This document shows positions 1 to 64,000 of a stretch of 64,000 nt of DNA, piece after piece; within the stretch, counting starts at the first letter, position 1, and each line of letters opens with the position of its first letter. A program made the translations under genes and the position numbers. The notes under the pieces were generated by a model that saw only the letters and a program-made list of their open reading frames with translations, searched no databases and was not told the origin of the DNA. Source of the stretch: Bacteroidales bacterium (GTDB lineage: Bacteria; Bacteroidota; Bacteroidia; Bacteroidales; GCA-2748055); assembly GCA_029210725.1 (NCBI GenBank), contig JARGFM010000001.1, positions 1 to 64,000 of the forward strand. Reading direction: 5' to 3'.

Positions 1-414
1 GGGTACCGGTATTGAGTCAAGTAGATAGATGTTTTCACCTTCATTCAATAGGGAAGCGATCCGGTCGTTTAATCTTGCAATCAAGTCTCCCAGTCGCCGC
101 CTTCTTCGATTGAAGGGGCTTCTGTGTATGAGATTGGGAAAATCGTTGATATGATCAGATTTGATCTTCCCAAACAGGTAGTTCTCACTGTCAATACCGA
201 TAGTTTCACCCAGTAATGAAAGTGCAATTATTTCACAATCAGACATTTTGGGCTTGTTAGGATAGATGTAATAGTTATAGTCAGCATCAATAGAGCCTTT
301 AAAAAACGATTTTGTAATGTTCAAAATCTTGTCGAAATTTGATTTGAGATGGTGCATGATAAAGGAGTGTTTTTGGTTGAATACTTCCTTTAATTTACTG
401 AAATACAGTAACAT
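1..414 (-). mobile_element. IS982-family transposase, 5' part only (cut by window start)
   Basis: An open reading frame on the minus strand runs from ATG at 414 (alternative ATG at 357) off the left edge, giving about 138 residues without a stop. It contains the segments KMSDCEIIALSLLGE, IDSENYLFGKIK, DFPNLIHRSPFNRRRRR and GENIYLLDSIPV. This order matches the N-terminal half of IS982-family transposases, where the D of the DS(I/K)P segment is the first catalytic Asp. The DDE catalytic remainder lies outside the window, so intactness cannot be judged. The terminal inverted repeat would be expected between 414 and the next gene at 505, but I could not define it with only one end visible. Confidence 0.8.
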
Positions 415-504
415 GCGCAATCTTTTTTTATAAGAGTTATAAACAGTTTTTAATAGCACAACAGGTTGTATCTTTATCCCGTTAATTAGCCAAACCACAC
501 ATCC

Positions 505-2019
505 ATGAAAAAATTATCGTTAGTATTCCTTTGGGTAGCCGCACTGGTCCTGACTTCCTGTTCGAAAAAGACCCCTGACTTTGTGCACAGCATACCGGAT
601 GATGCCATTGCAGTACTCTCGCTGCATCCGATGCAAATTCATACAAAAGGTAAGATCAATTCTTTTACCTCCATCAAGGAAAAAATGAAAGATGAAATCT
701 GGGGGCAGATCCTTGAAAATCCTCTGAGCACCGGTCTTTTGATGAATGAGTATGCTTTTGTTTTCGTGAAGATGGAAGAGGAAGCCCCGGTTTTAGGAGT
801 GGTCGCAGGAATGAAAGATGTGAATAAATTCAAATCCACGCTCTCCGGAATTAAGGAAGGAATCAGTGAAGAGTTTCAGATCAGGGAGGATTACACCTGG
901 ATCCAGCCTGACAAGGAAGGGGTAATTGCCTGGAACAACAAGCAGATGATTTTACTGGTCTCCCCGGATCATGATGAATTTGAAACATCCTACTTTATTG
1001 AATCCCTGGATCATATGTTCAGTCCGGTTAAAGAAGAGTCCATTACCAGTCTGGTCGATTTCAAAGATTTCCTGGGGAAAATGAAGGACCTCAATCTCTG
1101 GGTATCTTCCGATGAAATGTTTGATATCATCGAGATGATGGCGGGCGACAGAATGCCTGATATTCCGGTGGCTCTTTACAATAATTATGCACAAATCTAT
1201 GTGGATTTTGCCAACGGGGCTATGAATATTAACGGGGAGACTCATTTCAGCGAAGAAGTTGAAAAAAATATCGAGGAATTCCTGGTCATGAAACCGGCTC
1301 TCAATAAAGACATGCTGAATCTGGCTCCCGGGGGTCAACTTTTAATGGCTCTGGCTGGTTCCGTGGACATGGCTAAAGCACAAAAGATGGCCGGGAAGTT
1401 TGCCAATCCGGAACTTGATACAGTCAGTAATAAGGTCGAGATGGTTACCGGAATGGAGATCCAGGATCTTCTGGATGCCCTTTCCGGCGATTTTACTATT
1501 GCCATTAACGGAGTGGAAGGTGAAGCCATGATCCCGCTGGAACTCTACCTGGGAATCGGAGTCAACGGCCAGGCTTTGCAGGAAAAACTCATGGAAACAG
1601 TTCAGGGGCTTGCAGCCGTGGAAGAGGAGGGCGATTTCTTCATCATAAACATCCAGGGTAACGAAATATACAGCGGTATCCTGAACGATGTCCTGGTAAT
1701 CACCAATTCAAAAGGATATAAGGAAGCCGTGAAGGACGGAAGCCATGATACTCCGCTGACCAAATCCAGGTTTGGTGATTTTACCGATGGTTCCTTTGGA
1801 ATGTATGTGAATCTGGACCTTCCCAAATACCCTGCCATGATCCAGGGTCTGCTTGCCCAGAGGTCCGGGGCTCAGCAATGGGTGTCACGTATTACCGGTC
1901 CTTTTGATTACCTGGGTGTAAGCGCCGGAAACTACAAAAACAGGGCCTTATTAAAAACCAGCGACCCATCGGAGAACAGTTTGTATACCATCATGAAAGT
2001 TATTGACTCTCCGGAATAA
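505..2019 (+). CDS. DUF4836-like lipoprotein
   Basis: A 504-residue exported lipoprotein. The first 19 residues are a lipoprotein signal peptide ending in the lipobox LTSC, with Cys19 as the lipidation site. The mature part starts with the pattern FVHSIPDDAIAVLSL, which resembles the start of the DUF4836 family of Bacteroidota periplasmic or outer-membrane lipoproteins. The rest alternates beta-rich stretches with helices and has no catalytic motif I recognise. It is followed 23 nt later by an ABC ATPase and then an FtsX-like permease on the same strand, so the three may form one operon linked to envelope lipoprotein handling. That link is inference from position. The biochemical role of the family is unknown. 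Confidence 0.7.
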   Translation: MKKLSLVFLWVAALVLTSCSKKTPDFVHSIPDDAIAVLSLHPMQIHTKGKINSFTSIKEKMKDEIWGQILENPLSTGLLMNEYAFVFVKMEEEAPVLGVVAGMKDVNKFKSTLSGIKEGISEEFQIREDYTWIQPDKEGVIAWNNKQMILLVSPDHDEFETSYFIESLDHMFSPVKEESITSLVDFKDFLGKMKDLNLWVSSDEMFDIIEMMAGDRMPDIPVALYNNYAQIYVDFANGAMNINGETHFSEEVEKNIEEFLVMKPALNKDMLNLAPGGQLLMALAGSVDMAKAQKMAGKFANPELDTVSNKVEMVTGMEIQDLLDALSGDFTIAINGVEGEAMIPLELYLGIGVNGQALQEKLMETVQGLAAVEEEGDFFIINIQGNEIYSGILNDVLVITNSKGYKEAVKDGSHDTPLTKSRFGDFTDGSFGMYVNLDLPKYPAMIQGLLAQRSGAQQWVSRITGPFDYLGVSAGNYKNRALLKTSDPSENSLYTIMKVIDSPE

Positions 2020-2042
2020 GGCCTGGAACTGAATTGCAGTAC

Positions 2043-2687
2043 ATGACCATCCGGCTCGAAAAGATGATACCCCTGCCGATGCTGGAGCAGGACACCTCCG
2101 GCTCCGAAGTCTGGGAAGCAGATTCCCTGTTGCTCGAGCAGGGTAAGAGCTATGTGGCCGAAGCTTCCTCGGGAAGAGGAAAAACAAGCCTCCTTTCTGT
2201 CATTTATGGCCTTCGGACCGATTACCAGGGGGTGGTCTTCATAGATGACCGGGATCTTAGAAGCCTCTCCCTGAAGGAATGGTCGTCTTACCGGAAAAAC
2301 AGACTCTCTTTTATCTTTCAGGGGCTTGAGTTGTTTGAAGATCTGACTGCCCTGGAAAACATCCGTTTGAAAAATGAGCTGACCGCTTACCAGACGAACG
2401 ACAGAATCCTGGAGATGGCCGGGATGCTGGGAATTGAGCCTTTTCTGAAACGAAAAGCCGGGATTCTTTCCTTTGGCCAGCAACAGAGAGTGGCCATTAT
2501 TCGCGCACTCTGTCAACCCTTCAATTTCCTGCTGGCCGATGAATGTTTCAGCCACATGGACCGGGAAAACAGTCTCGCAGCCTACCAGCTGATCCGCCAG
2601 GAGTGTGAAGCGCGCCGGGCCGGATTGATCCTGACTTCTCTCAATAAAACGGACCTTCCAGATACTCTTGCAAGATTAAAACTATGA
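2043..2687 (+). CDS. ABC transporter ATP-binding protein, LolD/MacB-like
   Basis: A 214-residue ABC ATPase. I use ATG at 2043; a TTG nine bases upstream is also in frame. The Walker A segment ASSGRGKTS (residues 41-49) starts with Ala where Gly is usual. A Q-loop Gln lies near residue 93, the signature LSFGQQQR at 142-149, and Walker B FNFLLADE at 160-167 with the catalytic Glu kept. Size and sequence match the LolD/MacB class, which powers FtsX-type permeases for lipoprotein release or envelope work. The stop overlaps the next start (ATGA), so the permease at 2684 is the translationally coupled partner. The substrate cannot be told from sequence. Confidence 0.85.
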   Translation: MTIRLEKMIPLPMLEQDTSGSEVWEADSLLLEQGKSYVAEASSGRGKTSLLSVIYGLRTDYQGVVFIDDRDLRSLSLKEWSSYRKNRLSFIFQGLELFEDLTALENIRLKNELTAYQTNDRILEMAGMLGIEPFLKRKAGILSFGQQQRVAIIRALCQPFNFLLADECFSHMDRENSLAAYQLIRQECEARRAGLILTSLNKTDLPDTLARLKL

Positions 2688-3880
2688 GGCTCATCTACCG
2701 GATACTGTGGAAAGATCATAGCAGGGCCCACCTTCTGGGAGCATTCCTGGGAACCCTGGCAGGATTTGTTCTTTTGCTGGCAGGTATTCAGTTCTACATG
2801 GATATTAAATCTGTCCTTACAGAAAACAGGGACCTGCTCGATCCGGAATATATTGTTATAAATAAGAAAGTAAATATCGGTCAGACCCTGGGGCTCGACA
2901 TAAGTGGATTCACCGAGGAAGAGATACGGGAGATCGAAGCCCAGCCCTTTGCCGACCAGGTGGCAGCTTTCATCTCTAATGAGTTTCCCGTAAGCGCCTT
3001 TACCGAGAATGATCGCTTCCCCGATTTTATCACCGAACTTTTCTTTGAAGCGATCCCCGATGAATTCATCGATGTGAAATCGGAAGACTGGCAATGGGAT
3101 CCTGAGGAAGGAACTATCCCGGTAATCATTCCGCAGGATTACCTGAACCTTTATAACTTTGGCTTTGCCCCCAGCCAGGGACTTCCCCAGATTCCCAAGG
3201 GGGTTGTTTCCATGATCAATTTCAAATTGAGGCTGAGAGGTCAGGGACGCGGAAACTATGAAGACTACCAGGGTCGCATAGTGGGCTTCAGTAATCGTGT
3301 GAACTCTATTCTTGTTCCGCTCGATTTTCTGGAATGGGCCAACAAGAAATACGGATACTTTAAGAAAAGTGATCCGTCTCAGGTCATCCTGGTCTCCAAA
3401 GATCCCACCGATCCTTCCATCATCAGGTTTATCGAGGAAAAAGGTTACGATACCATCCGGGAAAAGCTGAAGAGCAGCCGGATGAATATCATCCTCAAAT
3501 TTGTAATCAGCTTTCTGGTGATTGTGGCTGCCATCATTATCGGACTGGCATTCCTGGTATTCCTTCTCAGTCTGCAGCTGATGATCAGCCGCTCTTCAGA
3601 TAAGATCAGGAGGCTCAGCAAACTGGGCTTTCATTACCGGGAGATCAGCCGTCCCTATATCCTCTTACTGCTTTTGCTAATGGCAGGAATTACCGGGCTT
3701 TCTTTGTTGCTTACCTCCGTGCTTGCCGGTCAGATTCAACAAAGCGCAGAAGCCTGGAGCCTCAATATCTCTCCCACGCTTCACGGGATCATTTACGGCA
3801 CTGCCCTGGGTCTGATCCTTCTGATATCTGTGGCCAATGTGGCCGCCATTCTGATAAGTACCAAAAAGCTATGCAAATAG
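2684..3880 (+). CDS. FtsX-like ABC transporter permease
   Basis: A 398-residue membrane protein with the MacB/LolC architecture. There is one transmembrane helix near residues 14-36, a large extracytoplasmic domain (about 40-260), then three helices near 268-297, 320-346 and 365-392. Its ATG overlaps the stop of the ATPase gene as ATGA, so the two are made together. With one N-terminal and three C-terminal helices it would work as a dimer. A role in lipoprotein release or another mechanotransmission task is inferred from the class; no substrate-specific motif is visible. Confidence 0.8.
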   Translation: MRLIYRILWKDHSRAHLLGAFLGTLAGFVLLLAGIQFYMDIKSVLTENRDLLDPEYIVINKKVNIGQTLGLDISGFTEEEIREIEAQPFADQVAAFISNEFPVSAFTENDRFPDFITELFFEAIPDEFIDVKSEDWQWDPEEGTIPVIIPQDYLNLYNFGFAPSQGLPQIPKGVVSMINFKLRLRGQGRGNYEDYQGRIVGFSNRVNSILVPLDFLEWANKKYGYFKKSDPSQVILVSKDPTDPSIIRFIEEKGYDTIREKLKSSRMNIILKFVISFLVIVAAIIIGLAFLVFLLSLQLMISRSSDKIRRLSKLGFHYREISRPYILLLLLLMAGITGLSLLLTSVLAGQIQQSAEAWSLNISPTLHGIIYGTALGLILLISVANVAAILISTKKLCK

Positions 3881-3901
3881 CTCCATTTTTGCTGCAAATA
3901 G

Positions 3902-3932
3902 TTTGTATCATTCAAATTAATCACTATTTTTG
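3902..3932 (+). promoter_or_regulatory. Bacteroidota-type promoter for rpsT
   Basis: A -33 box TTTG at 3902-3905 is followed after 19 nt by the -7 box TATTTTTG at 3925-3932, a full match to the TAnnTTTG consensus of the Bacteroidota primary sigma factor. It lies 27 nt upstream of the rpsT start. Confidence 0.7.
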
Positions 3933-3959
3933 CATCCCCAAATAATTTATAAGTCGATT

Positions 3960-4211
3960 ATGGCACATCATTTATCAGCGAAGAAGAGGATCAGGCAAGC
4001 AGAGTCGAAGCGAGCAAATAACAAGTATTCCGCCAGGACCACAAGGAACGCCGTGAAAAAACTGCGTGGAACTACCGATAAGGAAGCCGCCACAGAGCAG
4101 TATTCAGAAGTAGTTTCCATGCTTGACAGACTTGCCAAGAACAATGTAATTCACAAGAATAAGGCCTCCAATCTCAAGTCGAAGCTTTCAAAGCACGTGA
4201 ACAGCCTGTAA
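3960..4211 (+). CDS. rpsT: 30S ribosomal protein S20
   Basis: An 83-residue basic protein starting [13 protein letters not shown], the typical opening of bacterial S20, which binds 16S rRNA early in 30S assembly. I choose ATG 3960 because the family begins with this MA(N/H)HxSA(K/L)KR motif; the ten codons upstream in frame overlap the promoter region and are not part of the protein. It has its own strong promoter just upstream and a good terminator just downstream, so it is a monocistronic unit. Confidence 0.97.
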
Positions 4212-4236
4212 GAGCATTCACCTCACCATATTCTTA

Positions 4237-4270
4237 AGGCCTTCCACTTCCGGTGGTGGGCCTTTTTTTA
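4237..4270 (+). terminator. Rho-independent terminator of rpsT
   Basis: A GC-rich hairpin (AAGGCC...CCAC paired with GTGG...GGCCTT) is followed directly by a run of seven T. It begins 25 nt after the rpsT stop. Confidence 0.85.
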
Positions 4271-4351
4271 TTTAAATATTCTTCCGGAGAAGGGGGGGGG
4301 TATTCACACTGATGTTTCTGCTTCCGGCATATCAAAGAGTTAAACAGGAAG

Positions 4352-5050
4352 ATGAACAAATACAACTCACACGCCCTGACCACCTGGGCAGTGGAAGAGC
4401 GCCCCAGAGAAAAAGTGATGGCCAACGGGGTCCACTACCTCTCCGATTCAGAGCTCCTGGCAATTTTGCTGGGTTCGGGCACAAAAAATATGACAGCGGT
4501 AGAACTGGCCCGCTTCGTTTTGAAAGAGTCGGGGAACAATCTGCAGCAACTGGGAAGGCAGGGAATCAGCGATCTGGTAAAAATTAAAGGGGTTGGACCG
4601 GCCAAGGCGATCACTCTGCTGGCTGCCCTGGAACTCGGCCGCAGGAGGGCGGGGATGCAGCATACGGAAAAAATACCGGTTAAATCCAGTGAAACGGTCT
4701 TCCGGATCTTTCATCCGCTGATGGGCGACCTGGAACATGAAGAGTTCTGGCTGCTGATGCTTAACCGGGCAAACAGGGTGTTGGGAAGGTATAAAGTCAG
4801 CCAGGGCGGACTCTCAGGGACAGTGATCGATACCAGGATCATACTGAAAAAATCCCTGGATAACCTGGCCTCCTCCATCATTGTTTGCCACAACCACCCC
4901 TCGGGCAATATGCAACCCAGCGATGCCGATGTGAAAATCACCGAGAAATTAAAAAAAGCGGCCGAAATGCTGGAAATTAAACTATTGGATCATGTTATTA
5001 TAGCAGATAAGTCCTATTTTAGTTTCGCAGATGAAGGATTGATTCACTAA
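4352..5050 (+). CDS. radC: RadC family protein (JAB/MPN domain)
   Basis: A 232-residue protein with the two RadC parts: an N-terminal helix-hairpin-helix region (LVKIKGVGPAKAITLLAALE) and a C-terminal JAB/MPN metalloprotease-like domain. The latter carries the metal-binding motif CHNHPSG followed by PSDAD near residues 173-187. The family was once named for DNA repair but its role is unsettled; the fold suggests a zinc-dependent hydrolase. It starts 82 nt after the rpsT terminator; a run of nine G lies at 4293-4301, about 50 nt before the ATG. Confidence 0.93.
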   Translation: MNKYNSHALTTWAVEERPREKVMANGVHYLSDSELLAILLGSGTKNMTAVELARFVLKESGNNLQQLGRQGISDLVKIKGVGPAKAITLLAALELGRRRAGMQHTEKIPVKSSETVFRIFHPLMGDLEHEEFWLLMLNRANRVLGRYKVSQGGLSGTVIDTRIILKKSLDNLASSIIVCHNHPSGNMQPSDADVKITEKLKKAAEMLEIKLLDHVIIADKSYFSFADEGLIH

Positions 5051-5063
5051 CTACTCTTGTATT

Positions 5064-5537
5064 TTGATTCAGATTCTACTGACCATACTCTTTAGCTCCT
5101 TTAAGTTTGCAGCTACCTTTCCGCTGGTCGTCCTGAAGTTCAGGTTTTCATTTGCGGAGACCCTGCTGTGGACCAACCTTGGAGGAATAGTTGGAATCTA
5201 CTTTTTTGCCTTCCTGGCGGAAAAGGTACTTGCCTGGTGGGAAAGGATATTCGGAAGATGCAGGAGGACCCTCCCGGAGGACAGGCAGAAGGTAAAAAAG
5301 ACCTTCACCCGCAGGAACCGGAGGATCGTTCGAATAAAGCAGAAATACGGGCTTACCGGCATTGCCCTGTCTACGCCCTTCCTTCTTTCCATCCCGGTCG
5401 GCGTCTTCCTGCTTGTCCGGTATTACCGGAGCTCCAGAACCAAATTTCTGTACCTGATTGGCTCCAACATCATCTGGTCGGTCATCTATACGGCTTTCTA
5501 TATGTTCTGGGATGAACTTCTTCTGAACAGGTCCTGA
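5064..5537 (+). CDS. Small integral membrane protein, unknown function
   Basis: A 157-residue protein with about four hydrophobic segments (residues roughly 1-25, 33-55, 97-120 and 128-150) and a strongly basic cytoplasmic loop between the second and third (many Arg and Lys, near residues 60-95). An in-frame stop at 5040-5042 leaves TTG at 5064 as the first usable start, so the start is uncertain. I do not recognise the family; it is vaguely like small multidrug-export or VTT-type membrane proteins. It follows radC by 13 nt and converges with folK, the two coding ends overlapping by about 40 bp. Confidence 0.6.
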   Translation: MIQILLTILFSSFKFAATFPLVVLKFRFSFAETLLWTNLGGIVGIYFFAFLAEKVLAWWERIFGRCRRTLPEDRQKVKKTFTRRNRRIVRIKQKYGLTGIALSTPFLLSIPVGVFLLVRYYRSSRTKFLYLIGSNIIWSVIYTAFYMFWDELLLNRS

Positions 5538-6019
5538 CCTGCCGGCAGGACTTCCGACTGATCGGAACACTGTTCCAACATCTCACGGATGCTTATTCCC
5601 GAAACAGGATGTATCAGTTCAGGGGCCATTTCGGCCAGCGGAACCAGGACAAACCTGCGGTCTCCCATGGATGGATGAGGAAGTGATAAGCGGGGATGAT
5701 CCATCTGCATGTGCCCGTACAGCAGCATATCAATATCAATGATCCTGTCGCTGTAACCCGCTCCGCCCTTTCCCCTGCCCATCTCTGCTTCTATATCCTG
5801 CAAGAGATCCAGTAAAGGAAGCGGCCCAAGGGCGCTTCTGATTGAAATACAGCAGTTACAGAACCTGTTCTCACTGGTATATCCCCAGGCTTCCGAATCA
5901 TAGTAAGAAGAGATGGCTTCCATCCTGCCGATCCTTTGCTGAATCAGCTTCACCGCCTCGTTAAGGTTTTGTTCCCGCCTGCCCAGGTTGCTTCCCAGTG
6001 AAAGGTATATCAGATTCAT
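5498..6019 (-). CDS. folK: 2-amino-4-hydroxy-6-hydroxymethyldihydropteridine pyrophosphokinase (HPPK)
   Basis: A 173-residue folate biosynthesis enzyme that transfers pyrophosphate from ATP to 6-hydroxymethyl-7,8-dihydropterin. The opening IYLSLGSNLG, the pterin-loop region and the HPPK signature YSDRIIDIDMLLYG with its paired metal-binding Asp residues are all present. The C-terminal motif LPHPSMGDRRFVLVPLAEMAPE is also typical. It stands alone without folB or folP and is divergent from sppA, with 70 bp between them. Confidence 0.95.
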   Translation of the reverse strand: MNLIYLSLGSNLGRREQNLNEAVKLIQQRIGRMEAISSYYDSEAWGYTSENRFCNCCISIRSALGPLPLLDLLQDIEAEMGRGKGGAGYSDRIIDIDMLLYGHMQMDHPRLSLPHPSMGDRRFVLVPLAEMAPELIHPVSGISIREMLEQCSDQSEVLPAGQDLFRRSSSQNI

Positions 6020-6089
6020 GTTTTCTTCACACTAAGGTATTTATTATCATGCACAATTTTAGTACATTGCGGCTTCAAAATCAGTAGAT

Positions 6090-7862
6090 ATGAAAAATTT
6101 TCTTAGTAGTCTTTTAGCTACCATCACAGGCCTGCTAATTATGACTGTTCTGGTCTTTATAATTTTTATGGGTCTAGTTGCTGCCTCCACCTCCAAAGCA
6201 CCCGTGGAGGTTAAGGAAAACTCCCTGCTTCTGGCAAGATTTAATGCACAAATTCTTGATCGCACCACGGAGGATCCTTTTGCGCTTCTTTTCTCAGGAA
6301 ATTTCATGTATGATGAAACCATGGGGCTGAACCAGATCCTGAAGGACCTGAAGAAAGCCGGCACCGATGAGAACATTGAAGGTATCTTTATGAATCTTGG
6401 TGGTATCAATGCCGGGATCGCCACCCTGGGAGAGATCCGGGAGGCCATGCTGGACTTTAAGGAGAGCGGGAAGTTTATCTACGCCTATTCCAGCGCCTAC
6501 ACCCAGAAATCCTATTACCTGGCTTCAGTGGCCGACAGTGTGTTTATGGCCCCTGAGGGAATGTTCCTGTTTAACGGGATGAGCGCCCAGGTCATGTTCT
6601 ACAAAAAAGCCCTGGAAAAGGCCGGGGTCGAAATGCAGGTGATCAGGCACGGATCCTACAAGGGAGCCGTCGAACCTTTCCTGCGTAACGATCTGAGCGA
6701 AGAGAACAGGGAGCAGATTGAAAGTTATGTGGGAGCCCTGTGGGGTAAGATCGTGGAAGATATCTCTGCGAGTCGTGGCCTTTCCGTAGAGAAGCTGAAC
6801 CAGATTGCCGACGAACTGGCAAGCATTGACCCGGAAAAACTGGTAGAGACCGGGATGATCGACGGACTCATCTATTACGATGAGATGCTTGCCCGGATGA
6901 AAGAGCGCCTGGGAGTGGAAGAGGAGGACGATCTGGAGGCTGTCTCCCTGAAGGACTATAAGGATGCGACTGTAAAGAAGAAGGATAAGGAATTCAGCAG
7001 GGACAAAATTGCGGTTATTTATGCCTACGGGGCCGTGGTGGACGGAAATATGGGTGAGGGATACATCGGGTCGGAACGCATCTCCCAGGCCATTCGCAAG
7101 GCCCGGAGAGACAAGTCTGTCAAAGCCATCGTTTTCCGGATCAATTCCGGGGGAGGCAGCGGATCCGCCTCTGACATTATACACCGGGAAGTAATGCTGG
7201 CAGCGAAAGTAAAACCTGTGATCGCTTCCATGGGTGACCTGGCGGCTTCAGGTGGTTATTACATCGCCGCTCCTGCCGATACCATCCTGGCCGGACCGGG
7301 CACCATTACCGGATCCATCGGTGTATTTGGGATGTTTCCCAATGTTCAGAAACTGATGAATGATAAAATAGGCATCACCACCGAGGTGGTAAAAACCAAT
7401 GAAAATGCCAACATACTCACGGCCCTGGATCCCCTGGATCCTGAGGAGCGGCAGATCGTTCAGAAAATGATTGATGACTTCTACATCAATTTCGTGAATA
7501 TAGTGGCAGAAGGAAGGAATAAATCCTATGAGGAGATCGATGCCATAGCAGGAGGCCGGGTCTGGGCAGGTGCAGATGCCCTGGACCTGGGATTGATTGA
7601 TATGTTTGGAGGATTGGAAAAATCTATCGAAGTAGCCGCAGAGATGGCCGGACTGGAGAGCTATCGGGTGCAGGAGCTACCCAGACTTGAAGACCCCATG
7701 GCAGCCATCATGAAACAGCTTACCGGGGGCTCCATGGCCCGGACCGAGCAAATCCTGAAACGCGAACTCGGAGAAGAATACAAACACTACAGGAAGATTC
7801 AGGAGATCCGGAATATGCATGGCATACAGGCCATCATGCCCTTCGAGATTGAACTCCGTTAA
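6090..7862 (+). CDS. sppA: Signal peptide peptidase SppA, 67-kDa type
   Basis: A 590-residue membrane-anchored serine protease with one N-terminal transmembrane helix (about residues 7-32) and two tandem ClpP-like domains, as in E. coli SppA. The catalytic dyad is visible: Lys191 in GSYKGAVEPF of the first domain and Ser387 in LAASGGYYIAAPAD of the second. The motif GTITGSIGVFG follows Ser387. The enzyme degrades cleaved signal peptides in the membrane. It heads a plus-strand run with lpxK, purine nucleoside phosphorylase and an MFS gene, spaced by 38 nt or less. Confidence 0.95.
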   Translation: MKNFLSSLLATITGLLIMTVLVFIIFMGLVAASTSKAPVEVKENSLLLARFNAQILDRTTEDPFALLFSGNFMYDETMGLNQILKDLKKAGTDENIEGIFMNLGGINAGIATLGEIREAMLDFKESGKFIYAYSSAYTQKSYYLASVADSVFMAPEGMFLFNGMSAQVMFYKKALEKAGVEMQVIRHGSYKGAVEPFLRNDLSEENREQIESYVGALWGKIVEDISASRGLSVEKLNQIADELASIDPEKLVETGMIDGLIYYDEMLARMKERLGVEEEDDLEAVSLKDYKDATVKKKDKEFSRDKIAVIYAYGAVVDGNMGEGYIGSERISQAIRKARRDKSVKAIVFRINSGGGSGSASDIIHREVMLAAKVKPVIASMGDLAASGGYYIAAPADTILAGPGTITGSIGVFGMFPNVQKLMNDKIGITTEVVKTNENANILTALDPLDPEERQIVQKMIDDFYINFVNIVAEGRNKSYEEIDAIAGGRVWAGADALDLGLIDMFGGLEKSIEVAAEMAGLESYRVQELPRLEDPMAAIMKQLTGGSMARTEQILKRELGEEYKHYRKIQEIRNMHGIQAIMPFEIELR

Positions 7863-7900
7863 TAAGAGGCAGGGCAGACCTGGAAAACCTATCATGAACT

Positions 7901-9019
7901 ATGAATAAAACCGGTCGGAATAACTGGAAGGTCCTTCTTATCCCTTTCTCCTGGCTCTACGGCCTGGTGATCTGGGTCAGGAACAACCTTTATGATACGG
8001 GGTTTCTGAAATCTGCCGGCTTTAACATCCCCCTGATCTCGGTGGGGAACATCACGGCAGGAGGCACAGGAAAAACTCCGCATGTGGAGTACCTGGCCGA
8101 GCTGCTTCAAAAAGATTTCCGTGTCGCCACCCTGAGCCGGGGCTATAAAAGAAGTACCAGAGATTTCCGGATTGCCGGCCCGGAATCCTCCGTTCAGGAA
8201 ATCGGAGACGAACCCTTGCAGATGAAGCGGCGTTTTCCGGGGATAACCGTTGCCGTTGACCGGAACAGGTCAAACGGAATACAATTGTTAATGAAAGAGG
8301 ATCCCTCGGTGGAGGTGATCCTTTTGGACGATGCCTATCAACACCGCTCCGTCAAACCCGGGTTCTCCATTCTGCTGGTCGATTACACCCGCCCCATCGG
8401 CAAGGACCATTTGCTGCCCGCCGGCATGCTGAGGGAACCGGCCAGGAACCTTCACCGCGCCAATATCGTTCTGGTCACCCGTTCGCCCGAAAGAATCAAA
8501 CCCTTGGAGCTCAGGCAGTATGCCAATGAGACAGGCCTTACCCTGGGTCAGCACCTCTATTTCACAAGCATGCGCTACGGGAATCTGTCCCCGGTATTTC
8601 CGGCAGTCAGAAAAAAGGATGCTGCATGGTTCAAACATTATGCGGGGGGAGTTCTGATTGTATCGGGAATTGCCAGGCCCCGGCCTCTTCGCCAGTATGC
8701 AAGAAGCATCAACACCAACATCCGTGAGCTCTCTTTTCCGGACCACCACCCCTATTCCGGGAGAGACCTGGAGAAGATCTCCCGCAACTATCGGGAATTC
8801 AGGGAGCAGCATGGGGAGATCCTGGTACTGACCACCGAAAAGGATGCCGTAAGGCTTCGGGGTCTCAATCCGGAAGTGGAGTGGAAAGAGGCCATGTATG
8901 CCGTGCGCATCCATGTCCACTTTTTGAATGATGATAAAGATGAATTTGACCGACAAATATGGAACTATGTTAACAGCAATAAACGAAGCAGTCTCCTTTA
9001 TCAGGGAGCAGATTCATGA
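7901..9019 (+). CDS. lpxK: Tetraacyldisaccharide 4'-kinase
   Basis: A 372-residue inner-membrane kinase of lipid A synthesis that phosphorylates the 4' position of the tetraacyldisaccharide. The N-terminal membrane helix (about 11-30) is followed by the P-loop segment SVGNITAGGTGKTPHVEYL (GGTGKT at 54-59). The later VEVILLDDAYQHRSV segment is the catalytic DDGFQH-type motif with Ala in place of Gly and Tyr in place of Phe. Its presence indicates an LPS-bearing outer membrane. The 3' end overlaps the next gene. Confidence 0.94.
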   Translation: MNKTGRNNWKVLLIPFSWLYGLVIWVRNNLYDTGFLKSAGFNIPLISVGNITAGGTGKTPHVEYLAELLQKDFRVATLSRGYKRSTRDFRIAGPESSVQEIGDEPLQMKRRFPGITVAVDRNRSNGIQLLMKEDPSVEVILLDDAYQHRSVKPGFSILLVDYTRPIGKDHLLPAGMLREPARNLHRANIVLVTRSPERIKPLELRQYANETGLTLGQHLYFTSMRYGNLSPVFPAVRKKDAAWFKHYAGGVLIVSGIARPRPLRQYARSINTNIRELSFPDHHPYSGRDLEKISRNYREFREQHGEILVLTTEKDAVRLRGLNPEVEWKEAMYAVRIHVHFLNDDKDEFDRQIWNYVNSNKRSSLLYQGADS

Positions 9020-9773
9020 AACCCCCGATACAGCCATTATTCTGGGGACCGGACTGGGAAAAATAGTGGATCACCTGGAGGTGGAACAGGTAGTGGATTA
9101 CGAATCCATCCCTCATTTTCCGGTTTCCACAGTTGAAGGACACGAAGGGAAGCTGATCTCCGGCCGGCTGGGAGAGAAACGCATCCTGGTGATGCAGGGG
9201 AGATTTCACTTCTACGAAGGGTATGCGATGCAGGAGGTGATCTTCCCCATACGGGTGATGAAGCTGCTGGGCATCAAGACCCTGGTGGTCTCCAATGCTG
9301 CCGGGGGAATGAACCCGGATTTCGAGATCGGCGATATCATGCTGATCAATGATCATATCTGCCTGATGCCCAATCCCTTGATTGGAAAACACGATCCCGG
9401 ATTTGGCGCCAGGTTTCCGGATATGAGTCAGACCTACGATCCTGATCTGCTTCAAAAAGCCCGGGACCTCTCTCAGAAGCTGCAGATACCCATCCGGGAA
9501 GGGTGTTATGTAGGTGTAACGGGCCCTACCCTGGAGACCCCCGGGGAGTACCGGTACCTGCGGATTATCGGGGGGGATGCCGTTGGCATGTCGACGGTTC
9601 CTGAGGTCATAGCCGCCCACCAGATGGGAATTGCCATCTTTGCGGTTTCGGTAATCACCGATCTGGGTGTTCCCGGAAAGATCCAGAAACTCACCCATCA
9701 GGATGTGATTGCTGCCGCAGAAAAGACGGCTCCCAAACTCACGGAGTTGATCATCAACATGATCACCGGCTGA
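8967..9773 (+). CDS. Purine nucleoside phosphorylase (trimeric class)
   Basis: A 268-residue enzyme that splits purine nucleosides with phosphate. The family motifs appear in order: AIILGTGLG, MQGRFHFYEGY, VSNAAGGMN and GVTGPTLETPGEYR, then the base-binding VGMSTVPE. Upstream in-frame ATG codons at 8928, 8931 and 8940 exist; I prefer 8967 because relatives begin ML..I....FI.....P..AIILGTGLG. With any of these starts the gene overlaps the end of lpxK, so it is translationally coupled. The symbol could be punA or deoD by convention, so I leave it empty. Confidence 0.93.
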   Translation: MLTAINEAVSFIREQIHETPDTAIILGTGLGKIVDHLEVEQVVDYESIPHFPVSTVEGHEGKLISGRLGEKRILVMQGRFHFYEGYAMQEVIFPIRVMKLLGIKTLVVSNAAGGMNPDFEIGDIMLINDHICLMPNPLIGKHDPGFGARFPDMSQTYDPDLLQKARDLSQKLQIPIREGCYVGVTGPTLETPGEYRYLRIIGGDAVGMSTVPEVIAAHQMGIAIFAVSVITDLGVPGKIQKLTHQDVIAAAEKTAPKLTELIINMITG

Positions 9774-10975
9774 TGCAAAAAGCCGGGGACGGATTTGAAA
9801 AGGGGAGAGTGCTGACCATGTCGGCGATCCACTTTGTACATGATTGCTACACCGCCTTCCTGGCGCCGGCCCTGCCCCTGATCATTGATAAACTCGGTAT
9901 CTCTTACGGGATGACCGGACTGCTGGCGGTGATCCAGCGGATTCCATCCCTCTTTAATCCACTGATCGGCATCATTGCCGAGCGACCGGTGATGCGCCAT
10001 ATGGTGATCTTCTCTCCGGCCCTGACCGCCGTGTTTATGAGTCTGATCGGCCTGGCCCCTGGTTATACCATGCTGGCCGTTTTGCTTTTCTTTTCCGGAA
10101 TCAGTTCTACCCTGTGGCACATTCCCACTCCGGTCATTGTGAAACAAGTCTCCGGAAGCCGGGTGGGGAAAGGGATGAGTTACTATATGGGAGGCGGGGA
10201 GCTGGCCCGGACCGCCGGTCCCATGATCGTCCTGGGAGTGATCAGCTGGTGGGGACTGGAAGGGATGTGGAGAATGATGCCCCTGGGAATCATTGCCTCC
10301 ATGGTCCTCTGGTTCCAGTTCAGGAAAGCCCGGTTTACTCCGCCCTCTTCACCCCGAAAACATCAGGAAGGAAGTTACTGGAAGATCTTCCTGCGTTTTT
10401 CAACAGCCTTTGTTCTCACAGGAGGATTCACCTTCTTTCAGGCGGGTTTGAAGGCCTCTGTTACTTACTTTCTGCCCACCTTCCTTACCTCCACCGGAAA
10501 CTCCCTGCACTATTCCGAGCTGGCCCTGACGGTCCTGCAGCTGGCAGGTGCCATGGGGGCTTTGTTTGCCGGGACCATCAGTGATAAAATAGGCCGGTTC
10601 CGTACCCTGCTGATCATCAGTGTTTTTACCCCCTTGCTGACTTTATTGTTCCTGAAGCTGGAAGGATTCTGGATCTTTCCTGTCTTACTGCCACTGGGCT
10701 TTTTCATCTTCGCCCCCACCTCGGTGATGCTGGCCACGGTGCAGGAACTGGACACGGAAAAGAAGGCATTCGTGAACTCCATCTACATGACCCTGAATTT
10801 TTTTGTAAGTGTGATGGTTTACCCCCTGGTGGGTGCCGCCATCGACAGGCTTGGATTCCTTCCCACCTACCGCTTTATCGCCTACCTGGGATTTGGTGCG
10901 GTGATCATTGTGCTTTTTACCCGGAAAGGCTTGCAGAGGACTACCGGTAAACCAGTCCAACCGCCTTCCTCCTGA
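9773..10975 (+). CDS. MFS transporter, Fsr-like (fosmidomycin-resistance type)
   Basis: A 400-residue major facilitator protein with about 12 hydrophobic segments. The opening MSAIHFVHDCYTAFLAPALP resembles the Fsr group of drug/H+ antiporters, where an HF-x-xD motif in helix 1 is usual. The ATG shares a base with the TGA of the nucleoside phosphorylase (TGATG), so it is translationally coupled to purine salvage. That coupling could point to a nucleoside-type cargo, but sequence alone favours an exporter of unknown substrate. Its 3' end overlaps the converging gene by 35 bp. Confidence 0.85.
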   Translation: MQKAGDGFEKGRVLTMSAIHFVHDCYTAFLAPALPLIIDKLGISYGMTGLLAVIQRIPSLFNPLIGIIAERPVMRHMVIFSPALTAVFMSLIGLAPGYTMLAVLLFFSGISSTLWHIPTPVIVKQVSGSRVGKGMSYYMGGGELARTAGPMIVLGVISWWGLEGMWRMMPLGIIASMVLWFQFRKARFTPPSSPRKHQEGSYWKIFLRFSTAFVLTGGFTFFQAGLKASVTYFLPTFLTSTGNSLHYSELALTVLQLAGAMGALFAGTISDKIGRFRTLLIISVFTPLLTLLFLKLEGFWIFPVLLPLGFFIFAPTSVMLATVQELDTEKKAFVNSIYMTLNFFVSVMVYPLVGAAIDRLGFLPTYRFIAYLGFGAVIIVLFTRKGLQRTTGKPVQPPSS

Positions 10976-13580
10976 CCCATTGCTCCCCGGTAGGGGGGTG
11001 ATATGCCCGGGCATGAATCACGTAAAATCCCATAGCCTGCATGGATCCGTCCTCTCCCTCCCCGTCCCAGGTATAGGTCAGCGTGGGCGCTGCCACATGG
11101 TTGTTGGCCAGGGTTCTGATCCGCCTTCCCTCCAGATCGCTGATCCACAATCCCACCACCCAGTCGAATCCCCCCGTAGCCAGGGTAATGCGAAGCTGGT
11201 CCTGGTAGCCGTCATTATCCGGACTGAACACCTGGGGCTCCACTCCCAGTAATTCCCCGCTATCCCCCTCCGCTGATCTCTGGGAATTTTCCTTTCCGGG
11301 GGTGGCATAGCCTGCGATGGAGGCTGCAGAGTGCCAGTTGTCCGGATCACTTCCCGGCCGGTCCGCGGAGATCCGCTCCAGGCTGATCCCCCGGGGATCC
11401 TGCAGCAGCTCAAGATGCAGGGTCTCACTGTATGCAGCCATATCCACGACCAGTCCGGCCCGGTCGGTCAGGTAAATGATCCCGCTGCTGTTGTTCATGG
11501 CGGGCAGTTCCTCCACCTCCACCCACTGACCGCTTTCCTCCAGCTGGTAGCGGTCCGTCAGCTGAGGCACACAAGCTGTAAGCACCAGGTACTGCCCGGG
11601 AAAAACAAGCCTGGAGCATGAAGAGAGCGCGACGGGATGATCGGGAACCCCCTCCTTCTCCTGCAGGTGTACAGCCAGGTCCTTAAGGTCATAAAAACGG
11701 TCTCCCGGCAGGTAGAGCTCCAGATACTCCGGGTCTCCCTCTTCGGGATCGAACATGATTTCATTTATCACCAAGGATGCAGGGACCGGACCTGAAACAG
11801 CTCCTGCCCGGAACTCGGAGCCGGCCGATTGATTCCCCGCACAATCGCTCAGTCCGGGCAGGGAGAGCCGGTAGGCAGGCCACCCCTGAAAATCCTCCGC
11901 AAAACTCAGGTGAAGGGTCTGTGAGAGTGGACCGGGAAGCTCCACAGACACCGGTTCAGCTCCTCCCGGATTCAGCCGGAATGCCGATCCCTGTGTTTCT
12001 TCCAAACGTAAGGGTTCAGAAAAGTGCAGCTGCATCTCTCCCGGATCCCCCAGACCGCCATAAAGCAATACCGGGGGAGTCCTGTCCGGCAGGAGCTCCT
12101 GAATGCTATTGATCCTGCCCGGTGTTCCTCCTCCGGGATCCTTTGAAAATTTCCAATTTTCGGTAAGTCCGCACAGGTCATCCGGATCAGGCGATTCCAG
12201 CGACCATCCTCCCTCCTTCTTCCAGCCGGGCCCGTCCCAGGGAAGCTTGTAGGCAGTTGCTTGCACCAGGGTCCCCTCCCCGCTGTATAGAGACAAAACA
12301 GCTCCTTCATTGGGAAGGGTCATCCCCTGGCATACTCCAAATTCCTGCGGGCCGATCTCCTGCAGGAAAGCAGACAGCAGATAAGTCCGCTCATTGACCT
12401 TCAGTTCCCACCCCTCCAGGCTGCACAAATAATCCGACCTGTTATAAAGTTCCAGATATTCCGTATCGTAACGAAGCGGTGGTTCGGGATCGGCCATTAC
12501 TTCATTAAAAACCAAATCCCCCCATTGCGCTTCGTTCCTCAGGACCGGGACCAGGGTATCCGGCATCAGATTTCCATCCGGATCGGCCAGGCCGAAAAGC
12601 CGGAGAAGGCAGGGGACCCGGTTCGGGAAGGCCTCGGAAAAGGAGAGCAGAAATTTATCGCCCAGCTCCTTCAGGCTGTCCGGAACCACTCCCCCGGGCC
12701 GCTCTTCAGAAAACAAAAGGATGTGGCTCGAATCCGTAAGAACCACCCTTTCCGAAAAGCTTATCTGCAGATCCCTCTCCCCCACCAGGGCCGAACCGGT
12801 GACCTTCGGTGCGATGGTATCCATCCCGAAGTGGCCTTCCAGGAGGAAGCGGTCCATCCATAAACCCTGGTCCCTGGAGGAGCTGTAACTGTAACGAAGC
12901 ACAAATTGCCTGCCCTGTGGAAACTCTTCCGGGTGGCAGGAGCACAGCCACTGCGGCTCCTGCCCGGCCGGATCGGGGGAGTAGTAAAGGTCGAGCCGTC
13001 CGCTTCCATCCCCCTGTAATCTGAACAGGGGAGCCAGCCCGCCACCCACCTGCTCCTGGTAATTCAGAGAGGTGGAACACAATTCAAAGATCTCCCCCTC
13101 CGCCACCCTCCAGATCTTTACCAGGTCGTCCGAACCCTGGAAATTAACCCCGGCCACAATGCCCTGATAAATCTTCGCTTCGGGCTCACTCCGGACATCC
13201 GCTGCCAAAGCCACTTGCCAGTTATTTTGAGAACTGGGTGCATACTTGTGCCGTATCCGGAAAGAGAGGGAGAAAGTGTCCGCAAAGGACAGGGGCTGGT
13301 GCCACAGAAGCAGGTAGTCGACCCCCTCCTGCACATTATCAAAACAGTGGTGCAGGGAAGAGCCCCCCTCAAGGGGCTCCACGGAATCGCAGCACCACCG
13401 CTCCCGGGGCAGCTGAGTCCAGTCTTCACATAAGCAGTTTTCATGGCATGCCAGACTATCAGTTTCGAAGTCAAACTGGTATTGTCCTGCTAATTTGAAA
13501 GAATACAGGAAAATAAAGAGTGAAAAAAATATAATAAGAGAGAAAAAATGGTGATTTTTGCACTTTGTTAATTTAATCAT
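10941..13580 (-). CDS. Exported protein with two lamin-tail domains and a FlgD-like C-terminal domain
   Basis: An 879-residue exported protein. The reading frame is open further upstream into asd, but ATG 13580 gives a sensible signal peptide with a long hydrophobic stretch before LAGQYQF. Two lamin-tail domains are recognisable from [11 protein letters not shown]...EYLELYNRS and [19 protein letters not shown]. They alternate with Ig-like segments of the LHFSEPL type. The last 90 residues have the FlgD-like pattern [13 protein letters not shown] ... TWDGEG. No clear T9SS sorting domain is present. It is probably a surface or periplasmic structural protein of unknown partner. Its start lies 7 bp from the asd start on the other strand. 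Confidence 0.8.
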
Positions 13581-13587
13581 TGAGCGC

Positions 13588-14595
13588 ATGAAAGTAGCTG
13601 TAGTTGGTGTAAGCGGAGCCGTCGGACAGGAGTTCCTGCGGGTATTGGAGGAAAGAGCCTTCCCCCTGGATGAACTGGTATTGTTCGGATCGTCGCGCAG
13701 TGCGGGGGCCCGGTACACATTTATGGGAAAGACCCTTACCGTAAAAGAGCTGAAGGAAAACGACGATTTTAAGGACATTGACATTGCTTTAACTTCTGCC
13801 GGAGGAGGCACTTCCAAAAAATTTGCTTCCACGATCACTAAATACGGGACCATCATGATCGATAACTCCTCTGCCTTCCGGATGGATGAGGATGTGCCCC
13901 TGGTGGTTCCCGAGGTAAACCCCGGGGACCTGCACAAGCTCCCCAGGAACATTGTGGCAAATCCAAACTGCACCACCATCCAGATGGTCGTCTGCCTGAA
14001 ACCCATCCACGACCTCTCTCCCATTAAGCGGGTTCACGCGGCCACTTACCAGGCTGCCAGCGGCGCAGGGGCTGCTGCCATGACCGAGCTGGAGCAACAG
14101 ATGCGCCAGATAGTATCAGGCGACCCGGTTATCGTCGAGAAGTTCCAGTATCAGCTGGCTCTCAACCTGATCCCACATGTTGATGTGTTCAAAGAGAACG
14201 GATACACCGGTGAAGAGATGAAAATGTACAACGAGTCGCGTAAAATCATGCATTCTGATATGCAGGTGAGTTCCACCTGTGTCAGGGTACCGGTCCTTCG
14301 CAACCACTCAGAGGCCATCTGGGTGGAAACGGAAGAGGCGCTTGAACTGGACCAGGTAAGAAAGGCTCTCGGGAATGCACAGGGGATCACCCTGCAGGAC
14401 GATCCTGCAAACAACATTTATCCCATGCCCTTGGGATCGGCCGGCAAGGATGATATTTTTGTAGGCAGGCTGCGCAAAGATCTGGCCAATGAAAAAGGGC
14501 TCACCTTCTGGTGCGTTGGCGACCAGATCAAAAAAGGTGCAGCACTGAATGCTGTTCAGATCGCCGAATATATGATCGGAAAGGGCCTGGTTTAA
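13588..14595 (+). CDS. asd: Aspartate-semialdehyde dehydrogenase
   Basis: A 335-residue NADP-dependent enzyme of the aspartate family pathway, making aspartate semialdehyde for lysine/diaminopimelate, threonine and methionine. The Rossmann opening [20 protein letters not shown] fixes the start at ATG 13588 rather than the ATG ten codons earlier. The catalytic Cys128 lies in [10 protein letters not shown], and the substrate-binding region [14 protein letters not shown] follows. It is head-to-head with the lamin-tail gene. Confidence 0.97.
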
Positions 14596-14621
14596 GGGGC
14601 CGGACCGATTCTCAGCCGGTT

Positions 14622-15812
14622 CTAGTACAACAGGTCGTTGTAAGGGTAGCGCTGCACATGGATCTCTTTTACCTTTTGGTATAACTGATCTTTCAGCTCA
14701 TCGATATTTGATTTCTTCAGAGCGGATATGAAGAGAGAGCCGGGATGTTTCCGGGTCCAGTCCCTGATATGATCGTCCAGGCTCAGATTTTCCTTTGTGG
14801 CAAGTGTCAGGTCATCCTTTTCCTTCCGGATATAGGAATAGGCATCGGTCTTATTGAAGACCAGCAAAACAGGAATGTCGCTTCCGCCCAACTCCCTCAG
14901 CGTAGTTTCCACCACTTCAATCTGCTCCTCATAATTGGGATGGGAGATATCCACCACGTGTAACAGGATATCGGCCTCCCTGACCTCATCCAGGGTCGAT
15001 TTAAAAGACTCCACCAGGTGGGTGGGGAGTTTCCTGATAAAACCCACGGTATCGGACAAAAGAAAAGGAAGGTTCTCCACCACCACCTTGCGTACCGTGG
15101 TATCGAGGGTGGCAAAGAGCTTATCTTCGGCAAAGACCTTCGATTTACTTAGCAGATTCATCAGGGTGGACTTCCCGGCATTGGTATAACCCACCAGGGC
15201 CACCCGCACCATTTTGCCCCGGTTCTTGCGCTGAACCATCATCTGTTTATCAATCCTGGTGAGCTGTACCTTCAAATTGGCGATCCGGTCACGGATAATC
15301 CGCCGGTCTGTCTCAATCTCTGTCTCACCAGGTCCTCTTAATCCGATTCCCCCCCGCTGGCGCTCCAGGTGTGTCCACATGCGGGTCAGCCTGGGCAGCA
15401 AATACTGGTACTGTGCAAGTTCCACCTGGGTCTTGGCATGGGCCGTCTGCGCCCGGCCGGCAAAAATATCGAGAATCAGGTTGGTGCGATCCAGAATCCT
15501 GCAGTTGAGTTCACGCTCAATATTGCGAAGTTGCGAAGGGCTCAGTTCATCATCAAAGATGACCATATCGATCTCTTCTTTCTTCACATACTCCTCCACC
15601 TCCTGAAGCTTTCCCGAACCGATAAAGGTTTTTGGATGGGGAACTTCGAGGCGCTGAGTAAAAACAGCTCGCCGGTCCGCACCGGCTGTATCTGCAAGAA
15701 AAGCGAGCTCCTCCAGGTATTCCCTGGCCATCTCCTCGGTCTGGTCCCGGGTAATTACTCCCACCAGAACGGCTGTTTCCCGTTGCGGCCTGTGATCCCA
15801 ATAGTCTCCCAT
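14622..15812 (-). CDS. hflX: GTPase HflX
   Basis: A 396-residue ribosome-associated GTPase that splits stalled 70S ribosomes. The N-terminal HflX domain contains the glycine-rich GQ(R/K)GGIGLRGPGETEIE-type segment (here RQRGGIGLRGPGETEIE), followed by a coiled coil and the GTPase domain with GYTNAGKST (G1), DTVGF (G3) and NKTD (G4). ATG 15812 is chosen because upstream frame extension is hydrophobic and overlaps the promoter. It converges with asd, 26 bp apart. Confidence 0.94.
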   Translation of the reverse strand: MGDYWDHRPQRETAVLVGVITRDQTEEMAREYLEELAFLADTAGADRRAVFTQRLEVPHPKTFIGSGKLQEVEEYVKKEEIDMVIFDDELSPSQLRNIERELNCRILDRTNLILDIFAGRAQTAHAKTQVELAQYQYLLPRLTRMWTHLERQRGGIGLRGPGETEIETDRRIIRDRIANLKVQLTRIDKQMMVQRKNRGKMVRVALVGYTNAGKSTLMNLLSKSKVFAEDKLFATLDTTVRKVVVENLPFLLSDTVGFIRKLPTHLVESFKSTLDEVREADILLHVVDISHPNYEEQIEVVETTLRELGGSDIPVLLVFNKTDAYSYIRKEKDDLTLATKENLSLDDHIRDWTRKHPGSLFISALKKSNIDELKDQLYQKVKEIHVQRYPYNDLLY

Positions 15813-15829
15813 AATGATGTACAAGGGCA

Positions 15830-15837
15830 CAAAAATA
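15830..15837 (-). promoter_or_regulatory. Likely -7 box of hflX
   Basis: TATTTTTG on the minus strand, a full TAnnTTTG match, lies 17 nt before the hflX start. No good -33 box is visible at the usual distance. Confidence 0.45.
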
Positions 15838-15899
15838 GCAAATACTACGCTGGAAAGCATAATAAAATACAGGCTATCCTCGTAATAATGTCCTCCGCC

Positions 15900-15929
15900 A
15901 AAAAAGAAAGCCCCCCGCAGGGGAGGGCT
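15900..15929 (-). terminator. Rho-independent terminator after the 16-kb lipoprotein gene
   Basis: On the minus strand the GC hairpin AGCCCTCCCC/GGGGGGCT is followed by TTCTTTTTT. It lies about 97 nt past the stop of the lipoprotein gene at 16026 and upstream of hflX. Confidence 0.6.
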
Positions 15930-16025
15930 CCCGAAAAAATTCCACACTCAATGACTGATTCTCTACGAGAGATTCAACAACCTGCCTGGCAGAGGCTTCA
16001 GCAGCATTCAGAGTATTCCAAAGCT

Positions 16026-17204
16026 CTAGTAGATATATTGCCGGTTGGCATAAATGGCATTACGAATGGCCGGTTTAATGGTCTCTGTACACATAAGCAC
16101 CATATCCACATCTGTTGGGAAGGGGAGCTTCTCCTGCCGGGTCATTATCAGGGCTTCCTCGGTAAGAGCACCCTCATCCCCGATGGACCTGGCTGAGAAG
16201 TGCTCGAACTGGTTGGCTGCACCAAAAGGCTCCTTCTGGATCAGCCTCTCCGGATCGAGTGAAAGGATTTCCACCTCTCCTCTGATCTCCACACTCTTAA
16301 ATTGCCGTGTTTCGATCAAGGTACAGGTTATCTCCTTGAATTTCTGAAGCTTTATATCATTCCCTGCCGTATCTTTCATCACGTTTCCCTGGGCATCCAG
16401 GACATAATCAAAGCCATCGGATATTTTTTTTGTGAATATCTGGTCTGTATCCTTTACATCATCCGGCGATACCATGATAGAGAGCAGTTTTACAAAAACC
16501 GCATAATCGTAGACCGCACTTTCATCCACATGTTTGAAATGGTATTCCACCCATTCATTGCCAAGGCCCCTGGTATCAAAGGAGATCAGATCCTCTTCTA
16601 CCAAAGGGGGCAGCTGAAGCGGGGACTGGTTATTAACCTCAACGATTACTTTGCTGATCCCTTTCATACGGGCATCGTAGATCAGTGCATCGATATTCTC
16701 AAACTGTCCGCCACTGTACTCAGATGCTTTGACCAACTGATAATAAGCTTCGCGGTAATCCTCCTTCTGAAGAGCATTTTCGAGCAATCCTTTCCCGTTG
16801 TTATAGAAATAGTCGGCTGCCTTGCGTTTGGAAGCGATCATCTCTGCATCGTAGTCCACATACTCATAGCGGTAGGTCTTCCCGTCCACAGTCATCGGAG
16901 TAACTGTACGGACCTGCCTTTGACGTTCCTTGAGCATGTTGTAGCGGCTGAAAATTTCATCATAGTTATCGGGATTGTTCTCCGCCTTCAGAAACTTGAT
17001 TCTTTCCAGGTCCCGCTCATTGGCAAGGCGGTAGGCCCTGTCCATTTCCGCAGCATCGACGGCATCTGGCTTTCTGATCAGTTTTTTAACACTCTTATCA
17101 ATGACCGCATCGTAGTTCCCCTGTTGAAGCTTCTTGGTAGTGGATCCACATCCTGATAGCAGTAAAACTGCCATAAATAAAGTAAAAATTTTACGCATGG
17201 TCAT
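16026..17204 (-). CDS. Lipoprotein of unknown function
   Basis: A 392-residue lipoprotein with signal peptide and lipobox LSGC at about residues 16-19. The mature part opens with helical, TPR-like sequence (LQQGNYDAVIDKSVKKLIRKPDAVDA, written here in two parts: LQQGNYDAVIDKS then VKKLIRKP), then a mixed alpha/beta region. I do not recognise a named family; similar lipoproteins are common in Bacteroidota. It lies downstream of the TonB-type gene on the same strand, with a terminator between them, so it is likely transcribed separately. The alternative start at residue 3 changes nothing. Confidence 0.65.
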   Translation of the reverse strand: MTMRKIFTLFMAVLLLSGCGSTTKKLQQGNYDAVIDKSVKKLIRKPDAVDAAEMDRAYRLANERDLERIKFLKAENNPDNYDEIFSRYNMLKERQRQVRTVTPMTVDGKTYRYEYVDYDAEMIASKRKAADYFYNNGKGLLENALQKEDYREAYYQLVKASEYSGGQFENIDALIYDARMKGISKVIVEVNNQSPLQLPPLVEEDLISFDTRGLGNEWVEYHFKHVDESAVYDYAVFVKLLSIMVSPDDVKDTDQIFTKKISDGFDYVLDAQGNVMKDTAGNDIKLQKFKEITCTLIETRQFKSVEIRGEVEILSLDPERLIQKEPFGAANQFEHFSARSIGDEGALTEEALIMTRQEKLPFPTDVDMVLMCTETIKPAIRNAIYANRQYIY

Positions 17205-17270
17205 TCAAGATTTAGTATGCAGTTTCCGTATACGAGGCTTAAACAAAAAGGTTCCCGGGATTTTTCCATC

Positions 17271-17297
17271 AAAAAAGCCGGCTTAAAGCCGGCTTTC
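17271..17297 (-). terminator. Rho-independent terminator of the TonB-type gene
   Basis: A near-perfect palindrome, AAAGCCGGCTT paired with AAGCCGGCTTT, is followed by six T on the minus strand. It starts about 25 nt after the stop at 17322. Confidence 0.8.
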
Positions 17298-17321
17298 AAT
17301 AATAAGGTATTTCAGGAGCCT

Positions 17322-18011
17322 TTACTGAAGTACAAAGTTAATGGGAAAAGTAAAGAGAACCTTAACTGCTTTCCCACGCTGTTTTCCAGGGGTCCACCTG
17401 GGTGAAGACATAACCACCCTGATGGCCTCCTTGTCCAGGGCTGAATCCACGCTGCGCACAACAACTGCGTCCACAACCTTTCCGGTTCTGTCTACTGCAA
17501 ACTGAACAATAACACGTCCGCTTACCCCGTTCTCAGCAGCAATCTCGGGATACTGGAGGTTCTGGGCAATATACTTTCTGAACTCTGTAGCAGGTTCGCC
17601 GCCATTGAAAGTCGGCATATCCTCCACAATATAGAATACCTCCTCTTCTTCAATATCTTCACTATCATCCCCGATCATGCTGGTGAAGTCGTATTCGGTG
17701 TTCTCAGTAGCTTCCATATCGAAATCGAATTCATCTTCGATTTCCACATCGTCATCTACAATGTCAAGCACCTCAGCAACCTTGGGCTGCTCGGGCTTTG
17801 GTTCCGGTTTTGGCTCCTCTCTTCGTGTAATCTGCATCATCTCGTCCTCGAACTCAATTTCAGAGACCACATTCTCGTCAATGTCCTTGTCCTCGCCTTT
17901 TGTCCACTCAAAGGCTACCAGCACAATGGCAAGAGTTACAACCAGTCCGATCTGGATGAACATCCCTTTCCTTTTTTCGAGATCAGCCGTTTTCGATTTC
18001 TTAAGTTCCAT
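17322..18011 (-). CDS. TonB-type energy transducer
   Basis: A 229-residue inner-membrane protein that would pass proton-motive energy to outer-membrane receptors. There is one membrane helix near residues 17-35, then an acidic and Pro/Glu/Lys-rich periplasmic spacer (EEPKPEPKPEQPKV), and a C-terminal TonB domain with YPEIAAENGVSGRVIVQFAV and the final SPRWTPGKQRGKAVKV segment. A TTG at 18032 is in frame but falls right behind the -7 box, so I use ATG 18011. No exbB/exbD genes are adjacent. Confidence 0.88.
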   Translation of the reverse strand: MELKKSKTADLEKRKGMFIQIGLVVTLAIVLVAFEWTKGEDKDIDENVVSEIEFEDEMMQITRREEPKPEPKPEQPKVAEVLDIVDDDVEIEDEFDFDMEATENTEYDFTSMIGDDSEDIEEEEVFYIVEDMPTFNGGEPATEFRKYIAQNLQYPEIAAENGVSGRVIVQFAVDRTGKVVDAVVVRSVDSALDKEAIRVVMSSPRWTPGKQRGKAVKVLFTFPINFVLQ

Positions 18012-18032
18012 GTCACTTGTGAATTTGGGCAA

Positions 18033-18066
18033 TAAAAATAGTGATTTACTTATGATAATTCAAAAA
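18033..18066 (-). promoter_or_regulatory. Promoter of the TonB-type gene
   Basis: On the minus strand TTTTTG (18066-18061) is followed after 20 nt by TATTTTTA (18040-18033), a close match to the Bacteroidota -33/-7 pair. The start codon lies 21 nt downstream. Confidence 0.55.
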
Positions 18067-18127
18067 GAATTTGATCAAACATTTAATATATATCAGAGAT
18101 ACATCAAAAATTCTGCCAATCTGCCAT

Positions 18128-18157
18128 TTTGTACTTGCGATTTTTTTAATAATTTTG
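18128..18157 (+). promoter_or_regulatory. Promoter of tRNA-Ala
   Basis: TTTG at 18128-18131 and TAATTTTG at 18150-18157 (18-nt spacer) match the Bacteroidota promoter consensus. The tRNA begins 9 nt after the -7 box. Confidence 0.6.
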
Positions 18158-18166
18158 CCAGGCATT

Positions 18167-18240
18167 GGGGCATTAGCTCAGTTGGCTAGAGCGTTTGACT
18201 GGCAGTCAAGAGGTCATCGGTTCGATTCCGATATGCTCCA
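18167..18240 (+). tRNA. tRNA-Ala (anticodon GGC)
   Basis: A 74-nt cloverleaf. The acceptor stem GGGGCAT/ATGCTCC contains the G3-U70 wobble pair that marks alanine tRNAs. The D-arm AGCTCAGTTGG, anticodon loop CTGGCAG with anticodon GGC, and T-arm GGTTCGATTCC are all normal. The 3' CCA is not encoded. The 3' half from the anticodon loop onward is repeated exactly at 20374, marking this gene as the insertion site of the segment downstream. Confidence 0.95.
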
Positions 18241-18262
18241 CACAGAGAATCAAAGGGTTACA
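18199..18262 (+). repeat. Direct repeat, copy 1 (tRNA-Ala 3' half plus flank)
   Basis: Matches 20374-20437: the first 43 nt are identical, and the following 21 nt differ at only three positions (18242, 18248 and 18260). Confidence 0.9.
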
Positions 18263-18292
18263 GATTTCAAGATTTGTAACCCTTTCTTTTTT
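18252..18292 (+). terminator. Terminator of tRNA-Ala
   Basis: AAAGGGTTACA at 18252-18262 pairs with TGTAACCCTTT at 18275-18285, followed by CTTTTTT. Confidence 0.85.
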
Positions 18293-18382
18293 ACCAGATT
18301 TTTGCCAGACAGCCGATCAAAAGGGCGATTATGCACACACTGTACACTATGTAATGAACGATTTAACAGTACACATCAAATA

Positions 18383-18423
18383 TATAACTAATTGGTTAGT
18401 TATATTAACTAAATCGTTAGTTA
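18383..18423. repeat. Paired palindromes, copy 1
   Basis: Two dyads lie 21 bp apart: TATAACTAA-4 nt-TTAGTTATA at 18383-18404 and TAACTAA-4 nt-TTAGTTA at 18406-18423. The same pair recurs at 20535-20574 beyond the other end of the cassette. The spacing of two helical turns suggests a protein-binding site, either an operator or an arm site for a recombinase. The rest of the 345-nt gap 18241-18585 holds only the tRNA terminator and the promoter of the next gene. Confidence 0.7.
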
Positions 18424-18527
18424 TTTATAGAGAGTAGTGGGAAAAACAATTCTCTTGACCACTTCAGGCCGATTCTGGTTTATTGTTTGACAATTGGCGC
18501 CAATCATAACATGATCAAGGCAATTGA

Positions 18528-18558
18528 TTGACTTTCTGCTCAAATTCTCCTATTTTTA
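18528..18558 (+). promoter_or_regulatory. Promoter of the TolB/TPR gene
   Basis: TTG at 18528-18530, a 20-nt spacer, then TATTTTTA at 18551-18558, 27 nt upstream of the start codon. Confidence 0.5.
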
Positions 18559-18585
18559 GTTACCCTTACCAAAGCATTCACCCTA

Positions 18586-20343
18586 ATGTCTGGTAAATCA
18601 TTTAATCTAAGACGTTTCTGGCTGGAACTAAAGAGACGGAGAGTCATTCATGTGATCACTGTATATGCCTCGTCGGCTTTTATCATTATTGAGTTAATCA
18701 ATAACCTGTCAGAACCTTTGAACCTCCCGGTCAATCTGCTTACAATCGTTGTCATAATACTGGCTGTCGGATTCCCCTTAGCTATTATCCTCTCGTGGTT
18801 GTTCGATTTGACTTCAAAGGGTGTCGAAAGGACCAAACCTTTAAATGAAGAGGTCCCGACAGAAGCCACTGTGATTCCAAGCGCCTGGAAGATTGCCACC
18901 ATAGTAAGCTTTGTTGTGATTGCCGGATTGATTGTTCTCAATATTGTGGGAATAAACAAGCAGGCGCATGCAGCCTCTGTCAGATCCCTGGTTGTACTTC
19001 CTTTCAGCAATTTCACTGGAGATGATCAACTGGAATACTTTGTGGATGGAATGCACTCTTCCCTAATTGGAGGCATTGGACAGTTGAGCAAGCTGAGAGT
19101 TCTGGGCGAAACCACAGCCAATGCTTACAAAGAAGGTAATAAGTCATTGCCAGTCATTGCCAGTGAATTGAATGTGGATGCAGCCCTGGAATCCACCGTC
19201 ATGTGTCTGGGTGATACCATATGCCTCCAGGTCAAACTTATCAGTACCTTTCCGGAGGAGCGTCAGCTCTGGGTGGGTAATTTCAAAGAGGAGAAGAGCG
19301 AGATCATGAATCTCTATAACCGGATTATCAGCCAAATTGCCAGTGAGGTGAACATTAAGCTTACTCCAAGCGAAAAAATACAGCTCACCAGTGACAGAAA
19401 GCACAATCCGGCTCTCCTGGAAGCCATCTATAAAGGAAGATTCTATATGAATCAACTTACGCCTGAAGGATTTGAACTGGGGATCAGGTTTTACGATGAG
19501 GCGATCGCCATTGATTCTTCAGATCCCTTACCCTATCTTGGATTAGCTCACGGGTACAGCCTTGCAGGTCATGTATCCGGAATAGTGCCCAACGCTGCTG
19601 AACTGGCAGTGGAATATGCCCACAAAGCACTTGCGATTGATTCCACCCTGGCAGAGGCTTATGTAGTATTGGCCAGCGGGCCACTATATACAGAATGGGA
19701 CTTTGCAAAAGCTGAGCGATATTTGAGACGCGCATTGGACCTGAATCAAAACATCGCCATGGCACATTATCATTATGGGTGGTACTGGTTGGCAGCCGAT
19801 AATTTGGAGAAAGCTGTTGCTGAATTCCAAATATCTAAGGAAATTGATCCGGTAGATGTCACTTACTCAGCCAATCTTGCTGCTGCTTATGTCTGGATCG
19901 GACAATACGAGAAAGGCCTGGAAGAAGTAGAAAATGCCCTCAAGCTTAATCCGGTCTACCCCATTGCAGTATGGGCTCAAGGTACGGCAATTGCTAAATT
20001 GGGAAGGTCTGATGAAGCCATTGAAATCCATGAAAAGGGATTAGCCGTTAGCCCTGGATTTGAGAATGGACTGGGAACAGCTTATGCACTGGCAGGTCAG
20101 AGCGGGAAAGCCCTTGGGCTTATTGCCGAATTGGAAGAATTGGGATGGACCTGGTATACATGGGCCATTGCTGAGATATACACCTCATTGGGTGAGTATG
20201 ATTCAGCCATCTACTGGATAGATGAAGCTGTAAACAGGCGCCATGATTTTGCTCCCTGGTTTAAAGTGTATGCCCTTTATGAGCCTTTGTATGGGGATCC
20301 TCGATTTCAAGAAATTGTAAATCGCATCAGTTATCCCGAATAG
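18586..20343 (+). CDS. Membrane protein with TolB-like domain and TPR repeats
   Basis: A 585-residue protein. It opens with RRFWLELKRRRVIHVITVYA, the typical start of a Bacteroidota family with two or three N-terminal membrane helices (about 22-42, 50-70 and 102-124). A TolB/FlgO-like domain follows (VRSLVVLPFSNFTGDDQLEYF, quoted as VRSLVVLPFSNF then TGDDQLEYF; about 130-275), then about eight TPR motifs to the C-terminus. Relatives are often annotated as adenylate-cyclase-like or TPR proteins, but no cyclase domain is present here. It is the only gene inside the repeat-bounded segment behind tRNA-Ala, so it is the presumed cargo. Function unknown. Confidence 0.75.
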   Translation: MSGKSFNLRRFWLELKRRRVIHVITVYASSAFIIIELINNLSEPLNLPVNLLTIVVIILAVGFPLAIILSWLFDLTSKGVERTKPLNEEVPTEATVIPSAWKIATIVSFVVIAGLIVLNIVGINKQAHAASVRSLVVLPFSNFTGDDQLEYFVDGMHSSLIGGIGQLSKLRVLGETTANAYKEGNKSLPVIASELNVDAALESTVMCLGDTICLQVKLISTFPEERQLWVGNFKEEKSEIMNLYNRIISQIASEVNIKLTPSEKIQLTSDRKHNPALLEAIYKGRFYMNQLTPEGFELGIRFYDEAIAIDSSDPLPYLGLAHGYSLAGHVSGIVPNAAELAVEYAHKALAIDSTLAEAYVVLASGPLYTEWDFAKAERYLRRALDLNQNIAMAHYHYGWYWLAADNLEKAVAEFQISKEIDPVDVTYSANLAAAYVWIGQYEKGLEEVENALKLNPVYPIAVWAQGTAIAKLGRSDEAIEIHEKGLAVSPGFENGLGTAYALAGQSGKALGLIAELEELGWTWYTWAIAEIYTSLGEYDSAIYWIDEAVNRRHDFAPWFKVYALYEPLYGDPRFQEIVNRISYPE

Positions 20344-20373
20344 GAAGATACTTCAGGCAATATGCTCTTTATC

Positions 20374-20416
20374 CTGGCAGTCAAGAGGTCATCGGTTCGA
20401 TTCCGATATGCTCCAC
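20374..20416 (+). pseudogene. Partial tRNA-Ala copy (3' half)
   Basis: Forty-three nt are identical to the anticodon-loop-to-3'-end part of tRNA-Ala(GGC) at 18199-18241. The 5' half is missing, so it cannot form a tRNA. It lies 30 nt after the stop of the TPR gene and is probably an attachment-site remnant. Confidence 0.9.
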
Positions 20417-20426
20417 TCAGAGGATC

Positions 20427-20468
20427 AAAGGGTTGCAGACCAGCAGGTTTGCAGCCCTTTTATTTTTA
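20427..20468 (+). terminator. Terminator, diverged copy of the tRNA-Ala terminator
   Basis: AAAGGGTTGCA at 20427-20437 pairs with TGCAGCCCTTT at 20450-20460 (one G-T pair), followed by TATTTTTATT. It probably ends transcription of the TPR gene. Confidence 0.75.
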
Positions 20469-20534
20469 TTCCTTTATTTCCTGCACACTCTGAATATGAC
20501 GTGAAAGAACGAAAGATTACTTCTTTTACAAATA

Positions 20535-20574
20535 TATAACTAATATTTTAGTTATACAACTAAATTGTTAGTCG
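20535..20574. repeat. Paired palindromes, copy 2
   Basis: TATAACTAA-4 nt-TTAGTTATA at 20535-20556 and the weaker CAACTAA-4 nt-TTAGTCG at 20557-20574. It has the same order and nearly the same spacing as 18383-18423, and the same position relative to the tRNA half and terminator. Confidence 0.7.
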
Positions 20575-20602
20575 TGACTTATTTATCTCCAGGTCATGTT
20601 TC

Positions 20603-22687
20603 TTATTGCTTTATAATCTTCCTGCTCAGCACCTCCCCGCCTGTCTCAAAGCTTATCAGGTACAGACCTGCCGGGAGTGCCGACAGGTCAAGTTCCCCGG
20701 CCTCCTCCATACGGGTGCTCAGGATTATCTGCCCATGCAGATTACGGATGCGGATAAGGGAAGAAGTGGCTAATCCTGCAATTTCAAGTTTATCAACCAC
20801 CGGATTGGGATAAACCTGAATGCCCTCGAAGGGTGATTCCGCCACACCCGTGGCCAGGTGCAGGGTCCATTCACTTTCGCTGGTGTTCTCAATCAGATGA
20901 AAGGTCACCGATCCGCTTTTTAGTACAGGGATCTTCAGCAAAGCTTCGCCTTCCAAGGGGGGGACAGCGGTACAGAGGCCAATTCTGAAGTTATGGTCCT
21001 CCATGTTGACGGCCGACATGAAAGACGCGTCTAAAACTTCCGGTTTGCCCAGGATCCCCTTCTCATTGCTTGAGTTTATGTTCAATCCCAGCAGTTTCCC
21101 ATGTGAATAAAATACAAGCTGCTCATTCTCCAGCTCAATGCTCACATGGGCTTCCGGGGTCTGAACCACAGACTCGGAGGGGAAATCCGAAAGGATGCCG
21201 GCTGAGTGCTGCAGGATCAGGCCGGCATCATTGGCCGTAATTCCACCTGCGGCATCAACGTTTGCCGTACTGTCTCTCCAGGGTTCCCAGGGCCTGGGGT
21301 CCAGGCCCGGAAGAGGATCCATTCCCACCGAATACTGCAGGGTAAGTGCCGCGTCGTAGGCCTGAATAAGACCATCATCATTCACATCCCCCGGAGTAAG
21401 CCCGATAATGGTGAATGTGCCTCCTCCGGTGGGCATTGAAACCAGTTCATTCCCCCAAAGGTCGGTGCCATTACTCAGGCTGACAAATACCTCCCCGCTG
21501 GCTTTGGGAATCTCATACAGATAGGTATAGACCCTCTCGCTGATCCGGGTCATCTCTGCCTCTTCCATGGTTACGGCACCACTCAGGCTCATTCTGACGG
21601 GGGGTTCAGCTGCCATATGCTCACTGAAAGTGGCCGTTATTAAGAGCGTATCGGCATACCTGTTCACCGAGTCGCTGTAGGTAATCACAGCGGTCGGAGG
21701 AGCCGTTTCTACGATGATAACCGCAGCGTGGGTCAGATCCGTAACCGGCGTGGTGTTCAGAAAAGCATTGGAAATATACAGCTCTGTTGTATCGGGAAGC
21801 AGGGACATAAACTGAATCAGCATGACCGGTCCAGCTCCGCTCAGGGCAGTCGTATTCATATAACCCACCGATAGTCTTCCCGCAGTGCCCTGATTCACAA
21901 CAGCAGTCCCTCCGTCGGCAAGGGTTCCGGCAAGGGTAAAACCCGCAAATTCAAGGGCCATGGTATCAAAACCGATATCGAACTGATAGGCGATAATATG
22001 ATCCTCCGGGGCCAGTTCATTCACGGCCACCGCCAGTTCCACGGCATGTCCCCTGGTCACGGTATCCCCAACCAGTGAAATAGAAAAATCGCCGGTAAGG
22101 ACAGTGTCCGGGGGCACCGGGCCCAGGTGTGTTCCCGGATCCCCGTCTGCCACATTGGCCAGAGTGATTTCCCACTCTCCGGCGGTCCAGATGGCGTTGG
22201 GTTTAAGCACCTCGTCCATCCTGACCGCCCTGGAATCGGTATATTCCCAGGCTTCACCGGTGCCATCCACGTCAATAACTCCCAGAATATCAAGGAGCAC
22301 CCCGGTTTCATGATTGCCCTGCGTGAAAAGCGCATAGGCATCATCCCCATTCCCGATCAGAATACCGGATTCCTGATCAGGGGCAAAGCCATACAGCGCT
22401 TCAAATCCCGAGCCGCCAATCACAAAAGTGTTTCCTGAAGCAACTGACCCGGTAAGCTGCAGGTCGCCCCAGCTGGTTCCTCCGTTGCTCTGGCGCGATA
22501 AATAACAAGGAGTGGTCTGGAAGTCGACCGTCTCGCTCCCCGCGTTGTAAAGTTCAATAAACCGTCCTGAATAATCATCTCCCGGATCCAGGACCTCTGA
22601 GATAAACAGGCTATCCTGTGCCTGTACCGACAGGGAAACAGCCAGCACTGCACCAATTAATTGAGTGGTAAAAATTCTTTTCATCAT
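20603..22687 (-). CDS. T9SS-exported protein with lamin-tail, cohesin-like and dockerin-like domains
   Basis: A 694-residue secreted protein. A signal peptide (to about residue 23) is followed by a lamin-tail domain (SLFISEVLDPGDDYSGRFIE region), a cohesin-like beta domain (about 195-330) and a Big/Ig-like segment. Next comes a dockerin-type pair of Ca-binding repeats (GDVNDDGLIQAYDAALTLQ and ANVDAAGGITANDAGLILQ, about 430-500). The last 75 residues form a type A T9SS sorting domain (VYPNPVVDKLEI ... LPAGLYLISFETGG), so it is predicted to be secreted across the outer membrane and anchored or released. A cohesin and a dockerin in one chain is unusual outside cellulosome-like systems. Its partner is unknown. 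Confidence 0.8.
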   Translation of the reverse strand: MMKRIFTTQLIGAVLAVSLSVQAQDSLFISEVLDPGDDYSGRFIELYNAGSETVDFQTTPCYLSRQSNGGTSWGDLQLTGSVASGNTFVIGGSGFEALYGFAPDQESGILIGNGDDAYALFTQGNHETGVLLDILGVIDVDGTGEAWEYTDSRAVRMDEVLKPNAIWTAGEWEITLANVADGDPGTHLGPVPPDTVLTGDFSISLVGDTVTRGHAVELAVAVNELAPEDHIIAYQFDIGFDTMALEFAGFTLAGTLADGGTAVVNQGTAGRLSVGYMNTTALSGAGPVMLIQFMSLLPDTTELYISNAFLNTTPVTDLTHAAVIIVETAPPTAVITYSDSVNRYADTLLITATFSEHMAAEPPVRMSLSGAVTMEEAEMTRISERVYTYLYEIPKASGEVFVSLSNGTDLWGNELVSMPTGGGTFTIIGLTPGDVNDDGLIQAYDAALTLQYSVGMDPLPGLDPRPWEPWRDSTANVDAAGGITANDAGLILQHSAGILSDFPSESVVQTPEAHVSIELENEQLVFYSHGKLLGLNINSSNEKGILGKPEVLDASFMSAVNMEDHNFRIGLCTAVPPLEGEALLKIPVLKSGSVTFHLIENTSESEWTLHLATGVAESPFEGIQVYPNPVVDKLEIAGLATSSLIRIRNLHGQIILSTRMEEAGELDLSALPAGLYLISFETGGEVLSRKIIKQ

Positions 22688-22793
22688 CCAGTTTTTATGG
22701 ATGGATGTGATGAAGAATCATTTATCAGTTCGAGCTTGAGAAAAAAGGATCCTCTATCGGGAAATGGACGGGATCCGTTCCTTTACAGGAGGA

Positions 22794-23732
22794 TTACTGA
22801 GCCCGGAGCTGGTAAAAAGTACCCCGCTCCTGCTTGAGGGATTCCACTTTGCCTGCTTCCTCCAGGACTCCCAGGTACTTGTTGATCTCGTTAATATGAA
22901 GACCGAGGATCTGCTCCAGGTCGCTGAGCGTGCAGGGGCGCCTGGCAATGGTCTCCAGAATAACGCTCTCCACATCGGTACGGTACGATTTTACCTGACT
23001 TCGCTCTTCTGGCGGGGCTATGATCTCCACCTGTTCCATGCCAAAAAAACCGGCGATTTCCTTCAACTGGGCCATGGGCGCAGGTAGCAATCCCACCACA
23101 GTACCGGGCCGGTCCAGGGTATTCAGCTGAACCCGGTGGGGTTTAATTTTCAATATAGCCTCCTTTAAGGCTTCCAGGTTCTGCTCGCCATCGTTGTAAC
23201 CCGGAAGAATCAGGATTTCCAGCCAGATCTCCCCTTTAAACTCCTGGCTGAATTGCACCAGTCCGTTTATATAATCAGCAGCCTGCAGACTTCGGGGGGG
23301 GCGGTTTATTCTTCTCAGAGCCAGATCCGTGGCTGCATCCAGCGAAGGAAGAACCAGATCGGCCTGCATCAGTTCCTTCCTCACTTCTGCATCTCCCAGG
23401 AGAGTCCCGTTAGTCAGCACAGAAACAGGGATGCCGGGCCGAAGTTCCCTTACAAATGCAATCACCTCCCCGATGTGCTTATGAAGGGTGGGCTCACCGG
23501 CTCCTGAAAAAGTGAGATAGTCCGGATCGGGATTGTGAAGAAAAAAATCGGTCAATTCCCTGTAAACCTCTTCCACCGGCACATACTCTTTTCTTTCATC
23601 AGTAAGCGTGGTAGTGGCTCCGCATTCACAATAGACACAATTCAGGGAACAGATTTTATGCGGAATCAGGTCGATACCCAGCGACATTCCCAGCCTTCTC
23701 GAAGGCACTGGTCCAAACAGGTGCTTATACAT
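22794..23732 (-). CDS. Radical SAM protein with C-terminal winged helix
   Basis: A 312-residue protein. The 4Fe-4S motif CSLNCVYC (Cys28, Cys32, Cys35) and the SAM-binding LTFSGAGEPTLH motif define a radical SAM core, close to the COG0731-type group. The last 70 residues (SVILETIARRPCTLSDLEQI and following) look like a small winged-helix domain. Residues after the core (QLNTLDRPGTVVGLLPAP) are typical of this group. Substrate unknown; neighbours give no clue. It is divergent from the peroxiredoxin gene, with a 152-nt gap. Confidence 0.85.
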   Translation of the reverse strand: MYKHLFGPVPSRRLGMSLGIDLIPHKICSLNCVYCECGATTTLTDERKEYVPVEEVYRELTDFFLHNPDPDYLTFSGAGEPTLHKHIGEVIAFVRELRPGIPVSVLTNGTLLGDAEVRKELMQADLVLPSLDAATDLALRRINRPPRSLQAADYINGLVQFSQEFKGEIWLEILILPGYNDGEQNLEALKEAILKIKPHRVQLNTLDRPGTVVGLLPAPMAQLKEIAGFFGMEQVEIIAPPEERSQVKSYRTDVESVILETIARRPCTLSDLEQILGLHINEINKYLGVLEEAGKVESLKQERGTFYQLRAQ

Positions 23733-23884
23733 TTATTTTCTTATTTCTTAATGTTCCGGATCGCTAGCCTGCACAAAATAACGCAGATAGTTCTGTTCTG
23801 CAAAATAGAATTCACTTTACTTCGCTTAATAAATGAGCAAACAATTCCGTCACAGGATTGTTTTTGCAATAAACACCCTGCACT

Positions 23885-24445
23885 ATGAAAAAACTACTGT
23901 TAATTTCCCTGATCCTTACAGGCTTTCTGGCCCTGTCAAATGGCCAGGCAGCTCTTGGAGAAAAGGTTTCCAACTTCTCCACCCTGGACCAGGATGGCAA
24001 AAAATGGACTCTGAAATCAAATTTGAAAAAATCCGATTACCTGGTGATTTATTTTTACCCGGCTGCTTTTACCGGAGGATGCACTGCACAGGCCTGCAGT
24101 TACCGGGATCAGAAGGGCGAATTGGCCAGCGTGGGCGCCAGCGTGGCAGGGGTATCCGGCGACAGCCCGGAGACCCTCCGCCTATTCGCCCTGGAACATG
24201 CTTTGAACTTTCCCATGCTGGCTGATGAGTCGGGCGAAATCGCAGGCATCTTTGGTGTGCCGCACGGGGATGGAGGAACCATACAGCGGGAGATCAAAGG
24301 AGCCGCCCTGGACCTGACCAGGGGTACCACGATTCAGCGCTGGACCTTTATCCTGGACAGGAGTGGCACGCTGATTTACAAAGATACAGAGGTGGATGCA
24401 GCCGGAGACAGTGGCAAAGTACTGGAATTTCTCTCCTCCATGTAA
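23885..24445 (+). CDS. Exported peroxiredoxin, BCP/PrxQ-like
   Basis: A 186-residue thiol peroxidase with an N-terminal signal peptide (about 1-20), so it works in the periplasm or envelope. The peroxidatic Cys66 lies in PAAFTGGCTAQAC, which keeps the P-x3-T-x2-C signature, and the resolving Cys71 five residues later is the PrxQ arrangement. Gly-Gly replaces the usual Pro-Gly before the Cys. The later Arg near WTFILD..G is in place. It would reduce peroxides using a thioredoxin-like donor. Confidence 0.9.
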   Translation: MKKLLLISLILTGFLALSNGQAALGEKVSNFSTLDQDGKKWTLKSNLKKSDYLVIYFYPAAFTGGCTAQACSYRDQKGELASVGASVAGVSGDSPETLRLFALEHALNFPMLADESGEIAGIFGVPHGDGGTIQREIKGAALDLTRGTTIQRWTFILDRSGTLIYKDTEVDAAGDSGKVLEFLSSM

Positions 24446-24569
24446 GCAACTTATTTAGAACCATTCTATTTAACAAGGATAGTCAATTCCAAAATCTGAG
24501 GGATTTGCGAATTTTTGTATATTTTGTTATTGACTCAAGGCTAAACTGCGGAACCTAAATGAAGCGACC

Positions 24570-27500
24570 ATGAAGCCAACCTTCCTGTTCGGGTTTGATA
24601 TCGGTTCTATCTCCATCAATACCGTTGTTATGGATAAGAACGGTAAAATGATCCAAGACCGCTATGACTATAACCATGGCAAACCTTTTGAAAAACTAAA
24701 AGAGATCCTGGATGATCTGGAAAAGAGCTACTCCAGGGAACAATTCGGACAAATCAGCTGTACCGGTACCGGTGGAAAACTGGCAGCCGGGCTCCTGGGG
24801 GGCACCTATGTAAACGAAATTGTGGCCCAGTCCACCTCGGTCTCCAGGCTCTATCCCGAGGTCAGGACCATCATCGAGATGGGCGGAGAAGACTCCAAAC
24901 TGATCTTCATGGACGAAGTGGAAAACAACGCTTCCAGGCTTTCAGATTTTGAGCTGAATACTCTGTGTGCCGCCGGGACCGGCTCCTTTCTCGACCAGCA
25001 GGCCAAACGCATAGGGATTTCCATCGAAAAGGAATTCGGAGAACTCTCGCTTCAATCGGAGGATCCGCCAAGAATTGCCGGGCGATGCAGCGTGTTTGCC
25101 AAGAGTGATATGATTCACCTCCAGCAAATTGCCACCCCGGTGCACGACATTGTGGCCGGACTCTGTTTTGCCGTAGCGAGAAATTTTATTTCTTCGCTGG
25201 GAAGAGGAAAAACCATCCGTTTTCCGGTGATGTTCCAGGGCGGGGTCTCCTCCAACATCGGTATGGTCCGGGCCTTCCGGGAACTTCTGGGTGCCAGGGA
25301 TGGAGAGCTGCTGATCCCCGAACACAACACTTCCATGGGAGCCATGGGCGCCGTGCTGCATCATATGGAGACAGGCGTATCCGGAGCGATCACCTACAAG
25401 GGAAGCACTGATCTGGATCACTATATCCATGGTGAAAAATCGAGGGGCAAAGCTTTTGAGCCTCTGACTCCTCCCGAATCGGATATTCGCAAAGATGTAT
25501 ATCAGATCCCTGAATCCGGTGAACCCTATGAGGTTTACCTGGGGCTCGACATTGGTTCACTGAGCACCAACGTGGTGCTGATCGATGATCAGAACCGGGT
25601 GATCGCCCGAAGGTATCTGCCCACGGCCAGCAAACCCCTGGAGGCCATCCGCCGGGGTATGTACGAAATTTATGAGGAGATCGGGGAACGCGTGGTGGTA
25701 AGGGGGGCCGGAACGACCGGTTCGGGCCGCTACCTCACCGGCGATTTTATTGGAGCCGACCTGATCCGCAATGAGATTACGGCCCAGGCCACAGCCGCCA
25801 TCGCCTTTGATCCGGAAGTGGACACCATCTTTGAGATCGGTGGACAGGATTCCAAATACATCAGCATCGATAAGGGGGTGGTGGTCGATTTTGAAATGAA
25901 CAAGGTATGTGCCGCCGGAACAGGATCTTTCCTGGAGGAACAGGCTGAGAAGCTGGACATCCATATTATTGAGGAATTCGGAGAGATGGCTCTGGGGGCA
26001 GATAAACCGGCCGGACTGGGTGATCGTTGTACCGTGTTTATGGAGTCCGATTTAAATGCCTTCCAGCAAAGGGGGGTGGAGAAGGAGAACCTGGTGGGCG
26101 GACTGGCCTACTCCATTGTCCATAACTACATTCAGAAAGTGGTTCGCAAGAAGCGGGTGGGCAATCATATCCTCTTCCAGGGTGGAGTAACCAACAACCG
26201 GGCCGTGGTGGCCGCATTCGAAAAGGTAACGGGGAAGAAGATCCATATCCCGCCCCATTTCGATGTAACGGGAGCCATTGGAGCCGCCATGCTGGCTCGG
26301 GACCACATCAAACAGAACCAGCTACAGACAAGATTCAAGGGCTTTGATATCAGTAAGATCCCTTATACGGTAGATAAGTTTACCTGCAAAGCCTGCTCCA
26401 ACCAGTGCGAGATCCGCAGAGTCCGTATTGAGGGCGAAAATAAACCCCTGTTTTATGGAGGGAGATGCGAGAAGTGGGAAATGGATGAACGAAAAGGCAA
26501 GGGTCAGGACATCCCAAACTATTTTGAAGAACGTATTGGAATGCTCACCGACGGATTCCAGCCCGGGAACGATCCGAAGAAACCCACCATCGGGATACTA
26601 CGCGGACTAATGGTATTCTACCAGCAGTTTCCTTACTGGAGCACCTTCTTTAAGGAACTGGGATTTAATGTGATTGTTTCGGACGAAACCGACAATCAGA
26701 CTGTTAAAAAAGCATTGAATAAGATAGTGGCCGAAACCTGCTTCCCGGTGGAGGTCATGCATGGCCATATATACGAAATGCTCGAAGATCAGGTGGATTA
26801 TATCTTCACCCCTTTCATCATCAACACCAAAGCGGAAAAGGATAATCCGACCTCCAATTGCAACTGCCCCTGGGTGCAAACCGTCCCCTTTATGGTAAAG
26901 GCTTCTATCCCGGAAGAGCAGAGAGACAGGCTGCTGAGTCCCACGCTCAATTTCCGTTATTACGGCAAGGTGGTGGAGAAAGAGTTGTATGACTATTTCG
27001 GAAAGAAGTTCGGACTAAGCCGGAAGCAGATCGTCGCAGCCATGCAAAAGGCTGATGAGAAACAGGACCTTTTTGAAGAACGCGTCAAAGCCAGGGGCCG
27101 TGAGGTCATGGCCTCACTCCCCGGGGATAAGGAGTGCCTGGTCATTATCGGCCGTCCCTACAATACCGGCGATCCGGCCCTCAACCTGAGCATGGTGGAG
27201 AAACTGATCAATCTGGATGTGCTCCCCATCCCCATGGACTACCTGCCCCTGGCCGATGAGCACATCACCAGGGACTACAACAAGATGTACTGGCCCAATG
27301 GCCAGAGGATCCTGGCTGCTGCCCGGATCATCGCCCGGGACGACCGGATTCATGGCATCTACATGGGTAACTTCCGCTGCGGTCCCGACTCCTTCCTGGC
27401 ACACTTTGTTCATGAAGAAATGGCCGGAAAACCCTATATGGAAATCGAAATAGATGAACATGGGGCCGATGCGGGAATGATTACCCGGTATGAGGCCTTC

Positions 27501-28826
27501 CTGGATAGCCTGAAAGGGACCAGACTGGGAGAGGAACGGAAGAAAAAAGTCTATATGCCCGGAAAAATGTCCTCCTCCCCCCTGGAAGGCCGGACCCTCT
27601 ATTTCCCCTACCTGAGTGATGCATCCTATACCATAGCAGCCGTATGCCGCAGTTTCGGGATCAAGGCAGAATCACTTCCCATGCAAAACCAGGAAGATCT
27701 GGATCTGGCCCGCAAACACACTTCCGCAAGGGAATGCTTCCCCATGATCTGCACTACCGGAAGTTTCTTAAAGAAGCTGGGAGAACCGGACACCGATCCT
27801 GCCAGAGTCAGCTTTTTCATGCCCGATCATAACGGTCCCTGCCGTTTTGGCCAGTATAACCGCTTCCAGCGGGTCCTGTTCGACCGCCTGGGATATGACC
27901 AAACCGAAATTATCGCTCCCAGCAACGATGATTCTTACGAATCCATCTCCGGGGGTCATGGTTCCGAATTCCGGCTGAATTGCTGGAAAGGTTTTGTAGC
28001 CTTCGATATCATCCGGAAACTAAAACAGGAGCGCAAACCCTATGAACTGGTTCCCGGCAATACGGAGCAGGTCTACCAGCAGGCGCTGGCGGTCCTGTGT
28101 AACTGCCTGGAGAATCATGCCAAAGATCTGACCGATACCCTGGCCAGCATCGCCTATTCTTTCACTCAGATCCCCCTTTCCAACGGGAAACGCAAACCGG
28201 TGATTGCTGTTGTGGGGGAGATCTTTATGCGCGACAACGATTTCTGCAGTGCCCACCTGGTGAGAAGACTGGAAAAATTTGGTGCCGAAACCTGGATCGC
28301 TCCCTTTGCAGAATGGCTCTCCTATTCCACCATTCGCTACACCCGTGACAGCAAGTGGAAGGGCGATTTTAAAGGAGTCATCAAATCCAAACTCCAGGAG
28401 TACTTCCAGGAGCGGATTGCCGGAAAAATTGCCAGACCCTTCCACGGACTTTTCGACGAAGATAAGGAGGTAGCGGTAAAAGATATGCTGAATGCCTGTG
28501 GCCCCTATGTGCACCGTCATTACGACGGCGACCCGGCCCTGAACCTGGGCACCTCGGCTCTCCTGGCGGATAAAGGGATCTCGGGAATTGCCAACATATT
28601 GCCCTTCACCTGCATGCCCGGCACCCTGGTAGCCTCCGTTTCGGACCAGCTTCGCAAGGACAAGGGAAACATTCCTTACGTGAACATCGCCTACGACGGA
28701 CAGGAGGATTCCTCCATCGAACTGCGGCTCCAGGCCTTTATGCATCAGGCCTCCCAGTTCGCGGAAGAAAAGGGACTGACCTTGCCCGAAACAAAGCAGT
28801 GGGTCCTGAATGGCACGCACAAATAA
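24570..28826 (+). CDS. 2-hydroxyacyl-CoA dehydratase activase, double ATPase with DUF2229
   Basis: A 1418-residue protein of the BadF/BcrA/HgdC class. Two ASKHA ATPase domains lie in tandem: the first begins GFDIGSISINTVVMD (near residue 8) with CAAGTGSFLDQQ; the second begins GLDIGSLSTNVVLID (near 327) with CAAGTGSFLEEQ. The Cys of each CAAGTG is the iron-sulfur ligand in the family. A cysteine-rich segment FTCKACSNQCEIRR follows, then a DUF2229 region and an HgdB-like C-terminal part. Such proteins use ATP to drive low-potential electron transfer into a dehydratase; here activator and dehydratase-like parts are fused. It is monocistronic by context. The substrate is unknown. Confidence 0.9.
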   Translation: MKPTFLFGFDIGSISINTVVMDKNGKMIQDRYDYNHGKPFEKLKEILDDLEKSYSREQFGQISCTGTGGKLAAGLLGGTYVNEIVAQSTSVSRLYPEVRTIIEMGGEDSKLIFMDEVENNASRLSDFELNTLCAAGTGSFLDQQAKRIGISIEKEFGELSLQSEDPPRIAGRCSVFAKSDMIHLQQIATPVHDIVAGLCFAVARNFISSLGRGKTIRFPVMFQGGVSSNIGMVRAFRELLGARDGELLIPEHNTSMGAMGAVLHHMETGVSGAITYKGSTDLDHYIHGEKSRGKAFEPLTPPESDIRKDVYQIPESGEPYEVYLGLDIGSLSTNVVLIDDQNRVIARRYLPTASKPLEAIRRGMYEIYEEIGERVVVRGAGTTGSGRYLTGDFIGADLIRNEITAQATAAIAFDPEVDTIFEIGGQDSKYISIDKGVVVDFEMNKVCAAGTGSFLEEQAEKLDIHIIEEFGEMALGADKPAGLGDRCTVFMESDLNAFQQRGVEKENLVGGLAYSIVHNYIQKVVRKKRVGNHILFQGGVTNNRAVVAAFEKVTGKKIHIPPHFDVTGAIGAAMLARDHIKQNQLQTRFKGFDISKIPYTVDKFTCKACSNQCEIRRVRIEGENKPLFYGGRCEKWEMDERKGKGQDIPNYFEERIGMLTDGFQPGNDPKKPTIGILRGLMVFYQQFPYWSTFFKELGFNVIVSDETDNQTVKKALNKIVAETCFPVEVMHGHIYEMLEDQVDYIFTPFIINTKAEKDNPTSNCNCPWVQTVPFMVKASIPEEQRDRLLSPTLNFRYYGKVVEKELYDYFGKKFGLSRKQIVAAMQKADEKQDLFEERVKARGREVMASLPGDKECLVIIGRPYNTGDPALNLSMVEKLINLDVLPIPMDYLPLADEHITRDYNKMYWPNGQRILAAARIIARDDRIHGIYMGNFRCGPDSFLAHFVHEEMAGKPYMEIEIDEHGADAGMITRYEAFLDSLKGTRLGEERKKKVYMPGKMSSSPLEGRTLYFPYLSDASYTIAAVCRSFGIKAESLPMQNQEDLDLARKHTSARECFPMICTTGSFLKKLGEPDTDPARVSFFMPDHNGPCRFGQYNRFQRVLFDRLGYDQTEIIAPSNDDSYESISGGHGSEFRLNCWKGFVAFDIIRKLKQERKPYELVPGNTEQVYQQALAVLCNCLENHAKDLTDTLASIAYSFTQIPLSNGKRKPVIAVVGEIFMRDNDFCSAHLVRRLEKFGAETWIAPFAEWLSYSTIRYTRDSKWKGDFKGVIKSKLQEYFQERIAGKIARPFHGLFDEDKEVAVKDMLNACGPYVHRHYDGDPALNLGTSALLADKGISGIANILPFTCMPGTLVASVSDQLRKDKGNIPYVNIAYDGQEDSSIELRLQAFMHQASQFAEEKGLTLPETKQWVLNGTHK

Positions 28827-28934
28827 TAGCTCTTTTGCCCTGGATCAATGGAATTTTGAACTTCATGAAGCCTTAATTGTTGTTCAGATAAATTAGATTA
28901 AATTGCATCTGCTGATTTAATAAAACTAACTCCT

Positions 28935-29813
28935 ATGAAACGCCTTTTCCTTTTCCTGTCCCTGACAGCCATGATCTTCTCTTTCCAGGAGATACACTCC
29001 CAGAGTTTGCGGTCGCTGGTCAGGGATAAAATTCTGAATGATAACCTGGAAGCCCAGGCCAAAAGAGACAGCCTTAAGGCAGTAGAAGAGGGACGGGAAC
29101 CCGATAAATCGCCCAATACCACCATGAACCAGGTTTACCTCGATGCCCTGGGTCTGTCCGATAATGTTGAATATGAAACCACCTACTCCTTCGATGCCTA
29201 TATACAAATGGAAATCACCAACTATAATAAAAACGGCAAACTGGATGAAACGATGTTGTATGATAACTACCTGCATAAGAAGGAAGCCGATTATGCCATG
29301 GTGTTCAGGGATAACAACGATCAGTCGACCATCATTTTTGATACAAAAAACAGGGCCATGCTGATCCTGAGTGACAGCGACGGGGAAAAGACGGGCTTTG
29401 CCACCACCATCGATCCGGAGGCCGTAGCCGAACGGGTCGAAGAATATGCCGAGGAGGAAGAGGTGGATCTGGATGCCTACAGGCCTGTGAAAACAGGCAA
29501 AACAAAGAATATCCTGGGATACAGCTGCGACGAATACCTGGTTGAGGACGAGGAGACCACCGACCATATGTGGGTATCGGAGAAGCTGGGGAAAGAGATG
29601 CGCAAGGAGTGGATGAACAACCAGCAGACCTTTGGAACCATGTTTATCCACGCCTATTACCTCAATGGCATGGTGCTGGAGTATGACGCGACGGAAAAGG
29701 ATGGTGAAAGGAGCGTGATGCAGGTTACCAAAATCGACATGAACCACTCCCATTCCGTAAACACACGCGGTTACACCATCATGTCCATGAGGCAAAAATC
29801 TGACGAGGAGTAA
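28935..29813 (+). CDS. Exported DUF4412-like protein
   Basis: A 292-residue protein with a signal peptide (about 1-22). The mature part has an acidic stretch (VEEYAEEEEVDLDAY) and the pattern KTKNILGYSCDEYLVED, which resembles DUF4412-type proteins of Bacteroidota that fold as beta-rich periplasmic domains. No catalytic motif is visible. The next gene starts on the last base of its stop (TAATG), so the two are co-translated. Confidence 0.6.
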   Translation: MKRLFLFLSLTAMIFSFQEIHSQSLRSLVRDKILNDNLEAQAKRDSLKAVEEGREPDKSPNTTMNQVYLDALGLSDNVEYETTYSFDAYIQMEITNYNKNGKLDETMLYDNYLHKKEADYAMVFRDNNDQSTIIFDTKNRAMLILSDSDGEKTGFATTIDPEAVAERVEEYAEEEEVDLDAYRPVKTGKTKNILGYSCDEYLVEDEETTDHMWVSEKLGKEMRKEWMNNQQTFGTMFIHAYYLNGMVLEYDATEKDGERSVMQVTKIDMNHSHSVNTRGYTIMSMRQKSDEE

Positions 29814-30328
29814 TGGATTTCCCGTCCTTGCTGACCGAGATCCCGTCGGGAGTGGGGAAGGATCTGCTGATTGCTGAGGTAGTTAAATCCGAATCCCATT
29901 TCAGCCAACTGTATGATCTGGCTCTTCATGAAAAAGATCCCCTGGCCTGGAGGGCGGGCTGGATTCTGGACGGCAGCGATGAAAAGAGGCCGGAGCTGGC
30001 CCGCAAACATATTCCTGCCATCGTTGAGGCGCTCCCCACCCTGGAATCTTTGGGAACGCTCCGTTCACTGCTCAGATTGCTGAGCCGGCACGACATCCCG
30101 GAAGAAAAACAGGGCCTGCTCATCGATCTCTGCTTCGGCTACCTGCATTCCGAAAAATACCCGGTGGCCGTAAAGGCCCATGCCATGCAGATCATTTATA
30201 ATCATGTACGGATCTATCCCGAACTGAAGGTTGAATTTCTTAGCATCCTGGAGGATGAGGCCAAAAACAACAGTGCCGGATTTAAAGCCAGGGCCAGCAT
30301 CCTTATGAAACAGATGGAAAAGTTGTAA
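29813..30328 (+). CDS. Helical (HEAT-like) cytoplasmic protein, unknown function
   Basis: A 171-residue protein without signal peptide or membrane helix. It is almost entirely helical, with repeats of about 35 residues that resemble HEAT/armadillo units (for example FSQLYDLALHEKDPLAWRAG and VAVKAHAMQIIYNHVRIYPE). It overlaps the stop of the DUF4412-like gene by one base. I cannot name a family; a protein-binding scaffold role would be inference. Confidence 0.6.
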   Translation: MDFPSLLTEIPSGVGKDLLIAEVVKSESHFSQLYDLALHEKDPLAWRAGWILDGSDEKRPELARKHIPAIVEALPTLESLGTLRSLLRLLSRHDIPEEKQGLLIDLCFGYLHSEKYPVAVKAHAMQIIYNHVRIYPELKVEFLSILEDEAKNNSAGFKARASILMKQMEKL

Positions 30329-30367
30329 ATTCACCACCCAAATACCATTCACCGCATAAACATCAGT

Positions 30368-31075
30368 TTGTTGGAGATTCATTTCATCCTATATAAACCG
30401 GCTGTTCCCGGGAACATCGGATCTGCTGCCAGGGCCATCAAAACCATGGGTTTCAGCCACCTCCGTCTGATCGAGCCCTGCAAGCACCTGAATGATGAAG
30501 CGCTGATGCTGGCCCATGGATCACACGACATTCTCCAGTCTGCTCAGGTTTATGATGATTACGAAGCGGCCGTGGAAGACCTCGACCTGGTGATCTGCAC
30601 CACCGCCAAAGGGCGAACGGCCAAACATGAGTACCATTCCAGCAGGGAGATATTGTCCTTTCTGGAAAACAAGGCGGAATTTTTAAAAAAGGTGGGTATC
30701 CTTTTCGGAACAGAAGAGAGCGGGCTTCCCAATTCCCTGATCCTGAAATCGGATATGGCCATGAGTATTCCCATGGCAGGTCCCTACCCTTCCCTAAATC
30801 TGGCCCAGTCGGTCATGATCGCCGCCTACGAATTATCTCCCCTGAATCCCCTGGATAAACCGGGAGCCCCTCTTTTCAAATCGGGCGAAGGGTGGGCCAC
30901 CCTGAAAAAACAAACTGAGCAGCTGCTCAGCAGCTCCGGAATCCCGGCAGGCAGTCCGCTCTACCACCGCATTATGGAACGAATGGCCACCGTGGGGGCC
31001 AGGGATATTCCCCTGTTTCTTTCGGTCCTTTCACGCATCCAAAACAACTCAACATGGGACCCCGGCACATCCTGA
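30368..31075 (+). CDS. SpoU/TrmH-family RNA 2'-O-methyltransferase, TrmJ-like
   Basis: A 235-residue SPOUT-class methyltransferase. The opening FILYKPAVPGNIGSAARAIK, the central GTEESGLPN motif and the C-terminal IPMAGPYPSLNLAQSVMIAA knot motif match TrmJ-like enzymes that methylate position 32 of tRNAs. There is no ATG; TTG at 30368 (or 30371) is the start. The end overlaps the glycosyltransferase gene by 22 bp. Confidence 0.88.
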   Translation: MLEIHFILYKPAVPGNIGSAARAIKTMGFSHLRLIEPCKHLNDEALMLAHGSHDILQSAQVYDDYEAAVEDLDLVICTTAKGRTAKHEYHSSREILSFLENKAEFLKKVGILFGTEESGLPNSLILKSDMAMSIPMAGPYPSLNLAQSVMIAAYELSPLNPLDKPGAPLFKSGEGWATLKKQTEQLLSSSGIPAGSPLYHRIMERMATVGARDIPLFLSVLSRIQNNSTWDPGTS

Positions 31076-32046
31076 TCGTATACCCCGGTAAAATTCCCAC
31101 TCCCAAATACGGAGGCACCAGCAGGGACATCTGGTACCTGGGAAAGGAGCTGATAAACATGGGACACCGGATCACTTTCCTGGTGGCCCGGGGATCGGTT
31201 TGTGACTTTGCCAGGGTGGTTTATTTCAATCCCGACGAACCCCTGGCCAGTCAGATTCCCGAAGATGTGGACCTGGTCCATTCGCATATCCCTTTGTGGG
31301 AACCTCTTCCGAAGCCCTATATGATCACCCTTCATGGCAACTCCACCGATAAACGGGAATTTGATATCAACACCACCTTTATCTCCCGCGATCATGCCGC
31401 CCGCTTCGGAAGTGAGGTTTTTGTCTACAATGGTCTGGGATTAGAGGAGTATGGGAAACCGGAACTCGACAAGCCCCGCAGCTATCTGCACTTTCTCGGT
31501 AAAGCCGCCTGGCGGGTCAAAAACCTCAAGGCCTGTATGAGCATAGCCAGGAAATCGGGCCACACCCTGAGGGTCCTGGGGGGGTACCGGGTCAACCTGA
31601 AGATGGGCCTGCGAATCACGCTTGATCCCCGTATCCGCTTTGAAGGCATGGTGGGCGGAGAGAAGAAGAATCGCCTGATAAACGGCTCCAAGGCCCTGCT
31701 CTTCCCCGTAAGGTGGAACGAACCCATGGGACTGGCCGTGGTGGAGAGCCTCTATTTTGGCTGCCCGGTCTTTGGGACCCCCTATGGGGCCCTTCCCGAA
31801 CTGGTGACCCCTGAATTCGGATTCCTCAGTTCTAAGGAATCCGAGCTGGTGAAAGCCCTCAGGCATGTGGATGCCTACGACCGAAAGTGCTGCCACGAGT
31901 ATGTCTGCGACAATTTTGCTTCGATCCACATGGCCCGTAATTTTCTGCCCCTCTATGAGAAAGTACTCAACGGGGAAGCACTCAATCTCGTCCCTCCCCG
32001 GCTGCTTGACCCGGATCCGCCCCGGTTTCTTCCCTGGTATAGCTAG
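31054..32046 (+). CDS. Glycosyltransferase, GT4-type (GT-B fold)
   Basis: A 330-residue transferase. The N-terminal half has the glycine-rich acceptor loop PTPKYGGTSRDIWYLGKEL, and the C-terminal half has the donor-sugar motif FPVRWNEPMGLAVVESLYFG with the E-x7-E pattern of GT4. The chain is short for the family and lacks a membrane segment. It overlaps the RNA methyltransferase gene by 22 bp. Donor and acceptor cannot be assigned. Confidence 0.85.
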   Translation: MGPRHILIVYPGKIPTPKYGGTSRDIWYLGKELINMGHRITFLVARGSVCDFARVVYFNPDEPLASQIPEDVDLVHSHIPLWEPLPKPYMITLHGNSTDKREFDINTTFISRDHAARFGSEVFVYNGLGLEEYGKPELDKPRSYLHFLGKAAWRVKNLKACMSIARKSGHTLRVLGGYRVNLKMGLRITLDPRIRFEGMVGGEKKNRLINGSKALLFPVRWNEPMGLAVVESLYFGCPVFGTPYGALPELVTPEFGFLSSKESELVKALRHVDAYDRKCCHEYVCDNFASIHMARNFLPLYEKVLNGEALNLVPPRLLDPDPPRFLPWYS

Positions 32047-32081
32047 CCTGATCCAAACAGAGCCTGCAGCCCGCCCGGAAG

Positions 32082-33485
32082 CTACCAGTCGACCCGGTTA
32101 AAGTCGGGACCGTACTTTTCCACCAGATAGGTATTATGCGACTGATCGGAAGTGGCCCCGATATCCAGGGAAGGAGCGTAGGTGCCTTTCGAATCCCGGT
32201 AAGCATTCATCAGAGCTACCAGCTCTTTCACCTTCTCCGGCTGTTCGTGATACAGGTTCCTCTTTTCTCCCGGATCACTCTTCAGATTAAAGAGCAACGT
32301 ATCATGGGGTGCCACTGCCTTTTTCCAGTTGCCCCCTGAAAATCCTTCATAGGGCAGTTTCAGCTTCCAGTCGCCGTTCCGGTAGCCCTGCAGCTCGGCC
32401 CCGTCGTAGTACAGGAACTCCCTGCCCACCCGTTTGCCCGATCCATCCAGCACTTTCAGAAGACTCTCGCCGTCATAGTCCCGGTCCGAAGGCAAGTCCG
32501 TAGCCGCAATCCCGGCAAAGGTGGGGAACCAGTCCATCATCAGGGCCATATCTTCGTACACAGATCCCGCCTCAATCACCTCCGGCCACATGGCCAGCGT
32601 AGGCACCCGCTGTCCCCCTTCAAAGGTATATTGCTTGCCTTCCCTCAGATTACCAGCGCTGCCCCCATGCTCCCGCATGGCCAGCCAGGGACCATTGTCG
32701 CTGGAAAAGACCACCAGGGTGTTCCGGAGTACTCCCTGCTCCTCCAGCTTTTTCAGCACCTCCCCCACACTCCAGTCGATCTCCTCGATCACATCGGTAT
32801 AGAGGCCATGGCCCGAGCGGCCGTCAAACTCCGGCGAAGCATAGATGGGCACATGCGGCATGGAATGGGCCAGGTAGAGATAAAAGGGAGCCTCGGCATG
32901 GCGCTCAATAAAATCGCAGGCCTTCTCCGTATAGGTCCTGGTGGTGAAGTGCTGATCGGGACGGTATTCAGCCACCTCGTTCCCTTCCATATAGACCGCG
33001 CTGTGCATATCATTGCTGTAGGGGATCCCGAAATATTCGTCGAATCCCCTCTGCAGGGGAAGGAACTTTTCCCGGTGGCCCAGGTGCCATTTCCCCACGA
33101 TGCCTGTCGCATAGCCTTTCGATTTCAACAAATCGGCCGTGGTGATCTCCTCCAGCGGCATCCCCGTAAAGGAGCGAGGAAAAAATACCGAGTTGATCCC
33201 CATCCGCTGAGGGATCCTTCCGGTCAGAAGAGCCGCCCGGGAGGGCGAGCAAACGGGAGAGGCAGAATAGAACTCGGTAAACTTCATCCCCTCTTCGGCC
33301 ATACGGTCGATATGGGGGGTCCGGATCACTTCATTTCCGAAACAGCCCAGGTCGCCGTAACCTAGGTCATCGCAATAGATCACCACTATATTGGGAAGTG
33401 ATCCGGAAAGGGTTTCGGGCTCAGGAAGGGTACAGGCACTGAAAAAAGTCAGGAAGGTCAATAAGAAAAAAGTAAAATGTTTCAT
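32082..33485 (-). CDS. Arylsulfatase-type sulfatase (S1 family), lipoprotein
   Basis: A 467-residue sulfatase. ATG 33485 gives a lipoprotein signal peptide with lipobox FSAC (Cys18). The metal-binding start NIVVIYCDDLGYGDLG and the activation site CSPSRAALLTGR follow, where Cys79 would be turned into formylglycine. The HxPH-like AHSMPHVP and FSSDNGP motifs are also in place. It would need an anaerobic-type sulfatase-maturing enzyme, which is not in the window. It would remove sulfate esters from polysaccharides or similar. It lies behind an alpha/beta hydrolase gene that ends 47 bp upstream. Confidence 0.93.
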   Translation of the reverse strand: MKHFTFFLLTFLTFFSACTLPEPETLSGSLPNIVVIYCDDLGYGDLGCFGNEVIRTPHIDRMAEEGMKFTEFYSASPVCSPSRAALLTGRIPQRMGINSVFFPRSFTGMPLEEITTADLLKSKGYATGIVGKWHLGHREKFLPLQRGFDEYFGIPYSNDMHSAVYMEGNEVAEYRPDQHFTTRTYTEKACDFIERHAEAPFYLYLAHSMPHVPIYASPEFDGRSGHGLYTDVIEEIDWSVGEVLKKLEEQGVLRNTLVVFSSDNGPWLAMREHGGSAGNLREGKQYTFEGGQRVPTLAMWPEVIEAGSVYEDMALMMDWFPTFAGIAATDLPSDRDYDGESLLKVLDGSGKRVGREFLYYDGAELQGYRNGDWKLKLPYEGFSGGNWKKAVAPHDTLLFNLKSDPGEKRNLYHEQPEKVKELVALMNAYRDSKGTYAPSLDIGATSDQSHNTYLVEKYGPDFNRVDW

Positions 33486-33531
33486 GGGTCTTCGTTTATA
33501 AAGTTTTTTCAGAAAAAGTACTGCCATCCAT

Positions 33532-35943
33532 TTAGTTTCCGGTGAAACCAAGCTGGTCGAGCAAAAGCGTCCCCTTCTCCTCTGCATCAAATACAAAACA
33601 AATGGAACGGATGCTTTGGGGAGGAAGCACTTCCCCTTCCGCGCTTTTAAACTGCTCAAGCGGTATGGAGATATACTGAAGAATTACTTCCGATTCGGGA
33701 TCTTTCCAGAAAAGCCTGGATTTAAATACTTCCGGCTTCAGGGCGGGCTGGAGCTTATGGTAATCCCCGAGCCTCACCGAATATTCAATGCCCGATGTAT
33801 CGGTAAGCAGCAGCGAAAAATCAATGGGTTCCGGATCCGCTTCTTCGGAATCCTGGCCGGAATCTGTTTCTTCTGCATCCTGACCGGAATCCGGACCTTC
33901 AGAATCCTGGTCTTCCATATCCGCTTCTTCCATATCCTGATTTTCGGAATCCACTCCGGAGTCCTCCATTCGCTTTCCCGGATCCATCTGCGCATCGGCC
34001 GCCAGAAAGGTGAGTGCCAGGCTTCCTTCCAGTCCGGATGTAAACGAACTGTCAAGCAGGATCCGGTAATTCCCGGGAATCGAATCCTCCTCATTGTTCC
34101 AACCCAGAAAAACCGCATTGTTCCGATAATCTCCCCACTTTTTTGGGATTCTCCCCTCCTTCCAGAGTGCCAGTCCGGATGCCAGGATGGAATCCACCCC
34201 GCTGGTCCCGGTGCTCAGATCCAGGTCCTCTTCAAACTCACAAAGGATCCTGGCCGATGATTCATGAAACTGGTTCAGATGGACCAGATCGGGCAGCCAG
34301 GCACGTCCCGCCCGGTAATCCCTGAACAGGGGCAGGTAGCCGCTACCGGGATGCAAGCTCTCCAGAACAAAAGCGGTGAGATACACCAGGGCCACCTGTT
34401 CCTGCTGTTTTGCCGGAATAATGGCTTTCCTGTTCAGCAGGAGTTTGTTGGGATAGCCATTATCAAACAATCCCCAGCTCTGGTTAAACTGCCCGTGATT
34501 GGCCCCGTGCAAATAAAGCCCGGAAGCGAAGTGGTATGCCGAATCATTAAACTGCACCCTTCGCATCTGCCTCAGTCCGTCGAAACTTCTCATATCCCCG
34601 TCCATGGAACCATGAATGGTAAAATAGTTCAAATTCTCAACCGGGGTAGGTATTCCGGCCGGGGAATACTGTCCGTCAACCGGGGCAATGGCAGCAATTC
34701 CACGGATACCAAAATGGAAATCAAACAACTCTTTTGCATTGTCCGGATAGAAGGGCAGGCCATTGAAACAGGCAGCCACGCTCGCCGCCTCCCCTCCCCT
34801 GGAGTGGCCGATCAGCACCACCCGGTCCAGATCCACCTGTCCGTAAAAAAGCGCCGTGTCGCACGCATTCCATTCCCTCCACTGTTCGAGGTGTTTTAAC
34901 AGGAGCCATCCCCGGCAGTCGTTCTCTGTTTTCAGACCCTTGCTGAAATCGGACCAGGCTCCGTTCAGGAAATTTTCATCCACCGAGACTGCAATGATTC
35001 CATGGCTGGCAAAATGCCTGCCCAGGTATGCATATCCGGGATCCGAAAAATCGCGGTCCAGGTGATTTCCGTGAACCATCAGCACCAGGGGGAAGGGCCC
35101 CTCGCCTTCCGGGTACCAGACCCTTCCGTTCAGTGCCAGCGAATCGGGCCCCATTTTCCAGTAAAGCGTTCTCAGTTTACCCGAAAGTTTTTCCCAGCCA
35201 TCCAGAAAATGGTGCCCATCCACCGGCCGAGTTTTCAGGCGGGCCAGGGACCCGTATTCTTTGCGGGGCTTATCCTTTCCCCAACCATAAAAAAGAGAAT
35301 CGATTGCAAAGGGTCCCGCCTGCGAAGGATCATCTCCCCGGATCACTTCCGGAAGATGGCTGGCCTCCATGGCCCATGCTTTTACCTCCCCGCTTGCCTT
35401 CCCGGGATAGAGCAGGAAGCTCCATCCAAAAATAAAAAGAGCCGCTCCCACAGACAGAAATACCAGGGTCAGCACCTTTCTCACTTTGCTTAAAGCCGTC
35501 CAGCGGCCTCCGGAAAGATTGTAAAAGCCTGCTCCAAGAAAAGAACCCGAAAGAATCAGGAACAGTGCCAGTACCAGTTTTGTCTTTTCAGGGAAGCCGA
35601 AAAGAAAAAACACAAAAAAGAAGGCCCCGAAGAAGATCCAACTCTGTTTTTCAGGAAGGAGTTTTACCAGATTGATCCCCAGGCGCACACCCAGCCCGGA
35701 AAGCAAAGCCAGTCCGGGATAAAACAGAAGCGCAGCCAGGAATATCCCCACATGCAGCTCTCCGATAAAATCAACGGCCATTCCTGCCATAAACAGACCT
35801 ATAATACTCAGAATGGCGAACGCGGCCCACTTCCAGTGCCCCGGAGCCAGGACACTGACTTCCAGTATCCATTTGCGGACTTTTGCCAGCTGAAAGCGGA
35901 TGCGCCCAAGCAGATTGTTCAGGGAGGTGCGAAATTTCATCAT
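33532..35943 (-). CDS. Membrane-anchored alpha/beta hydrolase
   Basis: An 803-residue protein (ATG 35943; an in-frame TTG lies 15 nt earlier). The first 190 residues contain about five membrane helices. An alpha/beta hydrolase domain follows, with the oxyanion segment LVLMVHGNHLDRD and the nucleophile elbow GHSRGGE; a candidate His lies in LHGANHGQFN. The C-terminal third is beta-rich, interrupted by a very acidic low-complexity linker (SGQDAEETDSGQDSEEADPE) encoded at about 33830-33990. Substrate unknown; pairing with the sulfatase behind it suggests envelope or polysaccharide ester cleavage, which is inference. Confidence 0.75.
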   Translation of the reverse strand: MMKFRTSLNNLLGRIRFQLAKVRKWILEVSVLAPGHWKWAAFAILSIIGLFMAGMAVDFIGELHVGIFLAALLFYPGLALLSGLGVRLGINLVKLLPEKQSWIFFGAFFFVFFLFGFPEKTKLVLALFLILSGSFLGAGFYNLSGGRWTALSKVRKVLTLVFLSVGAALFIFGWSFLLYPGKASGEVKAWAMEASHLPEVIRGDDPSQAGPFAIDSLFYGWGKDKPRKEYGSLARLKTRPVDGHHFLDGWEKLSGKLRTLYWKMGPDSLALNGRVWYPEGEGPFPLVLMVHGNHLDRDFSDPGYAYLGRHFASHGIIAVSVDENFLNGAWSDFSKGLKTENDCRGWLLLKHLEQWREWNACDTALFYGQVDLDRVVLIGHSRGGEAASVAACFNGLPFYPDNAKELFDFHFGIRGIAAIAPVDGQYSPAGIPTPVENLNYFTIHGSMDGDMRSFDGLRQMRRVQFNDSAYHFASGLYLHGANHGQFNQSWGLFDNGYPNKLLLNRKAIIPAKQQEQVALVYLTAFVLESLHPGSGYLPLFRDYRAGRAWLPDLVHLNQFHESSARILCEFEEDLDLSTGTSGVDSILASGLALWKEGRIPKKWGDYRNNAVFLGWNNEEDSIPGNYRILLDSSFTSGLEGSLALTFLAADAQMDPGKRMEDSGVDSENQDMEEADMEDQDSEGPDSGQDAEETDSGQDSEEADPEPIDFSLLLTDTSGIEYSVRLGDYHKLQPALKPEVFKSRLFWKDPESEVILQYISIPLEQFKSAEGEVLPPQSIRSICFVFDAEEKGTLLLDQLGFTGN

Positions 35944-35977
35944 GGGTTTTAATTTCAAGTTACTAATTTTAGTGCAG

Positions 35978-36637
35978 ATGGAAAGCGCTGATCAGAAATA
36001 CCTCCGCTCCCTGATTTCCGAAGGGGAGCACCAGCAACTCGATTTCAAGTTCGAAATCAACGATGCCCGGAAAATCGCCCGGACCCTCTCTGCTTTTTCA
36101 AACACGGACGGGGGAAGCTTACTGATCGGTGTCAAGGATAACGGCCGGATCCGCGGGATACAATCCGATGAAGAGTATTACATGGCAGAGTCGGCCGCCA
36201 CCCTGTACTGCAGGCCGGAAGTGCTTTTCGAATCCCGGAATTACCTGATAGAGGGAAAAAATGTCCTGAAAATCTACATCCCCCCGGTAAGCCGCAAACC
36301 CGTCTATGCCCGAGACCATAATAACCGGTGGATGGCCTATATCCGGGTTAAGGATGAAAACATCCTGGCAGATGTGGTCAGGCTGGAAGTCTGGAAGGAG
36401 GAGCATAAAAAGCGGGGCAAACTCCTGGAATTCACTCAGAAAGAAGAGTTTCTACTGAAATACCTGGAAAACATCCCGGGATCCGGCCTGGGAAAGATTC
36501 AGAAAGATACCGGCTTTCCGAGAAAAGAGCTGGTTTCCCTGCTGACCAAACTGGTTCTTTTTGATGTGGTTGAAATGCAGTTGCGGGAAGGAACGAACCG
36601 CTTCCTTCTGAAGGAAAGACCGGGCGAATCCCTTTAG
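35978..36637 (+). CDS. AlbA_2 (Schlafen-like) domain protein
   Basis: A 219-residue protein. Residues about 5-130 match the AlbA_2 domain (EGEHQQLDFKFEI ... FSNTDGGSLLIGVKDNGRI), found in putative ATP- or nucleic-acid-binding proteins, and the C-terminal 60 residues look like a winged helix (EFLLKYLENIPGSGLGKIQK). ATG 35978 is chosen because conserved sequence starts there; the frame is open upstream into the divergent hydrolase gene. It is probably a DNA-binding regulator. Start codons of the two divergent genes are only 34 bp apart. Confidence 0.75.
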   Translation: MESADQKYLRSLISEGEHQQLDFKFEINDARKIARTLSAFSNTDGGSLLIGVKDNGRIRGIQSDEEYYMAESAATLYCRPEVLFESRNYLIEGKNVLKIYIPPVSRKPVYARDHNNRWMAYIRVKDENILADVVRLEVWKEEHKKRGKLLEFTQKEEFLLKYLENIPGSGLGKIQKDTGFPRKELVSLLTKLVLFDVVEMQLREGTNRFLLKERPGESL

Positions 36638-36642
36638 CCGGA

Positions 36643-37329
36643 TTACATATATTCCATCAGAGAATCAAAAATAGCCTTGCCGTCACAACTCCCGCCCAGG
36701 GAAAAAACGGCCCGTTCGGGTTGGGGGATCAGGCCAAATACATTCTTTCTTTCATTACAAACACCGGCAATGTTATCGACCGAACCCGTCACATTGATTT
36801 CCTCCGAAATACGGGCAGTCTCATCACAATACCGGAACAGGATCTGCTCCCGGTGGCGCATTTGCACCAGGGTATCCTCCTTGGCGGCATACCTCCCATA
36901 CCCGGTAGCAATGGGGATGCGGTAAGCCTGGTCGCCGGAGAGCTTACGGGTCAGTACCGTATTATCATTGTCGGGTTTGATGTAAGTATTGCGGCAGATA
37001 TAACGCTGGGATCTGTTCATCCTTAAGGTCCCCGGTACCAGGCCAGTCTCACAAAGCACCCGGAAACCATTCCCGATCCCCACCAGGATTCTGCCCCGTT
37101 CTGCAAATTCGAGCATGGATTCAATGACCGGCGACTCTTCGATACACCTGGAAGAGCTGGAAGAGCCTTTGCATGGGAATCCGCCCGGAATAAAGAGAAT
37201 ATCTATCCCGCTGAGATCTCTCTCCTTGTTCCATATTGGCCTTACCTTTTGGCCATATACTCCTTCCAGAACCCTTTTAAGTTCTTTATCCCCATGGGCT
37301 CCCGGGAATATAAGAATACCGATGGTCAT
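36643..37329 (-). CDS. PurQ-like class I glutamine amidotransferase homologue, catalytic Cys and His missing
   Basis: A 228-residue protein clearly related to PurQ, the glutaminase of phosphoribosylformylglycinamidine synthase. Shared segments are GILIFPGAHGDKEL, LSGIDILFIPGGF, GNGFRVLCETGLVPG and PERAV. The nucleophile elbow, normally G-x-C-N-G, reads GIGNGF here (Gly86 for Cys), and the catalytic His of the PHPE motif is Gln203 (PQPER). Glu205 is kept. The YGDYLRSGAIA segment is replaced by KGSSSSSRCIEES. The frame is intact, so it is more likely a non-catalytic homologue with another role than a decaying gene. It has its own strong promoter and no purine genes nearby. Confidence 0.8.
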   Translation of the reverse strand: MTIGILIFPGAHGDKELKRVLEGVYGQKVRPIWNKERDLSGIDILFIPGGFPCKGSSSSSRCIEESPVIESMLEFAERGRILVGIGNGFRVLCETGLVPGTLRMNRSQRYICRNTYIKPDNDNTVLTRKLSGDQAYRIPIATGYGRYAAKEDTLVQMRHREQILFRYCDETARISEEINVTGSVDNIAGVCNERKNVFGLIPQPERAVFSLGGSCDGKAIFDSLMEYM

Positions 37330-37348
37330 TGCACCTCGTTGCACCTGT

Positions 37349-37379
37349 CAAAGTTAAACACAAAAGGATTTTATCCAAA
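37349..37379 (-). promoter_or_regulatory. Promoter of the PurQ-like gene
   Basis: On the minus strand TTTG (37379-37376), a 19-nt spacer and TAACTTTG (37356-37349) match the Bacteroidota consensus fully. The start codon is 19 nt downstream. Confidence 0.7.
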
Positions 37380-37414
37380 TTTGAAGGTAATTATTAAATC
37401 CTTAGATTTACCCT

Positions 37415-38260
37415 ATGGAGGTCGATGGGAAGGATATACAGAACTTTCAGCTTGCTGTTCGGGACCATTCTGATTTCGACCTCTCGGATTACTCCCACAC
37501 TTCCCTCCGGCGAAGGCTCAACCGGATCCTTCTGGAACTGGAACTGAATATGGACCAGGTGATCGGACGGATGAAAAGTGAGGGAGACTTCCTGGACCAG
37601 ATTATCCGCAAAATCACGGTTCATACTACCGAGTTGTTCAGGGATCCGGATATCTGGAAGGAGATTAAAAACGTCCTGCTCCCCTCCTACAGCAAGCAGG
37701 AGACGATCCGCATCTGGCATCCGGGCTGTTCGACCGGTCAGGAGGTATATTCCATGATGATGGTGCTGGATCACCTGGGTTTACTCGAAAAAACGGAAAT
37801 TTATGGTAGCGACCTGCATGAGGAGATTCTCAGGACCGCACGGCTGGGCAGGTACAAATACCGTTTTAATCAGGCTTACCTGGAGAACTTCGACCGGGTC
37901 ATGCTCAATGGGGAAGGAGCTTATTCCCTGAATCAGAGAAAAAAGTGGGAAAAATATTTCCATATCGATGAAGCCCGCGACATGATTCAAATGAGTGATC
38001 TGCTCCTGCAAAAAGTGGTTTATAAGAAACTGGACCTGGTGAAAGATCCTAATCTCTTTTTGGTTAAATTCGACCTGATAGTATGCAGAAACGTTATTAT
38101 TTATTTTAACAATGAGCTGCAGAACAGGGTGTTTGATCTGTTTCACACAAACCTGCGTGAGCGGGGGACCCTGATCCTCGGGGTGCATGAAACGATCCTG
38201 GGAGCCAGTTCCAAAAAGTTTAGCAGAACGGACCCCTTCTATATTAAGGCAACGGTATGA
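37415..38260 (+). CDS. CheR-type protein-glutamate methyltransferase
   Basis: A 281-residue SAM-dependent methyltransferase of the CheR class. The N-terminal helical domain contains HTTELFRD (70-77); the SAM pocket is GCSTGQE (104-110), where most relatives have GCSTGEE; the FDLIVCRNVIIYF motif follows. There is no CheB, CheA or CheW nearby, so it is not part of a standard chemotaxis array. It is the first gene of the long signalling operon, and its TGA overlaps the next ATG (ATGA), so it may modify the adjacent HAMP sensor. That is inference. Confidence 0.9.
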   Translation: MEVDGKDIQNFQLAVRDHSDFDLSDYSHTSLRRRLNRILLELELNMDQVIGRMKSEGDFLDQIIRKITVHTTELFRDPDIWKEIKNVLLPSYSKQETIRIWHPGCSTGQEVYSMMMVLDHLGLLEKTEIYGSDLHEEILRTARLGRYKYRFNQAYLENFDRVMLNGEGAYSLNQRKKWEKYFHIDEARDMIQMSDLLLQKVVYKKLDLVKDPNLFLVKFDLIVCRNVIIYFNNELQNRVFDLFHTNLRERGTLILGVHETILGASSKKFSRTDPFYIKATV

Positions 38261-38718
38261 TCTTCCAAAATCTGTCCGTACGATCAAAACTGATATTAAC
38301 CACCCTGTTCCTGGTGCTGGTGATGATAATCCTGGCACTTATCTACATGGATGCTTCCCGACGCCTGGAAACCCAGGCAGAACTGCTAAATAAACACTCC
38401 GGACCGGACAGCAGTTCTTTGTCCCTCCAAAACAGTTCCTACGCTATGGATGAAGAGCTGCCGGACCCGGGAAAGCGGTCTCCATGGCGGAGAAACTGGC
38501 AACTGGGACTTGCCATGGCTCTGGGTATCTTTCTTCTGGCCAGCTTCCTGGTTGTATTCGCCATGTACCTGGGTAAGAGCTTTACCGCCCTGTCCCGGTA
38601 CACCCGGAAACTAAGCAAAGGGACCATTCCCCCGCACCAGGAACCGGGAAGACAAAAAGCGGAACTGGATCTCAGAGGGGGTCGCACAGCTGGGAGAGGT
38701 GCTCCGGTCGGAACGTGA
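38257..38718 (+). CDS. HAMP sensor protein, N-terminal fragment (frameshifted)
   Basis: A 153-residue reading frame coding for the front of a membrane sensor: helix 1 (about 12-32), a short periplasmic loop, helix 2 (about 84-106) and the first HAMP helix (YTRKLSKGT). After KAELD (near 38670) the sequence turns into nonsense (LRGGRTAGRGAPVGT). The expected HAMP continuation, ISEGVAQLGEVLRSER, is read in the next frame, which is the gene starting at 38699. The two frames therefore look like one gene of about 620 codons broken by an indel between roughly 38650 and 38675. Confidence 0.75.
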   Translation: MIFQNLSVRSKLILTTLFLVLVMIILALIYMDASRRLETQAELLNKHSGPDSSSLSLQNSSYAMDEELPDPGKRSPWRRNWQLGLAMALGIFLLASFLVVFAMYLGKSFTALSRYTRKLSKGTIPPHQEPGRQKAELDLRGGRTAGRGAPVGT

Positions 38719-40111
38719 GAATCCGACAGAACTCGCCTTTTTGATCATTCAAAAGCTGGTCACCTACATGAATATGGAAATGGGTTCGCTCTTTATCACC
38801 GACGATTCCGATCCGGAACATCTTTCTCTCGAACTGGTCGCTTCCTATGCCTACGACAGGCGTAAGTTTAAATCCCTGAAACTGGAGTGGGGAGAAGGCC
38901 TGCCCGGCTCCCGTGCCCGTGAAAAAGAACGCATCTTTATCACCGATGTGCCAGCCGGCTATTTTGAGGTAAGCTCGGGACTGGGAAGCTCAAGGCCTAA
39001 CTGCATCCTCCTGGTTCCGCTTAAAATTGCCGACCGTGTGACAGGAGTCATTGAACTGGCAACGCTCCGGCTGCTCCGCCCCTTCGAAATAGATTTCGTG
39101 GAATCACTCTCCGACCGTATCGCCTCCTCCCTGACGGCCGTGCGAAACAGCGAGTGCAGCGCTCAGTTGCTAAAACAATCCCAGGCACAGGCTGAAGCCC
39201 TGAAGAAACAAGAGGCCGCCACCCGGGAGAATATGAATCTGCTGGAACAGGCCCAGAAGGAGTCCAGCAGAAAAGAGTCGGAGATAAACAGCATTCTCCG
39301 TGCCATCGACCAATCGACCCTGGTGGCAGAGTTTGGTCTGAACGGCCGCTTTACCCGCATCAACGAACAGTTCCTGATGCTGCTGGAATCGCACGATGAC
39401 CAGGTGCTGGGAAAATTGTACAGTGATTTTGCCGTGGTCGACCGCTCTTCCGATGAATATAAGGCATTCTGGAATTCCCTGAAGGAGGGAAAGAGCATCT
39501 CCAATACCGAGATGTACCGGCTCTACTCGGGCGAAGAGATCTGGCTGCAACAAACCTTTACACCGATCATAAACAGCGAAGGAAGGGTACATAAGATCCT
39601 GAACATGGCGGTGAATATCACTGGTGAGCGAACCCTGCAGCAGCAGCTTAAAACACGGGAACTGGAGATTACCCGTAAAGGACTGGATATGCAGACGCTC
39701 AAGCAGGCTGTAAACACTTCCCTGATCAAAGGGGAACTGGATGCCGAGGGGATCATTCTGGAGGTAAATGATAAATACTGCGAAGTCACCGGGTATGGAA
39801 GAAAAGAGTTGCTGGGACGTAACTACCGCCTTTTCCTGAAAGACTCTGAAAGGGAACAGTTTGAAAAGATCTGGCAGGAAGTCAGAAAAGAAAAGGTGTA
39901 TGAAGGAGTGATTCGCCGTTCGAGGCCGGGCGGCGGGGAAGTCTGGATTATCTCCACCTTCTCTCCTGTAATAGATGAAAGTGGTGTTATATACAAGATC
40001 TATTTCATGGGACTGGATATCACCGAGAAGAAATTAAAATACCAGTTACTGGATGATGCCAACCAGGAGATTGAACGCCTCAAGGCCCGCTTGCTGGATT
40101 ATGAGTCCTAA
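38699..40111 (+). CDS. GAF-PAS-PAS sensor protein, C-terminal fragment (frameshifted)
   Basis: A 470-residue frame, nominally starting at GTG 38699. It contains a GAF domain (about 10-160), a coiled coil (about 160-195) and two PAS domains (about 196-320 and 335-450), each followed by the usual PAC segment (WLQQTFTPIINSEGRVHKIL and WIISTFSPVIDESGVIYKIY). No kinase or output domain is present, so it probably works through partner proteins. In-frame codons before the GTG encode the end of a HAMP domain, showing that the real start is the upstream fragment at 38257. It may be inactive unless the lesion is a sequencing error. Confidence 0.8.
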   Translation: MLRSERENPTELAFLIIQKLVTYMNMEMGSLFITDDSDPEHLSLELVASYAYDRRKFKSLKLEWGEGLPGSRAREKERIFITDVPAGYFEVSSGLGSSRPNCILLVPLKIADRVTGVIELATLRLLRPFEIDFVESLSDRIASSLTAVRNSECSAQLLKQSQAQAEALKKQEAATRENMNLLEQAQKESSRKESEINSILRAIDQSTLVAEFGLNGRFTRINEQFLMLLESHDDQVLGKLYSDFAVVDRSSDEYKAFWNSLKEGKSISNTEMYRLYSGEEIWLQQTFTPIINSEGRVHKILNMAVNITGERTLQQQLKTRELEITRKGLDMQTLKQAVNTSLIKGELDAEGIILEVNDKYCEVTGYGRKELLGRNYRLFLKDSEREQFEKIWQEVRKEKVYEGVIRRSRPGGGEVWIISTFSPVIDESGVIYKIYFMGLDITEKKLKYQLLDDANQEIERLKARLLDYES

Positions 40112-40120
40112 GATACAGAG

Positions 40121-40885
40121 ATGCAAAACAGCAGAATAAAATACCTGCTTACCTGGCTGTCACTGGCCGTGTTGCTTAGCAGCGGCACCCTGCTTATGGT
40201 CACTGCCTGGAACAGTCAGGTCCTGGGTCCGGTATCGCCGGGCTGGCTAATAATGCTGTTGGTCTTTCTCTCTGCTTCGGGAATATACCTCTTTATGCTT
40301 GCCGTGAAGAAGGCTCACCGGCAATGGATCAACGAAAAGCGCGAGCAGGAGAGTTTGAAGCAAGGGGAGAATCAAAAAACAAGAGTCAGACCGGGCTCTT
40401 CCAGGGAAACGAAAGCACTGGATTTTGCCTCTGCCGCCAGGAAAATAGTACGGCGTTTACCCGAAAAAATCGCCCGGGAACAACTGGGGTCCTTCCTGCT
40501 TAAAAACCTGGCCCGCGAACTGGAAATCATGTCGGGAGTCTTTTACCAGGAGGAGAAGGGGGAATTCACAGCCCTGGCCACTTATGCCATGACAGCCTCC
40601 ACCGAGCCCTATTCATTTAAAAGCGGCGAAGGATTAAGCGGACAGGTGGCTAAAAACCAGCAATTAATGGTTATGACCCGTCTGCCGGAGGGACACCTGG
40701 AAGTTTATTCCGGACTGGGAAAAGCAGCTCCATCCTACCTGGCCATTGTTCCCCTGGTTCACAAAGGCAGAACCATGGCCGTTCTGGAATGTTCGGGATA
40801 CCGGTATGATCCAGGCGATATCGAAAACATGTTCAAGATCCTGAGCAGGGAACTTGTAGAAAAACTTTCCCCCAATCTCTCCTGA
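40121..40885 (+). CDS. Membrane protein with GAF domain
   Basis: A 254-residue protein with two membrane helices (about 8-28 and 42-64), a basic linker and a C-terminal GAF domain (about 110-250). The GAF segment GEGLSGQVAKNQQLMVM and the LPEGHLEVYSGLGKA region closely echo the GAF domains of the genes on either side (GEGLPGSRAREKER and GEGLVGQCAFEMDY). The three genes thus share a common sensory module. It lies 9 nt after the PAS sensor and 4 nt before the phosphatase gene. Confidence 0.75.
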   Translation: MQNSRIKYLLTWLSLAVLLSSGTLLMVTAWNSQVLGPVSPGWLIMLLVFLSASGIYLFMLAVKKAHRQWINEKREQESLKQGENQKTRVRPGSSRETKALDFASAARKIVRRLPEKIAREQLGSFLLKNLARELEIMSGVFYQEEKGEFTALATYAMTASTEPYSFKSGEGLSGQVAKNQQLMVMTRLPEGHLEVYSGLGKAAPSYLAIVPLVHKGRTMAVLECSGYRYDPGDIENMFKILSRELVEKLSPNLS

Positions 40886-40889
40886 AGAT

Positions 40890-43280
40890 ATGTCAAAAAG
40901 GGATCCGTATATCATAAAGCGCATCAACCTCCGGAGAGTTTTGGTGGTAACGGCCATCAGTATCCTGGTGGTCCTGCTGATCCTCTTTTCCTTTATCATG
41001 GAGAGCGGCCTGCCCATTAGCTTTCAAAGCCTTGCCAGGATCCACTCGGAGCATCCGTCGCTTTTCCTTGTCGACCTCTTGCCACTGTTTGTCTCAGCCT
41101 TTCTACATCCCATGCACTTCCTTATGAACAAGGCCATACGGGAGTATGAAGAACGGGTACTTGCCTCGCAGCTGTTGTTGAAGCGAAACACCGAATTTGC
41201 CAAATTATTATCCGACGGGGAAAATCCGGAGCCCTACGAAGAGATGATGGAAACTGAACTGGGAAGATCGCTCCGGATGATTCATCTCAATATCAAGGCC
41301 GACCGGCGGCAGGAGCGTGAACAGAGCTATATTAACGAAGGGAAAAATCTGGTATCCAGGGTTCTCCGTGAACAGCAGGACCTGGGAGAGCTCTCTTTCC
41401 GGATCCTGAAGGTGCTGAACACATACATCCAGTCCATCCAGGGTGCCTTTTATCTTTTTGATGAAGATTCCCGGCGTCTGATCAACACCGCCACCTATGC
41501 CTACAACAGGAATAAGTACCTGGATCAGGAGTTTAAGATCGGGGAGGGACTGGTGGGACAGTGTGCCTTTGAAATGGACTACATCTACCGCACCGAGATC
41601 CCCGAAGATTACATCACCATCACCTCGGGAATCCTGGGCGACCATAAACCCGAAAGTATCCTGCTGGTCCCCCTGATCTCCGACGAAGTCCTGCAGGGAG
41701 TTCTGGAATTTGCATTTCTGAAGGAGCGCATTCCCAAACTGACCATCCAGTTCCTGCTTGAACTGGGGGAAATCATAGCCCGGACCATCCTGAACCTGAA
41801 GATGAGCATGCATACCCGGAAGTGGCTCGAAGAGTCGCGGTCCATGACCGAAGAGCTGAAGAAAAATGAGGCTCAGTTACAGGAAAATGTCAGGGAGATG
41901 TCCATCGCTCAGCTTAAGCTGGAGCAGGCCAATATTCAGCTGGAAGGTAAGATTACGGAAGCCCGGCTCACCTATATCAGTCCATCCGTAGTCAACATAT
42001 TGGGCTATTCGATGGAGGAGATGATGGCTGGCAAGGACCTGGAGCGTATCGGGAAAAAAGATTCCAAACGCCTGCAGCAGGTATTCGACCTCCTGAAAGA
42101 GAATCCGGAAGCCATTGAACCCCTGGAATACTGGTTTATTAAGAAGAACGGCGAACGGGTATTTCTCCGCAGCTCCTGCAGAAACATGATCGACGATACA
42201 GCTATCCGGGGATTTCTGTTAAATACAACGGATATCACCGAATCGGTACACAGGGAACGGGAACAGCGGCTCAAAAGCCGGATGCAGGCTTTGTCGGAAA
42301 ACTCCCTGGATCTGATCCTGCGGATAAGCACTTCGGGAAACATTTATTATGCCAATCCCATCGTCGAGGACTACACCCAAATTGCCCCCTCCTCCATGGT
42401 CAACCGCAACATAAGCGAAGTCCCCTTTTCACAGGTCTTCGTCGGCCTGCTCGATCAGATCCTCTCCTCCATGGAGCAATCGCCGGTAAAAAAGAACCTC
42501 CAGCTAAACCTGCCCATGGATCTTGGAGAACACCGCAGCGAAAGGATCCTGAATGTGGATGCCATCCCCGAGTTCCTGGAAAACGAGCTGGAGACCATCC
42601 TGATCGTGGGCCATGATATCACCGAAGCCAAACTGATCGAGAAGGAGATTAAAATTCAGAACCGGAAAGTGCAGGATAGCATCAACTATGCCGAACGGAT
42701 CCAGTCGTCCATACTCCCGGAAAGCGCCCGCATAAAAAAAGCCTTTCCCCGGAGTTTTGTCTTCTACAAAGCAAAAGATGTGATTTCGGGCGATTTCCCC
42801 TGGTTTTTCGAGACCGAAGATTCCTGGTATATGGCAGCGGTGGACTGCACCGGGCATGGAGTGCCCGGAGCCCTTCTCTCCCTGGTGGGGCTCTTCCTGA
42901 TGAATAACATATGCGGACTGAATCCGGGAATCTCAGCTGGTGAATTGTGCGAATCGCTGCACCAGGAGGTAAGAAAAACTCTGAAACAGGACCGGGATAA
43001 ACCCGAAACCCGCGATGGAATGGATATGGCGCTTTGCCGTTTTTTGAAGAAAAGACCGGTGATGGAGTTTGCCGGGGCACACCGGCCCCTCTACCTGCTT
43101 TCGGAAGGAGAGGTCAGTGTTTATAAGGGGGAGCGAAAGGCCATCGGGGGACTGAAACACCCCAGGAAACCGGAAAGCCTCTTTACCCATGTGGAAGTGG
43201 AATACCGGCCGGGTGATAAATTCTTTTTTTTCACCAACGGACTAAGCGACCAGATGGGAGGGCCGGAAGGACTCAAGTAA
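40890..43280 (+). CDS. SiaA-like GAF/PAS/PP2C-type phosphatase, ended early by an in-frame TAA
   Basis: A 796-residue frame: two membrane helices (about 14-36 and 52-75), GAF (about 160-310), two PAS domains (about 340-590) and a SpoIIE/PP2C phosphatase domain (from about 625) with DVISGDFPWF and DCTGHGVPGALLSLVG. These are the metal-binding Asp motifs of the family. The frame stops at TAA 43278-43280, directly after FTNGLSDQMGGPEGLK. The next 52 codons in the same frame encode the missing end of the phosphatase domain. In the SIA pathway the SiaA phosphatase dephosphorylates SiaC, and SiaB/SiaC-like genes follow directly here. Confidence 0.85.
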   Translation: MSKRDPYIIKRINLRRVLVVTAISILVVLLILFSFIMESGLPISFQSLARIHSEHPSLFLVDLLPLFVSAFLHPMHFLMNKAIREYEERVLASQLLLKRNTEFAKLLSDGENPEPYEEMMETELGRSLRMIHLNIKADRRQEREQSYINEGKNLVSRVLREQQDLGELSFRILKVLNTYIQSIQGAFYLFDEDSRRLINTATYAYNRNKYLDQEFKIGEGLVGQCAFEMDYIYRTEIPEDYITITSGILGDHKPESILLVPLISDEVLQGVLEFAFLKERIPKLTIQFLLELGEIIARTILNLKMSMHTRKWLEESRSMTEELKKNEAQLQENVREMSIAQLKLEQANIQLEGKITEARLTYISPSVVNILGYSMEEMMAGKDLERIGKKDSKRLQQVFDLLKENPEAIEPLEYWFIKKNGERVFLRSSCRNMIDDTAIRGFLLNTTDITESVHREREQRLKSRMQALSENSLDLILRISTSGNIYYANPIVEDYTQIAPSSMVNRNISEVPFSQVFVGLLDQILSSMEQSPVKKNLQLNLPMDLGEHRSERILNVDAIPEFLENELETILIVGHDITEAKLIEKEIKIQNRKVQDSINYAERIQSSILPESARIKKAFPRSFVFYKAKDVISGDFPWFFETEDSWYMAAVDCTGHGVPGALLSLVGLFLMNNICGLNPGISAGELCESLHQEVRKTLKQDRDKPETRDGMDMALCRFLKKRPVMEFAGAHRPLYLLSEGEVSVYKGERKAIGGLKHPRKPESLFTHVEVEYRPGDKFFFFTNGLSDQMGGPEGLK

Positions 43281-43437
43281 GGTTCTGCACGTGTCCGGCA
43301 GATATTGCTTGAGAATGCAGGCTATACCATGCCCCAGTTCTATGATCATTTCAAAAAAGATTTTACGGAGTGGATGGGCAAAGAACGGCAGCTGGATGAC
43401 CTGCTGCTGATTGGTATCGAAGTCTGATTTTTCCTAT
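43278..43437 (+). pseudogene. C-terminal remainder of the PP2C domain behind the in-frame stop
   Basis: Directly after TAA 43278-43280, and in the same frame, 51 or so codons read GSARVRQILLENAGYTMPQF and later GKERQLDDLLLIGIEV before TGA at 43435-43437. The RQLDD.LLIGI ending is the usual last beta strand of SpoIIE/PP2C domains. No shift of frame is needed, so this is a nonsense change, not an indel. Confidence 0.85.
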
Positions 43438-43449
43438 ATTTAAGGCCTT

Positions 43450-44019
43450 ATGACATATACCGGCGAATCCAAAGGATTTATCAACTACATCTATGACAGG
43501 TACTCCAACCTGAGCATCAAAGATATTACCCTGGTTTTTGAAGGACAGATCACCCACCAGGTGATGAAGGCGCTGACCGGCCTGGTCGAGGAGCAGCTCG
43601 ACGAGGTGGAAGACGACAAAGTGCTTCGAAGGGTCTACCATGTGATGGTGGAATCTCTCCAGAATATCAACCGGCATGCCGAAGTCTATGAATACCGGGG
43701 CCATCCCTATCCGGCGATGGGACTGGTGCTGGTGGCAAAGAACGCAGTGCGCTTCCAGGTAACTACAGGGAATATTGTGGAGAGCGGACATGCCGAGGAG
43801 ATCGCCCTGTTCCTGGCAAAACTGAATAACATGAACCAGGACGACCTGGATGATCTCTATAAGAAGCAACTGCGCGAAGGGATTCTCTCCCCCAAGGGAG
43901 GAGCCGGCCTGGGCTTTATCGATATACGGAGGAAAACCGGAAACCACCTGGACTATAGTTTTGTAAAGATCGACCAGGAGACTTCCTTCTTTATTTTCAC
44001 TTCAACCATATCCAGATAG
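43450..44019 (+). CDS. SiaB-like kinase (DUF6272, GHKL fold)
   Basis: A 189-residue protein of the SiaB type. The ATP-binding N-box is VESLQNINRHAE (Glu68 to Asn72 and on) and the glycine-rich G-box is GGAGLGFIDI (150-159). In Pseudomonas aeruginosa SiaB phosphorylates SiaC on a Thr. Here it lies 13 nt behind the phosphatase remainder and 4 nt before the SiaC-like gene, the same A-B-C gene order. Confidence 0.88.
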   Translation: MTYTGESKGFINYIYDRYSNLSIKDITLVFEGQITHQVMKALTGLVEEQLDEVEDDKVLRRVYHVMVESLQNINRHAEVYEYRGHPYPAMGLVLVAKNAVRFQVTTGNIVESGHAEEIALFLAKLNNMNQDDLDDLYKKQLREGILSPKGGAGLGFIDIRRKTGNHLDYSFVKIDQETSFFIFTSTISR

Positions 44020-44022
44020 CAA

Positions 44023-44406
44023 ATGGAGACATTAATCATTGAACACACCGACGACAGTCCCCGGGTCATACTCGACCAGGAGAACCAACAATTCGAGATA
44101 GCCGGAAAATCCCTGCCCGAAGACGTGGTGGATTTTTACCAGCCGGTGCTCGACTGGCTCTCCGCTTACCGGGAGGCACCACTTCCCAAAACCCTGTTTA
44201 ACCTGAAGCTGATCTATTTTAATACGGCCTCGTCAAAAATGATCATGGACATCCTCCTGATATTTGAAGAGATGGTGGAAGAAGGGCATGAAGTGCTGAT
44301 CCGATGGCACTCCCTGCGCTCGGATGAGGATATGCAGGAAGCCGGAAAAGAGTACGACGAGATGATTGAAGCCCCCTTTGAGCACGTCATTTATGATAAA
44401 CCATGA
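44023..44406 (+). CDS. SiaC-like phospho-switch protein (DUF1987)
   Basis: A 127-residue protein of the DUF1987/SiaC family. The conserved segment FNLKLIYFNTASSKMIMDIL contains Thr68 in NTAS, the position phosphorylated by SiaB in Pseudomonas SiaC. In that system unphosphorylated SiaC binds and activates the diguanylate cyclase SiaD. No GGDEF gene is present here; the next gene, overlapping by 4 bp, is an ABC transporter, so the partner of this switch may differ. Confidence 0.9.
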   Translation: METLIIEHTDDSPRVILDQENQQFEIAGKSLPEDVVDFYQPVLDWLSAYREAPLPKTLFNLKLIYFNTASSKMIMDILLIFEEMVEEGHEVLIRWHSLRSDEDMQEAGKEYDEMIEAPFEHVIYDKP

Positions 44407-45938
44407 GTGAAGCGATCCTGAAGGCCCTGATGCAGCTTTTTGCCCTGATCACCAAACAGGACAGGGGCATCAGTCGGCAGGAGATCGATTATGTAAACCG
44501 CTTCCTGGTACAGCAGATCGGGATCGATTCGGCCCCCGAATACCTCCGGCTGTATAAGGACACCGCCACAGAGGGACTCTCCCCAAAGAACCCGCCTGGT
44601 TCAGAACCTGATCCCTCTATCGAACCAGATTCCTTCACAGAACCAGATCCCGGCACAGTCCCAGATCCCCCCATCGAACCAGATCCCCCCACAGAAAAAA
44701 AACTGACCTCTGTTCTGGACTCGGTCCGCGTGCTGAAGCTCTGCAGGCAGATCAGCAAGACCATCAATCAGCGCCAGAAAGTGGTGGTTTTGGTGCGGAT
44801 CCTGGAACTGGTCAATACCGAATACAAGCTGACCGGACAGCGCCTCAGCATTGTCCTGACGGTTTCCGACATTTTCCGCATTCAAAAAGAGGAGTACGAG
44901 ACCATCTTCACCTTTGTAACTTCACAAAACGGGAAGGATCTCAGCCACAGAAACCACCTGGTGAACGACCCGCTCTTTTTCCTGCGGGTACCCTCGGTGG
45001 AACTCTATTTTGTGAAATACAAGGGCAGGGCCGAAGCTTTTCTCAACGGCCTGAGCATGCACACCGGGGTGTGCTATAATTTTGCAAGTGGCTCGACCCT
45101 GCGCTTACCCGTGGGACAACCGGTCTATTACAGCGACATCGCCTCCCGTTTCCAGTCGGGACCGGACCAGGAAAAGATCACTCTGGAAGCCGACCACCTC
45201 TCCTACTTCTTTCCCGGAAAGGTCACCGGGCTGAAGGATATCTCCTTTTCGGCCCGGGAGGGGAACCTGGTGGGAATTATGGGATCCAGCGGAGCCGGTA
45301 AGACCACCCTGCTGAACGTTCTCTCCGGGATGTACCCTCCGGCCTCCGGGCAGGTACGCATCAACAACATCGATCTCTGGAACGATAAGGGCCAGCTGAA
45401 CGGGGTCTCCGGATTTGTTCCCCAGGATGACCTCCTGATTGAGGAACTAAGCGTATTTGAGAACCTCTGGTACAACGCCAAATTCTGCTTTAAACAGCTT
45501 TCCAGCGAAGAGATCCGTGAGAAAGTAATCCACACTCTTACAAGCCTGGGACTCTTAGAGAAAAAAGACCTGAGGGTCGGTTCGGTCTTGAACAAGACCA
45601 TCAGCGGGGTCCAGCGAAAAAGACTCAACATTGCCCTGGAACTGATCCGCGAACCTTCCATCCTCTTCCTGGACGAACCCACCTCGGGGCTTTCCTCGCG
45701 CGACTCCGAAAATGTGATGGACCTGCTCCGGGAACTCACCCTGAAGGGGAAACTGGTCTTTGTGGTCATTCACCAGCCCTCGTCGGAGCTATTTAAAATG
45801 TTCGACCAGGTGGTCATCCTGGATGACGGGGGACGTCTGGCCTATTACGGGAACCCGGTCGAAGCGGTGATCCATTTCCGGAAAGCCGATAAACAGGTGA
45901 ATGCCACCGTGGGCGAATGCCCGTATGCGGCAATGTGA
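44403..45938 (+). CDS. ABC transporter ATPase with N-terminal TerB-like region, ABCG-type (frameshifted end)
   Basis: A 511-residue frame. Residues 1-50 are helical and TerB-like, followed by a Pro/Asp/Glu low-complexity linker (EPDPSIEPDSFTEPDP and on). A middle domain follows (about 100-255), then an ATPase with GIMGSSGAGKTT, TISGVQRKRLNIA and ILFLDEPTSGLSS, as in ABCG/White-type transporters. It ends NATVGECPYAAM; the expected continuation, CGNVNPEQIFNIIE, is read from the next frame at 45917. In relatives the ATPase and permease form one chain. A one-base loss near 45922-45926 explains the split. Confidence 0.85.
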   Translation: MSEAILKALMQLFALITKQDRGISRQEIDYVNRFLVQQIGIDSAPEYLRLYKDTATEGLSPKNPPGSEPDPSIEPDSFTEPDPGTVPDPPIEPDPPTEKKLTSVLDSVRVLKLCRQISKTINQRQKVVVLVRILELVNTEYKLTGQRLSIVLTVSDIFRIQKEEYETIFTFVTSQNGKDLSHRNHLVNDPLFFLRVPSVELYFVKYKGRAEAFLNGLSMHTGVCYNFASGSTLRLPVGQPVYYSDIASRFQSGPDQEKITLEADHLSYFFPGKVTGLKDISFSAREGNLVGIMGSSGAGKTTLLNVLSGMYPPASGQVRINNIDLWNDKGQLNGVSGFVPQDDLLIEELSVFENLWYNAKFCFKQLSSEEIREKVIHTLTSLGLLEKKDLRVGSVLNKTISGVQRKRLNIALELIREPSILFLDEPTSGLSSRDSENVMDLLRELTLKGKLVFVVIHQPSSELFKMFDQVVILDDGGRLAYYGNPVEAVIHFRKADKQVNATVGECPYAAM

Positions 45939-47260
45939 ATCCCGAACAAATCTTCAATATTATCGAAGCCCGGCAGATTGATGAATATGGCAACTATACG
46001 GACCTTCGGAAGGTCTCGCCGGACACCTGGGAAGAGATGTACAAGGAGGCCGGGCCCCGGGAAGCGGCTCCCCCGCCAGACTCCCCGCCCCCGTCGAGCC
46101 TCCATGTCCCGGGATGGTCCGGGCAGCTGTTCAATTACATGAAACGGGATGCCCGCTCTAAGATCAACAACCGCCAGCAATTGTTACTGACCCTGCTGGT
46201 AAGTCCCCTGCTGGCCTTTATCCTGGCTTATATTGTCCGCTATGTGGTCGATCCGACCAGCGGCGACTACATTTTCAGGGAGAACGAAAACATCCCCATC
46301 TACATCTTCATGGCACTGATCGTGGCCCTTTTCCTGGGGCTGATCGTAAGTGCAGAAGAAATCTTCATGGACCGGAAGATCCTGAAAAGGGAGAAGTTCC
46401 TTCACCTGAGCCGCTCCGCCTACCTGCTGGCCAAAATCAAGATCCTGGTGCTCATCTCTGCCATCCAGTCGATCACTTTCGTCCTGGTTGCCAACGGCGT
46501 CCTGGAGATCAGGGGAATGACCTTTGCCTACTGGCTGGCTCTCTTTTCCACGGCGGTCTGTGCCAACCTGATCGGACTGGTCATCTCTTCGGCCTTCTCT
46601 TCGGCGATCGCCATTTATATCGTCATTCCGCTGGTGATGATCCCCATGATGATCCTGAGCGGAGCCCTGTTCTCATTTGACAAGCTGAACCGGAAGATCA
46701 CCTCCATCGACAAGGTTCCCCTGGTGGCAGAGCTTATGCCCACCAAATGGTCGTACGAGGCCCTGATGGTGCAACAGTTCAAGGACAATACCTTCGAGAA
46801 AAATTTTTACGACTACGAGAAGCATATCTCCTACTACAACTTCAAGTCGGCCTACCTCACCCGTTTTTCTGCAGTCAAACGGGAAAAGGAGCGCTACCTG
46901 GGCAAGCTCATGGAGGACCGCCGTGATCTCTATTTCCGGTGGCTGAACCTCTATCACAATGAAAGTGTGGCCGACCAGGTGAAAAAGATCTATGAAAAGA
47001 ACCAGATTATCGAATACGAGGGAGAGCTGTACCAGCAGATCGATCCGGTTTATCTGGACCCCCTCCCCGAAGGGCCCCTGGGGATCCGGTCCCACTTTTT
47101 CGCTCCCCGCAAGTATTTTCTGGGCAGCTATTACGATACCTATAATTTTAACATTTCCTTTATCTGGTTCATGACCCTCCTCCTTTACCTGGCCCTTTAC
47201 TACGACCTCCTGGGGAAACTGATCAGAAGCCCCCTGTTCAAAGGAAAAACAAATTCGTAA
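45917..47260 (+). CDS. ABC-2 type permease domain of the same transporter (frameshifted start)
   Basis: A 447-residue frame with about six membrane helices: near 95-115, 130-150, 185-205, 212-232, 238-262 and 420-440. A loop of about 150 residues precedes the last helix. It begins MPVCGNVNPEQIFNI, which completes the CPxCGxxN motif started at the end of the ATPase frame, so it is best read as the C-terminal half of one ABCG-like protein. Whether it is translated on its own from ATG 45917, which overlaps the upstream frame by 22 nt, is open. Confidence 0.8.
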   Translation: MPVCGNVNPEQIFNIIEARQIDEYGNYTDLRKVSPDTWEEMYKEAGPREAAPPPDSPPPSSLHVPGWSGQLFNYMKRDARSKINNRQQLLLTLLVSPLLAFILAYIVRYVVDPTSGDYIFRENENIPIYIFMALIVALFLGLIVSAEEIFMDRKILKREKFLHLSRSAYLLAKIKILVLISAIQSITFVLVANGVLEIRGMTFAYWLALFSTAVCANLIGLVISSAFSSAIAIYIVIPLVMIPMMILSGALFSFDKLNRKITSIDKVPLVAELMPTKWSYEALMVQQFKDNTFEKNFYDYEKHISYYNFKSAYLTRFSAVKREKERYLGKLMEDRRDLYFRWLNLYHNESVADQVKKIYEKNQIIEYEGELYQQIDPVYLDPLPEGPLGIRSHFFAPRKYFLGSYYDTYNFNISFIWFMTLLLYLALYYDLLGKLIRSPLFKGKTNS

Positions 47261-47374
47261 TCCCTGAAACCCTTTGCAGCGGCAACCGTTTAAAACTTAA
47301 ACAACACCGCTTTTGCAAATTGCTATTTTTATACGTGGAACCAGGCCCATACAGCCTTTCAAAGAACAGATACT

Positions 47375-48274
47375 ATGCTAAAACACTTATTGCTTCTGCT
47401 AACTGCCATTCTTCTCCTGGCTGCCTGTGGCCAGCGCCCGTCGGAGAACCTGGAAGTCAATATGGACGAGGTGGAAACGGGAGAACTCCAGATCTCCTCC
47501 GAAACCATGAATGAGATCATCCAGAACATTGCCTCCCCCATCGAGGTGGCAGCCCTGATCAATGCACTGAATGTTCCCTACTCCATTTCTTACCTGGCCG
47601 ATCCGGAAAGCCTTTCCGCCAACACCACCAGCTTTGAAATGGCCTTCAGCCTGGGGGCCCTCAGCGCCGACCTGGGTTACCTCAACATGTACGAGAAAAC
47701 TGGAACAGCCGTAAATTTCCTCTCCAGCATCAACCGCCTGGCCGAGGCACTTCAAATCGGGCAGTTTTTTGATTTTGCCACCATCAAACGGCTGGCGACC
47801 TCCAGCTCGGACCTGGATTCGCTGATGTTTATCTCGGTGAACAGTTTCAACAACATGGACGATTACCTGCGGGAGACCGACAGAAGCAACCTGTGCGCCC
47901 TGATGATTGCAGGAGTCTGGGTGGAAGGCCTCTACCTGGCCACCCAGGTGGCCCAGAAAAACAGCAACGAGGACCTGAAATCGATGATCGGGGAACAAAA
48001 ACTGATCCTCAACGACCTGCTGCTGATACTGAATAACTACCGGAACGAAGAGACCATCGCCAGATATATCAACGATCTGGAAAAGATCAAAAGTGTCTAC
48101 GACCAGGTAAAGATCACCTACGAAGTGGGCGAGCCGGAAACCATGGAAAAAGATGGCATGCTGATCGTCGTTCAAAGCGAATCGTCCCATGTCTCCATGA
48201 GCGAAGAGACCCTCCGGAAAATCATCGAAGTCACGGAAGAGGTCCGGAACCTGCATATGAACATCAAAGCCTAA
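47375..48274 (+). CDS. Lipoprotein of unknown function, signalling-operon end
   Basis: A 299-residue lipoprotein with lipobox LAAC at about residues 15-18. The mature part is almost all helical, with a NAxNVPYSISYLADPESLSAN-like loop (here ALNVPYSISYLADPE). It belongs to no family I can name, although similar lipoproteins occur in Bacteroidota. It is separated from the permease by 114 nt that contain a possible -7 box TATTTTTA at 47324-47331, so it may have its own promoter. The small exported protein follows 5 nt later. Confidence 0.6.
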   Translation: MLKHLLLLLTAILLLAACGQRPSENLEVNMDEVETGELQISSETMNEIIQNIASPIEVAALINALNVPYSISYLADPESLSANTTSFEMAFSLGALSADLGYLNMYEKTGTAVNFLSSINRLAEALQIGQFFDFATIKRLATSSSDLDSLMFISVNSFNNMDDYLRETDRSNLCALMIAGVWVEGLYLATQVAQKNSNEDLKSMIGEQKLILNDLLLILNNYRNEETIARYINDLEKIKSVYDQVKITYEVGEPETMEKDGMLIVVQSESSHVSMSEETLRKIIEVTEEVRNLHMNIKA

Positions 48275-48279
48275 GCGCC

Positions 48280-48711
48280 ATGAAGATTCTGAAACCACTG
48301 ATAGCCGTTATATTTGTCCTCCTGACCCTCTCCATGGTGCAGAGCGACCGCAAGGAACACGTTCAGGCCTGTGCCGAAAAAGCAGGCGAAGGCGCCATCT
48401 ATCTCAAAGAATTTGTGGTGAGCCTCCCCAAAGCCGAAAAGGACCAGACCCCACCCGTCTACCGCCAGGCCGTCATCCTTCGCGGTAACAACATCTACCG
48501 CTTCAACCTCTGCAGCGACAAGGGCCAGACCATCATCCGCATCTACGACAGCTCCAACATGGTGCTCACCTCCTTCGACACCCGCACCGACCGCGACTTC
48601 AACCCCATCAACTTCCTCTGCCGCAAAACCGGCAAGTACTCCATCGTAATCAACTTCCGTGATGGGAAGGCTGGTGAGGCCGTTGGGATTATGTCTCATG
48701 TGATGAAGTAA
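48280..48711 (+). CDS. Small exported protein, unknown function
   Basis: A 143-residue protein with a signal peptide (about 1-22). The mature part has the segments ILRGNNIYRFNLCSDKG, IIRIYDSSNMVLTSF and CRKTGKYSIVINFRDG, which suggest a small beta-sandwich like pre-peptidase or PPC-type domains. It is the last gene of the operon; after it the base composition turns AT-rich. A role as a partner of the preceding lipoprotein is inference. Confidence 0.6.
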   Translation: MKILKPLIAVIFVLLTLSMVQSDRKEHVQACAEKAGEGAIYLKEFVVSLPKAEKDQTPPVYRQAVILRGNNIYRFNLCSDKGQTIIRIYDSSNMVLTSFDTRTDRDFNPINFLCRKTGKYSIVINFRDGKAGEAVGIMSHVMK

Positions 48712-48757
48712 AAGCCACATCGAATCTTATATCACCTCAATATGATCAAATGTCAGG

Positions 48758-48810
48758 TTACAAGTAACTTAAGGCATCTTACAACTAACTTACGCCATCT
48801 TACAAGACAC
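48758..48810. repeat. 21-bp tandem repeat, about 2.5 copies
   Basis: TTACAAGTAACTTAAGGCAT at 48758 recurs as TTACAACTAACTTACGCCAT at 48779, and TTACAAGACAC begins a partial third unit at 48800. It lies at the left edge of the AT-rich island. A short dyad TGTCA-GT-TGACA follows at about 48814-48825. Nothing else is visible in the 188-nt gap. Confidence 0.7.
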
Positions 48811-48899
48811 TTTTGTCAGTTGACAGAACACCCCTCAAACAAATTGAGATTCTGAAGAATAATAATTAGCGGATTGTAATCTTCGATGCGTCCCCCCAC

Positions 48900-50837
48900 T
48901 CAACACTTGATCCCAATATCAATTTTCCCTTCCCGCTGCCATTTTTGGAGCAGTAAAACACTTATGGGATTAAGGAATACTTTTGTTCCAAATGACATTT
49001 TATTCCTTGATATCTCGCTTTTGTACTGATCAAGCATCCAATGCAGTTTATCGTAATCAACATAGTGAATTTTGTTGTTTTCTCTTCCTTCTTCAATAAG
49101 AAGGCGAAATATGCTCTCATCTTTAACAACTCTATATAATACATAGGGAATAGTGGCACTAGTTTTATCTCTTCGGAGTCTTAACTCATCGAGGAGAATC
49201 CCATTCATTGCTTCGCGAAATAGATGTCTTCCTATCCCATCTTCATAATTATATTTGGATGGCAGCGAGAAAAAAAATTCAATCAATCTAACATCAAGAA
49301 AGGGATATCTATATTCAATGCCATGAGTCTTAGATAACAAATAAGAAGTTTCCAACCTATAAGAAATATTAGGATGCATTAACCTTTTGTACTGTCGTCT
49401 CTTAACATCAGGATCATTGGGTTGGAAGATACGATTGAAAAATCTTCTCTTCATTTTATATTTCTTACGCATTACAGGATTTAAGGCAACTACTTTGAAT
49501 CTAGATCTACGCCAATCATGTTTAAAAAATCTAATTAACCATGGAATATAGATAAAGATGTATTGTTTAATAAGTTGGAAATAAAAACTACCACTTCTTT
49601 TCCTAATCCTACTCCGAATTATATCACGCAATTTTTTAAACTCTCTTTTAGCAGCTAATTCTTGCACAAATCCTGCACCTTGATATGACACTCCTTCATC
49701 ACCCCCAAATCCCGACATTAATACAGTCGCGCCAGTATTTGATAATTTCTTGTATAATATGTCGGACAATAAACCATAACTCTGAACTACCGCTTCTGGT
49801 CTAATTCCTAGATAATTTACTAATGCGTAATATGCTCCGGGTGAATCTTCTCCTGTAATGATGTAATGCTTTTCGATTTGCTTATCTTTTACAAGTTTAG
49901 AGCTGAACACTTTCTCACTTTTAAAACCGACTGGTTTTATTTGCTGATCTTTGTCAAGATCATGCGTAAAAGCATATACGGGAACATCCTGTTTAAAAGT
50001 ATCCTTTATACAAGCAGCTATACCAGATGAATCTAATCCTCCGCTCAGTTCAACCCCAATCGGTCCATCAGAATAGCTCCGCTGCTTGACCGCCTCAATA
50101 AAACGATTCCTAAGTTCATGCACGGCCTCGGCCTTAGAAAAATTTATAAATTCCTTCTGAACCTTCAGATCCCAATAGCGCTTTAGATGAACTGTATCAT
50201 CTTCAATTACCGTTAGCGAATGTGCTGGTGGTAATTTATTGACTCCCTTAAATGCGGATCTATTTTTTTCAGGTATAATGGTGCTTATTGAATCTAAAAT
50301 AAATTGCTCATCAATAGAAAACCTGAATCTAGGTAAGGCTTTGAATGCGTTCGGATCAGAAGAAATAACAAAATATTTACTATCATCAACATAGTATAGA
50401 GGACGACAGCCGAAATGATCTCTAGCACCAAATAACTTATTCCTTTTTTTATCCCATATAGCAAAAGCAAAATCACCTTGAAGATGCATAACACAATCCT
50501 CTCCCCATTTTAGATAGGACATTAGTATGAGTCGGTTATCCGGAATGCCATCGAAATCACTTGTCCCTGCCTTTAATTTTCTCAATAAATCTAATCGATA
50601 ATCAATCCGTGCATCTGCCACTATGATACATTTTGAGCTAACATCTGCATATGGCATTAAATCCTTTCCAAAGGCATTGGTAGTATGAAATACATGGCAC
50701 CCAAAGCCCACATTTTTATCTATCCAGGTATCAGAAAATTGCCAATTTTGGGAGCCCATTTCATTCATTGCATTCTCAACAATTTCTGATACTATCAACT
50801 CCCCACTCCTACTTAGTATAATGAAAATTGAGCTCAT
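48900..50837 (-). CDS. Lasso peptide cyclase (C protein, asparagine-synthetase-like)
   Basis: A 645-residue protein with the asparagine synthetase B layout: an N-terminal glutaminase-like domain (to about 200) and a C-terminal ATP-dependent ligase domain with the PP-loop SGGLDS (265-270) and SGFGGDEGVSYQG. Residue 2 is Ser, not the Cys needed for glutaminase activity, as is usual for lasso peptide cyclases, which adenylate a Glu/Asp side chain and join it to Gly1. The neighbouring B1, B2 and precursor genes settle the assignment. It is transcribed away from the other lasso genes. It is AT-rich compared with the genes to its left. Confidence 0.88.
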   Translation of the reverse strand: MSSIFIILSRSGELIVSEIVENAMNEMGSQNWQFSDTWIDKNVGFGCHVFHTTNAFGKDLMPYADVSSKCIIVADARIDYRLDLLRKLKAGTSDFDGIPDNRLILMSYLKWGEDCVMHLQGDFAFAIWDKKRNKLFGARDHFGCRPLYYVDDSKYFVISSDPNAFKALPRFRFSIDEQFILDSISTIIPEKNRSAFKGVNKLPPAHSLTVIEDDTVHLKRYWDLKVQKEFINFSKAEAVHELRNRFIEAVKQRSYSDGPIGVELSGGLDSSGIAACIKDTFKQDVPVYAFTHDLDKDQQIKPVGFKSEKVFSSKLVKDKQIEKHYIITGEDSPGAYYALVNYLGIRPEAVVQSYGLLSDILYKKLSNTGATVLMSGFGGDEGVSYQGAGFVQELAAKREFKKLRDIIRSRIRKRSGSFYFQLIKQYIFIYIPWLIRFFKHDWRRSRFKVVALNPVMRKKYKMKRRFFNRIFQPNDPDVKRRQYKRLMHPNISYRLETSYLLSKTHGIEYRYPFLDVRLIEFFFSLPSKYNYEDGIGRHLFREAMNGILLDELRLRRDKTSATIPYVLYRVVKDESIFRLLIEEGRENNKIHYVDYDKLHWMLDQYKSEISRNKMSFGTKVFLNPISVLLLQKWQREGKIDIGIKC

Positions 50838-50842
50838 AGAAA

Positions 50843-50850
50843 CAAATGTA
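50843..50850 (-). promoter_or_regulatory. -7 box of the cyclase gene
   Basis: TACATTTG on the minus strand, a full TAnnTTTG match 5 nt before the ATG. An ATTG about 22 nt upstream could be the -33 box. The short distance implies a leaderless or nearly leaderless transcript, or a start codon further inside. Confidence 0.45.
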
Positions 50851-50909
50851 ATAGAATCTTAAACAACCCTGTCAATCTATTTTTTTCATGAAGACACAAC
50901 GTTTATAAG

Positions 50910-50917
50910 TATCTTTG
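50910..50917 (+). promoter_or_regulatory. -7 box of the lasso kinase-sulfotransferase genes
   Basis: TATCTTTG, a full TAnnTTTG match, 13 nt before the TTG start. The -33 region is weak (TTTTTTC). Confidence 0.45.
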
Positions 50918-50930
50918 TAAAAAACTAAGT

Positions 50931-51830
50931 TTGAAAACAAAGACCTACAGGGTAAATGGATTAAATCTGAGCTCTGAAATTGAACTCCCTGAACTTGTTA
51001 GTTCTAACGTTCAGAAACCCGATGTTTGGATAAGATTTGGGTCCGTTCCAGATCATTTACCTGAAGCGGCTGGATCGGGTGTATTATACGAAGCCTCAAA
51101 GGATGATTTCCTTTTCAAATTAAATACTGTTGCGAAGTACCGAGTACAAAATGGAAAATACATTACAATTGAACCTCTTGAGACAACTGATCAAAAAGAG
51201 ATTCGCCTTTTTCTCTTTGCATCAACAATGGGAGCTCTATTGCATCAAAGGGGTATGCTAGCTATACATGGAAGTTGTGTAGCCAAAGAAAACAAAGGAA
51301 TCATATTCACAGGAATTTCATCTGCTGGTAAATCCACTATCGCAGCTGGCTTTTACATAAAAGGTTATTCGGTTATTACTGATGATATTGCCGTTATTGA
51401 TAATTCAGAAAAAAAACACTTTATCCATCCTGGTATTCCTCACCTAAAACTATGGCAAGATGTTGTTTACTATATGAATGAAGAAAGTAACTTGGAAAGA
51501 GTACGATCTGAGCTAGAAAAATATAGGAAACCCATACCTGCCCTAAAACCCTCAATCCATGTCCCTCTGGAAAAAATAATCTTGCTCACTACAAAAAATA
51601 CTCCAGGATTTCATTTTGAGGAAGTCTTTGGGGCGGATAAATTCCAAATATTACGTCAAAATACTTATAGGGTACAATTCCTGGAAATGCTAAATCAACT
51701 TGAGATACATTTCAAAAATATATCAAGTCTTGCTTCATCTATACCTCTGTATAAAGTTGAAAGACCATCTTCCCCTTTACAGGTTATGGAATTGACAGAT
51801 TACATTGAAAAGCATATACTTCACATTTAA
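50931..51830 (+). CDS. HPr-kinase-like lasso peptide kinase
   Basis: A 299-residue protein with an HPr kinase/phosphorylase-like ATPase domain: P-loop GISSAGKST (128-136), then VITDDIAVID (148-157). The start is TTG at 50931. Such kinases occur in some lasso clusters; the paeninodin kinase and its relatives phosphorylate the C-terminal Ser side chain of the precursor. The precursor here does end in Ser (codon at 53566-53568). Its stop overlaps the sulfotransferase ATG. Confidence 0.82.
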   Translation: MKTKTYRVNGLNLSSEIELPELVSSNVQKPDVWIRFGSVPDHLPEAAGSGVLYEASKDDFLFKLNTVAKYRVQNGKYITIEPLETTDQKEIRLFLFASTMGALLHQRGMLAIHGSCVAKENKGIIFTGISSAGKSTIAAGFYIKGYSVITDDIAVIDNSEKKHFIHPGIPHLKLWQDVVYYMNEESNLERVRSELEKYRKPIPALKPSIHVPLEKIILLTTKNTPGFHFEEVFGADKFQILRQNTYRVQFLEMLNQLEIHFKNISSLASSIPLYKVERPSSPLQVMELTDYIEKHILHI

Positions 51831-52705
51831 TGCTGGTTAGAAAAAAAAATATAATTTGGCTAGCATCCTATCCAAAATCAGGGAATACCTGGTTCAGATT
51901 GTTTTTGAGCTACCTTTACTCTGATTCAGAAGATGACATAAATATCAATCAATTAGACCTAGCCCCTATCGCAAGTAGCAGGAGTTTAATTGATCAATAT
52001 CTAGGAATTAATACCTCTAATCTTACAATGAATGAGATTGAAATCATCAGACCAAAAGTATATAGAAAGATATCTGATGAAAGTGAGAATGAAGTCTTTT
52101 TGAAAACACACGATGCTTGGAAGTTAAATTCTGATGGCGAATCCATGTTCCCACCTGATGTTACAAAGGGGGTGCTATATTTTGTTCGAAATCCACTTGA
52201 TGTGGCAGTCTCTTTTGCTTTTCATAGTAATACGGATTTTGCTAAAACAATCCAGCATATGAATGATGATACTTTTGGATTTTGTATGGAAGAGAATAGG
52301 CTTTTTAATCAGCTCTCTCAGCAAATGTTCTCTTGGTCCGGACATGTAAATTCTTGGGTTCATCATTCAAAATTGCCAGTCCATGTCATGCGTTATGAGG
52401 ATATGCTACATAAGCCCTTTTTGACATTTACGAAGGCGCTTGATTTTTTGAATATTAAATACTCAAAAACTAAAGTCAATAATGCATTATATAATTGTTC
52501 ATTTGATAAACTTACATTCCAAGAAGAGAAATTTGGTTTCAAAGAGAAAACTATTAATTCCCTAAAATTCTTTAGAAGTGGTACAATGAATGACTGGCAA
52601 AAACACTTAAAAAAACATGAAGTGAATCAAATCATTAAAATGCATCGATCTACAATGGAATCCTTTGGATATTTAAATGATATCCAATCATATATATACA
52701 AATAA
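51830..52705 (+). CDS. Sulfotransferase (PAPS-dependent), candidate lasso tailoring enzyme
   Basis: A 291-residue cytosolic sulfotransferase. The 5'-phosphosulfate loop is YPKSGNTWFR (14-23), the 3'-phosphate motif includes RNPLDVAVSFAFHS, and the conserved C-terminal FRSGTMNDWQKHL carries the R/KxGxxGDWKxxF-like motif. The ATG shares a base with the kinase stop, so it is translationally coupled to it. By position it is expected to sulfate the lasso peptide, for example Tyr12 or a Ser of the core. That is inference; sulfation of lasso peptides is not something I know to be established. Confidence 0.85.
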   Translation: MLVRKKNIIWLASYPKSGNTWFRLFLSYLYSDSEDDININQLDLAPIASSRSLIDQYLGINTSNLTMNEIEIIRPKVYRKISDESENEVFLKTHDAWKLNSDGESMFPPDVTKGVLYFVRNPLDVAVSFAFHSNTDFAKTIQHMNDDTFGFCMEENRLFNQLSQQMFSWSGHVNSWVHHSKLPVHVMRYEDMLHKPFLTFTKALDFLNIKYSKTKVNNALYNCSFDKLTFQEEKFGFKEKTINSLKFFRSGTMNDWQKHLKKHEVNQIIKMHRSTMESFGYLNDIQSYIYK

Positions 52706-52718
52706 AACAAATTTTGAC

Positions 52719-52726
52719 TAAATTTG
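52719..52726 (+). promoter_or_regulatory. -7 box before the B1-B2-A genes
   Basis: TAAATTTG, a full TAnnTTTG match, 29 nt before the B1 start and after the sulfotransferase stop. No -33 match is visible. It could allow B1-B2-A expression apart from the tailoring genes. Confidence 0.4.
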
Positions 52727-52755
52727 TATAACACTTAAAAAATATTGTAACTTGA

Positions 52756-53046
52756 ATGAGAATAGAGATCAAAAGTGAATCTGTATTGAAGAGAAATCCA
52801 CAACAATTGTTTAGCGATATTGATGGAGAAGTTGTAATGTTGAGTATAAATAATGGTGAGTACTACAATTTGGATCGTATAAGCACTCAAATTTGGTATT
52901 TGCTTGAGAACCCCATTAACTTTAATAATCTAATAGGTGATTTGATGAACATTTATGAGGTAAGTAAGGATACATGCATTAAGGACACAAAGTACTTACT
53001 TGAGGAATTCATACAAAAAGGACTTATTGAGATAATAGATGAATAA
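52756..53046 (+). CDS. Lasso peptide RRE / PqqD-like leader-binding protein (B1)
   Basis: A 96-residue protein of the PqqD fold: three beta strands (VVMLSINNGEYYNLD is the diagnostic strand pair) and three helices. Such stand-alone RiPP recognition elements bind the precursor leader and hand it to the B2 protease. It overlaps the B2 gene by 8 bp. PQQ synthesis is excluded by context. Confidence 0.88.
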   Translation: MRIEIKSESVLKRNPQQLFSDIDGEVVMLSINNGEYYNLDRISTQIWYLLENPINFNNLIGDLMNIYEVSKDTCIKDTKYLLEEFIQKGLIEIIDE

Positions 53047-53440
53047 ATTCTTTAAAGCTGTGCGCTATTTTATTCGTTCTAATTGGAACGAAAAAAGAGA
53101 GGTTTTTTTGATCATTATGATGTCAGCTAAAATCGCTTTGATGGTCAACTTTATCCCTCTTCGACACTATTATTCTAAATATTTTACCACAACCCAACAA
53201 ATGCACCAAGATTTGCAACTGTATAAGAGAAAAATTTGTCTTGTGAAAAAAATATTGAACCATCTCCCCTGGAAAGTATCTTGCCTTACAGAAAGCCTAA
53301 TTGTAAAACGCTATATTTATAAGCAATTTGGAGTAGATTTAATTATTTCAGTTGGCATTAGTAAATCAAGTGAACTAAAGGCGCACGCTTGGTACGGTAA
53401 AACAGTTACAAATGAATTTGTTAATATAGTAATACCATGA
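53039..53440 (+). CDS. Lasso peptide leader protease (B2, transglutaminase-like)
   Basis: A 133-residue protein of the lasso B2 family (transglutaminase-like cysteine protease). Cys82 in VSCLTESLIVKRY and His117 in KAHAWYG are the catalytic pair. The usual third residue, an Asp in the HAWVEVDG-type segment, is not obvious here (HAWYGKTVTNE). The N-terminal half is helical and hydrophobic near residues 22-40. The enzyme would remove the precursor leader. Its stop overlaps the precursor ATG (ATGA). Confidence 0.86.
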   Translation: MNKFFKAVRYFIRSNWNEKREVFLIIMMSAKIALMVNFIPLRHYYSKYFTTTQQMHQDLQLYKRKICLVKKILNHLPWKVSCLTESLIVKRYIYKQFGVDLIISVGISKSSELKAHAWYGKTVTNEFVNIVIP

Positions 53441-53571
53441 TAAAAAAGGAATTTAGTAAAAAGCTTTGGACTAAACCTAGAATTAAAAGCCTGAAATTTA
53501 ACAAAACTATGGGCGGAATGGTGGGAGGCATATCTGAAAGTCATTATGCTTCGCCTGGGGAGCCATCTTAA
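53437..53571 (+). CDS. Lasso peptide precursor (A)
   Basis: A 44-residue peptide gene, too short for most gene callers. The leader, residues 1-25, has the RRE-binding pattern (W-x-x-P-x-x-x-L in LWTKPRIKSL) and ends NKTM, with Thr at -2, the hallmark of lasso leaders. The predicted core is GGMVGGISESHYASPGEPS (residues 26-44): Gly1 and Glu9 would form a nine-residue macrolactam ring, leaving a ten-residue tail HY...PS with a C-terminal Ser. The ATG overlaps the B2 stop. Alternative cleavage after the next Gly would give an eight-residue ring but moves Thr to -3. Bulky plugs His11 and Tyr12 are right behind the ring. Confidence 0.88.
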   Translation: MIKKEFSKKLWTKPRIKSLKFNKTMGGMVGGISESHYASPGEPS

Positions 53572-53581
53572 ATATAGCATT

Positions 53582-55771
53582 ATGAAAAACTTCATCATTT
53601 CAGTTCTTTTGGCAGTTACTTCATTCACAAATGTCCTTTCTCAATCTTGGGTCACTTCTAGTCAAATATCAAGTACAAATGACATAGTCGTTATTCAATC
53701 AACAATTAATAACGTTGGAGAGGTAATTGTTTTTGGATATTTTCTTGGTACATTGACTTCTAATAACGGTCAATCAATAGACTCTTATGGAGATCGCGAT
53801 TATTTTCTGATTAAGTTTAACACAGATGGAGGAGTTGTATGGATGAAGGCAATCGGAAGTGAACTAAGAGAATACCTTTCTGGTGGAGTTGGGATTGATC
53901 AAGATAACAATATTTATGTTTCAGGAGGCTTTCAAAGCTATTTGAAATACTCGGATTCTGATTCGATTCAGAGCACAGGGGTATATGATGCATTTATTGT
54001 TAAGTATGACGATTCTGGTAATGCCCTTTGGGCTAGGAATTGTGGGGCTGGAGCATTATTTCAAGGAACAACAGCCTTAGAAGTAAGCCCAACAGGTAAT
54101 TTACTAATATCAGGAATATTTATAGATAGTATTAATATACAAAATATTTATTCTTTATATACAGGCGACACTAGTGCTGATTATTTCTATGCAGAACTTA
54201 GCCCCATTGATGGGACAGTTCAATGGATTGAGCATATTCGTTCATTAAATCTGAAAAATGGGGCAATTTGGGATATTGCTAGAAGCCCGGAATCTTATGC
54301 TATGGCTGGATTCTTTTATGATTCCATTGGTTTCACAACGGATACCATAGCTCCATATAATGATAATCAGGATGTTCACCTCATTTCTACAGATCATTTA
54401 GGAAATATAAACTGGGTTCGAAAAATCAGTGGTAATGCTAGAGATTTAAGCTATTCTGTTGTTTTTGATGATGAAAATAATATTTACATAGCAGGGTATT
54501 ATAATAGCGATACCTTAAGCTTTTTCACATCTTCCGAAGATAGTGTGACAGTTTACGAAAATAATGGAACCTATGATCTTTTTATTGCTAAATATCTATC
54601 AAGTGGAAGTCTTGATTGGTATAAAGTGATGGGAAGTAACGGAGAAGATAAAGTTTTTGATATAGAGTTTTTTGATGATAAAATATATCTATCCGGATAT
54701 TTTTCTGACACCTTAAATTGGGGAGGAATTAATCTTATTTCGGAAGGTATCGGTGATAGAGATATGTTTACGGGAGCATTAGATAAGGATGGGAATTATA
54801 GGGATGCCAATTCGTACCATGGAAGGAATAATAGTTCGGATGAAGCCTGGAGCATATTTAAAAACGTAGATGAATTATTTACTGTAATGAGATCAAACTC
54901 TGATATGATGATACTTGGAGATAGTATCTATACTGCCGATAAAACAACATTTGGGATGTATATAGGGGTAATTGGCTGCCTCCCCATCTCTGTCGACCAA
55001 ACCATTCCGAGAAATGTTGCAGGTTGCTATGGCGATTCAACCGGATCCATACAGGTAGTGGCTTCAGGTGGATTTGGATCACCGTGGCAATATTCCATCG
55101 ATAACGGATTAAACTACTCAACCGTAGCTTATTATGATGAGCTTCCGGCAGGGGACTACCAGGTGGTGGTAATTGATGCTGAAAACTGTGCGGAAGTAGG
55201 TCCTTTGGTTACACTGACACAGCCTGATACGCTGCTTGCACAGTTTGTTTCGAAGGATGATATTCTTCATCATACAGACTGGAGGGGGGATGTGGATATT
55301 ACGGATGGATCGCTGGTGGTTTCGGCTACCGGGGGAACGGGTCCGTATACCTTTCAATTAATCCCCGGCGGGAGTCCCCAGGCACTGGGCACCTACACGT
55401 TTACCTATGCAGATTCGGGTAAGTATGTGGTTGCAGTGAACGACATTAATGGCTGTGGTCCATCGGAAACGGATACCATCGAGATCAATGTAATACGCAC
55501 CAGTGCTGTGGGAGTGGATGATTTTGAAGGGGCCGGGGTAAAAATTTATCCCAATCCTACGGCTGGGATCCTGACCCTTGAGATGCCCTTTGAGGGTGGT
55601 GTGTGTGACATGGAGGTGCTGAATATGACCGGGCAGGTGGTTCTGAAACGCCAGGTTTACCCGTCCGGAGGTATCATCAACGAAACCCTGGACCTGTCGG
55701 ACAAGGCCAAAGGCCTGTACATGCTAAAGATCAACGGAGAAGCTCTCCGTTCGGCCATTATGGTGAAATAA
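53582..55771 (+). CDS. T9SS-exported protein with SBBP-type beta-propeller repeats and SprB-like repeat
   Basis: A 729-residue secreted protein; ATG 53582 starts a signal peptide (MKNFIISVLLAVTSFTNVLS) and the longer upstream frame overlaps the precursor gene. Residues about 25-450 hold repeated SBBP-like blades (DNNIYVSGGF, ENNIYIAGYY, DDKIYLSGYF). An SprB-like repeat (CYGDSTGSIQVVASGGFGSP, about 490-545) and a second Ig-like repeat follow, then a T9SS type A sorting domain (KIYPNPTAGILTLEM). The gene starts 10 nt after the lasso precursor stop. The first 1.4 kb is AT-rich like the lasso genes; the last 0.8 kb, from about 54970, has host-like composition. Confidence 0.82.
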   Translation: MKNFIISVLLAVTSFTNVLSQSWVTSSQISSTNDIVVIQSTINNVGEVIVFGYFLGTLTSNNGQSIDSYGDRDYFLIKFNTDGGVVWMKAIGSELREYLSGGVGIDQDNNIYVSGGFQSYLKYSDSDSIQSTGVYDAFIVKYDDSGNALWARNCGAGALFQGTTALEVSPTGNLLISGIFIDSINIQNIYSLYTGDTSADYFYAELSPIDGTVQWIEHIRSLNLKNGAIWDIARSPESYAMAGFFYDSIGFTTDTIAPYNDNQDVHLISTDHLGNINWVRKISGNARDLSYSVVFDDENNIYIAGYYNSDTLSFFTSSEDSVTVYENNGTYDLFIAKYLSSGSLDWYKVMGSNGEDKVFDIEFFDDKIYLSGYFSDTLNWGGINLISEGIGDRDMFTGALDKDGNYRDANSYHGRNNSSDEAWSIFKNVDELFTVMRSNSDMMILGDSIYTADKTTFGMYIGVIGCLPISVDQTIPRNVAGCYGDSTGSIQVVASGGFGSPWQYSIDNGLNYSTVAYYDELPAGDYQVVVIDAENCAEVGPLVTLTQPDTLLAQFVSKDDILHHTDWRGDVDITDGSLVVSATGGTGPYTFQLIPGGSPQALGTYTFTYADSGKYVVAVNDINGCGPSETDTIEINVIRTSAVGVDDFEGAGVKIYPNPTAGILTLEMPFEGGVCDMEVLNMTGQVVLKRQVYPSGGIINETLDLSDKAKGLYMLKINGEALRSAIMVK

Positions 55772-55793
55772 AGCATATAATTAACAATAAGTT

Positions 55794-55837
55794 AAGGCCG
55801 TCTTTTTTGATATTGAAGACGGCCTTTTCTATTTTTA
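55794..55837 (+). terminator. Rho-independent terminator of the T9SS propeller gene
   Basis: A perfect 11-bp stem AAGGCCGTCTT (55794-55804) and AAGACGGCCTT (55816-55826) with TTCTATTTTT behind it. Confidence 0.9.
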
Positions 55838-55923
55838 CGTGCCTTATTCTATTAATTTGAGGTGGTGATTCAATTGAATAAGATTTTATTCTTCACTGCT
55901 TCGACTATTTATAATAGGCTTTG

Positions 55924-56012
55924 CTTATGTAATACTGTTGTTATATTAGCTGCCTATAAATATTTACGCAGTAAAGATTTTCAGCAGCGTTATAATAACA
56001 GTGTTGCGTAAG
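55924..56012. repeat. 89-bp element with imperfect terminal inverted repeats (MITE-like)
   Basis: The left end starts CTTATGTAATACTGTTGTTA and the right end, read on the minus strand, CTTACGCAACACTGTTATTA; 18 of 22 terminal positions agree. The interior (about 45 bp) is AT-rich and non-coding. The ends resemble insertion sequence termini, but I saw no target duplication. It lies 25 nt before purD. The rest of the 265-nt gap 55772-56036 holds the terminator and a small dyad GAATAA-4 nt-TTATTC near 55875. Confidence 0.45.
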
Positions 56013-56036
56013 AATATAATATTTAAACATTTAACC

Positions 56037-57305
56037 ATGAACATCTTGATCATTGGATCCGGGGGCAGGGAGCATGCCCTGGCCTGGAAAATGGCCCAGA
56101 GCCCGCAGCTCGACAAACTGTTTATTGCTCCCGGGAATGCAGGAACCGCCGGGCTGGGGACCAATGTACCCGTCGGGGTGGAGGATTTTGCGGGGATCAG
56201 GAAGCTGGTCCTCGAGGAGCGGATCGGCCTGGTGGTGGTGGGTCCCGAGGCACCGCTGGTGGCTGGTTTCACCGACTTTTTCAAGGCGGATCCGGATCTG
56301 CAGGATGTGGCCGTGGTCGGCCCCACCAGGGCAGGGGCCAGGCTGGAGGGGAGCAAGGATTTTGCCAAGATCTTTATGGAAGAGAACAAGATCCCTACCG
56401 GGCGATTCAGCACCTTTATCGAATATACGGTTTCCGAGGGGAAGGACTTCCTGGCCCGGCTGAAGCCCCCCTACGTGTTAAAGGCCGACGGACTGGCTGC
56501 CGGGAAAGGAGTACTGATCATTGATGAGCTGGAGGAGGCCCGGCAGGAGCTGGAAAACATGCTCAAGGGAAAATTCGGGAAAGCCTCCGAAAAGGTCGTC
56601 GTGGAGGAGCATCTTGCCGGCATCGAGCTTTCTGTATTCGTGCTGACCGACGGGGAGGGCTATGTGATCCTGCCCGAGGCCAAGGATTACAAACGAATCG
56701 GGGAAGGCGATACCGGGCTCAATACGGGAGGTATGGGCGCCATCTCTCCGGTGCCATTTGCCGACAGGGAGTTCCTCAAAAAAGTGGAAGAGCGTATCGT
56801 AAAACCAACGATCCGTGGACTGCGGGAGCGGAGGATCGATTACAAAGGATTTATCTTTATCGGCCTGATGAACCAAGAGGGTGATCCCTATGTGATTGAA
56901 TACAATGTACGTATGGGAGATCCCGAAGCGGAAGTGGTACTGCCCCGGATCAAAACCGACTTTGTGGAACTGATGAAAGCTACTGCCGATGGAAACTTAT
57001 CGGATATAAAGCTGGAACTGGACGATCGTACGGTAAGCACGGTGATGCTGGTTTCGGGGGGCTACCCGGGAGCTTATGAAAAGGGAAAGGAAATAACCGG
57101 ACTCGACCAGGTGGAAGAGAGTATGGTTTTCCATGCAGGTACTAAACCGGAGGGCGATAAAGTGGTGACCAGCGGAGGCCGCGTGATGGCAGTCAGTTCG
57201 TACGGGACAACCATGAAAGAGGCACTGGACCAGTCTTACAGGAATGCCGGAAAGATCGGCTTTGAAGGAAAGTATTACCGCAGCGATATCGGATTCGATT
57301 TATGA
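56037..57305 (+). CDS. purD: Phosphoribosylamine-glycine ligase
   Basis: A 422-residue ATP-grasp enzyme for step two of purine synthesis. The N-terminal MNILIIGSGGREHALAWKMA fixes the start at 56037. The ATP-grasp region contains YVLKADGLAAGKGVLI, and the later GEGDTGLNTGGMGAISPVP and EYNVRMGDPEAEVVLPRI motifs are diagnostic. It overlaps the next membrane protein gene by 4 bp. Confidence 0.96.
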   Translation: MNILIIGSGGREHALAWKMAQSPQLDKLFIAPGNAGTAGLGTNVPVGVEDFAGIRKLVLEERIGLVVVGPEAPLVAGFTDFFKADPDLQDVAVVGPTRAGARLEGSKDFAKIFMEENKIPTGRFSTFIEYTVSEGKDFLARLKPPYVLKADGLAAGKGVLIIDELEEARQELENMLKGKFGKASEKVVVEEHLAGIELSVFVLTDGEGYVILPEAKDYKRIGEGDTGLNTGGMGAISPVPFADREFLKKVEERIVKPTIRGLRERRIDYKGFIFIGLMNQEGDPYVIEYNVRMGDPEAEVVLPRIKTDFVELMKATADGNLSDIKLELDDRTVSTVMLVSGGYPGAYEKGKEITGLDQVEESMVFHAGTKPEGDKVVTSGGRVMAVSSYGTTMKEALDQSYRNAGKIGFEGKYYRSDIGFDL

Positions 57306-58300
57306 TTCTGCTGCGAATCTTTAAAAACAACCGCTTAACAGGAACAGTGGCCATTTTCCTGCTCCTGATTGCCATCTTTGTTCCCTCCTTCGTGGATCTC
57401 TTTCGTACAGGCGTATCCCGGGAGCTGATACCCCTGAGTGGCATGCCCTTTTACAAGCTGGTCTTTGGATCTATTCATAAAGTGCCGGTGCTGAGTCATC
57501 TCGTGGCCATGCTGCTCCTGTTGATGATCAGCTTTACGCTGATCCGGATCGGCATCCGCTACCCGTTGCTGCAACAGCGCTCACTGATGCCGGCCTTCTT
57601 TTTCATCCTGTTCGCCGCTTCCCTGCCGGCAGCCAGACAGGTAAGCCCGGCCCTGGTAGGCTCACTCTTCTATCTGATCTTCTATTCTGTTCTGTTTGAG
57701 GTACAGGAGGAAAAAGCGGATACACTATCGATTTTCGCGGCTTCTCTGATCCTGGTTCTGGGAAGTATGTTCTATCTGAAGCTGATCTGGTTTCTGCCCC
57801 TTATATGGATAAGCCTGTGGACCTTGCGTCCGGTGACCTGGAGGGAGCTTTTTTACCCGGTGGTGGCCTATGCGCTTTTAATTCTCATTCTGTTTACCTG
57901 GTTCTGGGGCATCCGGGATCAGGGAGCCGGTTTTGTGGATTTATTGCGGAAGAACTTCACCTTAAGCGGCAGCTTTCAGGCCTGGCATTATAGTGTTTAT
58001 TTGCTCTATGGCTTTTTTCTGATGCTGGTGGCGATAGCCAGCATCTTTATGGCATATCGCTTTCAGACAATGAAAACCGTGGCTCAGAATATTTACCAGG
58101 TCCTGTTTTACATGTTTCTGGGGGGGATCCTCTTTTTTCTGTTCATCGGCCGCTTCGATCCTTCCGCCCTGGTTTTCATTGCCTTCCCGGTCGCCTTTGT
58201 ACTCTCCAATTTCTTTCACCGGAAAAAGAATTCCTGGATCCACGAACTGGTCCTGTGGATCCTGCTGGGTCTCGTGGTTTATGTTCAATGGATGGTATGA
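57302..58300 (+). CDS. Polytopic membrane protein, DUF6427-like
   Basis: A 332-residue protein with about nine or ten hydrophobic helices and short loops. The pattern FYLKLIWFLPLIWISLWTLR followed by REL and the C-terminal LSNFFHRKKNSW matches the DUF6427-type family found next to purD or upp in Bacteroidota. Function unknown. It overlaps purD by 4 bp and converges with the deacetylase gene, overlapping 16 bp. Confidence 0.75.
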   Translation: MILLRIFKNNRLTGTVAIFLLLIAIFVPSFVDLFRTGVSRELIPLSGMPFYKLVFGSIHKVPVLSHLVAMLLLLMISFTLIRIGIRYPLLQQRSLMPAFFFILFAASLPAARQVSPALVGSLFYLIFYSVLFEVQEEKADTLSIFAASLILVLGSMFYLKLIWFLPLIWISLWTLRPVTWRELFYPVVAYALLILILFTWFWGIRDQGAGFVDLLRKNFTLSGSFQAWHYSVYLLYGFFLMLVAIASIFMAYRFQTMKTVAQNIYQVLFYMFLGGILFFLFIGRFDPSALVFIAFPVAFVLSNFFHRKKNSWIHELVLWILLGLVVYVQWMV

Positions 58301-58932
58301 TCCTCCCTGGGCAGACCGCTGCTGGGAATGGCCTTCATACGGTAACCCTCCTCCTTTAAAAACCCGAGGGTCCGGGGCAGGGCGTAATACAGGTTGTCTG
58401 CCGCTTTATCCGAATCGTGAAATACAATGATGGAGCCTGGTTTGACATGGCGGGTCACATTCTGAAGAACACGCTCCCCGCTGAGTCCGCTGTTATAGTC
58501 AATACTCAGCACATCCCACATGATAATATCATATTGCTCGAGCACCGCCTTTACCTGTCCCGGAAAGATCCGGCCATAAGGCGGACGGAACAATCTGGAA
58601 TCGATCATGTCCGAAGCCAGGCGGATATCGTCCATATAGCGCCTGACGCTGGAACGGAACCCCTTCAGGTGACTGTAGCTATGGTTGCCCACTGAATGGC
58701 CGCCGGCGAGGATCTGCCTGTAGAGTCCGGGGTGCTTATCCACGTTGCGGCCCAGGCAGAAAAAGGTCCCCTTTGCCCCGGCTTCATCCAGGCGGTCCAG
58801 CACCCAGGGGGTTACCACGGGAGTCGGACCATCGTCAAAAGTCAGGTACACCTCCCGGTGGTCGCCGGTAAGGTCCCAGGTCATCCGGTGCAAGGCACGG
58901 GTAAGCAAAGAAGGTGGCCTGACTATCAGCAT
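58285..58932 (-). CDS. Polysaccharide deacetylase (NodB homology domain)
   Basis: A 215-residue NodB-type deacetylase. All motifs are present: TFDDGPTP (metal and base Asp pair), HSVGNHSYSHL (metal His pair), RPPYG, WDVLSIDYN and the final IIVFHDS. A possible short N-terminal helix is present but no signal peptide. It would remove N- or O-acetyl groups from an envelope polysaccharide or peptidoglycan. The DUF2723 protein gene lies 32 bp away on its 5' side, same strand. Confidence 0.93.
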   Translation of the reverse strand: MLIVRPPSLLTRALHRMTWDLTGDHREVYLTFDDGPTPVVTPWVLDRLDEAGAKGTFFCLGRNVDKHPGLYRQILAGGHSVGNHSYSHLKGFRSSVRRYMDDIRLASDMIDSRLFRPPYGRIFPGQVKAVLEQYDIIMWDVLSIDYNSGLSGERVLQNVTRHVKPGSIIVFHDSDKAADNLYYALPRTLGFLKEEGYRMKAIPSSGLPREDHTIH

Positions 58933-58964
58933 ATTACTCTTTTAACGTAAAGAGTTTTAAAATG

Positions 58965-61900
58965 TTACCTGAAGAGCCTGTCGTACTCCTGTCCGTACCT
59001 GGAAAGCTTTTCTTCCAGGCGGCGCGAGGCTTCTATCTCGCCATATCCCAGACACATGCTGCGAAGCTGGTTGATATCCCTGACGGCAGCCAGGAAATCG
59101 TTGCCGGTCTTGGCAAAGCGGTACTTATTTTTCATGGACAACAGGACGTAGTAGTCGAGCTCCGATTCAAGCTTCTGCTCATACTTCTCAACCATCCTAT
59201 TGGCAGTAGCCGTATCTCCCACCCCAAAATATCCCTGGATGATGGGAGTGATCCCGGCATTGTAAGGGACATTTTCTTCCGGCATCCGTTGCATGCAACG
59301 GTCCAGAACTTCTTTGGCCTCGTCCGGCCTTCCCTCGTCCGTGAGGGCGCCGGCCAGGACCGAGAAGGCATAGCGGTAGTGAATGGTCATCCTCAGGTTG
59401 TTCTCATCCATATAAATCCCCGGGGTATCCAGTCCGCCCCAGTCAAACTCCTCCATCAGCTTTCGGTACATGTCATCCGTATCCACCTTGCCCAGGTAGT
59501 TCAGGTTACCGAACTCCACGGGGGCTACCCGGAGAGCCAGTCCTTCACGCACAAAGTAGGGATCCAGGTTCAGATAGTTGTCCGACGGTACGGTGGTGGA
59601 GAAATAGATGGGACGCTCCCAGTCGTTGGTTCCCAGCAGATCCATTACGGTAAGCAAATTCTTGTAAAGGACCTGGTCGGAAATACTGAAGCGTACCTGA
59701 TCCACCTGGTTCTCCCGGAATTTTTCGGGAACCACCCAGGGAGCCAGAGAGGCAGAATCGGCCGGAATCACAAATTTTTTGGCCGGAATAAAGTATTGTC
59801 CCTGCTGGAAGCGGGGATCATCGCCCAGCATAAAGGCAAAAGCCTCTTTCAGGGGGGCATAGTCGGCATCGATCCGCCTGATCATCGACTCCATCCGGGC
59901 AGTAAGCGCGTTCATCTCTCCCTTATCGAGCTGAATACGGCTGGCAATCTCCTCCGAATTAAACGTGCGCATATAACTGTAAAGGCGCAGGGGGTCCATA
60001 TTGTTTTCAAGCGCTTCTATAGCCTTGTAATCATTGGCATGATTCTGTTGCAGCAGGGAGCCCTCCAAGACTTCCAGCAGATCCGAATATATCCCCATGG
60101 TCTTCTCTTCATAGCTCTCCCTGTTGGCCTCATACTTTTCCTTGATCAGAACCCCGGCATTGTCGACCAGGTAGGCAAAGTCCCGTTCCCCCTGGACATA
60201 TTGCTCCCGGGTCATCGCAATGGGCAAGGCTTCAGTGTCGTAGAAGGTCTGCTTCATCTGCTCTATATACCAGTCCGCGGTCAGATAACTCAGGTTCACA
60301 ACGCGCACATCGGTACGCACCCCCTCCACCTCCTGGAGGTACCAGAGCGGGAAAGTATCGTTATCCCCGTTGGTGAACATGATCCCTCCCGGAAGACAGG
60401 AATTCAGGAAATTCCGTGCAAAGGCAGGGGCTGTATACCGGTCCGAACGATCGTGATCGTCCCAGTTCTCTTTGGCCATGATCCCGGGCACCAGGATCAG
60501 CGATGCGAGAACCAGCGCCGCCGCGCTTACCGCGGAGCGCTTTTTTCCGGAAGCCCACTCAATGAGTCCGGCCACTCCAATCCCGATCCAGATGGCAAAG
60601 GCATAAAACGAGGCCGCATAGGCATAATCCCGTTCCCTGGGCTGGATGGGATACTGGTTCAGATAAACCAGGATGGCAAATCCGGTCAGGACAAACAGCA
60701 AACCTACCACCCAGAAGTCTTTCTGGTGTTTCTTGTAATGGAAAAAAGCTCCGGCCAGTCCGAGCAGGAGCGGCAAAAGATAATATTTATTATTCCCCTT
60801 GTTATCCACAATATAGGACGGCAGATTCTCCTGGGGTCCCAGGCGGGCCTGGTCGATAAACTTGATCCCGCTGATCCAGTTCCCCTTGGTCAGCTCGCCG
60901 TGTCCCTGAATATCGTTCTGCCTCCCTGCAAAGTTCCACATGAAATAGCGCAGGTACATATAACCCACCTGGTACCGGAAGAAAAAGCGCATATTCTGTC
61001 CAAAACTGGGTCTTCCTATGGCCCTGTTGCGATCGTAGCTGTAGGTCCCAAACTGGTTCATCATCGGGTTTCCTTCGGCATCCCGTTGCACATCATAAAG
61101 ATCCGCCTCGCTCATTCCACCCCAGTAGATATACTCATTGGCGTGCCTGTCCTGGGTGCTCCACATCCTGGGGAACACCCCCTTGGCCGATTTATCATAA
61201 ACATACTCCCGGTTCTTATCCACCTGGAAATATTTATCCTCGCCCTTGTAATAGCTGGGTTTACTCTCTTTTATACTGGTGGGCCTGTGATTGAAATAGG
61301 CCCCATAAACCAGGGGATTGTCCCCATACTGGTCCCTGTTCAGATAATCGAGCAGTGAAAACACGGTATCGGGGTTACTTTCATCCAGGGGCGTATTGGC
61401 AGCAGAACGGATCACAATAATCGCATAGGAAGAATAACCGATAACGATCACGAACAGACCAAGCAGGACGGTGTTCCAGAGAACCTTTCCCTTCTTGTGG
61501 GTCAGGTAAATCCCGGCTATCAGTCCGCTAAAAAGCAACAGGACATATACCACAACCCCCGAATTGAAGGGCAATCCCAAACCATTTACAAACAGCAGCT
61601 CAAATTTACCGGCAATGGCGGTCAGGCCGGGGATAAGCATATAGTTAATCACACCCAGTATGCCTACCGAAACAGCCATGGCTGCAAGCACTCCTTTTGC
61701 AGTGGGGGTGTATTTCCTGAAATAGTAGACCATGATAATGGCCGGAATGGCCAGCAGGTTCAGCAGGTGCACCCCGATGGAGAGCCCCATCAGATAGGCA
61801 ATCAGGATCAGCCAGCGGTTGGCTCCGGGTTCGTCAGCCACGTTTTCCCACTTAAGGATGGCCCAGAATACCACGGCCGTAAAGAGCGAAGAGGTCGAGT

Positions 61901-62339
61901 AGACCTCGGCTTCCACGGCGGAGAACCAGAAGGAGTCGGAGAAGGTATAGGCCAGGGAACCCACCAGGGCAGCCCCAAATACAGTGATTCTGGCTACGGG
62001 GCCTGACTGTTCCTCTTTCTCAAAGAATTTCCGCACCAGGTGGGTCAGGGTCCAGAACAGGAACAGAATGGTAAAAGCGCTGGCCATGGCCGAAAGGATA
62101 TTCATGCTCACGGCCACCCTGGTCACATCTCCTCCGGCGAACAGGGTGAAAAAACGTCCGAGAATCATAAAGAAGGGGGCTCCCGGAGGGTGACCTACCT
62201 CCATCTTATAGGCGGTGGCAATAAACTCTCCACAGTCCCAGAAGCTGGCTGTGGGTTCCATAGTAAGAAGGTAGACAATCAGTGAGACCAGAAAGACGCC
62301 CCATCCGAGGATCAGGTTATATCGACGGAAATTTTCCAT
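58965..62339 (-). CDS. DUF2723 family membrane protein (glycosyltransferase-like)
   Basis: A 1124-residue protein. Its first 190 residues hold the DUF2723 domain: membrane helices and the segment TASFWDCGEFIATAYKMEVG followed by HPPGAPFF, the conserved acidic loop seen in protein O-mannosyltransferase-like enzymes. About a dozen helices extend to residue 610, with a soluble, partly TPR-like C-terminal domain to the end. A transfer of sugar from a lipid carrier to proteins is inferred from the fold of the family. A long plus-strand frame antisense to it (58962-61358) is a shadow. Confidence 0.85.
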   Translation of the reverse strand: MENFRRYNLILGWGVFLVSLIVYLLTMEPTASFWDCGEFIATAYKMEVGHPPGAPFFMILGRFFTLFAGGDVTRVAVSMNILSAMASAFTILFLFWTLTHLVRKFFEKEEQSGPVARITVFGAALVGSLAYTFSDSFWFSAVEAEVYSTSSLFTAVVFWAILKWENVADEPGANRWLILIAYLMGLSIGVHLLNLLAIPAIIMVYYFRKYTPTAKGVLAAMAVSVGILGVINYMLIPGLTAIAGKFELLFVNGLGLPFNSGVVVYVLLLFSGLIAGIYLTHKKGKVLWNTVLLGLFVIVIGYSSYAIIVIRSAANTPLDESNPDTVFSLLDYLNRDQYGDNPLVYGAYFNHRPTSIKESKPSYYKGEDKYFQVDKNREYVYDKSAKGVFPRMWSTQDRHANEYIYWGGMSEADLYDVQRDAEGNPMMNQFGTYSYDRNRAIGRPSFGQNMRFFFRYQVGYMYLRYFMWNFAGRQNDIQGHGELTKGNWISGIKFIDQARLGPQENLPSYIVDNKGNNKYYLLPLLLGLAGAFFHYKKHQKDFWVVGLLFVLTGFAILVYLNQYPIQPRERDYAYAASFYAFAIWIGIGVAGLIEWASGKKRSAVSAAALVLASLILVPGIMAKENWDDHDRSDRYTAPAFARNFLNSCLPGGIMFTNGDNDTFPLWYLQEVEGVRTDVRVVNLSYLTADWYIEQMKQTFYDTEALPIAMTREQYVQGERDFAYLVDNAGVLIKEKYEANRESYEEKTMGIYSDLLEVLEGSLLQQNHANDYKAIEALENNMDPLRLYSYMRTFNSEEIASRIQLDKGEMNALTARMESMIRRIDADYAPLKEAFAFMLGDDPRFQQGQYFIPAKKFVIPADSASLAPWVVPEKFRENQVDQVRFSISDQVLYKNLLTVMDLLGTNDWERPIYFSTTVPSDNYLNLDPYFVREGLALRVAPVEFGNLNYLGKVDTDDMYRKLMEEFDWGGLDTPGIYMDENNLRMTIHYRYAFSVLAGALTDEGRPDEAKEVLDRCMQRMPEENVPYNAGITPIIQGYFGVGDTATANRMVEKYEQKLESELDYYVLLSMKNKYRFAKTGNDFLAAVRDINQLRSMCLGYGEIEASRRLEEKLSRYGQEYDRLFR

Positions 62340-62422
62340 TCATTCGGTATGTGAAGATTAAAAAGTATACAAATATAAAACAATTATATGTTTGAGTCCA
62401 GTTGACCGGAGGAAGGGAAAAG

Positions 62423-62938
62423 TTAAAGATTCATAAGATAACGCCAGGGTTTGCTCTTCCAGGGTTCCCCGGCATAATCGATCCCAATCCTGGGGCCCGC
62501 CGTATAGGCGGGAGCCGATCCGCTTTCTTCGATCCAGATCCGGTCCGAATTTACCAGGTCCTCTCCGTAAAAATCCCGGTCCACCCCCAGCAGACGTGTA
62601 AGCCGTCCTGGTCCGACTGCCTCCCGGAGGCCCCGGAACAGGACTGCCTGGGGAGCACCCCGGGGGCCCGTAACCACATTCATCATCCAGTACATTCCAT
62701 AGATCAGATACATGTACAGATGGCCCCCTTCTCCAAACATCACGCTGGTTCTGGGAGTCATGCCCTTGCTGGCATGACAGGCCAGATCCTCTCCTCCCCG
62801 GTAAGCCTCGGTTTCAGAGATTACATAAATCGCTTTATGGCCATCCGGGCCCATCCTTACCAGGTGCTGACCCAGCAAAAGGGGTGCCACCTCCAGCACA
62901 TCCTGACTGTAAAATTCCCTGTCGAAGCGTCTACCCAT
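62423..62938 (-). CDS. DNA-3-methyladenine glycosylase (AAG/MPG family)
   Basis: A 171-residue base-excision repair enzyme that removes alkylated purines. ATG 62938 is chosen because the conserved start FDREFYSQDVLEVAPLLLGQ follows it; the longer frame runs into the upstream gene. The catalytic Glu lies in ISETEAYRGGEDLACHASKG, and the YGMYWMMNVV and AVLFRG segments are typical. It overlaps the end of the ligase-like gene by 8 bp. Confidence 0.93.
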   Translation of the reverse strand: MGRRFDREFYSQDVLEVAPLLLGQHLVRMGPDGHKAIYVISETEAYRGGEDLACHASKGMTPRTSVMFGEGGHLYMYLIYGMYWMMNVVTGPRGAPQAVLFRGLREAVGPGRLTRLLGVDRDFYGEDLVNSDRIWIEESGSAPAYTAGPRIGIDYAGEPWKSKPWRYLMNL

Positions 62939-64000
62939 CCTCTTCGGTGATCTTGCGTCGCAGCCAGGGGAAATCGGGGCCAAATATAAAAAGGGCATAG
63001 AAATAACCCGCAAAGGCAGCTCCGGTTGCTGTCTCCAGGGTGTCTTCACTCAGCATGGACAACAGGATCAGGACCAAAAAACCCATGGCCAGGAAAGAAC
63101 GCTGCCTGCCCCCCAGAAAGGGAGGGGCAATCAGTGCCAGAAGGCAGATGATCAAGCCCGGTATCCCGAAAGAGATCAGAAAAGTCAGGAACTGGTTGTG
63201 GGCTTTTCTTCTCCACTTTGGCTCCAGCGGCGATTGCACCGACTCATAGTATTCCCTGAACTCGTTCCACACATCCCCGTTCCCCACCCCAAACCAGAGA
63301 TGCTCCCGGGCAATATGCCAGCCGGCTTCCAGGTACAGACAGCGCTGCACCACCGACTTTTCATTGGGATCACCGCCCAGCCTGTAACGGTCAATCTCCC
63401 AGATCAACTCATAGATGCGGGGGTAGAGTTTCAGATGGTCCAGGTAAATATAATTGGCCGTACCGCCTTCAATGGCCCGTATCTCCGTTTCGGAAAGCTG
63501 TTTCAGACCAACGGCATCCTTGCGCAGTCCCCTGGAGCTGAGATACCTGATCAGGGTGGTCCGGACCGAATTTCCGTTGGCGGTCCTTCCCCGGTAATCC
63601 AGATCACTGAGCGTTTTCCAGTCCCGCTCAAGTTCTTTATCGCATATATGAATCCAGATGTAATGGCCGTTCTCCACATCCCGGCTTTCGGGCATGTGGA
63701 GATAACGATTCCCCTCCACGGTATGAGAATCGAGCTCCGCAACATCCAGTGCATCCGCAGAATAAAACCGGTTCACTGCCTGGCCCAGATAAATAATCGA
63801 GAACAGGGGTAAGAGGATCACCGGTACAAATGCCATAAAACGGATCGCCTGGTCGCGAATTTCAAAAACCAAACGGAGCAGAATTAAGAAAGCAAGTATA
63901 GAAGCAATGATCAGTCCTGATAGCGATTTCAGCAAAGCCAGAAACACAGGGAACCACAGCAGAGCCGCCAGGAAGAAGAACCCTTCGGCCCTTGAAACCG
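62931..64000 (-). CDS. O-antigen-ligase-like membrane protein, 3' part (cut by window end)
   Basis: The frame runs from the right edge to TAG at 62931-62933, about 355 residues. The GTG at 63945-63947 is only an internal codon, because hydrophobic membrane sequence (EGFFFLAALLWFPVFLALL) continues upstream. Two or three helices precede a large periplasmic loop with EHLWFGVGNGDVWNEF and KAHNQFLTFLISFGIPGL, the Wzy/WaaL-type pattern (H-x2-[FY]-L). Three helices close the protein. It probably joins polysaccharide or O-antigen units. Confidence 0.82.
   Translation of the reverse strand, partial: VSRAEGFFFLAALLWFPVFLALLKSLSGLIIASILAFLILLRLVFEIRDQAIRFMAFVPVILLPLFSIIYLGQAVNRFYSADALDVAELDSHTVEGNRYLHMPESRDVENGHYIWIHICDKELERDWKTLSDLDYRGRTANGNSVRTTLIRYLSSRGLRKDAVGLKQLSETEIRAIEGGTANYIYLDHLKLYPRIYELIWEIDRYRLGGDPNEKSVVQRCLYLEAGWHIAREHLWFGVGNGDVWNEFREYYESVQSPLEPKWRRKAHNQFLTFLISFGIPGLIICLLALIAPPFLGGRQRSFLAMGFLVLILLSMLSEDTLETATGAAFAGYFYALFIFGPDFPWLRRKITEEDG

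What the first reader, a model, noticed from the sequence alone, without database searches (positions are those of the whole stretch)
48900..53571. Lasso peptide gene cluster with a non-standard gene set
Cyclase C, kinase, sulfotransferase, RRE B1, protease B2 and precursor A form a compact cluster, with C divergent and A last. Bacteroidota lasso clusters are little studied, and the combination of a lasso kinase and a sulfotransferase is not one I know to be described. This is the best candidate for a new system in the window.
Basis: partly seen in the sequence, partly recalled or inferred. Interest (0 to 1): 0.9.

Follow-up and report, generated by a model that had tools for sequence, protein, structure and literature searches.

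The report
Phospho-sulfo lasso cluster with surface propeller
A Bacteroidales bacterium carries genes to make a small knotted peptide that is probably tagged with both phosphate and sulfate, next to a gene for a secreted propeller-shaped surface protein that travels with such peptides in many related bacteria.

Summary
48,900-53,571 encodes a lasso set: C (divergent), kinase K, sulfotransferase ST, RRE B1, protease B2 and a 44-aa precursor with predicted core GGMVGGISESHYASPGEPS (G1-E9 ring, C-terminal Ser). No exporter D was found in the window. A is not last: ten bases on starts a type IX-secreted SBBP beta-propeller protein (53,582-55,771).

New here: (1) K-ST is a widespread lasso module: K is in 75 of 80 named ST loci from many phyla, directly upstream in 65; in this order ST occurs in 27 of 295 genomes, all lasso-bearing. 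(2) Sulfate-activation genes lie in 10 of 116 such loci, three as sulfurylase-APS kinase fusions within or at the edge of the cluster. (3) 39 of 47 K+ST cores end in Ser; 18 lack Tyr, so Tyr is not the general sulfation site. (4) An SBBP gene abuts C or A in 19 of 37 lasso genomes of the order.

I predict a C-terminally phosphorylated, sulfated lasso peptide with a dedicated surface partner. The chemistry and the partner's role are inferred.

The parts
48900..50837 (-). lasso cyclase C (macrolactam synthetase, 645 aa)
   Evidence: NF033535 358 bits vs TIGR01536 225 bits, both below cut-off; SGGLDS at aa 265, starts MSS, no Cys at residue 2 (4 of 72 lasso-locus C ORFs do have Cys there); groups with lasso-locus C proteins, own AsnB pair apart, support 0.999
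50838..50930 (.). divergent intergenic region, probable promoters for C and K (weak)
   Evidence: TAnnTTTG (Bacteroidota -7 element, recalled) at 50910-50917(+) and 50843-50850(-); in the whole window the motif is not significantly enriched (40 vs mean 31.2, 11 of 100 shuffles reach it)
50931..51830 (+). HPr-kinase-like lasso kinase K (299 aa, TTG start)
   Evidence: PF07475 and TIGR04352, both below cut-off; His113, Lys134, Asp151, Asp152 present, which I equate with the His-Lys-Asp-Asp motif of lasso kinases reported in PMC9266682
51830..52705 (+). PAPS-dependent sulfotransferase ST (291 aa)
   Evidence: PF00685 3e-25; SYPKSGNTW, K92/H94 and R120-N121-P122 invariant across 24 homologues; nearest solved relatives by profile TEG12/Teg14
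52756..53046 (+). RRE / PqqD-like B1 (96 aa)
   Evidence: NF033536 83.4 bits, above cut-off 80
53039..53440 (+). leader protease B2 (133 aa)
   Evidence: NF033537 35.7 bits, above cut-off 33; Cys82 and His116 present; no conserved third catalytic residue seen in the aligned set
53437..53571 (+). precursor A (44 aa): 25-aa leader with W-x-x-P and Thr at -2; predicted core GGMVGGISESHYASPGEPS (codons 53512-53568)
   Evidence: ORF; same leader logic and C-terminal Ser in homologous clusters
53582..55771 (+). SBBP beta-propeller protein with SprB repeats and T9SS C-terminal sorting domain (729 aa), proposed partner of the peptide
   Evidence: PF13573, PF18962, TIGR04183; AF2 model, propeller about aa 29-464, block pLDDT mostly 80-95; SBBP beside C/A in 19 of 37 lasso genomes

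Best explanation
A lasso peptide operon with two tailoring steps and a dedicated surface protein. B1 binds the leader (W-x-x-P motif) and presents A to B2, which cuts after ...NKTM. C activates Glu9 with ATP and joins it to Gly1, threading the tail. K phosphorylates the C-terminal Ser19, probably on the linear precursor as PadeK does. ST then transfers sulfate from PAPS; since the C-terminal Ser is the only hydroxyl residue shared by most cores, the sulfate most likely goes onto the modified tail end (the same terminus, or a group built on it by the NTP_transf_5 enzyme present in many such clusters) rather than onto Tyr. The peptide works with the co-encoded propeller protein, exported through the type IX system to the cell surface, which binds, displays or senses it. 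Shown here by sequence: gene content, intact motifs, recurrence of K-ST, the C-terminal Ser, A/C-SBBP adjacency, and SprA in the genome. Inferred: every chemical step, the sulfation site, and the role of SBBP.
For: HMM hits; catalytic motifs. K-ST pairing: K in 75 of 80 named ST loci, directly upstream in 65 of 80; by coordinates K and ST lie together in 24 of 27 ST genomes of the order. ST is confined to lasso genomes there: 26 of 27 have B2 at the search threshold, the 27th (G247) a divergent B2. Sulfate activation: APS-kinase homologues in 10 of 116 loci and in none of 20 SBBP-centred loci or the window; six are longer fusions, Sat-CysC in L092, L117, L124, L136 and CysNC-like in L057, L102; in L092, L117 and L124 the fusion gene touches D, B1 or N (40, 73). 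The own genome has an APS kinase tail to tail with its only match to the L033 NTP_transf_5 protein. Cores: 39 of 47 end in Ser, Tyr absent in 18 of 47; 1230 of 13615 small ORFs in these loci (9%) end in Ser (76). SBBP: the best propeller matches of the 8 best-scoring of 295 genomes all lie within 4 kb of lasso genes; 6 of 20 further SBBP loci lie beside C, 4 of them with a precursor-like ORF (49); T9SS tails in 14 of 14 scanned; SprA in the own genome; no other propeller match in the own genome.
Against: No chemistry is shown. C and K score below curated cut-offs. A third catalytic residue of B2 is not recognisable. 8 of 47 cores do not end in Ser, and two of three K-only cores end in Val (57). 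Sulfation of Tyr12, Ser8, Ser10 or Ser14 is not excluded. SBBP proteins are common (100 of 295 genomes at E<=1e-10, 43) and 14 of the 20 further SBBP loci fetched show no lasso C (49); the link is positional only. The window lacks the N gene that 18 of 36 loci of the order have. The 80 named loci were chosen by ST similarity and the 36 by K similarity, so presence counts are biased towards those genes; a few named loci are the same contigs as loci of the order set (L080/L033, L095/L039, L089/L040).
Confidence: 0.6

Rival explanations
1. The lasso pathway is as described, but the SBBP/T9SS protein is an unrelated neighbour; only the K-ST lasso cluster is the unit.
For: SBBP proteins are abundant in the order (100 of 295 genomes); the link is by position only; 14 of 20 further SBBP loci have no lasso C beside them; several lasso clusters lack SBBP (e.g. 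L057, L060, L061, L062, which have an ABC exporter instead).
Against: 19 of 37 lasso genomes of the order have SBBP beside C/A; in G053 and G254 C-A-SBBP stays together on one contig while K, ST and B2 are on three others; the best-scoring homologues are lasso-linked; 10-base gap after A in the window.
Confidence: 0.25
2. The sulfotransferase sulfates Tyr (Tyr12 here) or an internal Ser/Thr of the core, independently of the kinase site.
For: 29 of 47 K+ST cores contain Tyr, many in the tail; the nearest solved STs by profile are TEG12/Teg14, glycopeptide-antibiotic sulfotransferases (function recalled).
Against: 18 of 47 K+ST cores have no Tyr; two cores (L142, L144) have only one hydroxyl residue besides the C-terminal Ser; K and ST are adjacent genes in 65 of 80 loci.
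Confidence: 0.25
3. The ST serves another substrate, such as a surface polysaccharide or lipid, and merely sits in the cluster.
For: PF00685 enzymes sulfate many small molecules (general knowledge); tandem STs of the same family occur without recognised lasso genes in the fetched stretches L148, L149, L151.
Against: In this order the family is found only in lasso genomes (27 of 27); K-ST adjacency spans many phyla.
Confidence: 0.08
4. Degenerate or non-lasso RiPP: C does not form the macrolactam, or the small ORF is not the precursor.
For: C below the lasso cut-off; third catalytic residue of B2 not recognisable; A matches no family.
Against: C is closer to lasso C than to AsnB; precursors with acceptor Glu/Asp at 7-9 and Thr at -2 in sister clusters; overlapping, intact reading frames.
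Confidence: 0.06

Closest known systems
Paeninodin-type kinase-tailored lasso clusters (PadeK, ThcoK, SyanK)
   Same: A, B1, B2, C and an HPr-kinase homologue; precursor with C-terminal Ser; His-Lys-Asp-Asp set (as described in PMC8498205 and PMC9266682, passages seen)
   Different: a PF00685 sulfotransferase directly behind K; no D in the window; SBBP/T9SS gene after A; Bacteroidales. No direct sequence comparison with PadeK was made
Pseudomycoidin (PsmK + PsmN nucleotidyltransferase)
   Same: K and, in 18 of 36 loci of this order, an NTP_transf_5 neighbour; equating it with PsmN rests on the annotation 'nucleotidyltransferase' in PMC8498205/PMC9266682, not on a sequence comparison
   Different: N is not in the window (a homologue is on another contig); ST present
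Gram-positive lasso clusters with HPr kinase and sulfotransferase (Letzel 2014; Zhu 2016c as cited)
   Same: the K + ST combination itself
   Different: known as gene observations only in what I saw; homology of those STs to this family not tested here
SBBP beta-propeller proteins (CylK; leptospiral LipL53 family)
   Same: repeat family and fold
   Different: T9SS tail and SprB repeats, lasso linkage; no enzymatic domain found by Pfam or NCBIfam

Membership tests
Lasso peptide gene cluster | RRE (B1) | tested here: met
   NF033536 83.4 bits, cut-off 80
Lasso peptide gene cluster | B2 leader protease | tested here: met
   NF033537 35.7 bits, cut-off 33; Cys82/His116 present, third residue unclear
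Lasso peptide gene cluster | asparagine-synthetase-like cyclase of the lasso branch | tested here: met
   358 vs 225 bits (below the curated 525); tree with 72 lasso-locus C proteins and two own AsnB-like proteins
Lasso peptide gene cluster | precursor with Thr at -2, small residue 1, Glu/Asp at 7-9 | tested here: met
   NKT-M / G1 ... E9
Lasso peptide gene cluster | threaded [1]rotaxane product | not testable with these tools
   needs MS/NMR
Lasso kinase (PadeK/ThcoK type) | His-Lys-Asp-Asp catalytic set and substrate with C-terminal Ser | tested here: met
   H113, K134, D151, D152; core ends in Ser; residue mapping is mine, no alignment with PadeK itself
Lasso kinase (PadeK/ThcoK type) | phosphorylates the C-terminal Ser | not testable with these tools
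   needs assay
PAPS sulfotransferase (PF00685) | 5'-PSB and 3'-PB motifs, catalytic His (motif roles recalled) | tested here: met
   SYPKSGNTW, RNP and K-x-H invariant in 24 sequences
Canonical lasso cluster with ABC exporter D | D gene in the cluster | tested here: not met
   best match in the window is an ABCG-like ATPase (pair at 44403-47260, 1.6 kb from C) with 101 bits to a D profile built from five Bacteroidales D genes; the best D genes of other loci score 371-450, some weaker ones down to about 130; rest of the genome not searched
T9SS cargo (SBBP protein) | C-terminal sorting domain and T9SS in the genome | tested here: met
   TIGR04183 33.9 bits, cut-off 23; SprA 2598 bits

The most novel reading that the evidence does not exclude
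A Bacteroidota lineage of lasso peptides that carry both phosphate and sulfate at the tail end and that work as a two-part system with a co-encoded, T9SS-exported beta-propeller protein (receptor, carrier or display platform) in place of the usual dedicated ABC exporter; this would be both the first sulfated lasso peptide and the first lasso peptide paired with a type IX-secreted protein.
Probability: 0.35. Interest if true: 0.85.

Novelty: new variant of a known kind. Interest (0 to 1): 0.62.

Why it matters
The biological role of lasso kinases and of the sulfotransferases seen beside some of them is open. This survey gives a testable rule set: ST goes with K, sulfate activation can be cluster-borne, the shared acceptor residue is the C-terminal Ser, and many Bacteroidales peptides have a co-encoded surface propeller. 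It names strains with K-ST lasso loci (Acidiluteibacter ferrifornacis S-15, Sediminibacterium ginsengisoli DSM 22335) where it could be tested, and offers a candidate peptide-protein pair in a phylum whose lasso peptides are called underexplored (PMC7533575, passage seen).

Tried and rejected
Recent horizontal transfer as the reason for the low GC: weakened, because the same chromosomal neighbours (polysaccharide deacetylase and TMEM260-like gene at 58312-62339) recur near lasso genes in other families of the order: the deacetylase cluster in 11 and the TMEM260 cluster in 7 of 36 loci. C as an asparagine synthetase: rejected. Tyr as the general sulfation site: weakened. The ABCG-like pair at 44403-47260 as lasso exporter: not favoured; its genes and two small ones recur near the lasso locus in L033, L039 and L046, which looks like chromosomal synteny. 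Padloc scan of C, K, ST and SBBP: no match. Kinase-only scan of genome contigs: nothing confirmed. Sigma-70 and terminator scan: no more than shuffles. TAnnTTTG: 40 in the window vs 31 expected, reached by 11 of 100 shuffles. PDB profile search with K found HPr kinases and other P-loop proteins. A clean D-versus-SBBP exclusion: only partly usable, because the D profile is crude and the split may be phylogenetic.

Rows dropped before counts. The 47 K+ST cores come from a strict regular expression (Thr at -2, Gly/Ala/Ser/Cys at 1, Glu/Asp at 7-9) that did not ask for Ser; duplicates were removed, three ORFs inside longer frames were dropped, and precursor-like ORFs with other spacing were left out, some ending in Ser (L060, L110, L154) and some not (L062 Leu, L104 Phe, L109 Pro). 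In multi-cluster loci K/ST flags are per locus. Alignment A3 left out L081 and the cut L093; L081 was scanned apart and has a T9SS tail. Of the SBBP hits outside the K loci I fetched 20, not all, so 19 of 37 is a lower bound; L157 (a precursor-like ORF beside SBBP, no C) is not counted; in L161 my ORF call found no SBBP frame. Three of the 19 SBBP genes are cut by a contig end (L042, L047, L050; the L042 match is weak, 5.5e-5).
Full report
What is there. The six genes of the finding are real and intact. Profile searches name them lasso cyclase C, HPr-kinase-like protein, PF00685 sulfotransferase, lasso PqqD-type B1 and lasso B2; B1, B2 and ST pass curated cut-offs, C and K do not. C scores 358 bits with the lasso cyclase model (cut-off 525) and 225 with asparagine synthase (cut-off 267). 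In a tree of 72 lasso-locus C proteins (window included) with two AsnB-like proteins of the same genome, those two (both starting MCG) form their own clade (0.999), and window C sits in a four-member clade (0.989) with C of L032, L033 and L080, the last two being the same contig. K keeps His113, Lys134, Asp151 and Asp152, which I equate with the catalytic His-Lys-Asp-Asp set of lasso kinases (PMC9266682, passages seen). ST keeps SYPKSGNTW, K-x-H and RNP, invariant in 24 relatives. B2 keeps Cys82 and His116; a third catalytic residue is not recognisable in the aligned set.

The precursor. A is MIKKEFSKKLWTKPRIKSLKFNKTM / GGMVGGISESHYASPGEPS, with Thr at -2, Gly1 and Glu9 (a nine-residue ring) and a C-terminal Ser. 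ORFs of the same build occur in homologous clusters. With a filter that did not ask for Ser, 39 of 47 cores from loci with K and ST end in Ser (others: Pro 2; Cys, Leu, Phe, Asn, Thr, Asp 1 each), against 1230 of 13615 (9%) of all small ORFs in these loci. Of three cores from loci with K but no ST, one ends in Ser and two in Val. Tyr is absent from 18 of 47. Two cores, L142 AGGPGITDAGFLS and L144 GGGPIGPVENQFYNS, have a single other hydroxyl residue. So no internal hydroxyl is general, and the one widely shared acceptor is the residue that PadeK, ThcoK and SyanK phosphorylate (PMC8498205, PMC9266682, passages seen).

How widespread. In 295 genomes of the same order, lasso B2 is in 36. A strong kinase match (E 2e-14 or better) is in 34 of those 36, not in G006 and G161, and also in G247, which has a B2 too divergent for the family model. 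The ST profile hits 27 genomes, 26 of the 36 plus G247, with no match between 1.6e-33 and the 1e-20 limit; at most 8 candidates per genome were scored. By coordinates K and ST lie together in 24 of the 27; in G033, G053 and G254 they are on different contigs, and in the K loci of these three (L043, L041, L045) the fetched stretch on K's downstream side holds no ST, so a contig break next to K is not the reason. K is in 75 of these 80 loci, directly upstream of ST in 65; B1 is in 64, C in 56, B2 in 53, an NTP_transf_5 gene in 43, and a D-type match in 27, some weak. The five without K are L093 (contig cut), L122, L148, L149 and L151. All sets were chosen by ST or K similarity and a few loci are the same contig twice (L033/L080, L039/L095, L040/L089), so they describe the module rather than lasso clusters at large.

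Sulfate supply. APS-kinase homologues lie in 10 of 116 loci; the window and 20 SBBP-centred loci, searched at the same time, have none. Eight of the ten were scanned with Pfam: L092, L117, L124 and L136 encode ATP sulfurylase-APS kinase fusions, L057 and L102 CysNC-like fusions, L118 and L135 plain APS kinases; L138 and L147 were not scanned. In L117 and L124 the fusion gene ends 4 bases from N, in L092 it overlaps the end of D, in L136 it ends 7 bases from a weak D match, and in L057 it ends 26 bases from C; in L118, L135 and L147 the gene is 2-4 kb from the nearest lasso gene. Nine of the ten are among the named loci, which total 1.32 Mb; at one or two such genes per genome of about 4 Mb (my assumption) fewer than one would be expected by chance. 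In the window's own genome the only match to the L033 NTP_transf_5 protein is on contig 17, tail to tail with an APS kinase.

The unexpected partner. Ten bases after A starts a 729-aa protein whose AF2 model is a beta-propeller over about aa 29-464 (seven blades by my reading of the strand pattern; closest solved fold CylK), followed by SprB repeats and a T9SS sorting domain. The genome has SprA (2598 bits). The propeller part has no other match in this genome; the other 11 matches of the protein start at aa 463 or beyond. Of 295 genomes, 100 have an SBBP match at E<=1e-10, but the best match of each of the eight best-scoring genomes lies within 4 kb of lasso genes. I fetched 20 of the remaining hits: six lie next to a lasso C (L158, L164, L167, L170, L171, L176), in four of them with a precursor-like ORF; 14 do not. 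In G254 (L158) and G053 (L171) K, ST and B2 are on three other contigs; in G047 and G262 a contig break could explain the separation. In all, 19 of 37 lasso genomes of the order have SBBP beside C or A. All 14 lasso-linked SBBP proteins scanned carry a T9SS tail of one type or the other. At a 100-bit threshold SBBP and D occur together only in L080, L095 and L039, where the D match (103-108 bits) is the ABCG-like ATPase. Phylogeny may explain part of this split.

Genome context. The 32-41% GC stretch looks like an island, yet neighbouring genes of the window (polysaccharide deacetylase, TMEM260-like) recur near lasso genes in other families, which points to an old chromosomal locus rather than a recent arrival.

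Literature. Six phrases for sulfated lasso peptides gave 0 papers; lasso peptide with type IX secretion gave 0; lasso peptide with sulfotransferase gave 15, of which passages of two were read. In a June 2026 review (PMC13352647, passages) 'sulf' occurs three times, never for a sulfated lasso peptide. A 2020 rumen survey (PMC7533575, passages) found complete clusters only in Firmicutes, many with kinases. The library holds open-licence papers only; Zhu 2016c itself was not held.

Judgement. Lasso cluster: about 0.93. K acts on the C-terminal Ser: about 0.85. ST is a PAPS-dependent enzyme acting on the peptide or its adduct: about 0.8, with the site unresolved.

Noticed in passing
L076 (G000 contig 17), 5008-9461: the genome's only match to the L033 NTP_transf_5 protein abuts an APS kinase gene tail to tail, with an inositol-monophosphatase-family (CysQ-like) gene nearby
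   Followed up: partly
G033, G053, G254 (loci L043, L157; L041, L171; L045, L158): lasso genes K, ST, B2 (and, in G053 and G254, C-A-SBBP) lie on different contigs, and K is followed by several kb without ST: a split pathway
   Followed up: partly
L060 6965-9946; L062 5186-8186: K-ST-K gene order; the first kinase of L060 has lost the catalytic His and the second Asp, so one copy may be a non-catalytic partner
   Followed up: no
L107 5292-6421; L111 13659-14937: runs of four different precursor-like ORFs in one cluster
   Followed up: no
L148, L149, L151 (two Sneathiella strains and an alphaproteobacterial MAG): tandem copies of the same ST family with no recognised lasso genes in the fetched stretch: possible other substrate
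   Followed up: no
L063 9362-9508; L064 6268-6417: kinase-bearing clusters without ST whose predicted cores end in Val, not Ser, so what the kinase modifies there is unclear
   Followed up: no
L042 357-536; L047 882-1040; L049 9533-9685: K+ST clusters whose cores end in Cys, Leu and Phe: exceptions to the C-terminal Ser rule
   Followed up: no
window 44403-48711: ABCG-like transporter pair and two small genes that recur near the lasso locus in L033, L039 and L046
   Followed up: partly
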